Below, piece by piece: positions 1 to 64,000 of a stretch of 64,000 nucleotides of DNA (position 1 is the stretch's first letter; each line of letters begins with the position of its first letter). Source of the DNA: Opitutus terrae PB90-1 (GTDB lineage: Bacteria > Verrucomicrobiota > Verrucomicrobiia > Opitutales > Opitutaceae). The DNA is taken from the NCBI RefSeq assembly GCF_000019965.1, contig NC_010571.1:3915001-3979000 (forward strand), given 5' to 3'. A model generated the notes under the pieces. It ran no database searches. It was not told the origin of the DNA and saw only the letters and a program-made list of their open reading frames with translations. Both the position numbers and the translations under genes were made by a program.

Positions 1-171
1 AAAGGGCGCTCGCTGCGCCAAGTGACCCTCGAAAGCGCGCTCTGGTCGGCGATCGCAACGTCGCTGTTTATCGCGACGCGGCTTTATCATTTGAGCAAAG
101 GTCGACGGTGCGAGTTGTGTCAGGATACGCCGCCGGAGTCCGGCGATTCCTCGGCCACGACGCGACGATGA
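1..171 (+). CDS. C-terminal fragment of an unknown, possibly membrane-anchored protein
   Basis: The reading frame is open from the first base of the window and stops at TGA 169-171, leaving 56 residues. The part visible has a hydrophobic stretch of about 16-18 residues (ALWSAIATSLFIATRLYH), followed by a basic patch (SKGRR), a CxxC pair (CELC) and a polar tail ending in SATTRR. This looks like a last transmembrane helix with a short soluble tail. Third codon positions are G/C-rich, as in the neighbouring genes, which supports real coding. The family cannot be recognised from this fragment. The 214 bp that follow, up to the next gene, show no convincing gene or terminator. Confidence 0.45.
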   Translation, partial: KGRSLRQVTLESALWSAIATSLFIATRLYHLSKGRRCELCQDTPPESGDSSATTRR

Positions 172-385
172 AAAGCCCGCACCTGCTATTTGCGATCTCG
201 AGGCGAGCGAAAGAGCGAAGCCCGTCAGGAGGCTTGGTGCCGGGCAGGCGGCGGCTGGGCGCGAGCTGGCAGAAGGCGGGCGTTGCCCGCGGTCGTGATC
301 GTCGCGCGCTCCGATCGCGGGTGAGGGGCGTTGCGCGCCTCCGGACCGCGGCGGCTCGGCGAAGTGCGGCGAATCGAAACGCACC

Positions 386-937
386 ATGAAGGTCTTAACT
401 CTGTGCGGCAGTCTGCGCGCCCGGTCGTCGAATCGCGCTATTCTTCGAGCCTACGAGCGGTTGGCGCCGTCGACGCTCACGTTTGAGCACTATGAGAGGA
501 TCGCCGCACTGCCTCATTTCAACCCGGACCTCGATGGCGAGCGACCACCCGACGAGGTCGCGAAGTTTCGCCGCCTCGTGACGGAGGCGGGAGTGTTGGT
601 GATATCGACGCCGGAGTACGTGCACGCGCTGCCGGGCGCGTTCAAAAATGCGCTCGACTGGCTGGTGAGCGATCCTGCGTTCGCCGGAAAGAAGGTCGTG
701 ATCCTGCACGTTCTACGCGGTTCGGCGTGGGCGCTGGAATCGTTGCGCGAGGTGCTCACCACCATGTCGGCGCGCATCGTCGAAGCGGCTTCGGTGTCGT
801 TGCCGCTCGGATCGAACCAGCTGGACGAGGAGGCAATTCTGGGCCGCGAAAACTTGCGAGCGCTGCTGCTGCAGAGCATGGCGGCGCTGTTGAGCGCCAC
901 CACCGAGCCTGGCAAAAAGCGCGTTGGCGGAGCGTAG
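386..937 (+). CDS. NADPH-dependent FMN reductase family protein (flavodoxin fold)
   Basis: This 183-residue protein has the length and motifs of the FMN_red family (PF03358), soluble cytoplasmic flavoproteins that use NAD(P)H to reduce FMN, quinones, azo dyes or metal ions. The N-terminus carries the phosphate-binding loop GSLRARSSN (residues 8-16). The family-typical HFNPDLD follows at 44-50, and STPEYVHALPGAFKNALDWL at 74-93 contains the PEY flavin-contact motif. No signal peptide or membrane segment is visible. The ATG at 386 is the natural start because the conserved beta-strand plus GSLR loop begins immediately after it; there is no obvious Shine-Dalgarno sequence. The substrate cannot be predicted. 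The next gene lies 226 bp away behind palindromic DNA, so co-transcription is uncertain. Confidence 0.88.
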   Translation: MKVLTLCGSLRARSSNRAILRAYERLAPSTLTFEHYERIAALPHFNPDLDGERPPDEVAKFRRLVTEAGVLVISTPEYVHALPGAFKNALDWLVSDPAFAGKKVVILHVLRGSAWALESLREVLTTMSARIVEAASVSLPLGSNQLDEEAILGRENLRALLLQSMAALLSATTEPGKKRVGGA

Positions 938-1026
938 ACCGCGCCGCATCCGCGGGCGGCCGGACGGATCGGAATGTGGCTGACGGGCTTCGGGCTCGCG
1001 GGCAGGGCCGCGACCGCTAACCCGGA

Positions 1027-1040
1027 TATTTCATGAAATA
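1027..1040. promoter_or_regulatory. 14-bp perfect palindrome, operator-like
   Basis: TATTTCATGAAATA reads the same on both strands. It lies in the 226-bp gap between the FMN reductase and the cupin gene and is A/T-rich in an otherwise GC-rich region. Its core TTTCATGAAA resembles the GAAATTTC boxes further downstream in the same gap. A dimeric repressor or activator site is plausible; no specific regulator is identified. Confidence 0.3.
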
Positions 1041-1103
1041 CCCGCCCTCCAGGCCGACTCTGTCGGGGCCAGCCGCGACCAGGTCGCTCCGCCGCAGGCG
1101 GAC

Positions 1104-1145
1104 GGAAATTTCGGATTGAGCTTCACTCCTGTTCGTGAAATTTCC
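1104..1145. promoter_or_regulatory. paired GAAATTTC palindromes just upstream of the cupin start
   Basis: GGAAATTTC at 1104-1112 and GAAATTTCC at 1137-1145 are exact inverted copies, and each contains the self-complementary octamer GAAATTTC. The octamer centres are 32 bp apart, about three helical turns, and the second copy ends 18 bp before the chosen cupin ATG. The arrangement fits a tandem operator for a dimeric regulator. It could instead be a long-looped RNA hairpin in the leader. Confidence 0.3.
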
Positions 1146-1163
1146 GGGCTAACGTGCCCACGC

Positions 1164-1613
1164 ATGAAAGCGATCGAAGGCTACCGACTGATCACGCCGA
1201 GCGACCTGAGCTGGCGGCCGTCGAATCTGATGTGTATCCCGAATGCGGATTACCTCGAGCGCACAGGCAGCGAACTGTTGGGCGCGCGGCTGTGGCGACT
1301 GCCGCCGAAGAGTGCGAACACGCTGCATCGGCACGTGATCGCGGAGGAGTTTTATTTCGTGCTGGAGGGAACGGGCCGGATCCGGGTGGGTGAGGAGACA
1401 CTGACCGTGCCGCGTTATGGCGGCGTGTTGGTGGGGCCGGCGATGCTGCGGCAGATCTTCAACGATTCAGATACGGAAGTGCTCTGGTTGATCGTCGGCG
1501 CGCCGGACAAGGAGTTCGAATCCGGCAAGTTTGACCTGAAGCAGTTCTATCCGGTCGAGCCGACGCAGCTTCCGTCCGAGTTGAAGGGAGTCGCCTGGCC
1601 GCCGAAGGGCTGA
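1164..1613 (+). CDS. single-domain cupin protein (Cupin_2-like)
   Basis: This small beta-barrel protein of 149 residues has no signal peptide. Cupin motif 1 is clear: H55-R-H57, then E62 and G69 within LHRHVIAEEFYFVLEGTG, matching G(X)5HXH(X)3-4E(X)6G. Motif 2 is recognisable as YGGVLVGPAMLRQIFN (residues 85-100), but the usual metal-ligand histidine is replaced by Arg96. Metal binding may therefore be weakened or absent, and a binding or sensing role is as likely as catalysis. I chose ATG 1164. An upstream TTG at 1116 is in frame, but a start there would add 16 residues and run across the GAAATTTC palindrome pair. Ligand and pathway are unknown. Confidence 0.8.
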   Translation: MKAIEGYRLITPSDLSWRPSNLMCIPNADYLERTGSELLGARLWRLPPKSANTLHRHVIAEEFYFVLEGTGRIRVGEETLTVPRYGGVLVGPAMLRQIFNDSDTEVLWLIVGAPDKEFESGKFDLKQFYPVEPTQLPSELKGVAWPPKG

Positions 1614-1825
1614 GCGCGGGAGACGGCTCCGGCGCGAATCGTGCGGCACGATCGTCGCCACTGCCGAACCGCGCAGGGCGCGGCTGCGCACGCCCATGCC
1701 ACGAGGCGCAGGCGCGTTCAGCAATGTGAATGCGCAGAGGGTTGTGACCGATCGCCGCCTGCTGACGCTGCTACAACCTGATAATTCCGGTCGACTGACC
1801 GGGTCATCTGTGGAGAACTCAATCT

Positions 1826-3073
1826 ATGAAGCGTTTCCTACTCCTCGTTGTGCTACATGGCTTCTTCGCGGTGGGCCTGGTTGCGTCCGCGAGCGCGACG
1901 GCGCAGGCCAACCGCTGGGTCGCGACCTGGGTGTCGGCGCAACAGCTGACCGAGCCACACAACATGCCGCCGGCGCCCGGACTCGACGGGCAAACGCTGA
2001 GACAAATCGTGCAGCCGACGCTGGCAGGGACGCGCGTGCGGCTGACGTTCTCCAATCAGTATGGCGAGAAACCGCTGGTGATTGCCGGCGCGCACGTGGC
2101 GAAATCGCACGGCGCCGCCGCCATCGATCCGGCGAGCGATCGCGCGCTGAGTTTCAATGGTGCACCGGCGGTCACGGTGCTACCGGGCACGATGGTCGTT
2201 TCGGACGAGGTGCCGTTTCAGGTCGAGCCATTTGAAAACCTCGCCGTCAGCGTGCACACGACGTCGGTGCCGGCGAATCTCACCGGACATCCGGGTTCGC
2301 GCACCACGTCGTTCATCTCGCCGGGCGCGGCGCTGGCGGTGGCCGATCTGCCGGACGCGGCGAAGACGGATCACTGGTATCTGCTCGCGGCGGTGGAGAC
2401 GTTGTCGGATCCGGCGGCGGGAGCGATCGTGGTGGTCGGCGACTCGATCACGGACGGACGCGGCTCGACCACGAACAAGAACGACCGTTGGCCGAACCTG
2501 CTCGCGCGCCGGCTGCACGCGAATCCCGCGACGGCGAGGCTTTCCGTGCTGAACCAGGGCGCGGGCGGCGGACGCATCCTGCGCGATGGGTTGGGGGACA
2601 GCGCGCTGCGGCGGTTTGACCGCGACGTGATCGCGGTGCCGGGCGCGCGTTGGCTGGTGATTTTCGAAGGGGTGAACGACATAGGCACGGCGGTGGGCGC
2701 GCGCGCCAGAGGCGAGCCGACGGCAACGGCGCAGGACATCATCGCCGCATTGCGGCAGATGATCGTTCGGGCCCACAGCCACGGGATCCAGGTCATCGGA
2801 GCGACGATCATGGCGTTCGAGGGGTTCACGTCCTATTCGACGCCCGAGAGCGAAGCCGACCGGCAGGCGGTGAACGCCTGGATCCGCAGCAGCGGCGAGT
2901 TCGACGGCGTGATCGACTTCGATGCGGTGACGCGCGATCCCGAGCACCCGGCGCGGCTGGCGCCGGCGGTGGACGGCGGTGATCACCTGCATCCGTCGGC
3001 GGCCGGCTATCAGATCATGGCGGACGCGATCGATCTCGGGCTGTTTGCGGAGCGCGCGACGGTGGCGAAGTGA
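1826..3073 (+). CDS. secreted SGNH/GDSL-family hydrolase (esterase/lipase type)
   Basis: This 415-residue protein has a Sec signal peptide (MKRFLLLVVLHGFFAVGLVA, cleavage probably near SATAQA, residues 22-27). The SGNH hydrolase signatures appear in order: block I GDSITDG with nucleophile Ser207, block II glycine in LNQGAGGGR (242-250), block III GVND with Asn284, and block V GGDHLHPS with Asp386 and His389. About 170 residues before block I form a beta-rich N-terminal region, as in other long bacterial SGNH hydrolases. The family removes acyl groups from carbohydrates or lipids. Export and nearby exo-glycosidases suggest deacetylation of plant polysaccharide, but the substrate is inferred. 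GGAG at 1812-1815 lies 10 bp before the ATG, one of the few plausible ribosome binding sites in the window. Confidence 0.9.
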   Translation: MKRFLLLVVLHGFFAVGLVASASATAQANRWVATWVSAQQLTEPHNMPPAPGLDGQTLRQIVQPTLAGTRVRLTFSNQYGEKPLVIAGAHVAKSHGAAAIDPASDRALSFNGAPAVTVLPGTMVVSDEVPFQVEPFENLAVSVHTTSVPANLTGHPGSRTTSFISPGAALAVADLPDAAKTDHWYLLAAVETLSDPAAGAIVVVGDSITDGRGSTTNKNDRWPNLLARRLHANPATARLSVLNQGAGGGRILRDGLGDSALRRFDRDVIAVPGARWLVIFEGVNDIGTAVGARARGEPTATAQDIIAALRQMIVRAHSHGIQVIGATIMAFEGFTSYSTPESEADRQAVNAWIRSSGEFDGVIDFDAVTRDPEHPARLAPAVDGGDHLHPSAAGYQIMADAIDLGLFAERATVAK

Positions 3074-3162
3074 GTTGGAGGAAACGCCGTGGGTGGTTGG
3101 GTGGCGCCGGTCTCTGACCAGTGCCACACAGGTCGGTGGAGCGCGTTGCCAATGCGGCTTGA

Positions 3163-3223
3163 GTGAGCGTTTGCGGAGCGTGCGCTCCGGAGGGGCGCGC
3201 TCACCGGCGATGGCACCGCCGGT
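3163..3223 (+). terminator. overlapping stem-loops downstream of the SGNH hydrolase
   Basis: Three inverted repeats lie in the 267-bp gap after the SGNH hydrolase. An outer stem GTGAGCG/CGCTCAC (3163-3169 with 3198-3204) encloses CGGAGC/GCTCCG (3174-3179 with 3184-3189). Next to it is ACCGGCG/CGCCGGT (3203-3209 with 3217-3223). No U-tract follows, so this is terminator-like structure, not a canonical intrinsic terminator. No gene is seen in the rest of the gap. Confidence 0.3.
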
Positions 3224-3340
3224 GTCGAGAGCCGAACGCGGCATGCTGGCGAAATCAGACTGACTTTCGCGAGGGCGGGTTGCTGCTACTAGGGCTGAGG
3301 TCGCCTACAGTTCGCGTCTGGGCGCGCCGAAATCGAGGCA

Positions 3341-3748
3341 ATGATTGCTTGGTCTGCTACCTATGAAACCGGCGAGGCGCGCGTGGATCAGGATCACCGG
3401 CGGCTCGTGGCGATGCTCAACGAACTCGAGGAAGCGATCACGAAAGGTCGCGGTTCGAAGGTGATCAGCGACACGCTGGAGGGGCTTCGCACCTACGCCG
3501 CCACGCATTTCACTTATGAGGAAGGGTGCATGCACCGGCACCAGTGCGTGATGGCCGAGACGAACAAGACCGCCCATCGGCGGTTTCTGGAAATGCTCGA
3601 GCGCGCCAAGACGCGGCTGAGCGGCGGCGGCAGTGCGCTGGCCGCGCAGCAGGTGCACCGGGAACTTTGCGATTGGATCGTGAACCACGTGCTGAAGGTG
3701 GACTCCGCGCTGCGCGGTTGCGTGCGGCAACCGGGAGCGGCGCGGTAG
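3341..3748 (+). CDS. bacteriohemerythrin-like protein with one substituted iron ligand
   Basis: This 135-residue cytoplasmic four-helix-bundle protein belongs to the hemerythrin family, which binds O2 at a di-iron centre. The typical start W-x(n)-D-x-D-H is present (AWSATYETGEARVDQDHRRL, His19). HFTYEE gives His56 and Glu60, AHRRF gives His79, and WIVNHVLKVD gives His116 and Asp121. These match six of the seven classical ligands with correct spacing. The seventh, expected four residues before His79, is Asn75 (AAC codon), so the site is altered. The ATG starts directly at the family's conserved N-terminus; GAGG lies only 2 bp upstream. The protein could still bind iron, sense O2 or NO with changed chemistry, or have lost the centre. 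It faces the rhamnosidase gene convergently. Confidence 0.85.
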   Translation: MIAWSATYETGEARVDQDHRRLVAMLNELEEAITKGRGSKVISDTLEGLRTYAATHFTYEEGCMHRHQCVMAETNKTAHRRFLEMLERAKTRLSGGGSALAAQQVHRELCDWIVNHVLKVDSALRGCVRQPGAAR

Positions 3749-3764
3749 GACGACACGGAGAGCA

Positions 3765-3845
3765 TTGTAGCGGGCCTCGACTTGTCCTCCGTAGCCTCAG
3801 CGAAGGAGGATGAGGCCGGGCCGCGGTCGGCGACCCCGGCTACAA
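3765..3845. repeat. REP-like nested inverted repeat between convergent genes
   Basis: Three nested stems are present in order: TTGTAGC/GCTACAA (3765-3771 with 3839-3845), GGCCTC/GAGGCC (3773-3778 with 3812-3817) and TCCTCC/GGAGGA (3785-3790 with 3805-3810). The loop is 14 nt. This compact imperfect cruciform is typical of dispersed intergenic (REP/MITE-like) elements. The 15-mer GGTCGGCGACCCCGG at 3825-3839 recurs at 3883-3897, which suggests a second partial copy alongside. Confidence 0.45.
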
Positions 3846-3853
3846 CAAAACAG

Positions 3854-3897
3854 CGCGACGAGGGCGTCGCGGCTCCATCCGGGGTCGGCGACCCCGG
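3854..3897. terminator. two strong hairpins between convergent hemerythrin and rhamnosidase genes
   Basis: CGCGAC/GTCGCG (3854-3859 with 3866-3871) is followed by CCGGGGTC-GGC-GACCCCGG (3879-3897), an 8-bp perfect stem with a 3-nt loop. The second hairpin ends 10 bp beyond the stop codon of the minus-strand rhamnosidase. Their position between converging genes fits bidirectional transcription termination, although no T-tract is present on either side. Confidence 0.4.
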
Positions 3898-3907
3898 AGC
3901 GACACCG

Positions 3908-6733
3908 CTAACGACGAAGCGGGTAGGTGAACCGGTATTCGCCGGAACCGGCGGCGACGATCACCGCATCGTCCCGACGGGAAACCTGCGTAATGCCGGC
4001 GGCGCGGGCGAGCGGCTGGCCGGATTCGCGCACATCCTTCATCCTGGCGGCGCCGGGCAGTCGGATCGTCGCGCGGGTGTTCGGCGGAATTTCGACCACG
4101 AGTTCGAGGTGCCCATCGGCGAGCTTCCAGGCGGACGCGACTTGGCCGTATTGGGTCTCAAGCCGCGCGCGCACGTCGGTGAGCCCGCCGCCGGGACGCG
4201 GCTGAATCAGCAGGTGTTTATATCCGGGCGCCGCGGGATCGATGTCGATGCCGGCGACGACGCTATACATCCAGTCGCCAATGGCACCGTAGGCATAGTG
4301 GTTGAAGGAGTTCATGCCCGCGTCCTGGAACGTGCCGTCCGGCTTGATGCCGTCCCAGCGTTCCCAGATGGTCGTGGCGCCCTGGCTCACGGGATAGAGC
4401 CAGGACGGATAAGTGTCCTGGTTCAGGAGCGCGTAAGCGGTGTCGAGTTGGCCGTGATCGCTCAATACGCGGCAAAGATACGGCGTGCCAAGGAATCCGG
4501 TGGTGAGGTGATTGCCGAAACGTTTGACGTCGGCCGCGAGCCGGCGCGCCGCCTCGGGGCGCTTGTCTTCGGGTAAGAGGTCAAACTGCAGCGCGAGCAC
4601 GTAAGCGGTCTGGGTGGCTTCGCCCACGCGGCCCGACGGCGTGACGAACTCGCGGTTGAACGCGACCTTGATCCGCTCGAAAAGCTCGGTGTAGGTGCGC
4701 GCGTCGTCGGCTTTGCCCAGCACTGTGGCCGCCTTCGAGAGCAGATCGGCCGAGTGCGCGTAAAACGCTGACGCGATCAGATCTTTGCCGGTCGTTGCGC
4801 CGGGGTAATCGGGCGAGGTGGTGGCGTAGCTGAGCCAGTCGCCGAAGTGCCAGCCGGTGGTCCAGAGGTCGCCCTTCGCGCGGGTGCGAATAAATTCCAC
4901 CCACGCCTTCATGCTCGGATACTGCGTCTCGAGCGCGCGGCGGTCACCGTAAACGAGATACAATGTCCACGGCGCGATCGTCGCGACATCGCTCCAGCCG
5001 GAGGAGCCTTCGGTCTCTTTGTTCCGCGAGAGCACGTCGGGAATCACGAACGGCACGGCGCCACTCGGCTTCTGGTCCGCCGCGACATCGCGCAGCCATT
5101 TGGTGAAAAAGCCCACGACGTTCAGGTTGAACGCCGCCGTGCGCGCAAACACCTGTGCGTCGCCGGTCCAGCCGAGCCTTTCGTCGCGTTGCGGGCAGTC
5201 GGTGGGCACGTCGACGAAGTTTCCCTTCTGCCCCCAGAGAATGTTGTGCTGAAGCTGGTTTAGCCGCGCGTTCGAGCTCTCCCAATGTCCGGTGCGCGGC
5301 AGGTCCGAATGCACGACGATCCCGGTGAACGATTCGAGCGACGGCTCGCCGGGCCAACCCTGCACCGCGACGTAGCGAAAGCCCTGGAAGGTGAAATGCG
5401 GCTCGAAGGTTTCGTCGCCGCGACCGCTGAGCGTGTAGTCGATCTGCTGTGCAGCGTGGCGCAGGTTCGCGGTGTAAAAGTTGCCGGCCTTGTCGAGCAC
5501 CTCGGCGTGCCGGAGCGTCACGGTCGTGCCAGCCGGACCGTGAACTTTCAGGCGAACCCAGCCGACCATGTTCTGGCCAAAATCGATCACCGTTTCGCCG
5601 GCGGGCGTGTGCAGGATCGCCACGGGCTTGATCTCCTCGATCCGGCGCATCGGCGGGCTCAGCGGTGCGACGAGGATGTCCTTGCGGTGATCGAGCACGC
5701 GCACGGCCGACCAATCGCGGTCATCATAGCCGGGCTGACTCCAGCCGGATTTTTTCAGCCGCGCGTCGTAGCATTCGCCGGCATAGATCTCAGAGAGGAG
5801 GATCGGCCCGGTGGAGGCTTTCCAGGACGCGTCGCTGGCGATGGTTTGGATGCGACCGTCGGCGTAGGTGATCCGCAGCTGCGCGAGCAACGCGACGCGG
5901 TCGCCGTAGGTGTTGCGCTCGAGGTCCCATGTGAGCGGCCCACGATACCAGCCGTTGCCGAGCGTGACGCCAAGCGCGTTGGCGCCGGATTTCAACTGCG
6001 AGGTGACGTCGTAGGTTTGATAGACGAGCCGGTGATCGTAGCTCGTCCAACCCGGTGTGAGCACCGCGTCGCCGACGCGCTGGCCGTTGAGCTCGGCCTC
6101 GTAGAGCCCGAGGCTCGTAACATAGAGTCGTGCGTCGCGAATCTCGCCCTCGACGGCGAATTCCTTGCGCAGCAGCGGAGCGGGGTTCGATTTGCTCGTG
6201 TCTTCGTCCCACGCCGGCGTGATCCACGCAGCGGACCAGTCGGACGGCCGCAGCAGGCCCATTTCCCAAAACGCCGGGGCGCTCCAGTCGGAGGCTTCGC
6301 CGCTCCGATTCCACGTGCGCACCCGCCAGATGTAGCGCTGGCTCGAGGAGAGGACCGGGCCGGCGTAGTCCACTTGAACGGATTGATCGGACGCGATCTT
6401 GCCGGAATCCCAGAACAGATCGCCGCGGGCAAGCGCGTCCATGCCGAGCGCGACTTGGATCTGGTAGGCGGCTTGAGTGAGTCCGCGCGCGTCGGACCGC
6501 AATTGCCAGCTCAGCCGCGGACGCGCGACGTCAATGCCGACCGGATCCGTCTGATACTCGGTAGTCAGCGCGGCGGTGGTGTGGCGCGGCGTCGCAGCCG
6601 CGGCGGCGGAGAGAGAGGAGGGCGTGGAGGAAGACACGACGATGGCCGCGAGGCTGACGATGAACGCGCGTAAAACCGTACGGAGAAGAGCGGGGGACAG
6701 AGCAACCGGAGCAACGCAGAGGGCATGAGACAT
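3908..6733 (-). CDS. secreted alpha-L-rhamnosidase, glycoside hydrolase family 78
   Basis: This 941-residue exo-enzyme is predicted to release terminal alpha-L-rhamnose from plant polysaccharides or glycosides. A hydrophobic N-terminus (about residues 15-45, ending near SAAAAA) indicates export. Family architecture follows in order: an N-terminal FN3-like domain (TDPVGIDVARPRLSWQL), the Bac_rhamnosid_N sandwich (ARLYVTSLGLYEAELNGQRV), a concanavalin-like domain, the (alpha/alpha)6 catalytic domain and a C-terminal beta domain. CPQRDER at residues 513-519 holds the candidate general acid Glu518, and TTIWERWDG holds the candidate base Glu791, followed by the conserved DAGMNSFNHYAYGAIGDWMY. Length is normal and no key residue is missing. 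It is transcribed divergently from a GH140-type hydrolase, which supports a joint role in pectin side-chain breakdown. No Shine-Dalgarno sequence is evident. Confidence 0.95.
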   Translation of the reverse strand: MSHALCVAPVALSPALLRTVLRAFIVSLAAIVVSSSTPSSLSAAAAATPRHTTAALTTEYQTDPVGIDVARPRLSWQLRSDARGLTQAAYQIQVALGMDALARGDLFWDSGKIASDQSVQVDYAGPVLSSSQRYIWRVRTWNRSGEASDWSAPAFWEMGLLRPSDWSAAWITPAWDEDTSKSNPAPLLRKEFAVEGEIRDARLYVTSLGLYEAELNGQRVGDAVLTPGWTSYDHRLVYQTYDVTSQLKSGANALGVTLGNGWYRGPLTWDLERNTYGDRVALLAQLRITYADGRIQTIASDASWKASTGPILLSEIYAGECYDARLKKSGWSQPGYDDRDWSAVRVLDHRKDILVAPLSPPMRRIEEIKPVAILHTPAGETVIDFGQNMVGWVRLKVHGPAGTTVTLRHAEVLDKAGNFYTANLRHAAQQIDYTLSGRGDETFEPHFTFQGFRYVAVQGWPGEPSLESFTGIVVHSDLPRTGHWESSNARLNQLQHNILWGQKGNFVDVPTDCPQRDERLGWTGDAQVFARTAAFNLNVVGFFTKWLRDVAADQKPSGAVPFVIPDVLSRNKETEGSSGWSDVATIAPWTLYLVYGDRRALETQYPSMKAWVEFIRTRAKGDLWTTGWHFGDWLSYATTSPDYPGATTGKDLIASAFYAHSADLLSKAATVLGKADDARTYTELFERIKVAFNREFVTPSGRVGEATQTAYVLALQFDLLPEDKRPEAARRLAADVKRFGNHLTTGFLGTPYLCRVLSDHGQLDTAYALLNQDTYPSWLYPVSQGATTIWERWDGIKPDGTFQDAGMNSFNHYAYGAIGDWMYSVVAGIDIDPAAPGYKHLLIQPRPGGGLTDVRARLETQYGQVASAWKLADGHLELVVEIPPNTRATIRLPGAARMKDVRESGQPLARAAGITQVSRRDDAVIVAAGSGEYRFTYPLRR

Positions 6734-6946
6734 GGCTAGCGTGAGGGCGTGCTGAACGCGAGGGTCGGACGGACGGACGCTGCTTGCGAACTTTTAGCAT
6801 ACCGCGTTTCTAAAGGGCGCGACGCGATCCTCGGGGGGTGGGAGCGTGGCCTCGCTTCGCTCATCCTGCAGTGGACAGCGGCGGTTCGGTTGCTCGAAAT
6901 GCCTCCGGCCGGGCGACGTCGCTTGTGCTGCCAACCTGCTTTCTCC
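6734..6946. promoter_or_regulatory. divergent intergenic region between the two glycoside hydrolases
   Basis: These 213 bp separate the start codons of the minus-strand rhamnosidase and the plus-strand GH140-type gene, so both promoters must lie here or in the leaders. The only A/T-rich patch is about 6785-6815 (TTGCGAACTTTTAGCATACC and following bases). It could supply -10/-35 elements for either direction, but no good sigma-70 match with correct spacing was found. No inverted repeat was recognised. Confidence 0.3.
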
Positions 6947-8428
6947 ATGATTTCCATTTCACCTGTCGCCGCTGCGGACGCGGCTCACCGCACGCTCCGG
7001 GCTCTGGCTGCAACTTGCTGGGCTGCGACATGCGTGTGCGCCGTGATTGCGGCGAGCGCCGCGGTGGCGCAAGCGGCGGCGCCGCGACTCAAGGTAGATC
7101 CGACGACTCAGCGGTTTCTCGTCTACGAAGATGGCCGGCCATTTTTTTACCTGGCCGACACGGCGTGGGAGCTCTTCCACCGGCTGAAGATCGACGAGGC
7201 ACGCGAGTATCTCGACGATCGCGCGGTGAAGGGGTTTACCGTGATTCAGGCGGTGGCGCTGGCGGAGCTGGACGGGCTGCACACGCCGAATGCCTATGGA
7301 CACCTGCCGCTGATCGATGACGATCCGACGCGGCCGGCGGAGCAGCCGGGGCCGAACAACGATTATTGGGATCACGTCGACGCGATTGTCGATGAAGCGG
7401 CGCAGCGCGGGATGTTCATCGGGCTGTTGCCGACATGGGGCGACAAGTGGAACCTGGCAAAGTGGGGCAAGGGCCCGGTGATCTTCACACCCGAGAATGC
7501 GGAGTGGTATGGCGAGTGGATTGGCCGACGCTACCGCGACAAGCCGGTGATTTGGATTCTGGGCGGAGATCGACCGATCGAAAACGACACGCACCGGCAA
7601 ATCATCGAGGCGATGGTGCGCGGACTGCGGCGAGGCGACGGCGGGGCCCACCTGATCACGTTTCACCCGCGCGGCGGCGACAGCTCGTCGCGCTGGTTTC
7701 ATGGAGCCGGGTGGCTCGATTTCAATATGCGGCAGAATGGTCACGAGGTGAATTCGCTGCGTTACGTCGGCACCCGCGCAGATTACGATTTGTCGCCGAC
7801 GAAACCGGTCATCGATGGCGAACCGATCTACGAGGATCACCCGATCGAGTTCGACGCGCCGAAGAACGGGCACTCGGTCGCCGCCGACTGCCGGCGCGCG
7901 CTTTACTGGGACTTGTTCAGCGGCGCGTGTGGGCACACCTACGGTCACCATTCTGTCTGGCAGATGGCGGCGCCGGAGCGGGAGCCGGTGAACATGCCCT
8001 TGCTGTCGTGGCGCGCGGCGTTGCAGCAGCCGGGGGCCGGGCAGATGCAGCATGCGCGGCGATTGCTGGAGTCACGGCCGGTGCTCACGCGGATTCCGGA
8101 TGATGCGCTGATCGTGTCGGATGAACCCGCCACAGCGGTTCCGGGCGCGGGGCGTTACCGGATGGTCGGAACGCGCGATCGCTCCGGCTCGTGGGCGGCG
8201 ATCTATGTGCCGGTGGGCCGGCCGTTCACGGTGAAGACCAGCTTGCTGACCGGAGAACGGCTCAACGTGTGGTGGTTTAGTCCACGCACCGGGGCGGCGA
8301 CCGCGGCCGGGCAGATCGCCCGGGCCGATACGCATCGGTTCGTCCCGCCGGATCCGGGCGAGTCGCTGGATTGGGTACTGGTGCTCGACGACGCCTCGCA
8401 AGACTTCCCCGCGCCGGGCGCGCGCTGA
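6947..8428 (+). CDS. exported GH140-type (DUF4038, apiosidase-like) glycoside hydrolase
   Basis: With the ATG at 6947 the protein has 493 residues. I prefer this start to an in-frame GTG at 6749 because a signal peptide begins there ([19 protein letters not shown], cleavage near VAQAA). The (beta/alpha)8 DUF4038/apiosidase-like catalytic domain (PF13204) opens with [20 protein letters not shown]. Candidate catalytic carboxylates are Asp208 in WILGGDRP and Glu292 in [15 protein letters not shown], both in the positions conserved in the family. [10 protein letters not shown] and [11 protein letters not shown] are also typical. The last ~100 residues match the small C-terminal beta domain usually found in these enzymes (PF12904). 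GH140 members remove apiose-linked groups from rhamnogalacturonan II; the actual substrate here is inferred. Divergent pairing with a GH78 enzyme fits that pathway. Confidence 0.88.
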
Positions 8429-8500
8429 CTCTCGGGCGCGGCCCGCGGCTGACCGCACATCCGACAGACCGCGGCGAGGGCCGGTCGAAGTGGGGATGTA

Positions 8501-8510
8501 TCCCTAGGGA
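8501..8510. promoter_or_regulatory. perfect 10-bp palindrome TCCCTAGGGA, operator-like
   Basis: TCCCTAGGGA is self-complementary and ends 12 bp before a consensus TTGACA. Its centre would lie around -52 relative to the predicted start of transcription, a usual place for an activator dimer. The regulator is unknown and the assignment rests on position and symmetry only. Confidence 0.25.
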
Positions 8511-8522
8511 ACGGCTGTCCCG

Positions 8523-8551
8523 TTGACAATTGCGGTGTGAGTGCCACGCAT
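8523..8551 (+). promoter_or_regulatory. possible sigma-70-type promoter for the giant gene pair
   Basis: TTGACA at 8523-8528 is a perfect -35 hexamer. A 17-bp spacer leads to ACGCAT at 8546-8551, which is a poor -10. It is the best promoter-like sequence seen between the GH140-type gene and the giant gene. The weak -10 would fit dependence on an activator bound at the neighbouring palindrome. Confidence 0.25.
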
Positions 8552-8820
8552 TTGCGCCGGTCCAGCTTCCATTTGCCTGCAAGTAACAGCGCTCGCTGCT
8601 CACTGGCAGGGGGGTGGATTCCGCACCATCGTCGCGATGAGTGTTTTACCCCTGCCCCTCGTGTCAGCCGCGCACACTGTGTTGCCGGCGGATAATGGTG
8701 AGTATTGCCGCGCTTGTTACCGCTGGTCCGCGCATCCTGCTTGCACGTTGATCCTGCTGCTGCCGGAGGCGGCGCAATAGCAAGTCGAGCCGACGGCAAG
8801 GAAACATCCGTGGACTTAAC

Positions 8821-11800
8821 GTGAGCATCCGAGGCCAAGCGTCAGTCCAGCGGAGAACCGGGACGCTCTTGCGGCAGGGGCTCTGCGGGCTCGTGTTTTT
8901 GCTGGCCAGTGCCGTTCCGACGTTCGGAAGCGAGGCCGGCGGGCTGAGCATCAAGGATCCCTCCGTGGCAGACACCTCGGTCGCGCTGGAGCTGACCGCG
9001 CTCGCCGGGTTCACCGCCACTGAGGCAGCGGTGGTGATTTTCGACGGCCGGGAGTATCTCCAGCGGGCGAATCTCGCGCAGGTCGACTTCACCGCGGGAA
9101 ACATCGACAGCCTCGTCGCTGAGCTGGCGAACAAACGTTCGTACGCCTCGGTGGAAGTGCGGCCGCTGCCGGGCGGCGCAACCGGATTTGTGTTCGCGTC
9201 GGTGACGCCACTGGCTGCCACGGACCTTGTGTATGCCAAGGTGACCGGGACGGGGCTGTCCGGGGGCTCGTCCACGCGCTATGCACTGGCGGCGGTCCGC
9301 TCGGCGGGACCGACGATTTCGGATTTGTCGGTGCACTATGTGCCCCAGCAGAAAAGTTATCTCGCGTCTGCCACGGTCGCGGGGACGCTCCCGCTGGCCC
9401 AGGTGCAGATCTCGATGATCGGGGGGGGCCCGGCCAGTTTCGTGCAGCGGGGCGGCCGGCTGGACGACGTGCCGTCGTTCCTCGACAAAAGTGGTGAAAC
9501 GCAGCTTCCGCTCAGCCCTGACCAGAGGACCTTCAGCAGCCTTTTCGGAATGGCGGAAGGCGCCGCGGTGCCCTCGGGGGCAGTGCTGTATCTGATGGTG
9601 ACCGGCACGGACGTTTTCGGGAATGTCCGCACGCACTCCGAGGTCTACGCCGTCGCCAACCTGCTTCCGCTTGGGCTGGACCGCATCGAGGCGGGTATCG
9701 GAGCCGCGACCACCACACTGACGGGGTTTGGGGATCGCCGGCAGATCGTAGTCGAAGGCGTGTTGTCCAACGGCTCGCGGATTGCCCTCGAGGATCAGGA
9801 CGGCGTGACCTTCACGACGACGGATGTGGACATCGTGGCGGTCGATGCGACCGGCCGGGTGCACGGGCTGCTGCCAGGCCAGGCGACCGTGCGGGTGGGG
9901 TTCAAAGGCATGGAGAGCCAGCTCGCGTTCACGGTGCTCAACGAGTCACTGGTGACGGCGATCGAGATTGCGAATCCTCCTCCGCTCGTGTTGCCGGCCG
10001 TGGGTGCCACGTTGCAGTTGGAGGTGTCGGGGCTGATTTCCCGGGTGGGCGGGACGGCCGGCGAGCGGATCGATCTCTCCGCGGGCCGGCTCGGCGCCGT
10101 CTATCAAGTGGCGGACAGCTCGGTGCTGCAGGTCTCGGCAGACGGGCTCGTATCAGGGCTCAGCCCGGGCAAGACCTCGATTTCCGTCGGAAACCGTTAC
10201 ATGTCCGTGGCGCCGGCGATCGTCGCGGTGGAGGTGAAGGACGGTCCGGCGAAGATCGAGCTGAGCGCGGGTCGATCGTGGGTGGCGGAAAACGAGAAGC
10301 TGCAGGTCTCCGCCAGCGTGACAGACGACCGCGGGCCCGCGGGGATCCGCGACGTGGTGTTCCTCGTCGACGGAACTCCGGTGGCGCGCGACGAGACCGC
10401 GCCATACGGGTTTACGCTGCAGGGGCCCGAGCGCCGTGCCGGAACGTATCTGCGACTTACGGCGATCGTGACCGACGTCGCGGGCAACACGACGAGCTCG
10501 CAGCCGTTGGACGTTCAGATCAAAGCAGCGGGATCGGCGGCCGGCACGCCGGGCGAGTTGCGGTTCTACACCAGCGCCGACGATGTGGCGTTCAAGCAGA
10601 AGCTGCTGCTCGAAAACAAAGAGGGGTATGAAACCGACTTTCGACCGGTCCCGAACGGCGGGAATTTCGTCGTGCGCACGATCATCAACTTCGTGGTTGC
10701 GGCGGACGAGGCGCCTTACGACCGCGTGGAGTTATGGGTGAATGGCGCTCTCGCGGGCACCTCGCGTACCTCCGTGCCTATCACGTATCGCCGCGAAAAC
10801 GGTTCCGAGACCGAAGTCGCGGTGGAAAACTCCTATCGCTTCGGCTACGTCGTGCCTGAGACCGAAGGCGGGCGCTCCTTGATCGTCGCGGCGGTGGGCT
10901 ATCGCGGCGCCGAGGAGATTTGCGCGGAGCCCGTCGTGTTGACCGCGTTGGCTGATGCACCGGCGTTGGTCGAAATCGCCTCGCACGAGGATCAGCAGGC
11001 GGTGCGTGACAACGCCGACATTCCCGTCGTCGTGCGCGTCACGGACGATCTGATCGTTTACGGCGCGAAGGTCGATTTCTACGTCGACGGGCAGAAGGTC
11101 GATTCGCGCGATACCCGCAGCACGCAGGCCTCGCCGTCAAGCGCGCTGGACTCCGGCGGCACCGCTGACTTTGGATTCTCGTTCCACATTCCGGCGGGAA
11201 TGGTGGGCCGGACCTACAACCTGCGCGCGGAGGTCACCGATTTTGGCGGCAACGTGACGACGACCGACTTGGTGGCGCTGATCGTTGAAGCGAACCAACC
11301 ACCGCGAATCGAGCTCGTGACGCCGGCGCCAGGCTCCGAATGGGTGGCCGGTGGCAAGCTGATGCTTCAGAGCACCATCGTCGACGATGGGGTGGTGGGT
11401 CCGGTCGCCTATTACATCGATGGCAAGCTGGTCAGCTTCGGCAGCGCGTCGTTCGAATACCAGCTGCCGCTCTCCGCGGCAGGGAAATTCGTCGACGTGG
11501 TGGCCAAAGTGGCGGACGAGGCCGGTTTGACTGGCGTGGCGCAAGCGCGGATTTCCGCGATCGCGGACGCTGTTCCCCCGGCGATCGCGATCACGACTCC
11601 GAAGAACGGGGCGAAGGTGACGGCCGACCGCGCGATCGCGCTGTCGGTGGGCGGATTCGACAACATCGGCGTCGAAACCATCGAGCTGTATCACGGCGGC
11701 TCGGCCGCACCGTTCTTCCAGGCGGCACGAGGGGCGTTCACGACGAACGAAGATCAGTCGTTCCACCTCTCCGCGGTTTTCCCGAAAGACGGGCCGAACG

Positions 11801-14800
11801 GGCCCAACTATGTAGCGGGTGACACCCTCGTTTTATATGCCGTGGCCAAGGATGCCGCAGGCAACGAGGGGCGCAGCGCCAACATCAACCTCAGCGTAGT
11901 CGCGCCGGAGACGGTGCCGTTGGGCATCGACATCGTCTTCCCCGCCGCAGGCGATCGCACGATGGGCACGCAGATCGACGTCATTGGCGAGGTGCCCGCC
12001 GGCGCGAACGTGCGACAGGTGGAGATGCGCGTGAACGAGGCGCTCGTCGGCACCGACGAGGCGGCGCCGTATCAATTCAGCTTCGCGGTTCCTGAGACCG
12101 CGGCGGCGGCGGATTACACGATCAGACTCACGGCGGTGGACTTCGCCGGGCAGACGGCGAGCGACGAAATCACGATCCATGCGCTCGTCGACGACGCTGC
12201 GCCGTTGGTGGCGATTACGGCCCCCGCGAAATCGAGCCTGCTGGTGGCCGGTTCGCCCGTGCCGATCATCGCGTCCACGTCCGACAACGTCGGCATGGCG
12301 CGCGTCGAGTTTTTTGCCGGCGAGGCGCCGCTCGCGGTGGACAGCTCGGGCGACAGCGTCCAGTCGATCTTCACGCAGTTCTCCACGGACTGGACGCCGC
12401 AGTTCCGCACCGACTACGCCCTGACGCTGCTGGGCAACGTAACGGCGGCGGACCTGCCCGCCACCGGCACGTGGAGTCTGGCAATCGCACGCGTCGGTGA
12501 GGAGATCCGGCTGCGGATCTTCGATGCGGCGGAGGGCACGTTTGCCGAGTATCGCAAAACACCGAATCAGGCCGCGGCGTTGCTGACTCGGCTCGAGGCT
12601 GCGGCGTGGAATGCCCAAACCCTTTCGGCGGCGGATCGGAATGCGATCATTCAGGCCGCGCTCGATCTCACCGATCACGTCCAGACGATCGAGCTCCGCG
12701 CCGTGGGCTACGATGCCAAGGGCAATCACAGCGAGGCGCGGCTGCCCGTGCAGGTGAAGCCCGACGAGGCGCCGCAGATCGAGATCCTCGAGCCCAACGA
12801 CGATCGCACCGTCTACGTCGGTGAGCTCACCCGGGTGCGGGCGCACGTCGTCGACGACGTGTCGCTGGCCAGCGTGCGGGTTTTGTCGGGCGGGCTGGTG
12901 GTGAATTCCCAATCGGTCGACCTTCGGACCGCGAATCCGCTCGTCGGCGAGCGGACGTTTGATTTCGAAGTGCCTGCGCCGCCGGCCAGTGCCCCGACGA
13001 TCACGGTCGAGGCGGAGGATGCGCGCGGACACGTGGGCACGGCGACCGTTGGCCTGCATGTGATCAGCGACCAGCATCCGCCCGTCGTATCGATCACCGC
13101 GCCTGCGTCCGGGACCGATGTGCTCGAAACCGACACGGTGCGACTGACCGTGGCAGCCAACGACGACCTGTCCGTGGCGCAGATCGAGATCCTGGTGGAC
13201 GGAGTTTCGACGGGACGAATTGTGACTCAGCCGAGCTCGACCGAGTCACAAATCTTCCTGGTGCCGGATCCGAACACGTTTGGGCAGTTAGTCCAGCGCA
13301 AGGTTTATAGTTACGTCTTCAAGGCGGACCTCGAGATCCCAGATGGCCGGCTGAACTCGCGGATTGCCGTCACGGCGGTGGCGCGGGATGGCGGCGGCAA
13401 TGCGACCACCTCGGCGCCGATCTACCTCGACGTCGTGCCGGACAAGGTGCCGCCGTTCGTGGCGATCGTTGCGCCGACAGCCGGTGACATCCTTTACGGC
13501 ACGGCGGCGGGCGCGACCTCGGCCCAAACTGTGAAGGTGCGGGTAACGGCCACCGACAACGTAGCCGTGGCCGCGATCAACGTTTCCGCCTCGGTGGGCG
13601 GCCAGCCGCTGACCGCGACGCTCGGAGACCCACAGGAGTTCGAACTACCGGTCGTTACCCAAGCCACCACGCTCACGATCCGGGCCAACGCGGTGGATGC
13701 CGCCGGCAATCGTGGCGAGGCGATTCCCGTCGAGGGCATTACCCTGTTGCCGGCCGAGCAGATGCCGCCGCCGGTCAACACTCCGCCGACGGTCGTGCTG
13801 GCGAGTCCGGCGAACGGCGCGATGTTCTTCGCGTCGCAGCGTTATCCGCTGCTCGTGGACACACGGGACGACGTCGGTGTGGCGGCGGTCCAGCTTTTCG
13901 CGAGCGATCTGCCGGTGATCGGAAACGATGCCAGTCTGCACCGCGTGAGCTTCGCGGCGCCGAGCGAGTTTACCGTCGAGCGGTTGAAGCGGTTCGCGGT
14001 GTCGGCTGGCGGACGCTCGCTGGCGGTGGGCCATGACCGTTCCGTCACCGGCGCGCGGCTGTTCAACGTCGTGGCGGACCCGCGCGGTTTGCTCGTGAGC
14101 GGCAACGACCTGGCCGTCGAGATCTCCGGGTTCGAGAACACGGCTGGCATGACCGCGGAAGTCGAAATCACGCGGATCTCCGCGGAAGGTCAGCGCGCGG
14201 CAATCAGCACGGAGTCGGTGGTGTTCACGACCGCGAACGGCTACGCGCATGCCTTTACCGTTCCCGTCACGGCGCTCGTCGACGCCCGCGGAGTGGCGTT
14301 CACGGTCCGGCTGCTGAACTCCGGGCAGCCGGTTGCGATCCCGCTCCGACAGGTGGAACTGACGTTCGACGCCACGTCGTCGCAGCCGGCATCTGCGTTG
14401 ATTCAGGTGACCGACACGAAGGCGATCGAGCTCGACGCGATCACGCAGCCCGTCGTCCCGGCGGACGCGGGCGTGGACAAGCGGTTCAACTTTGGCGAAA
14501 CCGTGGTGCCGGCCAGCGGGCTGCCGCGGACCAGCTACCTCCTCGCGGAGGCACAGGAGGATCCGAGCGGTGTTACGCCGCGGGCGGTGTTCTCGGCCGT
14601 GGCGAAGGTCGAGTGGAAGCCGGACGCGGGGCCGACGATCGGCTTTAACCGCGCCTCCGGCGACGCGGTGGTCGAGGGCGACACGTTGAACCTCGTCGTG
14701 ACCACTACGGATCCCACCGGACTGGGCAGCCTGACGGTCACGCTCAACGGCCAGCCGTTCCAAACCTACGACCTGCGGGCGAGCGGAACCTCGGCCACGA

Positions 14801-17800
14801 CGCCGATCGCGATCGGGGTGCCGCCGCAGGCCGGTGGACAGATTTGGGAGATTCGGGCTGAAGCCGCGGACACGGCCGGCAACGTCACTCGCGCCGACGT
14901 GCTGAAGATCATGGTGAAGGACGACGCCGCCCCGAAGGTGCGGATCAAGTCCGTCGAGAATCGCTGGGCCGGCACGACGCTCGTCGACGGCTACAACGCG
15001 CTCGCTGGCATCGAGGTGCTCGAAGGCACGCCGGCCAGCATCGAGGTTGAGTTCAGCGACGATCTGAATCTGCAGACCTCGAAGCTCTTTATCGACGGGA
15101 TCGAGCTCACCGTGCGCACGGGGAACCGGTTCATTTGGAACGTGCCGTTGGGCCGCGTCGGAGCGGACGTGAACGTGCTCGCGCGGGCGGTCGACTCGCT
15201 CGGGCAGCAGACCGAAACGTTCATCCTCCTGCGGATCGTGAGCGACCCGGCGCCGTTCGTGAAGCTCATCGCGCCGGCGGCGGATCAGACGCTCACGGCA
15301 GGACGGCTGGTGGTCCGGCTGCGGGCGCTCGCGATCGACAACATGGCGGTCGAGTCGGTCACCTTCCTGATCAACGACCGCGCGTATGCGGTGCAGACCC
15401 GCGGTGAGGCGCTGCCGGCGATGGTGCCGTCTGGAGTGGGCGACGAGCAGGTGCCGCGCGACCCGCAGGTGGCGCTCGGGATCGGAGTGCTGCCGGCGCA
15501 GTATCGCGATTTCCTCGCCGACGATCTCGAGTTGCTGCTGTTCCAGACCGACGTGAGCATCCCGGCCGGGTTGTTGGTGAGCAACGTGCCAGTGAAGTTG
15601 GGCGTGCGCGTGCGCGACGTGCTCGGCAACGTCTACAACAGCTTGCAACTCGTGCAGGTCGTGCCGGACACGACGCGTCCGCGCGTGCTGTTGATCGCAC
15701 CGGCCGAGGACGGCGATTTCATCGAGGGCACGTTGCTCAGCGTGCGCGCGTCGGCCGCGGACGACAGCTATGTCCAGAAGGTGGAGGTCTGGAACAACGT
15801 CACGCCCGGCAATCTCGCCGAAGGCGAGTTCAGCACCGCCGGCGCGCAGCTGGTCTACAGCAACGATCAGTTCGCTCGCACCGACTACTTCATCGGTTCG
15901 CTGAACCTGGTGGATATTCCGCCGTTCCAAGCGCAGTTCCGGCTGCCGCTGCTGTCGGACCTCGGCATCACCGGCGTGCAACGCGTGCCGTTCAACCAGT
16001 TCACCGGCGGAACGCGGAAGAAGCTCTACTACGGCGTGCGGGTCACCGACGCGAACGGCAACATCACCCAGGGCGTCTCGTCGTACGACTTGATCCCGGA
16101 CAACGCGCCGGTGCTTTCGATCGTGGCGCCGCAGCCAGGCGCTTACGTGCCGGAAGGAGTTTCACTGGGCATCTCCGTGCAGGCGACCGACGACGTGCTG
16201 GTCGACAGCGTCGATTTCCACGTCACCAGCAGCCTCGGCGAGACGACGTTCACCGACACGACGCCGCCGTTTGGCTACAGCTACCAGGTGCCGGCAGCCA
16301 GCGGAGGCGAGCTGTTGGTGTCGGCTAGTGCGTTGGATTCGTTTGGCAATCGCACGTCGGCGCCGGCGATCCGCGTCAACACCCGCGAGGACTATCCGCC
16401 GAGCATCTCGATTTCCAATCCGGTGAACGGCCAGTCCGTCATCGAAGGCCGAAACCTTTTGATCCAGACCTCGACGGGCGATGACATCGCCGTGCGATCC
16501 GTGACGTTCTACGTCGACGGTGAACCCGTGCGGACCGACACGACCGCGCCGTTCGAGATGTCCTGGGATGTGCCGTATGGCCGCGGCGGACAACCGGTGA
16601 TCCTTGGCGCCTCGGCTACGGACAGCGCGGGACACACGACGCTGGCGGATCAGGTGCGCGTCATGATCGCGCCCGACGATCAGCCACCGGCGGTGGTGTT
16701 CCAAGAGCCGGCGAACAACTCGGGCGTCATTGTGGGCCGCGTCTTCCGGGTGCGCGCCAACGCGACGGACAACGTGAGCGTTTCCTCGGTCACGTTCTGG
16801 GTGAACGGGAATCCCACGCCGCACCTCGTCGACCTCGCGGCGCCCTACGAATTCCTCTACCAGCTTCCGGCCAGTGCGGCGAACGCGCCGAATCCGGCCG
16901 ATCGCAGGCAGGTGTTCAGAGCGGTCGCAACGGACGCGGCGGGCAACGAATCGGCCGCGGCCTTGCTGACCATCGAAGCGATCGCGGATCTGCCGCCGAC
17001 GATCTCGTCCTTCTCGCCGGAGCAAGGGACGAACGTGGTGGAGGGCAGCTGGGTGCTGCTGAGCGCGGTGGCCGACGACGATGTCGACGTCGTGAACGTG
17101 CAGTTCCTCATCGACGGACAGTCGGTGAGCGTCGACAACGTCCTGCCGTTCACCCAGCCCTACAAGGTTCCGCTGGGACGCGCCGGCAGCACGCTGCGGC
17201 TGTCCGCGATCGCGAAGGACACCGCCGGCCAGACGCGCGAGGTCGTCCATGTCGTCAACGTCGTCGCGGACCAGCCGCCGCACGTGGAGCTCGACCTGCC
17301 GCTGGCGGGCACGCTGGTGTTCGACGGCGATGTCGTGACGCTGCAGGCTAACGCCACCGACGACATCGCGATCGCGAAGGTGGATTTTTATGTGAACGGC
17401 CGGCTCGAAGACACTGTTTACAACACGATCGGACCGAGCGGCCGGTTCGACACGGAGACGCTGTTCAAGGGACGTTTCCGTGCGCCGGTCGGATCGGAGG
17501 GTAATCTCTTCGAGGTCTATGCGATCGCCACTGACACGCGTGGGCACAGCGCGAAATCGGCCAGCGTGGTGATTGGATCGTTGCGCGACACGACGCCGCC
17601 GGTGGTGAAAATCGTCGATCCCGCCGCGGGCGACCTCGTGACCGAAGGCCAGCCGCTGGTCATCACCGCGAACACCCGCGATCTGGCGGGCGTGGCGGAG
17701 GTGACGTTCTACGTCGACGGCGTGGAATTGTTCACGGATCGCGTCGCCGCTCCACGCGACACGCTTACGCCGTATCGAGCGACCTATCAGGTGCCGGTGG

Positions 17801-20800
17801 GGCGGGCCGGCTCGACGTTCACGTTGACGGCCAAGGCAGTCGATCCTTCGGGCAATGTCGGCTTTGCGCCGCCGGTGAAGGTGGAAATCGGCATGCTGAC
17901 CACGCGCACGATCCCGCGCGAAATCATGCGGGCGGAGGAACAGGTTCGGCTCAGCGCGGTGGACGTGGCGGATGCGAACGGGCTGCTCTACACGCTCTCG
18001 ACCTTCGAGCAGGGCTGGCAGCTCGACGTGCTGGACGCGATTACCGCGCCCACCAATCCCAGCCGGCTGGGCTTCTACCTGACGCCCGAATACAATCCGC
18101 AGGGTTCGCTCAGCCTGACGAACTTCCCGTATCGGCGGGCCACCGGGCTCGCGGTGGCGGACAATTACGGCTACGTGCTCTGGAGCGGCGACGGCGCGGG
18201 CTATCTCTCGGTGCTCGACCTCACCGATTCGTTCCATCCGGTGTTGATCAGCAACACGGCGCTGCCGACGGCCGACGCACGGGCGATCACGGTGCAGGAT
18301 CGGATGGCGGCGATCGCGAATGGCGCCGGCGGGTTGCTCGTCATGGATGTGTCCGATCCGCTGCGACCGCTGCGCGTGCAGAGCATTGCCACGGCGGGCA
18401 CGGCCTACGATGTGTGCCTCCGCGGCGCCTACGCCTACGTTGCGTCCGGCACCGAGGGCGTGGACATCGTCGAGATCGCAAGTCCCTCGAAGCCGATCGT
18501 CGGGCGCGTCGACACGTTCGGCGTGGCGGTGAGCCTGGCGCTGCAGGGCGATTATCTTTACGTCGCTGGCGCCGCGATCGGTTCGTTCGCCGCGCCGAAT
18601 TCGACGCTTTCAATCATCGATGTCTCGCAGTCGGCGATGCCGCTGCTGGTCGGACGGCTGAACTTTGCGCCGCTGCGTCAGGATCACCGCAACGGCGGAA
18701 GCCTGGCGGTCTACGTGCATGGCAGCCTCGCGGTGCTCACGTCGGAGATTCTCACGCAGAATGGCGACTTCGCGAAGGGAATGCTGCAGCTCGTGGACAT
18801 CAGCGATCCGGCGGCGCCGCGGATCATTCGGCGGGCAAATCTTCCGGACAACGGCGCAGCACTCGCGCGGGTCGACGGCAACCTCATGGTCGCGGGCAGC
18901 CAGGCCGGGCTGCAGGTGATTCCACAGCAAATCCTGAGCGTGGATGCGGTGACGCCCGAGATCGGCGCGGTGGGTATCGGACTCCAGACCGCGGTGGAGG
19001 TGCTCTTCAGCCAGACGGTGCACCCGGATGCGTTGACTAATCCGCAGACCGGCGAGCCGACCTATGGCGTGCGGCTCGATCAAGCGACCGCCGGCGGATA
19101 TGTTTACGTGCCTGCAGCGGTGACGACCGAGGGGCGGAAGGTCCGGTTGACGCCGGCGGCGCCGCTCGCGGCGAAGGCGCAGTATCGCGTTTCGGTCAAC
19201 GCGGAGGTCTATGCGCTGAACGGCACCAAGCTGGGCACGACGTTTGCGAGCACGTTCTCGACGGGCGAGGGTGGCGCGACGGCCCAGCCGGCGGTGGTCA
19301 GCATCGCGGAGACGGAGCGCTATCTCGAACTCGCTGGCGGCCAGACGGTGACGATCAACGGATCCGGTTTCGCCGACGATGCGGTGGTGCTGATCGGTGG
19401 CGTCGCGGCGCAGATCGTGAGCGTGGCGCCGAACAAGATCGTGGTGCGCACGCCGATCAATGCGGCCGGCAGCGCGGCGCTCCAGATCACGAATGGCAAC
19501 GGCCAGACGACGATCCGCTACGGTGCCTTCGTTTACCTCGAGCGGATGGCGGTCTCGTTTGTCGATCCGGCGATCGGATTCCTCGAGGGCGGCGACCGGG
19601 TCGAAGTGGTCGGGGCCGGATTCGAACCGGGCATCGCGTGCACGTTCAACGGCGTGCCGGCAACGCAGATCCAGGTCATCGGGCCGACCCGCTTTGCGTG
19701 CACCACTCCACCGGGGACGTTCGGGCTGGCGGACATCGTCGTGACCGGTCCACGCGGGCGAGTCGCCAGTCTTGCCCAGGGCTTCGTTTACAGCCGGTTC
19801 GAGGAAAATTACTCGATCGGCAACTTCCTCGATCTGGAGCATCCGGGGAACTACGAGCCCACGCTGCAACTCGCGCCGGGCTGGCCGCGTGCCTTGGCGA
19901 TTGACGGAGCGCGCGTGTATACCGCGATCGATGCGTCGGGCTATTGGCCGCAGCTGGATCCCGCGACGGTCGAAGCGTTGGAGGAGAAATTCCAGCACAG
20001 TGCACTGGCGATCGTCGACCTGCCGTCCGGCGAGATCACCGCGAACAATCGACCGGTGCTGCGGCGACAGCTCGATCTCCCCTTGCCGCTGTTCCCGGTG
20101 CAGGCGGCCGTCACCGAGATCGCAGGTGAAAAATGGCTGGTGCTCGGCGTCGAGTCGCGGCGCACGCCGAAGCTCGCGCCGACGCAGCTGCTCGATGACC
20201 CGGGCATTCTGCTGGTGAACGTGAACGATCCGGACAACCCGTGGGTTTACGAAGACGGAACGGTGCAGACGAAGGGCAAGGGCCGCGGGCTGGTTGACGG
20301 CACGGTCACAAGCATCGCGACGATTGGCGACTACGTGCTGGTCGGCACGAAGACCAACGGACTCTACGGGCTGAGCCTCGCGAATCCGGAGAATCCGGTC
20401 GTGGTGAACCAAAAGTCGTCGTTCGTCCTGAACGGCGTCACGCGCACGCCGGCGATTCGCACAATCCACGTGCGTGAAGGCAATGCGCTGCTCGGCACGG
20501 ATCTCGGGTTGATCGCAATCGATATCCGCACGGCGGATTTCAACGTCGTGCATTACGAGCCGACGATCACGGGTGCGCAGTCGGTCGAGGGCGAGCTCGC
20601 GCTGCTCGCCGGCACGCAGGCACAACTGCGCGTGGCGGATGTTGAGCCGGTCACGGCGGCGCGGGTCCTGAGCACACTCTACTCGCCGCTGTTCGCGTCC
20701 GCAGTCGGCGACTATCCGCTGTTCCAAGGCAGCCTCGGGCTCGCCTCGTATCAGAAATCGATCGGCGTGTTCGATCTGTCGAATGCCAATGATCCGCGCG

Positions 20801-23800
20801 TGTTTGACGCGGTGAAGCTGCCGCAGCCGCTCGACACGCGATTCGCCATAGTGGTCACCGATCTCGCGATGGGGAACGGCATCGCCGTCGCCGCGAGCAG
20901 CCGCTTTGCCCAAGACAAGAACATTCCCGGCGAGGGGAGCGGGTTGCGGTTCATCCAGCTGCCGATTCCGAATCTGGTGGCGATCACACCGGCCCGGCTG
21001 GCCCGCGCCGTCGCGACGAACACCTCGGTGGTGATCGAGCTGTCGGAGATCGTGCCGGTGAGCACGGTGACGGCGAGCAGCTTTGTCCTGTCGAGTCCGG
21101 TGGGCTCGGGCACCGGGCAGGATGCGATTGCCGGCACGATCACGGTGATCGATCTGGCGGTTTATGAGCATCCGACCAACGGGCCGGTGGCGGTGGGCCG
21201 GCAGTTCCAGTTCACGCCGGCCGCGCCGCTCGCGGTGGGGAAGGAATACGTCGTCACGCTGACGCGCGCGATCGTCAGCGCCAAATCGGGCTTCCCGCTG
21301 CTCGGGCCGGTCGAGACCCGCTTCACGACGGCGCTGGGCTCCTCGCTTGCACCGATCATCGAATCGCTGTCGAGCGGGCATGGCTCGATCAACGGCGGTG
21401 AGTCGCTCGTGATCCATGGCCGCCAGTTCGATCCGCTGGCGCAGGTCACAATGGGCGGCGTCGCGGTCGACGGCGAGGTGGTCAGCGCCGACGGCACCAC
21501 CATCACGTTCACCACGCCGCGAAACAACAAGGGACAGGTCGCGGTGCAGGTGACCAATGGGAACGGGCTCACCGACATCCTGTTCGGCGCCTACGTCTAT
21601 CTGGAGCCGTTCCGGTTGCTCAGCATCGAGCCGAATTTCGGCCCGGCCGACGGCGGCACGACCGTGGTGATCAAAGGCACTGGCTTCGCGGTGGACAACG
21701 ATGTCCAGGTCTGGTTCGGCACGACGCCGGCAACCGCGGTGCAGGTGCTGGGCAGCGGCAGCCTGCGGGCGACGACGCCGAATGGGCTGCTCGGCGCGGT
21801 GGACGTGGTGGTGAAGAACAACGCCAGCAAGCCGGGGAGCGAAACCGCGACGCTCGCGAAGGCATTCCTCTTCGCGCAGCGCGCCGACGTGACGATCGCG
21901 ACCGGGTTGGCGGTGCAGGACTGGGCGGTGGATCCGGTTTCCAATTTTGCGTTCGTGATCGGCAAGAACGCGCAGCAGCAGAGCGTCCTCGTGGTCGTCG
22001 ATCTGACCGTGCGCGAAGAGGACCTCACGCAACGCGTCGGATTGAAGAAAACGATCGCGACGCTGATGCTGGACACGGACTCGCCGAGCGCCGTGGCGAT
22101 CCTGCCCGAGCGGGATCTCGTTTTCGTCAGCACCAGCACGAGTCTGATCGTGATCGGCGCGGGCAACCTCGACGTCGCGACGAATCCGCCGGACGAGTTG
22201 CAGGTGCTGGCCACGCGCTCGCTCGACAGCACGCAGGGCGGCGGCGTCGCCGCGTCCGGCAACACGGTTTACGTGGCGGCTGGCAGCAAGGGCGTGCGGG
22301 TGTTCAACAGCCATTTCCCGGAACATCCGTTCCTGATGGACACGATCCCGACCGCGCGCGCGGCGCTGGATGTCGAACTCGTCGTGGGCTCGGCGCTGCT
22401 CGTGCGTCAGGGCACGCTGGCGGCGCCCGTGGAGCAGCGGCGGTATCCCTACGCTGGCAACCAGGTCGTGGCGAACAGCGGCGTCGCGCAGCTCTTCGAC
22501 ATCGTCAGCTCGGAACACGAGCCGCTCGCGAGCATCGAGATCGATTTCGACCGCACGCACGTCGTCGGCGACGAGCTCTATTTCATCTCCCAGACGAACG
22601 GCGTCTCCAAATACGATCTCTCGAATCTGCGGGCGCCGGTGTTCCGCGGACGCCGGGCCGGGCTCGGCCGCGTCAACGATCTCGACGTGCGGTTCGGGCT
22701 GGGCTTCGCCGCCATCGGCACGGCCGGCGTGCAGTATCTGGACCTGTCGCGTCCCGATCCAGCGGACAGCGTGGTCCTGGCCCGCGCGACGAACCCGACG
22801 TTCGACAAGGAACTGCTCCAGGTTTCGCAGTCGCTGGGCGTCGTTTACGGCTTGTTTGCCAACGGCGTCATCCAGGTGTTGGCGACGCAGCAGGTGAGTG
22901 CGCATTCGGTGTTCCCGGATGCCGGCGCGGTGGTGACTCCGGGCGCGTCGCAGATTCGCGCCGTGTTCACCAACGGCCTCGCCTCGGCCACGGTACCGGG
23001 CGCGGTGCACGTCATCGACGAGACCGGACCGACCGAAACGACGTTCACCGGCTATACGGTGGTGGTCGAAGGCAGCACGATCCTGCTGAACCTTACGGCG
23101 GCGCTGACGCCGGGCCATCGTTACCGGGTTGAGATCGACAACACGATCAACGATAGCGCGGGGATGTCGCCCGTCGCGAACGTGGTGTGGCACTTCCGCA
23201 CTGCGACACAGGCCGGCGCACTGCAGCCCGAAATCACGGAGATCTATCCGGGATTTGCGCCGACCAGCGGCGGCACGCAGCTCACGATCGTCGGCCACCA
23301 GTTCAAGGAAGGCGTGATCGTGGAGATCGGCGGGCTGCAGGCCTCGGTGTTCGAGATGCGCGGCTACGACGCGGCGCTGGGCTTCCACACGGTGATCCGC
23401 GTGATTGTGCCGGCCTCGGCACCCGGATTGGCGGCGGTCAAGGTGACGAACCCCGGCGGGTTATCCGACACGTGGCTAGGCGGCGTGCAGTATTTCAACC
23501 CGCTGTCCGTCGCGTCGGTGTTCCCGCAGTTTGTCAGTGCGAAAGGCGGCACCCGCATCACGCTCGAGGGCGACGGCTTCGTGCCGGGCAACACCGCCGA
23601 GGCAGGCACGACGGTGACGATCGACGGTGTGCCATTGAGCGAGGTGGAGATCATCTCGCCGCAGAAGATCAGCGGACTGGCTCCCGCCGGCGCGTTCGGT
23701 CCGGCCGACCTGGTGGTGCTGAATCCGGGTATCCAGACGGCGGGCTTCGATCGCGTGACCGTCAGCGGCGGGATCCACTACGGGCTCACGCAGGTCGGAC

Positions 23801-26800
23801 GTTCCACGTTCAAGGACTCGGCGCCGAAGTTCCTCGCGGCGGATCAGGACAACGCCGGCAAACTGGTGTATGCAGCGGGCGGGCTGTTCAACGACGGCAA
23901 CCGCACCCAATACGCGATCGACCTCAAGAGCACGTTCCTGAAATCGATCTTCTCGTCCTACCACGCGCTCGGCTTCGACGTTTCGGATCCGGCGCGGCCG
24001 GTGGCGGCAACCGCCCGGTCCAGCGTGATGACCGCGGATGAGATCCGGCGCTACGTGGTGAACGGCGAGGGCGATGGGCTCTTCCTCGGCTCCGGCCGCG
24101 CGCCGGACTCGCGTTCGGTCGCCGTGACGAAGGTGATAGACCTCGAAGGCGATGCGCGCTCCCTGCTGCTGGTGGCGAATGGCGCCGTCGGGCTGACGGT
24201 CATGGACATTGCGGATCCGTCCGCCATGACGCTGCTCGGCACGCGACTCGGCAGCGGACTCGCCGCCGACGTGCTCGGCGTGGAAAACCTCGCCGCGGTG
24301 GCCGTCGCCGGGAACGCCGAGCGGGTCGACTTCTACGACCTGACCAAGCCGGAAGATCCGCTGCTGGTCGAGTCCGTGGCCGTGCGGGCGAACCGCATCG
24401 CGATCAATCAGGGTTTCCTTTACGCCACGAACACGCGGCTGTTCGAACCGTGCTACGACGAGGAGGCGGAAATCCCGATGTTCCCGGGCAAGACGGCGGC
24501 CGATCCGGATTATCCGACGCCGCGGTTCGGTGGCACGTTTGGCGCGCACGCGGCCGCCTGCACACCGCAGGAATACGGCTCGGGACCCGGTTTGCCGATC
24601 AAGTCGGGAACGCTGCAGATCATCGACCTGAACCGGCCTGACCGTCCCGTGCTGCACACGCTGACGTATGCCGCCGGCCAGCCGCTGGACGTCGCGGTGG
24701 CGGACGGACGCATGGCGGTGGCGGTCGAGTATGACGGGTTCTATCTCTACGACGTGCGTGGAGTCTCGGCGAGCCCGAGCAGTGCGCCGGTGCAGCTGGC
24801 GCACGTGACGTTGCCCGCGAGTCGCGTGGCCACGCCGGGCCGCTACAGCCGGATCGAGATTCGAGGCTCGCTGCTCTACGTCGCCGCGATGGAAGGCGGC
24901 GTGCAGATTTACGACATCGCCGATCCGGCCCAGCCGAAGCTGGTGAGTGCGGGCAACGTGGAGATGGCGATGGATGTGGAGCTGGTCGAGGACGCGGTGA
25001 TCACGACCGGCGATCGCGAGATCAAGGTCTTCGACACGCCCTTCACCTCGGTGATCAGCCTCTTCCCCGGACCGGGCAACGAGCGCGTGCCGGCGGACGC
25101 CCATCTGCGCGTGCATTTCTCGCGCAACATCTACGCGCCGAATCTGACGCTGGGCGGAAATTTCAAGGTGCTCGATGCCCAAGGCCAGCAGGTCGCCGGC
25201 GCGTTCGCGTTCCCGGAAACAGGGACCGGCAACTATATCGTCGAGTTTGTGCCGACCGGCGGATTTACGCCGGGCCAGACGTATCGGCTCGAACTTACCT
25301 CGGGCATCACGGACGAAGAGGGTGGGCGGCTGCTCGCGCCGGTGGCGCACACCTTCCGCATCGCTCCCGCCGGCGCGGCGATTCCGACGATCGGGCGGCT
25401 CGAACCGGTCTACTTTTCCGTTCGCGGCGGCGAGACGGTCACCGTCGACGGCGGCGGATTCGAAGCGGGGCTGGCGAACGTCACGCTGAACGGAGTCGCG
25501 GCGGGTTCGATCCACGTGGTCGATGGCCAGCACTTCACCTTCCAAGTGCCGCCGCTACCGGCGACCGGCATCGGCACCCTTGCGCTCACGAATCCGAGCG
25601 GACTGAGCGACACGCGATTCGGGAAATTCGTCGCGGTGCGACTGCTCGAGGACGTGACGCTGCAGGCGAGCCGCAACTCCGGGACGGCGCTGGGCGGCGA
25701 GCGACTGACGATCAGCGCGTCGGATCTGGCGTTCCCGCCGGGCACGCGCGTCGTGTTCGAAGGTGATGCCTTCTTCACCACGGGCGGGAGCGGCGTGCAC
25801 GGAACGCGTGACTTGATCGAGCCGGATCTCGAGTCGCTGCGCCAGCTGTCCGGGCTCGTGCCCCGGGCGGATTTCCCCGGACGGGTGGACGTCAAGGTGA
25901 TCGCGCCGAACGGGACCGAGCGGGTGGTCGGCGAGTATACCTACATCCTCGAAAAATCGACCGTGCTGCCGGTGCACGTCGGTGCCGCGGCGCTGCGGGT
26001 GGTCAACAACACGGCGTATCTGGTCGGTCCGGGGTTCGACGTGTTCGATCTGAGCGTGCCCGGCCGCGCGGTGTTGAAGGGACATCTCGGTGCGATCGGC
26101 AGCGCCTACGACGTGTGCGTGCTTGACGACATGGCGATCGTCGCGGCCGGCGAGCGCGGGCTGCAGGTCTTTGACGTGCACGACCTCGCGCACATCTTCC
26201 AGGTGGACGAGGCGGCGACGTTTGGCGACGCGCGTGGACTGAAGTTCTTCCGCGGGCTGCTGCATGTGGCGGTTTCAAACCGGCTGAATCCGGAGGAATC
26301 GTTGATACAGCTGATCGATCCCGCGACGCCGCGGCTGCGCACCACGGGCCAGATCCGCGTGCCGGGCGCATTGCTCGACCTCGACGAAGCGGCTGGCATT
26401 CTCTACGTGCTGCGTGTGCGCGAGGGCGAACTGCAGCTTATCTCGCTCGATCCGCTCAATCCGACGGTGCAGACCGCGAGGACGATTTCCGCGGCGCACT
26501 ATCAAACGCTGCCGAATCATGCGTCGCTGGTGGTCAAGGGCGGACTCGCTTACCTCAACGTCGGTCAGCGGGTGCTCGTGGCCGATGCGGCGACCGGCGC
26601 GGTGCGCTTCTACGCCGAAGCCCCCACGAAAGTCACCGCGTTCGACTACTGCCGCGGCACGTTGTATGTGAATCACGACGTGAATCCCGCCGTGACGGGC
26701 GACGAGGTGATTACGCCTTACGTGGTGCCGATCCTGAACGTCGAGGAGGTCAGCCCGGCCGCAGATCGGCTGGCGCGATTGAACGAGCCGGTGCGGATCC

Positions 26801-29800
26801 AGTTCACGTTGCCGGTGAATCCCTACACGGTGACGGAGGACATCAACAACAACGGGGTGCTCGATGCCGCGGAGGACCGGAACGGAAACAACGTCATCGA
26901 TGCGGGCGAGGATCTGAACGGCAACGGGACGCTGGATCGGGCCGAGGATATCAACGGCAACGGCGTGATCGACCGATCGGTGCGCGTGTATCGCGACGTG
27001 AACGCGAACGGCGTGCTGGACGAGCCCGAGAAGGCGGACGGCGCCGCAGTCCCGGGCAAGCTCGAGACGCTCTATGTTGAAACAACACCGGTGGTCGAGT
27101 TCACGCCGACGGAGGCGTGGCAGCCGAGCACGCGCTACTTCGTGCAGGTGATGTCGCCCCCGGCGGAGCAGAAGCGGCCGCTGGATCCGTTCGATCCCAC
27201 GACGCTGCCAGGCGTGCGCGAACTCGGCACGGCGGCGCTGACGGCGGACGTGTTGACCTCATTTACCACGGCGGCGAGTGCGAGCGACCGGATCGTGATC
27301 ACGTCGGTGACCGCGCGTTTCAATGTCGCCACCAAGGCCAACGAGCTGGTCGTGACCGGCAGCGGGTTTGAGCCCGGGTCCTCGCTCACGGTCGGTGATG
27401 CGCTCTTCGCGGCGGGGACGACCCCGCTGCAGTATGTGAATGCCGGCCGGCTCCAACTCGCGCTCCCGGCGCTGGAGGGCCGCGATCTCGGTATGGCGGC
27501 GGTCACCGTCCGCAACACCGACAATGCGAGCGCCACCTACTACGGCGCGATCGTCTACGTTTCGACGGTCCAGGTTTACAGCATCTCGCGCAACACGAGC
27601 GCGCCGGATGGTGGGATCCGCGTCAGCCTCACCGGTGCCGGATTCCTGCCGGGACAGACCCGCGTGCTGGTCAACGGCGTCGAAGCCGAGGACGTGCGTG
27701 TCGAGAACGTCAACACGCTGAGCTTCATCGTGCCTGCGGGCGATTTCGGCACGGTGGACGTGACGGTGATTGTCGGCGCCAACACGGCGGTGCTGCCAAA
27801 GGCGCTGACCTATACCTTGTCGACGATCCCGCAAGGACCGGACCTCGGACTCGATGCGATCGCGGGTCTCGAGCTGACGGGCGATCTGCTCATCGCCTGG
27901 TCCAAGGATCTCCAAGGCCATGCGACGCTGCAGAACGTCGACGTCAGCGATCCGCTCGATCTCACCGCGCTCGATTCCGTGGTCTATCAGAACGGCAGCG
28001 CGAGCTTCTACGATGCCGCGACGGACACGGCCTTCGTGGGCCGCGGCAACGAAGTCTTCCGGCTCGACAACAGTCTGCCGGACGAAATCTACGCGGTCGA
28101 CAGTGTGATGACCGCAGCCGGCTCGGTCGTCGGCGCGATCGCCGCCCAGGGCAACTTGCTCGTGGTGGGAACCGATCGCGGGCTCGAGTTCTTTACGCTG
28201 ACGCCGTTCGGCCGCTACGTGAAGTCGCGTGAGATCACCGTTGCCGGTGGAGTGGGGGCATTGGCCCTTCAAGGCACCTCGCTCGTGCACGCGCAGACGG
28301 CCGGCTCCGAACAGCGGCTGGCGATCCGTGATCTCGAGTCGGCGGACTTCGCGGTCCGCGGCACCGTGGTGCTCGCCTCGGCGCCGGTGCGGATCCAACT
28401 CGTTGGCAATCTCGCCTACGTGGCGTGCGAGGCGGCGGGCGTGGCGCAGATCGTCGACTTCACCGCGCGCGATCTGCCGGTCACGCTCGGTTACGTGAAC
28501 CCGCGGGACGATTTCGCGGCGGGCGAGGCGCCGGTCCTGGATCTCTTCGCTGATGGTTCGACGCTGTTCCTGGCGTGCGGTCCGGGCGGCATGCAGGTGT
28601 TTGATCTCACCGATGTGGCCCAGCCCGCTTTCAAGCAGTATGGCCAGGTGAATGGGAACGCGACGGCCGTGCGCGCGGCCCGCGGTTACGTCTACGTGGG
28701 CACCTCGCTCGGCCAGCTGGTGGTGTTGCCGTTCAGCGATCTCGGCATCAGCGGAGTCACGCCCGCGTTCGGCACCAAAGCCGCCATCGAAACGGCCGTG
28801 AGCCTCCGGTTCACCGGCATCCTGCAGACGCCCGTAAACGCGTCACTGTTCTCGCTTCGGGCCGGAACGAATCCGTCGGTGGCCGGCACGCTGATTCATT
28901 CGATCGACGGCAACAGCTCGCTGCTCACGTTCCGGCCGACGACGCCGCTCCAGCCTGACACCGACTACACGGTCACGCTGGCGGCCGGGCTCAGCGATGT
29001 TGCCGGCCGGACGCTCGCGGGCAATTTCTCCAGCCGGTTCAGGACCGTGCCGCAGGCCGGCGCCACGCAACCGGCGATCACGAGTGTCAGTCCCGCCTAT
29101 GGCTCAGCCGCCGGTGGCGATGCCATCACGATCCTTGGCCGGAATCTGCGCGCCGATACGCAGGTGCTCGTCGGCGGCACGGCGGCGACCCAGGTGGTCG
29201 TGTCGGACAACGGCACGCGGCTGACCGCTACGGTGCCGGCGGGCGCGGGGCTGGGTTCAGTGCGGGTCGTGAACCCGGGCGGGCTGGGCGATGCCGCGCT
29301 GTTCCAGTTCACCTACCTCGGCGTGCCGCAGGCGACGTCCGTGTCGCCGGTGCGGGGCAGCTTCCTCGGTGGCGAAACCGTGACGATCGTCGGCTCCGAT
29401 TTCTTCCCGGGCACGAAGGTGCTGTTCTCCGGCCGGCAGGCGCAGAGCGTGATGGTGCAGGAGTCGGGCAAGCTCACCTGTGTTACGCCCGACGGGGTGG
29501 TGGGCTTCAGTTCGATCGAGGTCCAAAACCAACTGCGCGTGCTCGACTCGTCGACGGCGGCCAACGCGTATCTCTTCTCGATTCCGCGGACCGGGCTCAC
29601 CGACACGCTGGCCAATCCGGAGTTTGTGGTGACGGCGGGCAATGTGCCGCAGATGATCCTCGGGACCGCGGGCACGCGGCTGGCCGTGTTCAACGCCTTC
29701 TCGCCGCTCTTCCCGGTGCGGTCGGGCTCGGTCGATTTCGGCGAGCGCACGCCGCGTCACGTGGCGCACGACGGCACGCTGGCGTATGTCGCGCTCGGCG

Positions 29801-32800
29801 ACCAGCTGGCGATCGTCGACTTCGCGGACTTCGAGTTCCCCTCGGTGCCGCTGACGAAGCCGTTCAGCAAGGACACGGATCTTCGCAAGACCCAGATCGT
29901 CGGTCCGCTGCTCGTGGCTTGGGATGTGCTGCGGAACAGCCTGCTCGTGCTCGACCGCGAGTCGCCGCAGCTCTCCGTGCTGCTGGATCGGCCGGCGGCT
30001 GCGGGCGAAACGATCCGGAACCTCTACGCGCTGCCGGCCAGCGACACGCACGTCGCGGTGCTGGTCGAAACCAGCAGCGGGTTGCGGATCGATGTGGTGG
30101 ACGCAACGGCTGCGACGCTGCCGGCGACGCAGAGCTTCGCGCTGACCGGTCAGCTCCGCGCGATCAGCTTCTACGGCCGCCGGTTGATCGCGACGTCTGA
30201 TGCGGGCATCACCGAGTTCGATCTCGACGGCGCGGTGGCTCCGCACGTGCTCGCCTCCGGCAACTACGCGTGTGCGGTGCTCCGCAACGGCGTGCTGTTT
30301 GCCGCGCGCGATGACGTCGTTGAGGTGATCGATCTCGCTGATCCAGTCTCGCCCGAACTGAAGACGGTGGTGACGATGGGTGGCACGATCCGTGCCCTCG
30401 AGGAGTCGGCCGGCATCCTCTACGCGAGCTTGATGACGGACCGGCTCGCGACCGCGACCACCCCGTATACCTACCTGTCGGCGAAGACGCCCGTGCACGG
30501 TGCCGCGGCCTTCGCGGCCAACGCCCCGATCAGCGTCCAGTTCCCGCTGCAGGCGGCGCAGAGCACGATGCTCGCAACGCAGTTCGACCTGGCGGTCAAT
30601 GGCGTCACTGGCGTGCCCTACACGCGGACCCTGACCGACCGCACCCTGACCGTCACGCCCTCGGTGCCTTTGGTGGCCAACGACAGCGTGCGGCTCGACA
30701 TCACGCCGGCCAACGGGCCGTTGATCGGCGACGAACTACGCACCAGCAACGTCCTGGCTGCCACGGTCACACGGGCGCTCGATACGACGCTTACGATCAC
30801 TGCGATGGCGCCGCGACGGCTGCCGCTCGGCACGGAGGGCGTGCCGGTGACCGTCAGCGGCGCGGGGCTCGACACCGTGACGGCGGTGCGCGTGGCCGGC
30901 GCGCCGGTCGCCATCGACCAGCAAGCCGCGGGAGCGATGCAGTTCACGGTGGTGCCGTCAACTTTGCCGGCGTTCGCGAAAGTCGAACTGATCACCAGCG
31001 CGGGCGCAGCCGAAGTTGCCAACCTCGCCGGCGTGCTGGCGGTCGTGCCGCCGTTGACCGTGAGTTCGGTGACTCCGGCGGTGACCGGCTACGTCGCGGG
31101 CAGCGTCGCGACGCTCGAAGGCACTGGCTTCACGCGCGATCTCCGGCTGTTCGTGAATGATGTGCTGACTCCGGTCGGCAGCGTCGCGGAAACTCAACTG
31201 AGCTTTGCGATCCCGGCGGGGGACCGCGCATTGACGCTCAGGCTGGAGCGGGAGAGTGCCGAGCCGGTGGTGCTCACCGAAGCGATCCGGCGCGTGGATG
31301 ACCAGCGGCCGCGCGTGCTTAGCGTGACGCCGACGCCGCCGGCTCACGGCGTGCCGTATGAGCAGACCTTCAGCGTGAAGTTCTCAGAGGCGATCGATAC
31401 GGCGCGGTTCGCCGCCGAGTCGCCGCTCTACCTGCTGAACGCGGCCAACGAGCGTGTGCCGGCCACCTACCAGTGGTCGCAACTGAACAGCCTCGTGGAG
31501 CTGATTCCGGATTCGTTCCTCGCGGCGGCCACGGTTTACACGCTTCATTTCGACGGCGCCGTGGATGCGAGCCCGGCGGCGAACGCGTCGCCCGCGGAAG
31601 ATCATTTTGTCCACGCCTATCTCACGCTCGATGAAACGCCGCCGACGATCAGCCTGACCGTCCCGGCGGCGAATGCGACGCTGCTCGCCCGCTCGCTGGT
31701 CACGCTGGAAGCCGCGGTGAGCGACAATCTCCAGGGTGTCGCCGTCCTTCGCAACGCGCAGCAGCAGCCCGTCGAGGAGGGCGTCACCGCGGACCGCGTG
31801 ATCTTCTACGTGAACGGTGAGGCGATCGGCGCCGCGCAGTCGCTCACGAACGGCGTCGCACGCCGTGCCTACACCGTGCCGGAGGTGGCCGCGACGTTGT
31901 CCCGGACGTTCCACGCCACCGCGACCGATCGCGCCGGCCATCAGACGACCTCGCAGCCGGTGGTCGTTTCCGTTCGGCCGACGATTCCGCCGACGATCAC
32001 CTTCGCTGAACCGACGCCGGCGGAGGGCGCCAGCCTCGCGGAGCTGACGACGTTCACCGTGGCGACGACGACCACCTCCGACCTGCCACTCGCCAGGGTT
32101 GAGTTTCGGATTGATGGCGTGCTCGTGGGCACATCGACTGCGAACAATCCCGTCTTCGCGGCGCTGCCGGTTCCGGCCAAGCCGCCGGGGACGACGTTCG
32201 TGGTATCGGTCACCGCGTTCGACAACCAGAACGTGACGAGCATCGCCGCGACGCGGACCTACGCCGTGGGACCGGAAACCACGCCGCCGATGGTCGCCTT
32301 CATCAGTCCGCCCGAGGGCGCGAAGGTGAAGCCGGGTGAAACCGTGCGCGTGGCGGTGAATGCGACCGACAACAAGGGAATCGCGTCCGTGGCGTTCCAC
32401 GTGAATGGCGCGGCGACGCCGGCGGCGGTTTGCACCGTCGCGCCCTACAGCTTCGTGTTCGACGCGGCCGGAGCCGTGGCGGGAACGACGATCAGCCTTC
32501 GCGCGGTGGCGACCGACTTGACCGGACTCACCAGCGAGGCGAGCCGCAGCTTCACCATCGTTGCTGATGACGTGAAGCCGCTCGTCGCGATCGCGGAGCC
32601 GGCGAACGGCGCGACCTTCACGGAAGGCCAGATGATCACCGTGAACGTCCAGGCCTCCGACAACACCGGCGTCGCGCGCATCGAGCTCACGATCGGAGCC
32701 CAGACGCTGACCGACAGCCAGGCGCCTTATGTCTTCGTGGTGCGCGCCCCGGCCTCCGAGAGCGGATTGACGGCGTTCAATCTCACGGCCGTGGCCGTTG

Positions 32801-35800
32801 ATCTGCAAGGCAACCGCTCGGATCCTGCGCAGCTGCTGCTCTATGCCCGCGACAGCAGCAGCGCGTCGGGCGCGCCAGTCGTGACGCTGAGTCCGGCGGG
32901 CAGCGAACAGAATTCCGGCGCGCTGCTCAGCGTTGACACGTCGCTGGAGGCGTTCTTCGCCGCCAATCCGGCGTCGACCACGGCGCAGTTCAACTGGCTG
33001 GCGTCGACCGTCGAGCTCTACGTGGGCAGCGAACCGACTGCGCGCTACCACGGGCTGTATGGCGGCGCCTTCGACTGGCTCCTGCCGACGGTGGCGGCGA
33101 ACACGGACGCCCGGATCGTGGCGACGATCACATTGGCGGACGGCACGACGACCACCACGACGGTTCCGTTCGCGATCGTTCCGCTGACGGTTTCCGTCAG
33201 CGCCGAGGCTCCGCTCACGATTCCGGAGCGTGGCGAGAAAGTGCTTTCGATCGCCGGCCGCGCGAACCCGGACTCGCAATTCGAGATTTACGTCGATGGC
33301 GCCAAGACCGAAACGATCGATTACCCGGGGCCGACGCTGCCGATCCTCTACTCGCTGAAGAACACGTTCGCGAAGCCGATCGGCGCGGTTCTCGACGTTG
33401 CCGTGCTGCTGCGCGATGCGTCGAGCGAGGAGATCCTCTCGGAAAGCCTCGACCTCAACGTTGTGGCCGGCGACAGCGCGATCCCACTCGTGCCGAGCTC
33501 GGATCCCGCGCGTCCGACCATCACAGTGAGCGGGCTGGTGCCGGGGACTTCTTACCTCGAACACGCGGCGATCACCGTGGCAGGAACGGTGACCGATCCG
33601 AACGGCGATGCCACGCGCGTGCGCGTCACGATCGCCGGCGTCGAGGTCGGGGCGACGAATCTCGCCGCGGACGGGATGTTCTCGCTGCAGGTGCACGTGC
33701 CGATTGTCAGCGAGTTCACGCCGATGACGCTCGCGGCTTACGCCATCGATGCGGCCGGGCATGTTTCGACACCGAGCCAGACGGCGATCAATGCGGTGAA
33801 CGACACGGAAAAGCCGGTGATCTCGCTCGCGCCGCCGGCGACGATCATGGCCGGCGCCGACTTGATGCTGCGGCCGACAATCACCGACAACGTTGGCATT
33901 GGCTCGGTCGTGACCGAGATCACGCGCGACGGCACGGTGCTGCGGACATTCCGGGACCAGTATGGCGAAAACGCGCTGTCGCGGGCATTGCAGTTGGGCG
34001 AGGCGGTTGGAACCGATTCGATGGGCCGGACCCTGAAGGTCACGACGACCGCGACGGACTTCGCCGGCAACAGCAGTACTGCGTCGGCCGACATCGAGGT
34101 GATGTCCGTTTACCACGTGGCGCAGCATGCGTATGGCCGGCCGCTGCCCGGCCGGATCACGCACCTGGTGTATTCCGGCGGCCGGTTGTTTGGCGTGTTC
34201 ACGATCCGGCGGAGCGACACGCTCTCCGAGAGCTTTGTCTTTGCGGCGGAAGAACCGACCGCCGGAGAGCTGACTTTGCTGGATGTCGTCTCAACCGAGT
34301 CCGTGGTGACCGCGCTCGCCGCGGCGAAGGGCCGGCTCTACGCGTTCACGGCGGATCGTTCGCTGCTGGTGGTGGATGGATCGAATCCGGCGGATCTTGT
34401 GATCACGTTCCGGAGCAGCGTGGCGAGCGCAGTCACCACGGTGGCGGCGTTGCCGGACGGCTTGGTGGCAGGCGGGAACACGCTCGCGGTCTTCGGGCTC
34501 ACAGATCCGGACAACCCGACGCTCGAAAGCTCGATTGCTCGCGCCACTTCGCGGCTCGAAGCGCGCGGCGGGTTCATCTACGCCGGCAATGGCAGCGAAG
34601 TTCAGGTGCTCAACCGCCGGCTTGAAGACGTGAAGCGTTACAGCGTGGGTGCGGCGGACGCGCTGGTGTTGCAGCCCGAGGGACTCGTCGCCGCGAACGG
34701 CGCCGCCGTCAGGTGCTTCGTGGACGGGGCGATGTTGAGCCCGACGACGGATGCCGAGCAGATCGCCGGGCCGGCCTGGAACGCGGCTGGAAACGTGCGC
34801 GATCTTGCCGCGGTGGGATCGCGGCTCATCGCAGTCGCAACGGCTCAAGGTCTCGAGGTTGCCCGGCTGTCCGGCCAGGCGGGACTCACGCAAGTGGCGG
34901 CATTCGGAAGCTCGCAGGGCGCCGGTGCGATTGCCACCGGCGGCGCGGGCCGGTATTTCACGGTGCAAGACGACGGTGGGTTGTTTGCGATCGACGTGAA
35001 CGTCAGCGCGGCCCAACTCCCGGCGAGCTCCGTGCTGGCGCTGACCGGCGAGGCGGTCGACGTGGAGGTGGTCGGCAATCTGGCCATCGTCGCGAAGGGG
35101 CAGACCGGACTCACGTTGGTTGACGTCGCACGACCGGAAAGTCCGCGGCTGGTGCGCAACGTCACTACGCCCGCGAGCGTCGTTGCTTTGGCGCATCGCG
35201 GAAACCGGCTCTATCTCGGGCTCGGGCTGGCGGGCGTGCTGCAGACGCCGCTAGATCGGATCGGCAACGCCGTGGCCGGGACGCCAGTGGCGGTGCAGGG
35301 CGGAGTGAACGAACTGATCGCGGCGGATTCGTGCCTCGTCGCCGTCGGTGGCGGCGTGACGTTGCTGGATCCGGTTTCGCTGGCGCTGTTGAATTCGCTC
35401 GCGATCACGGGCGAGGTGCGGGACGCGGCGGTCAGCGGCCATCGGTTGGTGGTCGCTACGGCGACAAATGGCGCGACGGTGTATGATATTTCGGATCCCG
35501 CGCATCCGGCGACGCTCGTGACGCTGCCGGCGCCCAGCGGCGAGATCACGGCCGTTCATCTTGCCGCCGGAACGCTCTATCTGGGTCGGTGGGATAACGC
35601 GCAGGCTTCGCCCTCGTTCATCGAGCAGTATGGCGACGGTGTCGCGCCACTCGACCAGCGGATTGGCCGCATCAATGCCACGGCGATTCCGTCGCGGATC
35701 GACGGTCTGAGCAGCTGGGGCAACCGGCTGGTGGTGGTGTGCGGAAATTCCGGCGTGGCGCTGGTGAATCCGACGGACGGCGCGGTGAGCCTGCAGGACA

Positions 35801-38800
35801 CGCCGGACTTCGCGCGGTCGGCGCGCAGCGTGGGCGCGGCGCTGCTCGTGGCGGATTCCTTTGGCGGGCTGCGGACGTTCACGATGGATCCGGCCGCGGA
35901 TTGGGCGGAAGTGCGCGCCAACGTGCCGGCGCCGCGCTTCGACATTCCGAGTGGCGGCGAGCAACTGATCACGTTCTCCACGGCGAGCCTGTCGGGTGTT
36001 TCGCGTGTGATCGTGACGGTGAACGGCGCGCCGTCGCTCGAGCTGCGCGAGCCGCCGTTTGCGTATTACCTACGCGTGCCGGCGAATGCCCCGCCCGGTG
36101 GGGAGATCAACGTCGGCGCGACACTCGAAACGATCGCGGGTAACACCGCGTCGCTGGCCCATCCAATCGTGGCGCGGATTGTCGGGGGCTTGGCCAACGA
36201 CAAGGTGCCGCCGACGGTGACGCTCGACGCGTTGCCGGCAAGTGTCGCGGAAGGGCAGGCGATCCGCTTGACCGCTACGGCCGCGGACAACGCCTCCACG
36301 CCGAGCGTGACGTTCTTTGTCGACGACGCGCTGGTCGCCGTGGACGCGGCGGCGCCGTATGCAGTGACCGTCAATGCGCCAGCCGTGACGGCGAACCGGA
36401 CGATCACGATTCGGGCGCAGGCGGAAGACGGGGCGGGCAACGTGGCGTTCGCGGAGCGGACGATCACGGTCCTGGACGACGCGACGCCGCCGGCGATCCC
36501 GGTGTTCGTTTCGCCGAATCCGGTGGGCAATCGGCAGGCGGTCGCGAACACGCTGCTGCAGGTGCAGGCCCGCGCGCTCGACGCGACGGCGGTGTGGAAG
36601 GTCCAGCTGCTGCTCGACGGCGTGCTCGTCGGCGAAGACATGCAGGCGGGCACGGGAGCGCTCGCCGATACCTACGAGTTCCAGCTCGCCGTTCCGCCGG
36701 TCGCGAGCGGGGCGCCGTGGGTGTTGACGCTGGTCGCCTGGGACTACGCGGGTCACAGCACCACCTCGGCGCCGTTGAGTCTCACGATCGCCGAGGATCA
36801 GCCGCCGACGATCTCCTTCGTGCGGCCGGCGGCGGACCAAAGCTTCGTCGGCGGCACCACGCTGACCGTCGAGCTGAATGCGCAGGACGACGTCAGCGTC
36901 GTGGCCGTGACGTTGTCGCTGGATGGACAACCGCTCGCCACGCTCACGCAGCCGCCGTTCGTAGTCCCCGTGCCGCTGGCGACCACGATGAGTCCGCTGG
37001 TGCGCACACTCCGCGCCGAAGTCACCGGTTCCAAGAACCAGACCACATTCGCCGAACGCACCATCACGGTCCGTCCGGACACTCCGCCGGTGGTGGCGAT
37101 CAATTCCCCGGTGAACAACGCGACGCACACGCGCGGGTTGCCGTTGCTCCTGTCCGCCGAGGCCACCGACGATGTCGGCGTCACCTCGGTCACCTTCGAA
37201 GTCAACGGCACGCAGGTGGCGGAGCTCACCGCGCCGAACGGCGGCGGACAGGTGTATCGGTATTCGCTGCCGGTGGCCGCGAACACCGCCGCGGAGACGC
37301 TGAGCGTGGTGGCCCGGGCGCGCGACACGGCGGGAGCGATCACGCCGGCCGCTGCGACCGTCACGCTTGTCGACAGCGCTCCGCCGACGGTCGAAATCGC
37401 CAGCGTCGTGCCGGCGCATGCTTACGTTGAGGGCACCGTGGTCAACGTGACGGTGAATGCCACCGCCACCCTCGGCATCAGCCAGGTGGATCTGTATCTC
37501 GACGCGGCCGGCAGCACTCCGGTGGCCTCGCTCCCCGGCCATACCGGCGCCGCATATGCCTTCCCAATCATCCTGCCGGAGATCACGGGAGCCACGCAGC
37601 CGATGGCGTTCACCGCCAAGGCGCGCGATCTCCGGCTCGTCGAGACCACCTCAGCCGCCGCGGCGTTCACGGTCGTGGAGGACCAGCCGCCGCAAGGCAC
37701 CTTGCAGGTCGTGGCGGGCAGCACCTACGGCTATTTCGAGAACTCCAATGTGACGTTGAAGGTGGTCGGCACGGATGACGTTGGGATCGCGAGCGTGGAG
37801 TTCCAGCGGGACGGGGAAGTCGTGGGCACGGTCACGTCAGGCTCAGCCGGTGTGTTCCAACTCGGCACGCTGCTCCCCGATGTCCCGACCGGCACCGGCA
37901 AGATGACCGTCAGCTACAGCGCCGTCGTCACCGACACCAAGGGCCAGACGCTGGCACTGCCGGCGCAGGCGATCGAGGTCATCGAGGATATGGCGCCGCA
38001 GATCGAATTGCGGAGTCCGGCCGAGTCAGACGGGCTGATGGGCGGCTCGTATGAGCGGGTGATCGCCTTCGTGACGGACGACCAGCAAGTGGCGCAGGTG
38101 AAGGTGCTGGTGGACGGGGCGGTGGTGGCGACTCTCACGCTCAACACGCAGAGCGGCAACTACGAGGGTCGCTTCATCGTGCCGGGCAAGCCGCGGCTCG
38201 CGACGTTCACCCTGCAGATCGAGGCTACCGACAATCATGGCGTGCCCGCGCTCTCACCGCTGACGACGCTGACAGTGGACGCGACCGCTCCGGCTGTGGG
38301 CTCGATTGCGATCACCGGCGACGCGGTCCTGGCCCCGCAGGACAGCAGCACGCTGCTGGTCAGCGACGGTTCCGGTAACCGGATTCTCCAGGCTACCGCA
38401 GCCGGCGAGCTGCTCGAGTGGGCGGACGCCGTCACGCCTGCAAATCCGGCCGGCGGGCTGACTGCGATCAGGCAGGCGAGTCACGTATGGTTCCGCGCGG
38501 CGGGGAATCAGGTGCAGCTCTTCAGCCGGACCGGCTCGCCGCACCAGCGGCCGCCGAGCGGAGTGCTGTCGGCGGTGGTTGCGCCGATGATGACGCTCCC
38601 GCTGTCGGCGGCTGTTCGCCAGCTCGACGTCGTGAACGAGCACCTGTTTGTGGCGCTCGCAGACGGGCAGCTGAAATTCTACAACCTCTCGTATCTCGAC
38701 GATCCGGTGGAGGCGTGGTCGCCGCTACCGTTGGGCGGCGTCAACCGGTTCGCTCATGCCGGGAGTGCGATGGCGACGACGACCGCGACCGGATTCGCCC

Positions 38801-41800
38801 TCTACGATCTCGGCTACAATCTCGCGGACCATCAGCTGATCATCGATTGGCGCTCGGAGGTTGAGCACGCCGGCATTCGCGACCTGGTCATCGTGGGTAA
38901 CCAGCTGTGGGTGGCGGATGCCACCACGGTGCGCCGCTACGACATCTCGAATCGCGCGACGCCTACGCCGCAGCCGGCAGCGGACATCGCGTTCGCGGCC
39001 ACCGAGCTCCGCGCGTTCGGGCCACTGCTCGTGGCCAAGGCGGCGGACCGGCTGAGCCTCGTGTTCATCGACGCACAAGCAGGCACGATGCTGGCGACGT
39101 TGCGGCTGGAGCGGCCGGTGGGCGACCTCGCGTTGTATGGCAACACGCTGTATCTCGAGGAGGCCGGACGAATCGTGTCCCGTCGGATCGATGTCGGACT
39201 CGCGGACGCGGCGGAAGTGACCTTGAACGTAGGCACGGCCGTCTACGAAGGTGGCCGGCTCAGCTACCAGGTTGCGTTCGCGCCGGATACGTTGCCGACC
39301 TACTGCGAGGTGCTGCTCGACGGAGCGCCGATCCAGAGCTTCAACGCGGGGCGCCGGGATTACGTGTTCATCGCACCGAACACCGCCGGCAGCGAGGTCG
39401 TGTTGAGAACTCGCACGGTCGCGCCGGACGGGAGCGTGACGCTGGGCGACGAGGTTGCGGTGACGATCGATGATCATGTCCAGACACCGCATGTCTCGAT
39501 CGGGACGGACAGCACGCTGCCGGACGACGCGGTGGCGCCGAACTCGGAACTCGGCATCTTCGTGTCCGCCCAGAGTAACGCCTGGCCCGGACTGCCGGTG
39601 CAGAGCGTGACGCTGACCGTCGATGGTACAGCTTGTGAGATTGGTCGGGTGCCCGGATCGCCGAGCGACTGGGTGGCCGTCACCTTCATCGCGTTCGATT
39701 CGGCCAAGACCACCGTCGAGCTCGTTGCGACCGCGACCGACATCAACGGCAACGTCGCTACGCAGACCCGCAGCCTGCCGCGCGTGGCCGACTCGGCGCC
39801 GCCGACGGTCGGCTCGCTCGTGCCGGCGGACGGCGCGCAGGTCTACGAAGGCGATACGCTCCACGTCAGCGCGGTCATGACCGACGACCTCGGGCTAACG
39901 GCGGCGTCAATCGAGGTGAGCGGATTCGCACCGATCACGAATTTCAGCGGCGTGTCGGGCGGGCGGCAGGTGTCCGGATCGGTGACGCTGCCCGAAGTGA
40001 CGGCCGACACGCCGTTGACGGTGACCTACCGCGCCACGGACCTCGGCGGCCGCGAGACCGTGGTGACGCAATCCGTCACGATCTTGAATGACGATGCGCC
40101 GGGGGCGGTGACGCTCCAGTGTTCGGATCAAGGCAGCTATCTCGTCTCGAACCAGCAGACGACGTTCACGGTCACAGCGACGGACGATCGCGGCGTGGCG
40201 CGGGTGGAGTGGTTCGATGGCAGCAACCAGCTGTTGAACACCGACATGGTTGCGCCTTTCCGTTATGACTTCGTTCCGCCGGTGGTCAGCGCCGAGACAC
40301 CGTTCTCGATCCACGCGGTGGTGTACGATGCGAAGGGGCAGCAAACCGCGTCTGAGGTGCTGAACTACACGATCGTGCGCGAACCGCCGATCGTGGCGAA
40401 CGTGCCGGAAGCCGGGCTGCGGATGTGGCTTAAAGCCGACGTGGGTGTCGTGAGTGATGCCTCGGGCAAAGTCAGCGTGTGGCAGGACCAGAGCGGGCAG
40501 GGGAAAAACGCGACCCAGACCTCCGCCTCGGCGCAGCCGGTGGTCACGATGAATGTGGTCAACGGTCAGCCGGTGGTGCGGTTCTCCGGGAGTCAGTTCC
40601 TGCAACTGCCGAACCTGATGAGTGGTGCGACGGCGGGCGATGCGTTCGTGGTGATGAAGTCGATGGAGCCGATAAGCGGGCAATATCCTGGGGTGTGGAG
40701 AATTGGATCGAGTGGGCAAGACAACTACCATCCGCATGGGAGTTACCGCCGGATTCACGAGGACTTTGGTTCGAACTGGAACTACCAGTTTTCACTGCCG
40801 CCCCTGCCGCTGAACACCTACTACCTCTACAACGTTTCGGCGAAGGCCAACGAGTGGATCGCGCGGCAGAACGGCCGGGCTTTCTACAGCCGTCAATCCA
40901 ACACGGTGGGGTTCCGGAGCGATCCCGCACTGGGCACGGCGTCGGGTGGTTCAAGCAACGGGCTGCAAGGCGACATCGCCGAGGTGATCATCTACGACCG
41001 GGTGTTGACCAACGCCGAACGTGAGGCGTTGGGCAAGTACATCGCTGCGAAGTACGGCTTTATCGTGGCACCGTCTGCCCCGACCAACCTGACGGCAGTG
41101 GCGTTGAGCAATACGCAGATGCTGCTCACTTGGACCTGTGACCCTGGCAATGGGGCGCAGAGCTACGAGGTTGAGCGCCAGGCTGCTGGAGACACCAGCT
41201 TCGTACGGATTGCCACCGTAGCGGACAACACGGACTATCAGGACAACACAGCAGTGTCTGGCACTACCTACGTCTACCGGGTGCGTGCTCGCAACTACGC
41301 TGGGACGTCCGCCTACAGCGACGAGGCGAGTGCGACGACGCCCACGGACCTCGCGACGGGTCTGCCCAGCAGTGGACTTCGGCTGTGGCTGAAGGCCGAT
41401 GCCGGCCTGACGGTTGGGGCCGCCGGGCAGTGGAGTGATCAATCGGGGTCAAACAATCACGCGACTCAGATCGAGAGCGCGGCGGCGCCAAGGATGGTGC
41501 CCAACATCTTGAACGGTCGGCCGGTGGTGCGGTTCGACGGCAACGATTACCTGCAACTGCCGAACCTGATGAGTGGTGCGACGGCGGGCGATGCGTTCGT
41601 GGTGATGAAGTCGATGGAGCCGATAAGCGGGCAATATCCTGGGGTGTGGAGAATTGGATCGAGTGGGCAAGACAACTACCATCCGCATGGGAGTTACCGC
41701 CGGATTCACGAGGACTTTGGTTCGAACTCGAACTACCAGTTTTCACTGCCGCCCCTGCCGCTGAACACCTACTACCTCTACAACGTTTCGGCGAAGGCCA

Positions 41801-44800
41801 ACGAGTGGATCGCGCGGCAGAACGGCCGGGCTTTCTACAGCCGTCAATCCAACACGGTGGGGTTCCGGAGCGATCCCGCACTGGGCACGGCGTCGGGTGG
41901 TTCAAGCAACGGGCTGCAAGGCGACATCGCCGAGGTGATCATCTACGACCGGGTGTTGACCAACGCCGAACGTGAGGCCGTCGGCCGGTACGTCACAGAG
42001 AAATACGGACTCATTTCCGTGCCTGCGGCGCCGACCAGCGTCGTTGCGACGGCAGTGAGCAACACGCAGGTAAGTCTTGCTTGGACACCGGTCGCCGGGA
42101 ACGGAGTTCAGGTATTCGATATCGAGAGGAGACTCGCTAGTGACGCCGATTTCGCCGTGTTGGCCCGAGATATCGCGGCGATGGGCTACCAAGATAATAC
42201 CGCTCTCGCCGGGACGACCTATCGCTATCGGATATGGGCCCGGACCTATGCGGGTCCGGCTGCATCAGGTGTTGAGGCGAGTGTCACGACACCTGACAAC
42301 TGTTCGCAGGTCATGCCGACAGGCGGCTTGCGGCTATGGCTGAGGGCCGACGAGAACTCGGATTCCGGGCCGATTCAGTACTGGCCAGACGCTTCCGGGG
42401 TCGCGGTGCGCGGTGCCGTTCCGGCCAACGAGGGGAATCAGCCTTCTTTGATACCTAACATTGTTAATGGCAGGCCGGTGGTTCGCTTTGCAGGCGACCG
42501 GAGGCTGAACCTCCCGGCCAATCTTATGAGCGGCGCCGGGGAGGGAGAGGGGTTCGTCGTAGTCAAGATGGCAACCGACAACTCCAACCAAGGCATCTGG
42601 AATCTTGGTCCGGCAGGTCGTGTTCAGCGCTATCCGGACGGTGGCGGAGTTATTGAGGAAACGTTCGGCAACAACGGCTATTACCGCGCCGCCAAACCTG
42701 CGGTACCACTCACCCAGTTCCATATCTATGGCGTGACAGCCAAAGCAGGTTTCTGGCAGGCCCGGCAGAACGGACGCGCATTCTACACGTCTGCCAGCAA
42801 CACCGTCGCTTTCCGTACAGATCCGGTGATCGGGGCTGGCTATACTGATGGGCAAGGCTCGCTCAATGGCGACATCGCAGAGGTGCTGATCTACGACCGC
42901 GTCTTGAGCGAAACGGAACGAGAAGCCGTGGGGGTATACCTTGGCCGAAAGTTCGCGCTGTTCACCGCACCATCAACGCCGGGGATCGTCGCCAATGCGC
43001 TGAGCGACGGGCAGGTGAGCGTGTCGTGGACGGCGGATACTGCAGCCGGTGCGCAAACCATCGAGATCGAACGGCGGACTGCCGGCGAAACCGCCTTCAC
43101 TCTGGTGGCGACGGTGATCGACGGCATCGGGTACCAGGATGGCGAGACCCAGCCGGGCACCGAGTACTACTATCGCGTGCGGGTTCGTAATTACGCGGGG
43201 ACTTCCGGCTATAGCCCCGAGATTTCCGTCACGACTCCGGATGTCGCGGGCATGGGAGTACCGACCACGGGACTGCGGCTCTGGTTGAGAGCCGATACTG
43301 GTCTCGCCACGGGCCCACTCTCGTATTGGCCAGATCAGTCGGGGGTGGGCATGCGAGGCGCCGTGCCCGCGAATGTGACCAATCGGCCCACGGTGGTGGC
43401 GAACGCAATCAATGGACGGCCCGTTGTGCGTTTCGCCGGAGATCAACGGTTGGTGCTACCCGGAAACCTTATGTCCGGCGCCAGCGAAGGCGACGGGTTC
43501 GTCGTCGTAAAAACGGCGGCGGAGAACACGAACCAAGGAATCTGGAACCTCGGTCCGATTGGTCGAGTACAACGCTACGCCAATGGCAGCGGACTCATTG
43601 AGGAAACGTTTGGCAGCACCAGCTACTACGTCGCGGCCAAGCCGGCCGCACCTCTCACCGCTTATCACCTCTACAACACGACGGCGCAGGGCGATGGCGT
43701 GTGGCAATTGCGGCAGAACGGCCGGCTGTTCTACAGCGCCCGCGGCAACACCGTGAGCTTCCGTCCCGATCCGGTGCTGGGCGCCGGCTATCCGGACGGG
43801 CAAGGTACGCTAAACGGTGACGTCGCGGAAGTGCTGGTTTACAGTCGCAAGCTGAGCGAACTGGAACGGGAGGCGGTTGGCCGGTACCTCGTAGGCAAAT
43901 ATGCCTTGGTGGCGCCACCGTCGGTACCCACCAATCTGGCGGTCACAGGACTGAGTGCGGGACGGGTGAGTCTGGCATGGGCCTGCGCAGGCACGACGAG
44001 CACCCATGTTTTCGACGTGGAGCGACGGGCGGACGGCGAGCCTGCCTTCGCACCAATCGCCTCAGTGGCGGACAGCTTGGGGTATCAAGACAGCACTGCC
44101 GTTGGCGGCACCAGCTATCGTTATCGTGTGCGAGCGCGCAACTACGCTGGGGTATCCGGCTATAGCGATGAAGCCGTCGTCACAGTCCCAGCTGGCATTG
44201 CCGCCGACATACCAACCGCAGGAATGCGTTTGTGGCTCAAAGCCGATGACGGACTGCTGCCCGGTCCGGTCGACTATTGGCCTGATCGCTCCGGTCCAAC
44301 CGTTCGCGGTGCCGCTCCGGCGAATGTGGGTTCGCATCCGACCCTCGTAGCCAACGCGGCCAATGGCCGCCCGGTCGTCCGCTTCGCCGGTGATCAACGG
44401 CTAGCGCTCCCCGTCAGCCTGATGGCGAATGCGTCCGAAGGTGAGGGGTTCGCGATCGTCAAAATGGCTTCCGACAATAGCGATCGAGGAATCTGGAACT
44501 TTAGCCCGCCGGGCGTCGTGCAGCGGTATCCGAACGGCGGTGGTAGCATTGTCGAGACGTTTGGTTCGAGCAGCAGTTATACCGTTCCTAAACCGGCGGT
44601 GCCGCTCACGGGTTATCATCTCTACGGCGTCGCGGCGAAGAGTGGTCTCTGGCAGTTGCGACAGAACGGCCAGACCTTCTACACCTCCGCTTCGAACTCA
44701 GTAAGCTTCCGGTCGGATCCCGTGATCGGGGCCGGCTATACCGACGGCCAAGGGTCGCTCTACGGCGACATTGCCGAGGTGATTGTCTACGATCGTGTGT

Positions 44801-47800
44801 TGTCCGAGACGGAGCGGGCAATGGTGCAACTGAGCCTAATGCGCAAATACAACGTCGGCGCGGAGACGCTCACGGCGCTGCCGGCGCCTGGAATTTACGG
44901 TCCGCCGCTGCAAGTAACACTGCATGCGATCGCGCCGACGCCGGAAATCTACTACACCACCGACGGCACCGCGCCGGTCCGCGGCGTTTCACCCCGCTAC
45001 ATCGAACCGATTATCGTGACGGAGACGACGCGGATTCGCGCCAAGGCGTTCATCGGCGAGACCGCTACCACCAATGAAGCCGGCGGGCTTTACGCGATCG
45101 GCAACCTGCCCGAACCTGTCACGCCACTGTCCGGCGTGGCCGGCACGTATTTCAGCGGCCCGGATTTCTCCGGCAGCAGCACGCGACGAATCGACACCCA
45201 GATCGCGAATCCGAACTTCGCCACGCTGCCCACCGATTGGCAGGGAACCTCGGCCAGCGCGCAGTGGACCGGCGAACTCGTCGCGCAGTTCAACGAGAGC
45301 CACCAGTTCTTCCTCAAGACCAATGGCGGTGTGCGACTGTGGTTCGATGGCGAGCTGGTGATCGACAGCTGGTCCGACAGCGGCAGCCGCGAGCTTACGT
45401 TTACACGCGCGTTGGTTGCTGGAAACCGCTACCCGGTCCGGCTCGAGTTCCAGCGCAAGACCAGCACCGTGGAGCTAACGCTCGACTGGACGTGCAATTC
45501 GCTCGTGCGCACGTCCGTGCCGCAGTCGCAGTTCGCCTCCGGCCTGTCGTATTCGGCCATCGCTTCCACCCCGAAAGCGACACCGGCGGCTGGGGCCTAT
45601 GCGGACGTTGTCACGGTCGCGTTGAGTGCGACGACACCGACGACCGGCGCGCAGATCCGCTACACGCTGGATGGAAGCGAGCCTACGGAGGAATCACTGC
45701 TCTATTCAACGCCGTTCACGTTCGCCGAGCCGGTGCAAGTGCGCGCTCGCACCTATGCCGACGCTCACACACCGAGCGGTCTGTTGATCGCCGACTTCGA
45801 GCCGCTGTCGCAGACGTTCTCGCGAGCAGTGACCTACCACAAGGTGGAGGTTGGTCCGAGTAACAGCCCGGGCACCGGCACGCTGACCGAACTGGCATTC
45901 GAAGTCGGCGGGAATCGCTACTACCTGAATGGCAGCTCAGTCACGACTACGGCAGCGGTCACGAGCGGCACTTTGTCGGAGCTCACCGACACCATCGTCA
46001 ACAGCTATCCGGTGGGAGTCACCCCCGGTGGCGCCTACATCATCGTCACGCCGCAGCCGGTGGAGATCTCTGCCATCCTCGCCGCCTGCCAGATCAACTA
46101 CAACGGTGGCTACAATCTGCCGTTGTTCATTAAGTACTACACGTCGGCCGATGCTGGGGCCACGTGGGATCTGATCATGACGGCGGCGCCGATCAGCTGG
46201 ACGTCGGGCTATGTACGCCTCCCGATCCCGCGGCCGGGAGTGGACTTCTCGCCCGCGTCTGGACTCTACGCCCCGGGCGTGAGCGTGAGCCTCTCGTCCA
46301 CGCTTTCGAACTCGACGATCTACTACACCCTCGACGGCACGGAGCCGCTCGATTCGACCGCGCAGACGTATGCGGGGCCGATCACGCTGACGCAGCCGGC
46401 GTTGATCCGGGCGCGCGCCTACAACGCGGTCGTGCATGGGCTCGACTCCGCGGCGCTGTATCGCGTTGGCGCGGCTCCGGCGGCAGTGACTCCGCTCTCC
46501 GGGTTCGCCGCGACATACTTCAAAGCCGCTGACTTCAGCGGCAGCAGCACGCGGCGGATCGACGCCCAGGTCAACAACCCGGATTTCCTGACGCTGCCCA
46601 CGGGCTGGCAGGGCAACGAGGTCAGCGCCCGTTGGGAAGGCGAACTGCTCGCGCAGTTCACGGAGCCGCATACATTCACACTGACGACGAACGGCGGCGT
46701 CCGGCTGTGGTTTGGCGGCGACCTGGTGATCGACGATTGGACCGGTTCGACCAGCCGCACGTTGACGTTCACGCGAGATCTCACCTCCGAGACACGGTAT
46801 GCGGTCCGGATCGAATATCAGCGTCGTTCCGCCGTCACGCCGCAGCTCGTGTTCAGCTGGTCCGGTCTGTCCACCGTGGCTGCGCCGGTTCCACAATCAC
46901 AGCTAATCTCGGGACAATCCTTTGGTAGCACGGTTTCCACCCCGGTCGGTGCCACGCCGGGCATCTTCCTGCCAGGCGGACTGCAAGGGCAGTATTTCAA
47001 CAACACCAGCGTTTCCGGAGCCCCGGTGCTCGTGCGCACGGATGCGGTCGTGGACTTCGGTTGGGGCAACAGCGCGCCGGCGGCCCAGGTGAACGCGGAC
47101 AGCTTCTCCGTGCGATGGGAGGGCTTCGTGGAAGCGCCGGTTACCGGCGGCTACGTGTTCAGCACCGTCAGCGACGACGGCATCCGGCTGTGGGTGAACA
47201 ACACTCAGTTGATCAGCAACTGGACTGGACACGGCGACACGGTCGACACCAGTGCGTCGATCATCCTCGAAGCGGGCCAGCGTTATCCGATCAGGCTGGA
47301 GCACTTCGACGGCGGCGGCGGTGCCACGGCGCGCTTGCGTTGGAGCTATCCGGGCCAATCGACCACGACGATCCCGTCGGCCCGGCTTTACGCGACGGGC
47401 CACGCGACCGAGTTCCCGGCGGGCTCGACGGTGACGCTGACCGTGGGCACGCCGGCAAGTGGCGCGCAGATCTACTACACCTTCAATGGCGCCGAGCCCA
47501 CGCCAGACGCGACGCTCTACACCGGCCCCATCACGATCCTGGAGTCAGGCACGCTGCGCGCGCGGGCGTATGCCCCGGACCACAACGAGAGCGGACTCTT
47601 CACGGCGACGTATACCGTCACGTTTATCGCGCCGACGTTCACCGCGGCCTCCTTCAACGGTCAACCGACGCCCGTCATCCTAGCGACGAACGGCTCGGCA
47701 GAGGTTACGACGAAGGTGGGCGAGGGCGCGGCCTTTGCCGTCCTGGCCAGTGGCGCGCCATCGCCGACCTTCCAGTGGCGGAAGAATGGCACCGATATTC

Positions 47801-50800
47801 CGGGTGCGACCAGCGCCGGGTACGCGATTACCGCGGCCACCGCAGAGGACGCCGGCTCGTATTCCGTGGTAGCCACCAATCCGGGCGGCTCGATCACGAG
47901 CGGCACGTTCGTGCTCACGGTCGCGGTCCCGCCCGCGATCACCGCCCAGCCGGCGGGAGCTTCGGTCGACGCTGGCGCTCCGGTGTCGTTCACGGTGGTC
48001 GCGACGGGTGTGCCGGCGCCGACTTATCAATGGCAAAAGGACGGGACCGCCATCGCCGGGGCGACCAGTGCGACCTACACGATCCCCGCCGTGGCCGCGA
48101 GGGATGCCGGCAGTTACTCGGTCGTCGTTGCGAATAGCGCTGGTTCAGTCACGAGCGAATCTGCAGTTTTGACCGTCCTGCTGCCGCCGACGGTCATCGT
48201 GGTGACCGCGGATCGGACTGTGAACCCGGGCGAGTGGATCAGCGAAAACGAGGTCACGATCGACGGTGCGACGCTGACGCTCATCGGTTCGCACTCCATC
48301 AAGAGTTTGACGCTGGCCAACGGCGCGGTGCTCACGTCGGCCGAGACGACGGCGACGGAAGAGCACGTCCTCAACCTCACGGTGCAGGATACCGTCGAAA
48401 TTGATGCGTCGAGTCGAATTGACGTCAGCGAGCACGGTTATCTCGGCGGCAATCGTGCCGGCAATGCTTCGAAAGCGGGCCGGACTTACGGAAACCTCGA
48501 GGGCTCGGTTGGCGTTGCCGGTGGTAGCTATGGAGCGTGGGGTGGTCGTTCGGACGCTAATTACGAGAACCGCGCCGGATACGCGTACGGGCAGTTCACC
48601 AATCCGGCCCAACTGGGCTCGGGCGGCGGATCGTCCGGGGCGTCGAATCCGGGCGGAGACGGCGGTGGCCTCGTCCGCCTCACCGCCGGCGCGCTCAAGC
48701 TCCACGGCGCGATTTTGGCGAACGGCGGAGGAAAGGACGCCACAACGGAGGAGAACCGCTACAATGGCGCCGGAAGCGGCGGCGGCATCTGGCTCAACGT
48801 CGGCACGATCGAAGGAACCGGGACGATCTCTGCGGATGGTGGTAGCGCTGATCACACGAGTGCAGCCACCGCCGCAGGTAGTGGCGGACGGATCGCGATT
48901 CTCTACCAGGATGCGAGTGGCTACGATTTCGAGCAGGTTCACGCTTTTGGCGGGACCGCTTATCAGGGTGCGGCTGGACCGAACAACGGCGGAGCCGGCA
49001 CGATCTATCTCGAGCAGGTCGGTGTGCATCCGACCGGCGCGGGCGACCTGATTGTCGACAACGGCGGAACCGTCGGTGGCTCCACCCCGATCTACGCGCT
49101 CAATACCACCTTCTACGAATACACTCCGGCCGTCACCGCGCTTGATCCGGCCAATACGCGACTGATCGATGCCAATGTCTACCTCCCTGTAGACGACCCC
49201 GCGATCGGTGATATTGGGGCGGCGGGTTGCTGGGTGCAGCCTGATATCGAACTGCCGTACTACTACCGCGTCACGACGAACGACGGGACCTCACTCACCG
49301 TGGCCGATCCCGGTAGCACGTTCGCGCAGACCGCGAGTGTTGGGGCGCGATACCGTGGGGTCACTCTTCTTTCCAGCCTCCAGCTGAAACGGAGTGGTTC
49401 GCTCTGGACCAACGGTACGCTGGTCATCGTCGGCGGATTGGTGGAGGCCGAGCCCGGGTGCGGCTGGAATAGCGATTACGGGACAGAGTATATCGAACAG
49501 ATCAACCAGCCGTTGGAACTGACCCGGGCCGAGGCGACGCCCATCCTTTCACAGCTCGAGAGCACGGCGCGATTGTTCCTCCCGTTCAGTGGCGAGGTCC
49601 TCGATCATTCGGCGGGCGCGCTCGCGACTTCGGCGACCGCACCCACATTTGGCGCTTCGCGCTACGCCGAGCCGGCCGAGGCGCTCGCCCTCGATGGCAG
49701 CTTGCAGCGGGTGGTCTCGGTGAGCTCAGGTTCGCTCGCCACGATCCTCAATGGCTCGTTTAGCATCTCCTGCTGGCTGCTCGCCGATGAGAATTCGTGG
49801 GAACAGAGCCTGGATCACTATTTCCTCGGCAAGGGTGACGAGGGCTCCGCAGGGGCGTTGTGGGCCCGCTACGTCGCAACGACCCGCGTAATCGAGTTCG
49901 GACTTCGCAGCGACGCGGGCCAACTTGTGACGGTTCCGTTCCTGCCGGCTGGTAGCTACTACGGCTTCGACCCAGGACGCTGGTGCCACTACGTCCTGAT
50001 GGTCGATCGGGCGGCGGGGCGAATCCGCGCCTTCGCAGATGGTGTCATGGTCAACGTCGTGCCGCTGCCCGCCGGGTTCGTGATGAGCAACGCGGATTCA
50101 CTCCTCGTGGGCGGCTCGCGTCTCGTGGACGATCCGGCCACGGAAAGCCGCTGGAACGGCCGGATTGACGACGTCCTGCTCAGGGACACGACACTGTCGC
50201 ACCGGCAAGTCATGGCCTTGCTCTTCAACGAGAGCTACGCCCCGGCGCCACCCACCTTGGTTCTACCGTCGACGGCCGGGACGGTCAGCACTTCGGTCAC
50301 GGTCGATTGGCTGGAGTCCACCGATCCCGACACGCCGCCCAGCCAGCTCACGTATGAAGTTGAATACAGTTTCAATCCCGCCGACTGGGGATGGAATACG
50401 GCCGTGGGTGAAAGCGACCATCACGCTTCCTCCAATTACACCCTGGACCTGACCGGATCGTCGGACTCGACGCAGTTTTACCTGAGAGTACGGGCGTTTG
50501 ACGGCGTTAACTACTCGGAGTGGACAACAATCGGCCCGATGCGGTTCGACGACGGACCGCCGCGCAATCCTTGGGTTCGGATGGCGGGGGGGAACTACGT
50601 CTACACTGCGGCGGCCGAGCTGTATGGATGGGCGGAGGGTGCGTCTCACGTTTTGATCAGCGAGTCACCGACCTTTGCGGGGAGTTCCGAGACCGATTGG
50701 CGGCCGCTCAATGCCTACGAAGATGATCCATACCCGATCACGCTGTCGTCGGGCTTGGGCGAGAAGACGCTCTACGTGAAATTCCGCGACGTGTATGGCA

Positions 50801-53655: not shown

Positions 53656-53680
53656 CGCTCGATCCGCCTCCGTTTTTTCC

Positions 53681-56600
53681 GTGAAACAGATCCGTCAATT
53701 CTGCCACCTCTTCCGCCGCAGCGCGCTGCTGACCCTCAGTGTCGCGATCGCCTGGAGCGGGCTGTCGGCGCGCGCGGAGATCATCAACCTCACGGTCGAA
53801 CAGGCGGGCCAACCGCTCCCGGCGGTGGGCGTTTACGCTTTCCGAGCAGACGGCTCCTACCTGGGATCTGCCAAGAACACCAACAGCGCCGGTGTCGCCG
53901 TGTTCGATCTCCCACTCAGCTCTGCGGTGAAGTTCCGCCTCAGTCGCAATGGCACCACGTTCTGGTCCGACCTCATCACGATTGCCGGTGCGCACCGCTT
54001 CATCCTCCCCGTGGACACCACCGTGCTGCTCAGCCGCGGCGGTGAGGTGCTCGGGCAATATGCCGTGCTCATCCGCAACGAGGGCGGCGATCCTTTCGGG
54101 AACACGCAACTGACCGATGGAAACGGGATCGCCCGCTTCACGCTGCCCGACGGCACACCGTTCAGATTCTACGTGGACGCGGACGGCCGGCAGTTTTTCT
54201 CGCCGGTCTACACGGCGCCCGTCGCCACGACCTTCGCACTGCCGCGCACCACGATCGTGACGCTGACCAAGGCGAGTGCACTGGTGGCAGGCAGGACGCT
54301 CTACGCCTACAGCGACGCCGGAACCTATTTGAACTATTCCCGCCCAACCGACGCCACCGGCATTGCGCAGTTTGCGCTGGACGAGGGCGTCGCGGTTAAG
54401 TTCCGCGTGGAAGACGCAGGGGCTTGGTTCTTCACCTCGGTTCTGACTACGCCCTCGGCCACGACGTTCAACCTGCCGGCGGACACTCTCCTAACTGTTA
54501 CCAGGGACGGAGGTCCGCTCGCCCAGACCCCGGTGCAGGTCTACGATGAATACGGCACATCCCTGAGCTACTCGCGCGTCACGGATGCGAACGGCGTGGC
54601 GCGTTTCAGCCTGGCCGGAGGGCGGCGGGTGAAGTTCCGCGTGGACGCTGAAGGCCGCATGAATTTTTCGTCGGTGGAGACCACCCCCGGCGCCTTCAAC
54701 ATGGCGGTACCAGCGCCCACGAGGGTGACCGTGACCAAGGCTGGCGTGCCCCAGGCCAACCGGACGATCTACGCCTGCGACGAGGCCGGTGTTCCCACCG
54801 ATTACCTGCGAATGACAGACGCGAGCGGCGTGGCGCAGTTCTGTTTCGATCCAGGCCGCGTGGTGAAGTTCCGGGTGGACGATCAAGACGCACGGTACTT
54901 CAGCGATATCCTCACGGCACCGGCCGCGACGACCTTTGCGTTGTCGGCCGACACCACGATGACGGTTACACGCGAAGGCGTCCCGCTGGCCCAAACCATG
55001 GTCTTCGTTTGCGACGAAGCGGGAGCTTACACCGGGTACTCGCGCGTTACGGATGCGAACGGCGTGGCGCGTTTCAGCCTGGCCGGAGGGGGGCGGGTGA
55101 AGTTCCGCGTGGACGCTGAAGGCCGCATGAATTTTTCGTCGGTGGAGACCACCCCCGGCGCCTTCAACATGGCGGTACCAGCGCCCACGAGGGTGACCGT
55201 GACCAAGGCTGGCGTGCCCCAGGCCAACCGGACGATCTACGCCTGCGACGAGGCCGGTGTTCCCACCGATTACCTGCGAATGACGGACGCGAGCGGCGTG
55301 GCGCAGTTCTGTTTCGATCCAGGCCGCGTGGTGAAGTTCCGGGTGGACGATCAAGACGCACGGTACTTCAGCAATATCCTCACGGCACCGGCCGCGACGA
55401 CCTTTGCGTTGTCGGCCGACACCACGATGACGGTTACACGCGAAGGCGTCCCGCTGGCCCAAACCATGGTCTTCGTTTGCGACGAAGCGGGAGCTTACAC
55501 CGGGTACTCGCGCGTTACGGATGCGAACGGCGTGGCGCGTTTCAGCCTGGCCGGAGGGCGGCGGGTGAAGTTCCGCGTGGACGCTGAAGGCCGCATGAAT
55601 TTTTCGTCGGTGGAGACCACCCCCGGCGCCTTCAACATGGCGGTACCAGCGCCCACGAGGGTGGCCGTGACCAAGGCTGGCGTGCCCCAGGCCAACCGGA
55701 CGATCTACGCCTGCGACGAGGCCGGTGTTCCCACCGATTACCTGCGAATGACGGACGCGAACGGCGTGGCGCAGTTCTGTTTCGATCCAGGCCGCGTGGT
55801 GAAGTTCCGGGTGGACGATCAAGGCGCGCAGTTCTTCAGCAATATCCTCACGGCGCCGGCCGCGACGACCTTCGCCTTGCCGGTCGACACTACGGTGACG
55901 GTCACGCGCGAGGGCGTTTTGGTCGCGCAGACCTCCGTCTATGTTTACGACGAGGCGGGAGTGTCCACGGGATACTCGCGCGTCACCGACGCGAACGGCG
56001 TGGCGCGTTTCAGCCTGGCCGGAGGGCGGCGGGTGAAGTTCCGCGTGGACGCTGAAGGCCGCATGAATTTTTCGGCGGTGGAGACCTCCCCCGGCGCCTT
56101 CAGCATGGCGGTACCAGCGCCCACGAGGGTGACCGTGACCAAGGCTGGCGTGCCCCAGCCCAACCGGATGGTCTACGCCTGCAACGAGGCCGGCGTTCCC
56201 ACCGACTACATGCGATTGACGGACGCGAACGGCGTGGCGCAGTTCTGTTTCGATCCAGGCCACGTGGTGAAGTTCCGCGCCGACGATGCTGGCACGCGTA
56301 AATTCACGAATACGATCACCGCGCCCGCCAATGTCGCTTTCGATTTGGACGCCGCTAGCAAGCCGACGCTTACCTCGGCGGTCCTACGACCGGAAAACTT
56401 CGAACGAGGCGCCGACTTCGCGCTCGAGATTACCGGCACCGCCATCGAATCGGGTTCCGCCACGATCGACTTCTGGAAGGCGGACGGGGGAACTGAGCTG
56501 ACGCTCCCGTTCATGGCCGTCGCCGGCAAATGGATCGCCGCTGGAGTTACCCCAGCCACCGTCCCGCGGGCTCCCGATGGCGCGACCTCGGTGACAATTC

Positions 56601-59600
56601 CGGTGACCGTCACCTTGCGCGGTCCCACCGGCATGGAAACGACCGCGTCGCTCACGTTTGCCTTGCGCGACGACACCAACCCGCCGGCGATCGCGCTCGA
56701 TCAACCGACGATCGCGCAGATCGACGCGCCGAGTGCGAGCCTCACCGGCACGGTTAGCCTCGATGCCGTGTCGCTCGCGCTCGTGCGTTCCGGCGCGCCG
56801 TCGCTTCCGGTGACGTTCGATCCCACGGACGGCCGGTTCAGCATCGAGGTGCCGTTGCAGGAGGGCTTGAACAATTGCTCGCTGGTTGCCCGTGATTTCC
56901 TCGGCAACCAGTCCCAGGTCGCGCTGGCGCTGACTCGCACGTTGCGACCGCCGGTCATCGCCTTCACCGAGCCGATCAGTTTCAGCGACTCGGTCAACAC
57001 GACCACACTCCGGCTCGCCGGCACGGTGACGGACGCAAGTGCCGTCACGCTGACGATCAATGGCACGGAGGTCACACTGGGGGCCGGCGGGGCGTTCGAA
57101 TGGCTGCTGTCGTTGACCAGCGAGGGTCCGAACACGCTCACCGTCGTCGCCGAAGACGCGTTTCACCAGAAAACGACGGAGACCCACACGATCTATCGGA
57201 TCACCGAGGCACCGGCACTCGCGCTGACCTCACCGGCGACGGACCGCCTCACGACGCGCGTTCCGTCGCTGCAGGTCACCGGCGCGGTCGGCGCGAGCGC
57301 AACCCAGTTGTCCGTGAACGCCATCGCGGTCGCCGACTTCGCCAACGGTGTCTTCGCGCATCCGGTGGTCCTGACGCCGGGCGACAATCTCCTGGTCGTC
57401 GAGGTCCGTGATGCGCTCGGCAACACGCGCACGGTGCGTCGCACGGTGGTCCTCGATCAAACTCCGCCGACGATCACCTGTTCCTCTCATAGCACTGGCT
57501 TCGTCACGAACCAACCGGGCGCGACCGTCGTCGGCCGGGTCACCGGCGGTCAAACGCTGGTGGTCAACGGCCAGCTCGTGACGCTCGCTTCCGACGGCAC
57601 GTTCTCGACTCCGGTCACGCTCACGGAAGGCACCAGCTCGATCGTGCTCGAGGCGCAGGATGCCGTGGGCAATGTCGCCGTGCTTCGGATTCAAGGCACG
57701 CTGGACACGATTGCGCCGCTCGTGCTGATCGAACGGCCGACGCCTGGCGCCACCTTGGCCGCGGCGAACGTCGAGATCGCCGGAACGGTCGACGACCTCG
57801 CTGCGGTTCTCACTCTCAACACCGCGCCGCTGGCGAACAGCAGCGGCGCGTTCCTGGCTGCGATACCGCTGGCGAACACGGAAACGACCCTGACGGTATC
57901 CGCGCGCGACGTCGCTGGCAATGTCGGCACCGCTGCCGTCACGGTTCGGCAGGACCTCACGCCGCCCGTCGTGGTGTTTACCGCGCCAGCAAACGGCAGC
58001 CTGACGCGCGCGCCGAGCGTGCGCGTGACGGGCACGGTCGACGACCCGGCGGCTACGGTCGTGATCAACGGCCGCTCCGCCCTCGTGTCGCAGGGCCGGT
58101 TCGAACTCGCCGACTTCGCGCTGAGCGAAGGGGAAAATGTGTTGACCGCGATCGCCACCGACCCACTGGGCAACACCTCCGCCCCCGTGTCGATCCTGGT
58201 CACGCGTGACTCCACGGCGCCCGCCATGCCGTCGTTGATCGATGCGCCGGCTTACGTCCGCGCGGACCGTGTGACCCTGCGCGGCAACAGCGATCCAGGC
58301 GCGAGCATTGCGATCACGGGCGGGCTCGCGACGGTGACCACGACGGCGGATGCCGCCGGAGTGTTCAACGCCACCGTCCTGCTGGTCGCGAATCGCGCGA
58401 CGGATCTGATCATTCGTGCGACGGACAGCAGCGGCAACGAGAGCGCCGCTCGGGTCCATACCATCGTGTCCGACACGCTTCCGCCGGTGATTACGCTCAC
58501 GCGACCGGCTGTCGGCGCGAACCTTTCGACGGCCGCGGTCGAGGTGTTTGGCACCGTCGCAGATGCCAATCCTCCGGCGATGGTCACCGTGAACGGCCTG
58601 TCGTACGTGCTTTCCCCCGCCGGCCAGTTTGGCTGCCGATTGACGCTACCTGACGGCGCCGGACAGATGATCACCGTCACGGCCACGGATCTGGCAGGCA
58701 ACCAGGCGCAACGGACCACGGCCGTGAACATCAACGACGTGCCGGGCGATGAAGCCGCTCCCGTCGTGCTGGTCCTGCGGCCCGCCTACGACGCCGTGGT
58801 GCCGACGGCCAATATCGCTGCGACGGTGTTGATCGTCGATGAATCGCCGCTCACGAGCATCGTCGTTGGCGGCAGCCCGGTGATCGATTCCGACAACGAC
58901 GGCCTGATCACGGCCGACGTGAGCGTCGACGGAAATGGGGAGTTCACCGTCGTCGTCACGGATGCGCAGGCGCTCACCACCACGGTGACTCACCGCGTGC
59001 AGGTGCAAGGCGCAGTGCCGGAGACGCCAACGATCCAGCGCGTCAGCCCCGAGAGCCCGACGGCGGAAGGACAGGTGGTCCTCTATGCGAGCGCGCAGCC
59101 CGGACTACGTTACGAGATCTTGGGCGGCCTGCTGGCGAAGCAAACCGGCACGGTCGGCGCGGACGGGAAGATCGTCGCCACGATTCCGCTCACGAAGAAC
59201 GCGACCAATTCTTTGCGGCTCTCGGTGATCGGTGCGAACGGGCTCGCCTCGACGCCCGCGACCGTCGAGGTCGTCCATGACAACGTGCCACCGCAAGTCA
59301 TGGCGACGACGCCGGCGGCGGCGTCCGAAGGCGCCGCATTGAACAGTCCGGTTCGAATCACGTTCAGCGAGCCGGTCCGGTCCGCGGAGTTGGCCGGCAT
59401 CGAGGTGCGCGCTGGCAACGCCGTGGTCGCCTGCACGCGATCGCTGTCAGGTGACGGCAGAGAGGTGACTCTGACGCCGTCGACCGCGTGGGAGCAGTCG
59501 GTGCTGGTGCAGGTGACCGTGCCCTCGACGGTCGCGGACCTCGTCGGCAACCCGCTCGGCGCTGCGTATGTCTATTCGTTCAAGACGCTCGATTCCGCGG

Positions 59601-62600
59601 CGCCGGCGTCGCCGTTGGTAAACCCGGTTCCACCGCGCACCAATCGGCTCACGCTGGTGCTCACGGGAACCGCCGAGCCGCTAAGCCGCATCATCGTTTC
59701 CGGTGCGGCGGCGGCGCTGCCGACCGCGGTGAATGCCGACGGGACGTTCTCGGTGGCGGTGACCTTGCACGCGAACACGCTGAATACGCTGCTCGTTTCC
59801 GCGAGTGATGCGGCGGGCAACAGCTCCGCACCGGTCTCGATTTCGATCGCCCACGACGATCGTGCGCTGACGATCGTGTCGTCTGTGCCGGCGGATGCCG
59901 CGACGAACGTCGCCTTGAACACGGCGATCGCGGTGACCTTCAGCAGCGCGATCGCTCCGGCTTCGGTCGCGGGCGTGACGCTCGTCAGCCCGGCCGCGAT
60001 TCCGGGCACGGTTGCGGTGCAGGACAACATCGTGTCGTTCACGCCGGCCGCGCCGCTCGCCGCAGGGAAGGACTACGAGATCGTCGTTCCGGGGACGGTC
60101 GCCGACTTGTCCGGCAATCGTCTGGGCACCACCCAGCGGATCGGTTTCTCCACCACCACAGGCACGGCAATCGCAGTGCCGATCGTCTACACGGCTCAGC
60201 CGACGGGCGCCACCAACCGCGTGAGCGCGACGATCACCGGCTATTCGAATCCGGGCACGAAGCTCCTCGTGAGCGGCGGGGAAGCCGACTTCGAGTTCCC
60301 GGCGACCGGTGCGATCGACAGCACCGGGCTGTTCACCCTCGAGGTTCCGCTCCGGCGGAATGCGACCAACACGATCCTGCTGCGCGCGCGCGATGCGCAG
60401 GGCGTGATCTCGCCGAGCGTCACGGCGCTGGAGGTCCGTCAAGACTCCACGGCGCCGACGGTCGTTTCCACGATTCCGGCCAACGGCGCGATGAACGTGG
60501 AACCCAACGCGTCGTTCTTCGTGGAGTTCTCCGAGGCGGTTCAGCCTGGACCGCTGACTGCGACCGTGCCGGCGATCCGGCTGTTCGACGCGCAGAACCG
60601 GGTGGTCGCAGGGTCGTGGATTCTGTCAGCCGACGGGCGTGGCGCCACGCTGTACCTGACGCGCGTGCTGACGCCGAAGACAAGTTACAGCTTGCTGATC
60701 TCAACGGCGATCCGCGACCTGGCCGGCAATCCGCTGCCGAGCGCGGTCTCGGTGGATTTCGTGACGGCGGCGAGCACCGAACTGGAACGTCCCGCCACGC
60801 CGGTGTTGGATCCGCTCGCGTCAACCAAAACCACGCAGCCGTCGATCACACTGAGCGGCAGCGCTCCGGTGGGCACGCAGGTGCGCGTATTTGGCGGCCA
60901 ATCAGGAGCGACAGCCGCCGTCGACGCCGCCGGTCGATTCACGGTCTCGGTCGATCTCGTTCCGAACGCTGTCAACCCGCTCGCGGTCGTCGCGGTGGCA
61001 GACGGCGCGATGTCCGCGCCCGCGACGATCACGATCACGCAGGTGCAGCATGCGCCGGGAATTCGCGTGCTGTCGCCGCAGCCGAATGTCGAATACAACA
61101 ACCGCTCGGTGACGGTTGCCGGCGTGATCGACGATCCCGATTCGATCAAGAGCATCTCCGTCAACGGCGCGTCGGCGGCGATCGTTGGCCGCTACTTCTT
61201 CCGCCAGGTGGTGCTCGATCCCGCGGCCGGACCGAAGTCCGTCACCGCGATCGCCACGCTCCAGGACGATTCGACGGTGGAAGCGACGGTGTCGTTCTCG
61301 CTGCTCGTCGAGCCGGCCGGGACGGACACGAAACCGCCGATCCCGCGATTCATCTTCCCCGAGGAAGGAGACAGCCTGAACGGCGAAGTGGTGGAGGCGC
61401 TGTTGACGGTGGAGGAGGGCGTGCAGCTCACGTCCGTCGACATCGACCGGGTCGTCGCTCACCAGGTCGTTGGCAACATTTTCTTTATTCTCGCCCGCAT
61501 GCCGCAGCAGGGGCCGAACACGATCACGGCGCGCGCCGAAGACGCGGCGGGCCTGATTGGAACCACGTCGGTGCATGTCACCATGGACTCGATCGGCTTC
61601 GCCGCGGCGCCGGCCGTAACGCCCGTACCGTCGTTGACGCCGGACCGGGCGGTGACACTCACGGGCACCGCGGAGCCGGGCAGCACGATCGTCGTGCTCA
61701 ACGGACTCGTGCCCGTGCGCACGATCGTTTCGGCGACGGGCGACTACACGATCTTGGTTCCGCTGAACCCGAACGCGGCGAACCACCTGCAGGTTGTCAC
61801 GACCGACGCGGCCGGAAATCTGTCGCCGGTCACCACGATCGACATCACGCACGACGACACCGCGCCGACGATCGTATCCAGCACGCCGTCCAACGGGCAG
61901 ACCGGCGTGCCGCAAAACGCCACGATCGAGGTCACATTCTCCGAGCCGCTGAACGCTACGACCACGACCGCCGATGACGCGGTGGTGCTGCGCAGCGCAC
62001 TCGGCCAGGCCATCGCGCGCAACGTCCTCCTCTCGGCGGACGGCAAGACGATCCGGATCATTCCCACGTTCAAGTTCCTCCGCAGTGACACCATCACGGT
62101 CGAGCTTGATGCCTCGATCGCTGACGAGCACGGCTATCCGCTCGGACGCGACCACACCTTCAGCTTCACGACGGCGGTGGGCCAGACCACCGTGTCAGGG
62201 ATCGTCGTCGATCCGCAGCTGCGGCCGCTCGCCAACGTCAAGGTCGGCATCCAAGGCAGCAACGTGGCCCAGGTGACTTCGAGTTTCGGCACGTTCCTGC
62301 TCGATGAGGTGCCGCTCGGTGACCAGATCCTCACGGTCGATGCGCGGCCGGATCCTGCGACCGGAGTCACGCCGCAGGGCGACGCGCGACGATTTGGCTA
62401 CCTGGAGTTTGTCGTGCCCGTGCGGCGCGACACCGACAACGGACTCGGCCGGCCAATCTTCATGGTTGAGACGGACGTGTCGACGAGCACGCCGCTCGCG
62501 ACCACCGGTGGCGAGCAGGTCATGACGTTCACGCCGGCCCAAAAGGATCTGACCGGCTTCTCAATCACGTATCAGGCCGGAGCCGCGAGGTTCTCCGACG

Positions 62601-64000
62601 GCACCGTCCGCGGCAGTCTCACAGCTACGCGCATCGACCCTGCGAATATTCCCGACCGGCTGCCCTCGGGGGCGATTCCACACTTCCTAGTCGAGATCGG
62701 TCCGGACGGACTCGTGTTCGACACGCCGGCGCGACTCGGCTTCCCCAACGTTTACGGGCTCGCGGTCGGGGCCGAGGTCGTCGTGTTCCATTTCAAATAC
62801 GGCGTGCACAATTACGCCGAGCTCGGCCGCGCCGCCGTCGCAGCGGATGGGCTGATCCACACCGGGCCGATGCTGACCGAGGCCGGCTTCGTGGGCATCG
62901 TTCCGGCGTCGGGATCGTTTGATCTCACCCGTGCCTACCTGGAAGGTCGGGTGGTGGACGCTGCTGGCACCGGGCTCGCCGGAGTCTCGGTCAACGCGAT
63001 CGCTGGCAGTTCGTATGTCGTTACCGACGCGGCCGGGCGCTACTCGATCCCGCTGCCCGACGTGCGGCTGGAACTTATCCGCACCTTCGCGACGGTCTCG
63101 ACGGATCTCGGCGCGCGCAGCGGCGAGTCGCCAAGCCTCGTGTTCCAATCGCAGCTCGTGACGCTCAACCCCTCTGGCGTGACCAAGGTGCCGGACATCG
63201 TGGTGGATAGCTTCTTCCTTGGCGGGAGCATTCGCTACGTCGACGCCGACGGCGGGCGGATCCCCGCGACCGGGCTGGCGTACGGGGACGACGGCAAGCT
63301 GGTGTCGATCGCCCCGGAGACTGCGCGCGGAGTGGACGTTTTTGTTTACCGCCGCCTCAGCGCCGAAGGTGCGCTGCCGGAGTATGACTCGGAACCGTAT
63401 ATGCGAACGCTAGCGAGCGTTCCGCTGATCGACGATCACTTCGACGCGTCGTTCGCGCTCACGTTCCTGGGCTCGCTGCAGCCCACCTCGACTTCAACTT
63501 CCACGTCAACTCCGTCCGCGGGTGACGTCGTCAAGATCGTGGCCTTTGACCGGAAGACCGGCTTCTACGGCGAGACCGATCTTAAAATCCCCGCCGCGGC
63601 GGAGGCGAACAGCGGGAACGCATCGCTCGACGTGCTGGTGAATCTCGAACTGCGGCCGCCGGTGGTGAAGCTCGACATGAACCGCGTGTTCTTCCTCGAC
63701 GGAATCCGCCGTCGGGCGAACATCCCGCATCGCGGCATCGCGTTCACGAGCGACGAATACGTGGAGTTTAAGACGACCTGGACGACGCCGGTCGCCTCAC
63801 CGCTCGATCGCGCGGAGCTTTCGTTGGCCGGCCGACTGCGCGTCAACTCGATCGATTACCAGACCGACTACGGCATGCCGGTGCGCGGCGGAGAACACTT
63901 CCGCGTGCTCGAGATACGCGAAGCGGTTTTCCCGAATCGGCTGCAGGTGCTGCAGCGCGACACGGACGTCGGCGTCGAGACGTTCTCGATCTCCCGCGAC
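53681..64000 (+). CDS. second giant exported surface protein, 3' end beyond the window
   Basis: The frame opens at GTG 53681, 25 bp after the previous stop, and has no stop codon to 64000 (3,440 codons). A signal peptide supports this start: basic RRSALLTLSVAIAWSGLSARA with cleavage before Glu33. Domain order seen: eleven transthyretin/CNA-B/carboxypeptidase-regulatory-like domains (residues ~33-892), about a dozen Ig-like domains of the glucodextranase-B/Big_6-9 kind, four Big_5 domains, a carboxypeptidase-regulatory-like domain (~2834-2890), a beta-rich module (~2955-3085), a second regulatory-like domain (~3086-3145) and an unrecognised region. The short gap without promoter or terminator suggests co-transcription with the first giant gene. 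Function is probably a surface stalk presenting something at the unseen C-terminus. Confidence 0.9.
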   Translation, partial: MKQIRQFCHLFRRSALLTLSVAIAWSGLSARAEIINLTVEQAGQPLPAVGVYAFRADGSYLGSAKNTNSAGVAVFDLPLSSAVKFRLSRNGTTFWSDLITIAGAHRFILPVDTTVLLSRGGEVLGQYAVLIRNEGGDPFGNTQLTDGNGIARFTLPDGTPFRFYVDADGRQFFSPVYTAPVATTFALPRTTIVTLTKASALVAGRTLYAYSDAGTYLNYSRPTDATGIAQFALDEGVAVKFRVEDAGAWFFTSVLTTPSATTFNLPADTLLTVTRDGGPLAQTPVQVYDEYGTSLSYSRVTDANGVARFSLAGGRRVKFRVDAEGRMNFSSVETTPGAFNMAVPAPTRVTVTKAGVPQANRTIYACDEAGVPTDYLRMTDASGVAQFCFDPGRVVKFRVDDQDARYFSDILTAPAATTFALSADTTMTVTREGVPLAQTMVFVCDEAGAYTGYSRVTDANGVARFSLAGGGRVKFRVDAEGRMNFSSVETTPGAFNMAVPAPTRVTVTKAGVPQANRTIYACDEAGVPTDYLRMTDASGVAQFCFDPGRVVKFRVDDQDARYFSNILTAPAATTFALSADTTMTVTREGVPLAQTMVFVCDEAGAYTGYSRVTDANGVARFSLAGGRRVKFRVDAEGRMNFSSVETTPGAFNMAVPAPTRVAVTKAGVPQANRTIYACDEAGVPTDYLRMTDANGVAQFCFDPGRVVKFRVDDQGAQFFSNILTAPAATTFALPVDTTVTVTREGVLVAQTSVYVYDEAGVSTGYSRVTDANGVARFSLAGGRRVKFRVDAEGRMNFSAVETSPGAFSMAVPAPTRVTVTKAGVPQPNRMVYACNEAGVPTDYMRLTDANGVAQFCFDPGHVVKFRADDAGTRKFTNTITAPANVAFDLDAASKPTLTSAVLRPENFERGADFALEITGTAIESGSATIDFWKADGGTELTLPFMAVAGKWIAAGVTPATVPRAPDGATSVTIPVTVTLRGPTGMETTASLTFALRDDTNPPAIALDQPTIAQIDAPSASLTGTVSLDAVSLALVRSGAPSLPVTFDPTDGRFSIEVPLQEGLNNCSLVARDFLGNQSQVALALTRTLRPPVIAFTEPISFSDSVNTTTLRLAGTVTDASAVTLTINGTEVTLGAGGAFEWLLSLTSEGPNTLTVVAEDAFHQKTTETHTIYRITEAPALALTSPATDRLTTRVPSLQVTGAVGASATQLSVNAIAVADFANGVFAHPVVLTPGDNLLVVEVRDALGNTRTVRRTVVLDQTPPTITCSSHSTGFVTNQPGATVVGRVTGGQTLVVNGQLVTLASDGTFSTPVTLTEGTSSIVLEAQDAVGNVAVLRIQGTLDTIAPLVLIERPTPGATLAAANVEIAGTVDDLAAVLTLNTAPLANSSGAFLAAIPLANTETTLTVSARDVAGNVGTAAVTVRQDLTPPVVVFTAPANGSLTRAPSVRVTGTVDDPAATVVINGRSALVSQGRFELADFALSEGENVLTAIATDPLGNTSAPVSILVTRDSTAPAMPSLIDAPAYVRADRVTLRGNSDPGASIAITGGLATVTTTADAAGVFNATVLLVANRATDLIIRATDSSGNESAARVHTIVSDTLPPVITLTRPAVGANLSTAAVEVFGTVADANPPAMVTVNGLSYVLSPAGQFGCRLTLPDGAGQMITVTATDLAGNQAQRTTAVNINDVPGDEAAPVVLVLRPAYDAVVPTANIAATVLIVDESPLTSIVVGGSPVIDSDNDGLITADVSVDGNGEFTVVVTDAQALTTTVTHRVQVQGAVPETPTIQRVSPESPTAEGQVVLYASAQPGLRYEILGGLLAKQTGTVGADGKIVATIPLTKNATNSLRLSVIGANGLASTPATVEVVHDNVPPQVMATTPAAASEGAALNSPVRITFSEPVRSAELAGIEVRAGNAVVACTRSLSGDGREVTLTPSTAWEQSVLVQVTVPSTVADLVGNPLGAAYVYSFKTLDSAAPASPLVNPVPPRTNRLTLVLTGTAEPLSRIIVSGAAAALPTAVNADGTFSVAVTLHANTLNTLLVSASDAAGNSSAPVSISIAHDDRALTIVSSVPADAATNVALNTAIAVTFSSAIAPASVAGVTLVSPAAIPGTVAVQDNIVSFTPAAPLAAGKDYEIVVPGTVADLSGNRLGTTQRIGFSTTTGTAIAVPIVYTAQPTGATNRVSATITGYSNPGTKLLVSGGEADFEFPATGAIDSTGLFTLEVPLRRNATNTILLRARDAQGVISPSVTALEVRQDSTAPTVVSTIPANGAMNVEPNASFFVEFSEAVQPGPLTATVPAIRLFDAQNRVVAGSWILSADGRGATLYLTRVLTPKTSYSLLISTAIRDLAGNPLPSAVSVDFVTAASTELERPATPVLDPLASTKTTQPSITLSGSAPVGTQVRVFGGQSGATAAVDAAGRFTVSVDLVPNAVNPLAVVAVADGAMSAPATITITQVQHAPGIRVLSPQPNVEYNNRSVTVAGVIDDPDSIKSISVNGASAAIVGRYFFRQVVLDPAAGPKSVTAIATLQDDSTVEATVSFSLLVEPAGTDTKPPIPRFIFPEEGDSLNGEVVEALLTVEEGVQLTSVDIDRVVAHQVVGNIFFILARMPQQGPNTITARAEDAAGLIGTTSVHVTMDSIGFAAAPAVTPVPSLTPDRAVTLTGTAEPGSTIVVLNGLVPVRTIVSATGDYTILVPLNPNAANHLQVVTTDAAGNLSPVTTIDITHDDTAPTIVSSTPSNGQTGVPQNATIEVTFSEPLNATTTTADDAVVLRSALGQAIARNVLLSADGKTIRIIPTFKFLRSDTITVELDASIADEHGYPLGRDHTFSFTTAVGQTTVSGIVVDPQLRPLANVKVGIQGSNVAQVTSSFGTFLLDEVPLGDQILTVDARPDPATGVTPQGDARRFGYLEFVVPVRRDTDNGLGRPIFMVETDVSTSTPLATTGGEQVMTFTPAQKDLTGFSITYQAGAARFSDGTVRGSLTATRIDPANIPDRLPSGAIPHFLVEIGPDGLVFDTPARLGFPNVYGLAVGAEVVVFHFKYGVHNYAELGRAAVAADGLIHTGPMLTEAGFVGIVPASGSFDLTRAYLEGRVVDAAGTGLAGVSVNAIAGSSYVVTDAAGRYSIPLPDVRLELIRTFATVSTDLGARSGESPSLVFQSQLVTLNPSGVTKVPDIVVDSFFLGGSIRYVDADGGRIPATGLAYGDDGKLVSIAPETARGVDVFVYRRLSAEGALPEYDSEPYMRTLASVPLIDDHFDASFALTFLGSLQPTSTSTSTSTPSAGDVVKIVAFDRKTGFYGETDLKIPAAAEANSGNASLDVLVNLELRPPVVKLDMNRVFFLDGIRRRANIPHRGIAFTSDEYVEFKTTWTTPVASPLDRAELSLAGRLRVNSIDYQTDYGMPVRGGEHFRVLEIREAVFPNRLQVLQRDTDVGVETFSISRD
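53777..54484 (+). other. second giant protein: three diverged transthyretin-like domains
   Basis: Residues ~33-268 contain three ~78-residue domains with the pattern seen in the following repeat: V-x-x-x-G-x-x-x-x-x-x-(V/L)-Y-A-x-x-(D/E)-x-G-x-(Y/F), then T-D-A-x-G-(V/I)-A-x-F-x-L, then V-K-F-R-(V/L). They share little DNA identity with one another or with the later copies and probably represent the ancestral, unamplified part of the array. Confidence 0.7.
54485..56356 (+). repeat. four in-frame 468-bp tandem repeats encoding paired 78-residue domains
   Basis: Units are 54485-54952, 54953-55420, 55421-55888 and 55889-56356, each of 156 codons, coding for residues 269-892. Each has an A domain (SRVTDANGVARFSLAGG, then VKFRVDAEGRMNFS) and a B domain (TKAGVPQANRTIYACDEAG, then GVAQFCFDPG). 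Units 1-3 are nearly identical at DNA level and unit 4 has more changes. Every B domain has two cysteines about 26 residues apart in a protein with few others, suggesting one disulfide per B domain. The folds resemble CNA-B/transthyretin-like stalk domains. Confidence 0.9.
56357..62170 (+). repeat. second giant protein: Ig-like stalk with interspersed Big_5 domains
   Basis: Residues ~893-2830 read as Ig-like repeats. A typical copy has P-x-V-x-(F/L)-x-x-P-x-x-G then VRVTGTVDDPAATVVINGRS, followed by F-x-x-x-(V/L)-x-L-x-x-G-x-N and a closing A-x-D-x-x-G-N. This matches glucodextranase-B/Big_6-9 type domains. Four SbsA-like Big_5 domains are near 59290, 59860, 60440 and 61850 (TIVSSTPSNGQTGVPQNATI). 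Domain limits are approximate and no enzymatic motif was seen. Confidence 0.65.
62171..64000 (+). other. second giant protein: regulatory-like domains and an RHS-associated-type module
   Basis: GIVVDPQLRPLANVKVGIQG and YLEGRVVDAAGTGLAGVSVN start two carboxypeptidase-regulatory-like domains (near 62178 and 62935). Between them, ~62545-62935 carries IPDRLPSGAIPHFLVEIGPD, FDTPARLGFPNVYGLAVG and a VAADGLIHTGPMLTEAGFVG ending. This order of motifs resembles a module often found N-terminal to RHS/YD repeats in large bacterial surface proteins. A short Ser/Thr linker (TSTSTSTSTPS) lies near 63486-63520. The last ~150 residues are not recognised. Confidence 0.5.

Follow-up and report, generated by a model that had tools for sequence, protein, structure and literature searches.

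Two giant genes separated by 25 bp begin a row of four genes on the same strand, spanning approximately 65.6 kb of the Opitutus terrae PB90-1 genome. A probability of about one in two is assigned to this row being a secreted polymorphic-toxin locus, with the giant genes, g1 and g2, as its front. The best reading, predicted from sequence, is of a stalk-and-warhead toxin operon preceded by a giant filament gene. The row is marked by its gene order and close spacing, by an overlap between g2 and g3, by the Rhs architecture of g3, by differing C-termini of the g3-like proteins in one distant genome, and by a shift in base composition at its 3′ end. The window analysed comprises 64,000 nucleotides, positions 3915001 to 3979000 of a single-contig genome of 5,957,605 bases (G000:C1). 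Window coordinates are used throughout and values above 64000 lie beyond the window end. The window truncates the locus, such that the last 10.4 kb of the row (8821–74408) is outside it.

Layout of the row and the g1–g2 junction

All four genes are on the + strand. The first, g1 (8821–53655), starts with GTG and encodes 14,944 aa with a signal-like N-terminus. It is followed by g2 (53681–65458), which also starts with GTG and encodes 3,925 aa, the first 3,440 codons being within the window (53681–64000). The Rhs-type gene g3 (65455–73938; 2,827 aa) and the lipoprotein-like gene g4 (73941–74408; 155 aa) are outside the window. At 44.8, 11.8, and 8.5 kb, g1, g2, and g3 are all above the 5-kb giant-gene threshold given in the examined part of PMC5177795. 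Between g1 and g2 there are 25 bp (53656–53680), g2 and g3 overlap by 4 bp, with ATGA over the g2 stop, and g3 and g4 are 2 bp apart. Alternative g3 starts, ATG at 65533 or GTG at 65566, are closer to its signal-like stretch; the 4-bp overlap is therefore valid for the longest reading of g3 and would be removed by the later starts.

An N-terminal hydrophobic stretch is present in all four products, with best 15-residue means of 2.12, 1.66, 1.79, and 2.40 for g1 to g4, the signs of export being taken from this computation. The third-position GC content (GC3) is similar in g1 (0.82) and g2 (0.83). The gene 3′ of g4 is on the opposite strand, and 392 bp separate g1 from an apiosidase gene upstream on the same strand. 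The region just upstream of g1 (3908–8428) has the character of a plant-polysaccharide neighbourhood, containing an alpha-L-rhamnosidase gene (− strand) and the apiosidase gene (+ strand).

The first-pass annotation reported two giant genes 25 bp apart, with no visible promoter or terminator between them. The spacing was confirmed, with the g1 stop at 53655 and the g2 GTG at 53681, as was the lack of consensus signals, based on scanning and folding around the gap. In the g2 frame, the stop at 53597 is followed by only one other ATG, GTG, or TTG start, the GTG at 53621; starting there, g2 would extend 35 bp into g1. The consensus scan of 52600–54300 found no sigma-70-like sites and three terminator-like sites, versus 1.0 ± 1.0 in shuffled sequences, with none inside the gap. 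The nearest of these on the + strand, at 53400–53415, is within g1, approximately 240 bp 5′ of the gap. The gap (+ strand) contains a T6 run, with no significant hairpin or promoter-like site; an intrinsic terminator at this run was rejected, as it has no stem (fold z 0.32, 1.05, and −0.59, no better than shuffles). The same scan was equally silent upstream of g1, where no promoter-like site was found, and 3′ of g4, where no terminator-like site was found; its negative result at the gap is therefore weak evidence.

A single transcript of at least 55 kb had also been proposed. Based on the tight same-strand spacing and a gap without a consensus signal, such a transcript is plausible. With g3 and g4 included it would reach approximately 65.6 kb, and co-transcription of the whole row is likewise plausible. 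Read-through of the g1 stop to fuse g1 with g2 was rejected; the two genes are in different frames and therefore read-through alone would not join them.

Domains and relatives of the giant genes

The stop-free run of 14,944 codons in g1 has a chance of approximately 10^-163 at its base composition, and GC3 by block, 0.72–0.86, is coding-like along the whole length. Pfam domains in g1 are Big_7, Big_5, TIG, LVIVD, fn3, LamG, PA14, CHB_HEX_C, and Ig_3. Profiles seeded from g1 identified 33 Big_7-like domains, 11 TIG, 5 + 1 LamG, four fn3, three PA14, four CHB_HEX, two Ig_3, one LVIVD, and only two Big_5. Pfam found seven Big_5 and 10 TIG stretches in aa 1–8000, compared with the two Big_5 and 11 TIG found in the whole of g1 by the seeded profiles. 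A repeat region at 18088–31320 (+ strand) was read as approximately seven units of beta-propeller, Big_5, TIG, and TIG; when cut by hand, these units align to the first at 21–31 %. The C-terminal end of g1 comes soon after a LamG match.

Comparison of g1 aa 37–526 with 387 genomes of the phylum matched three: itself, G431 (35 %, E 2.6e-50), and, weakly, G146 (E 7.1e-5), which was dropped, its frame having no match at 1e-5. The homologue in G431 is colinear with g1 aa ~147–3803 at 32–37 %, in three pieces in one frame, which are split by two single TAG stops. The contig then ends inside the homologue, and the gene next to it there would lie beyond the contig. The in-frame TAG codons of this homologue (G431:C5; L070:3914-3916 and 5756-5758) may represent decay, sequencing error, or another cause. 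Against G431, g1 aa 12001–14944 gave short or weak matches only, and the other genome of the G431 family had no g1 match (one of two genomes matched). Within the family of the window, g1 aa 37–1393 matched 26 of 97 genomes, including itself, in the Big_7 part only save one short match. Matches at query position 739 or later were dropped, the exception being this short match, in G054 (473–540). Up to four first-look candidates per genome were scored for aa 37–526 and up to six for aa 37–1393, and absences apply at that depth. The Big_7-like matches in the family include frames of 9,597 aa (G077:C36) and 7,002 aa (G043:C11).

The N-terminus of g2 has a hydrophobic, signal-like stretch ending in ARA. 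Pfam and seeded profiles identified Glucodextran_B, Big_6, Big_5, carboxypeptidase-regulatory, and TIG domains. The N-terminal part of g2 also contains a tandem repeat (54569–56277, + strand; 468 bp, 3.7 copies, 95 % matches), a recent expansion in which the copy number may vary.

Relatives of the g2–g3 junction were found in one other genome, G396, a distant verrucomicrobial metagenome-assembled genome (MAG) that is 86 % complete and in approximately 610 contigs; being incomplete and fragmented, its absences mean little. The first 1,000 residues of g3 matched one of 100 genomes in the family, itself. Residues 1–1400 matched 44 of the 387 phylum genomes, only this genome and G396 doing so within the first 1,000 residues; the other 42 genomes, in which the matches start no earlier than g3 aa 1071, were dropped. 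Likewise, the g2 C-terminus (1,105 aa) matched eight of 387 genomes, with only this genome and G396 matching past the TIG domain, those confined to the carboxypeptidase-like part or TIG (six of the eight) being dropped, as were family matches to the carboxypeptidase-like part (five of 100 genomes, including itself). In these searches with g3 aa 1–1400 and the g2 C-terminus, up to two first-look candidates were scored per genome and absences apply at that depth. A profile of the g3 head (A1) returned seven rows on five contigs in the class of G396, all from one of 148 genomes, G396 itself. A contig scan with A1, covering 84,980 species by description, returned 166 stretches and four confirmed loci, all in one MAG, OFTM167, which is taken to be G396.

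On contig C69 of this MAG (L054), a tail resembling that of g2 (464 aa at 36 %) overlaps a g3-like head by 8 bp; the tip of the L054 protein exceeds the Reprolysin_3 cut-off, and the product of the next gene has HEAT repeats and a signal-like start. On C169 (L073), a g3-like end with HELGH, scoring below the cut-off for Reprolysin_5, is followed by an immunity-like gene with a signal-like start and, approximately 290 bp further on, by a second head; there is no g2-like tail between the immunity-like gene and this head. Replacement of the tip is seen among these g3-like proteins, which have a common head and differing C-termini, the Rhs core being undetected in the pieces examined. L054 and L073a align at 79 % over 563 aa and then diverge, as do L042 and L054 after 39 % over 1,151 aa; the gene after the L042 end is pentapeptide-like by eye. 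On C53 (L055), a gene with a pretoxin-HINT domain (6e-24) is followed by two genes that resemble each other by eye, then by one further gene and a fragment of a g2-like tail. The HINT gene has no head in the piece examined and does not match the other g3-like proteins, and is therefore linked by neighbourhood only. Open frames of 16,552 and 9,781 aa are also present in G396 (C162 and C449; L092 and L093).

From these comparisons, g3 appears to be the conserved neighbour of g2, as seen at one junction in one other genome, the fragmented G396. For G431, no match to the g2 tail or g3 head was recorded in the 387-genome searches, its membership of the g3-head sample being taken from its handle number and of the g2-tail sample from equal tallies. 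Since a strong homologue of the g1 N-terminal region is found only in G431 and g2–g3 relatives only in G396, g1 and the g2–g3 module were seen together only here, in a comparison of one genome each way. The first-pass annotation looked to relatives for conservation of the g1–g2 pair; no case was found, and the separation it would have counted against the pair was partly seen, in very few genomes (G431 and G396). It does not seem that g1 is an old partner of g2.

The Rhs gene, its tip, and g4

The order within g3 is head, Rhs repeats, Rhs core, and C-terminal tip. The Rhs/YD repeats and Rhs-associated core are supported by matches to RHS_repeat (3.8e-24) and Rhs_assc_core (57.8 bits, cut-off 32.5). 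The core terminates in DLFGL (aa 2604–2608), and the tip that follows is 219 aa long and contains HESDH. When the tip was shuffled 20,000 times, a motif of the HExxH form arose in 75 cases; this motif is the only indication of an Rhs-type toxin tip domain. The tip (0.60) and g4 (0.61) are low in GC3 relative to the body of g3 (0.75; P 4e-6) and to g2 (0.83; P 6e-10 in the case of g4). The start of g4 has a lipobox-like LVLGC, and its product is predicted to be a small, exported-looking lipoprotein.

The g3 head, which is called propeller-like on its sequence, has no Pfam family at E ≤ 0.1. Neither the tip nor g4 has a Pfam or NCBIfam family above its cut-off, and PADLOC returned nothing for g3 or g4. 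Modelling of the head and tip with AlphaFold gave poor structures, with mean pLDDT 39.0 and 40.9, too weak for a fold search. Searching solved structures gave no match for the head at E ≤ 1; for the tip it gave five, all weak, of which the top two are designed proteins (1e-4 and 5e-4) and the remaining three have E 0.58–0.79, one being a Toxin B chain. None of the five was used. Relatives of the tip were found in one of 387 phylum genomes, itself only. The only other Rhs-core match of the genome (G000:C1:2783472-2783705; L104) is in a frame of 2,033 aa, which has an Ig-like part matching g1. Together, the g3 tip and g4 resemble a polymorphic toxin–immunity locus, with toxin and immunity as their predicted roles.

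Proposed function, alternatives, and comparison with known systems

In the proposed toxin locus, all four products would be exported, based on the N-terminal hydrophobic stretch in each. The g1 product would form a very long beaded filament, adhesive or serving as a spacer, and g2 an Ig-type stalk, the C-terminal ~460 aa of which may act with, and dock, the N-terminal head of g3. Translational coupling could ensure that g2 and g3 are made together; the overlapping stop and start are observed both here and in one distant genome. The Rhs repeats and core of g3 would be a shell enclosing a replaceable C-terminal tip, released by autocleavage at the DxxGL end of the core. The HESDH tip is probably a metallopeptidase, with a target that would be outside the cytoplasm of the neighbouring cell, and the g4 lipoprotein may guard the producer in the same compartment. 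It is probable that g1 is a lineage-specific addition to an older g2–g3 module. A further step, in which g1, g2, and g3 are one surface launcher, is unlikely. In it, the giant filament and Ig stalk would use the g2 tail and the g3 head to dock an Rhs warhead, the tips of which are interchangeable. If true, this would be a contact weapon that dispenses with its own type V, VI, or VII apparatus, and a single ~65-kb transcript would encode its carrier.

Several observations weigh against the toxin locus. The tip and g4 have no family above cut-off, the models are poor, and no relative of the tip was found among the 387 genomes. The conserved g2–g3 pair is in one other genome, at one junction, and on C169 the head follows an immunity-like gene, not a g2-like tail. 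In addition, no promoter-like site precedes g1 and no terminator-like site follows g4, and lipoprotein immunity is exceptional in the examined part of the survey of polymorphic toxins (PMC3482391). The lack of a curated toxin family in the tip and g4 would suit an alternative in which g3 is an exported Rhs/YD surface protein, structural or adhesive, with a tip that is not a toxin and a g4 that is not an immunity protein; many giant proteins of its class are interpreted as surface proteins (PMC5177795, in part). This is unlikely, given the low GC3 of the tip and g4, the HExxH motif, the Rhs core, and the differing C-termini in G396 with different small genes after them.

Alternatively, g1 could be a free-standing adhesin gene, with g2, g3, and g4 a separate toxin unit transcribed from a promoter in the g1 end, the 25-bp spacing having arisen by chance insertion or rearrangement. 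The g1 N-terminal region and the g2-tail/g3-head are together in this genome only, and missing consensus promoters tell little when none is found upstream of g1 either; however, the same-strand spacing, the lack of a terminator-like site in the gap, and the closeness of GC3 in g1 and g2 make this separation somewhat unlikely. The first-pass annotation suggested that g1 and g2 are paired on the surface as a two-partner fibre or an anchor-and-stalk system; on this view, g3 and g4 would simply lie downstream. Both g1 and g2 are indeed giant, Ig-rich, signal-bearing, and 25 bp apart, but neither a two-partner nor a wall-anchor family was found (Pfam for all of g1 to g3; NCBIfam for g2, g3, and parts of g1), g2 has g3 as its conserved neighbour, and no relative was seen with both g1 and g2. 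A fibre pair is therefore unsupported and distinctly unlikely; the contiguity is real, and is better explained by the front of a toxin-like operon than by a two-fibre system. A split of a single gene into g1 and g2 by frameshift, whether a true mutation, a sequencing error, or a programmed shift, is extremely improbable: the g2 frame is open from just past the stop at 53597, overlapping the g1 end in a C-rich stretch, but g2 has its own GTG and signal-like stretch and g1 ends soon after its LamG match.

Two known systems were rejected. For two-partner secretion/CDI, the TPS-type secretion domain is absent from g1, g2, and g3 (Pfam, E ≤ 0.001), and no TpsB-type transporter gene was found among the subset of flanking genes scanned. 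For the Tc toxin complex, Pfam at E ≤ 0.001 gives RHS_repeat alone in g3, with no TcB/TcC-type domains.

For the giant surface proteins of the PVC bacteria, a row that also contains a toxin-like gene and a putative antidote suggests a possible role, to carry a toxin or to aim it. The junction of g2 tail and g3 head is the piece to seek elsewhere. Should all four genes share a single transcript, the message would be very long for a bacterium and well suited to investigating how such messages are completed.

Giant genes or proteins have been reported in PVC bacteria (PMC5177795, PMC12057145, PMC11573180), in the examined parts of which the surface-protein genes are, like those here, far longer than 5 kb and have Ig-like, lectin-like, and carbohydrate-binding domains; here, however, the giant gene and a toxin-like gene are in one closely spaced row. 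In the part of PMC12863079 examined, the lactic acid bacterium Apilactobacillus kunkeei is described as having five giant genes in succession. These are likewise neighbouring genes for extracellular proteins, although they are from another phylum and beta-solenoids are named for them there, rather than the Ig and Rhs domains found here. In general plan, a long stalk and a YD-repeat shell, the locus is also like the teneurins, although here stalk and shell are separate genes. A G396 head homologue matched a teneurin galactose-binding-like model weakly (E 0.0065, one of four members), which does not prove descent.

Among open-licence papers, no title was found naming this locus, and 'opitut' is absent from the examined part of the text of PMC3482391. 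That survey, in the same part, describes polymorphic toxins of Rhs types, HExxH tips, HINT processing, and HEAT immunity proteins, and one family of lipoprotein immunity proteins, which it calls exceptional (Zhang et al., 2012). The present locus is like the Rhs polymorphic toxins with metallopeptidase tips described there in having an exported-looking Rhs-repeat protein, a core, an HExxH tip, and a small neighbouring gene, and in the variation of tips among relatives, here within G396. It differs in that a separate giant Ig stalk gene overlaps the Rhs gene and is preceded by a gene of 14.9 kaa, that the g3 head has no known family, and that the candidate immunity protein is a lipoprotein. The locus is regarded as a probable variant of the known Rhs toxins, in which the giant genes g1 and g2 are in one row with the Rhs toxin-like g3 and g4.
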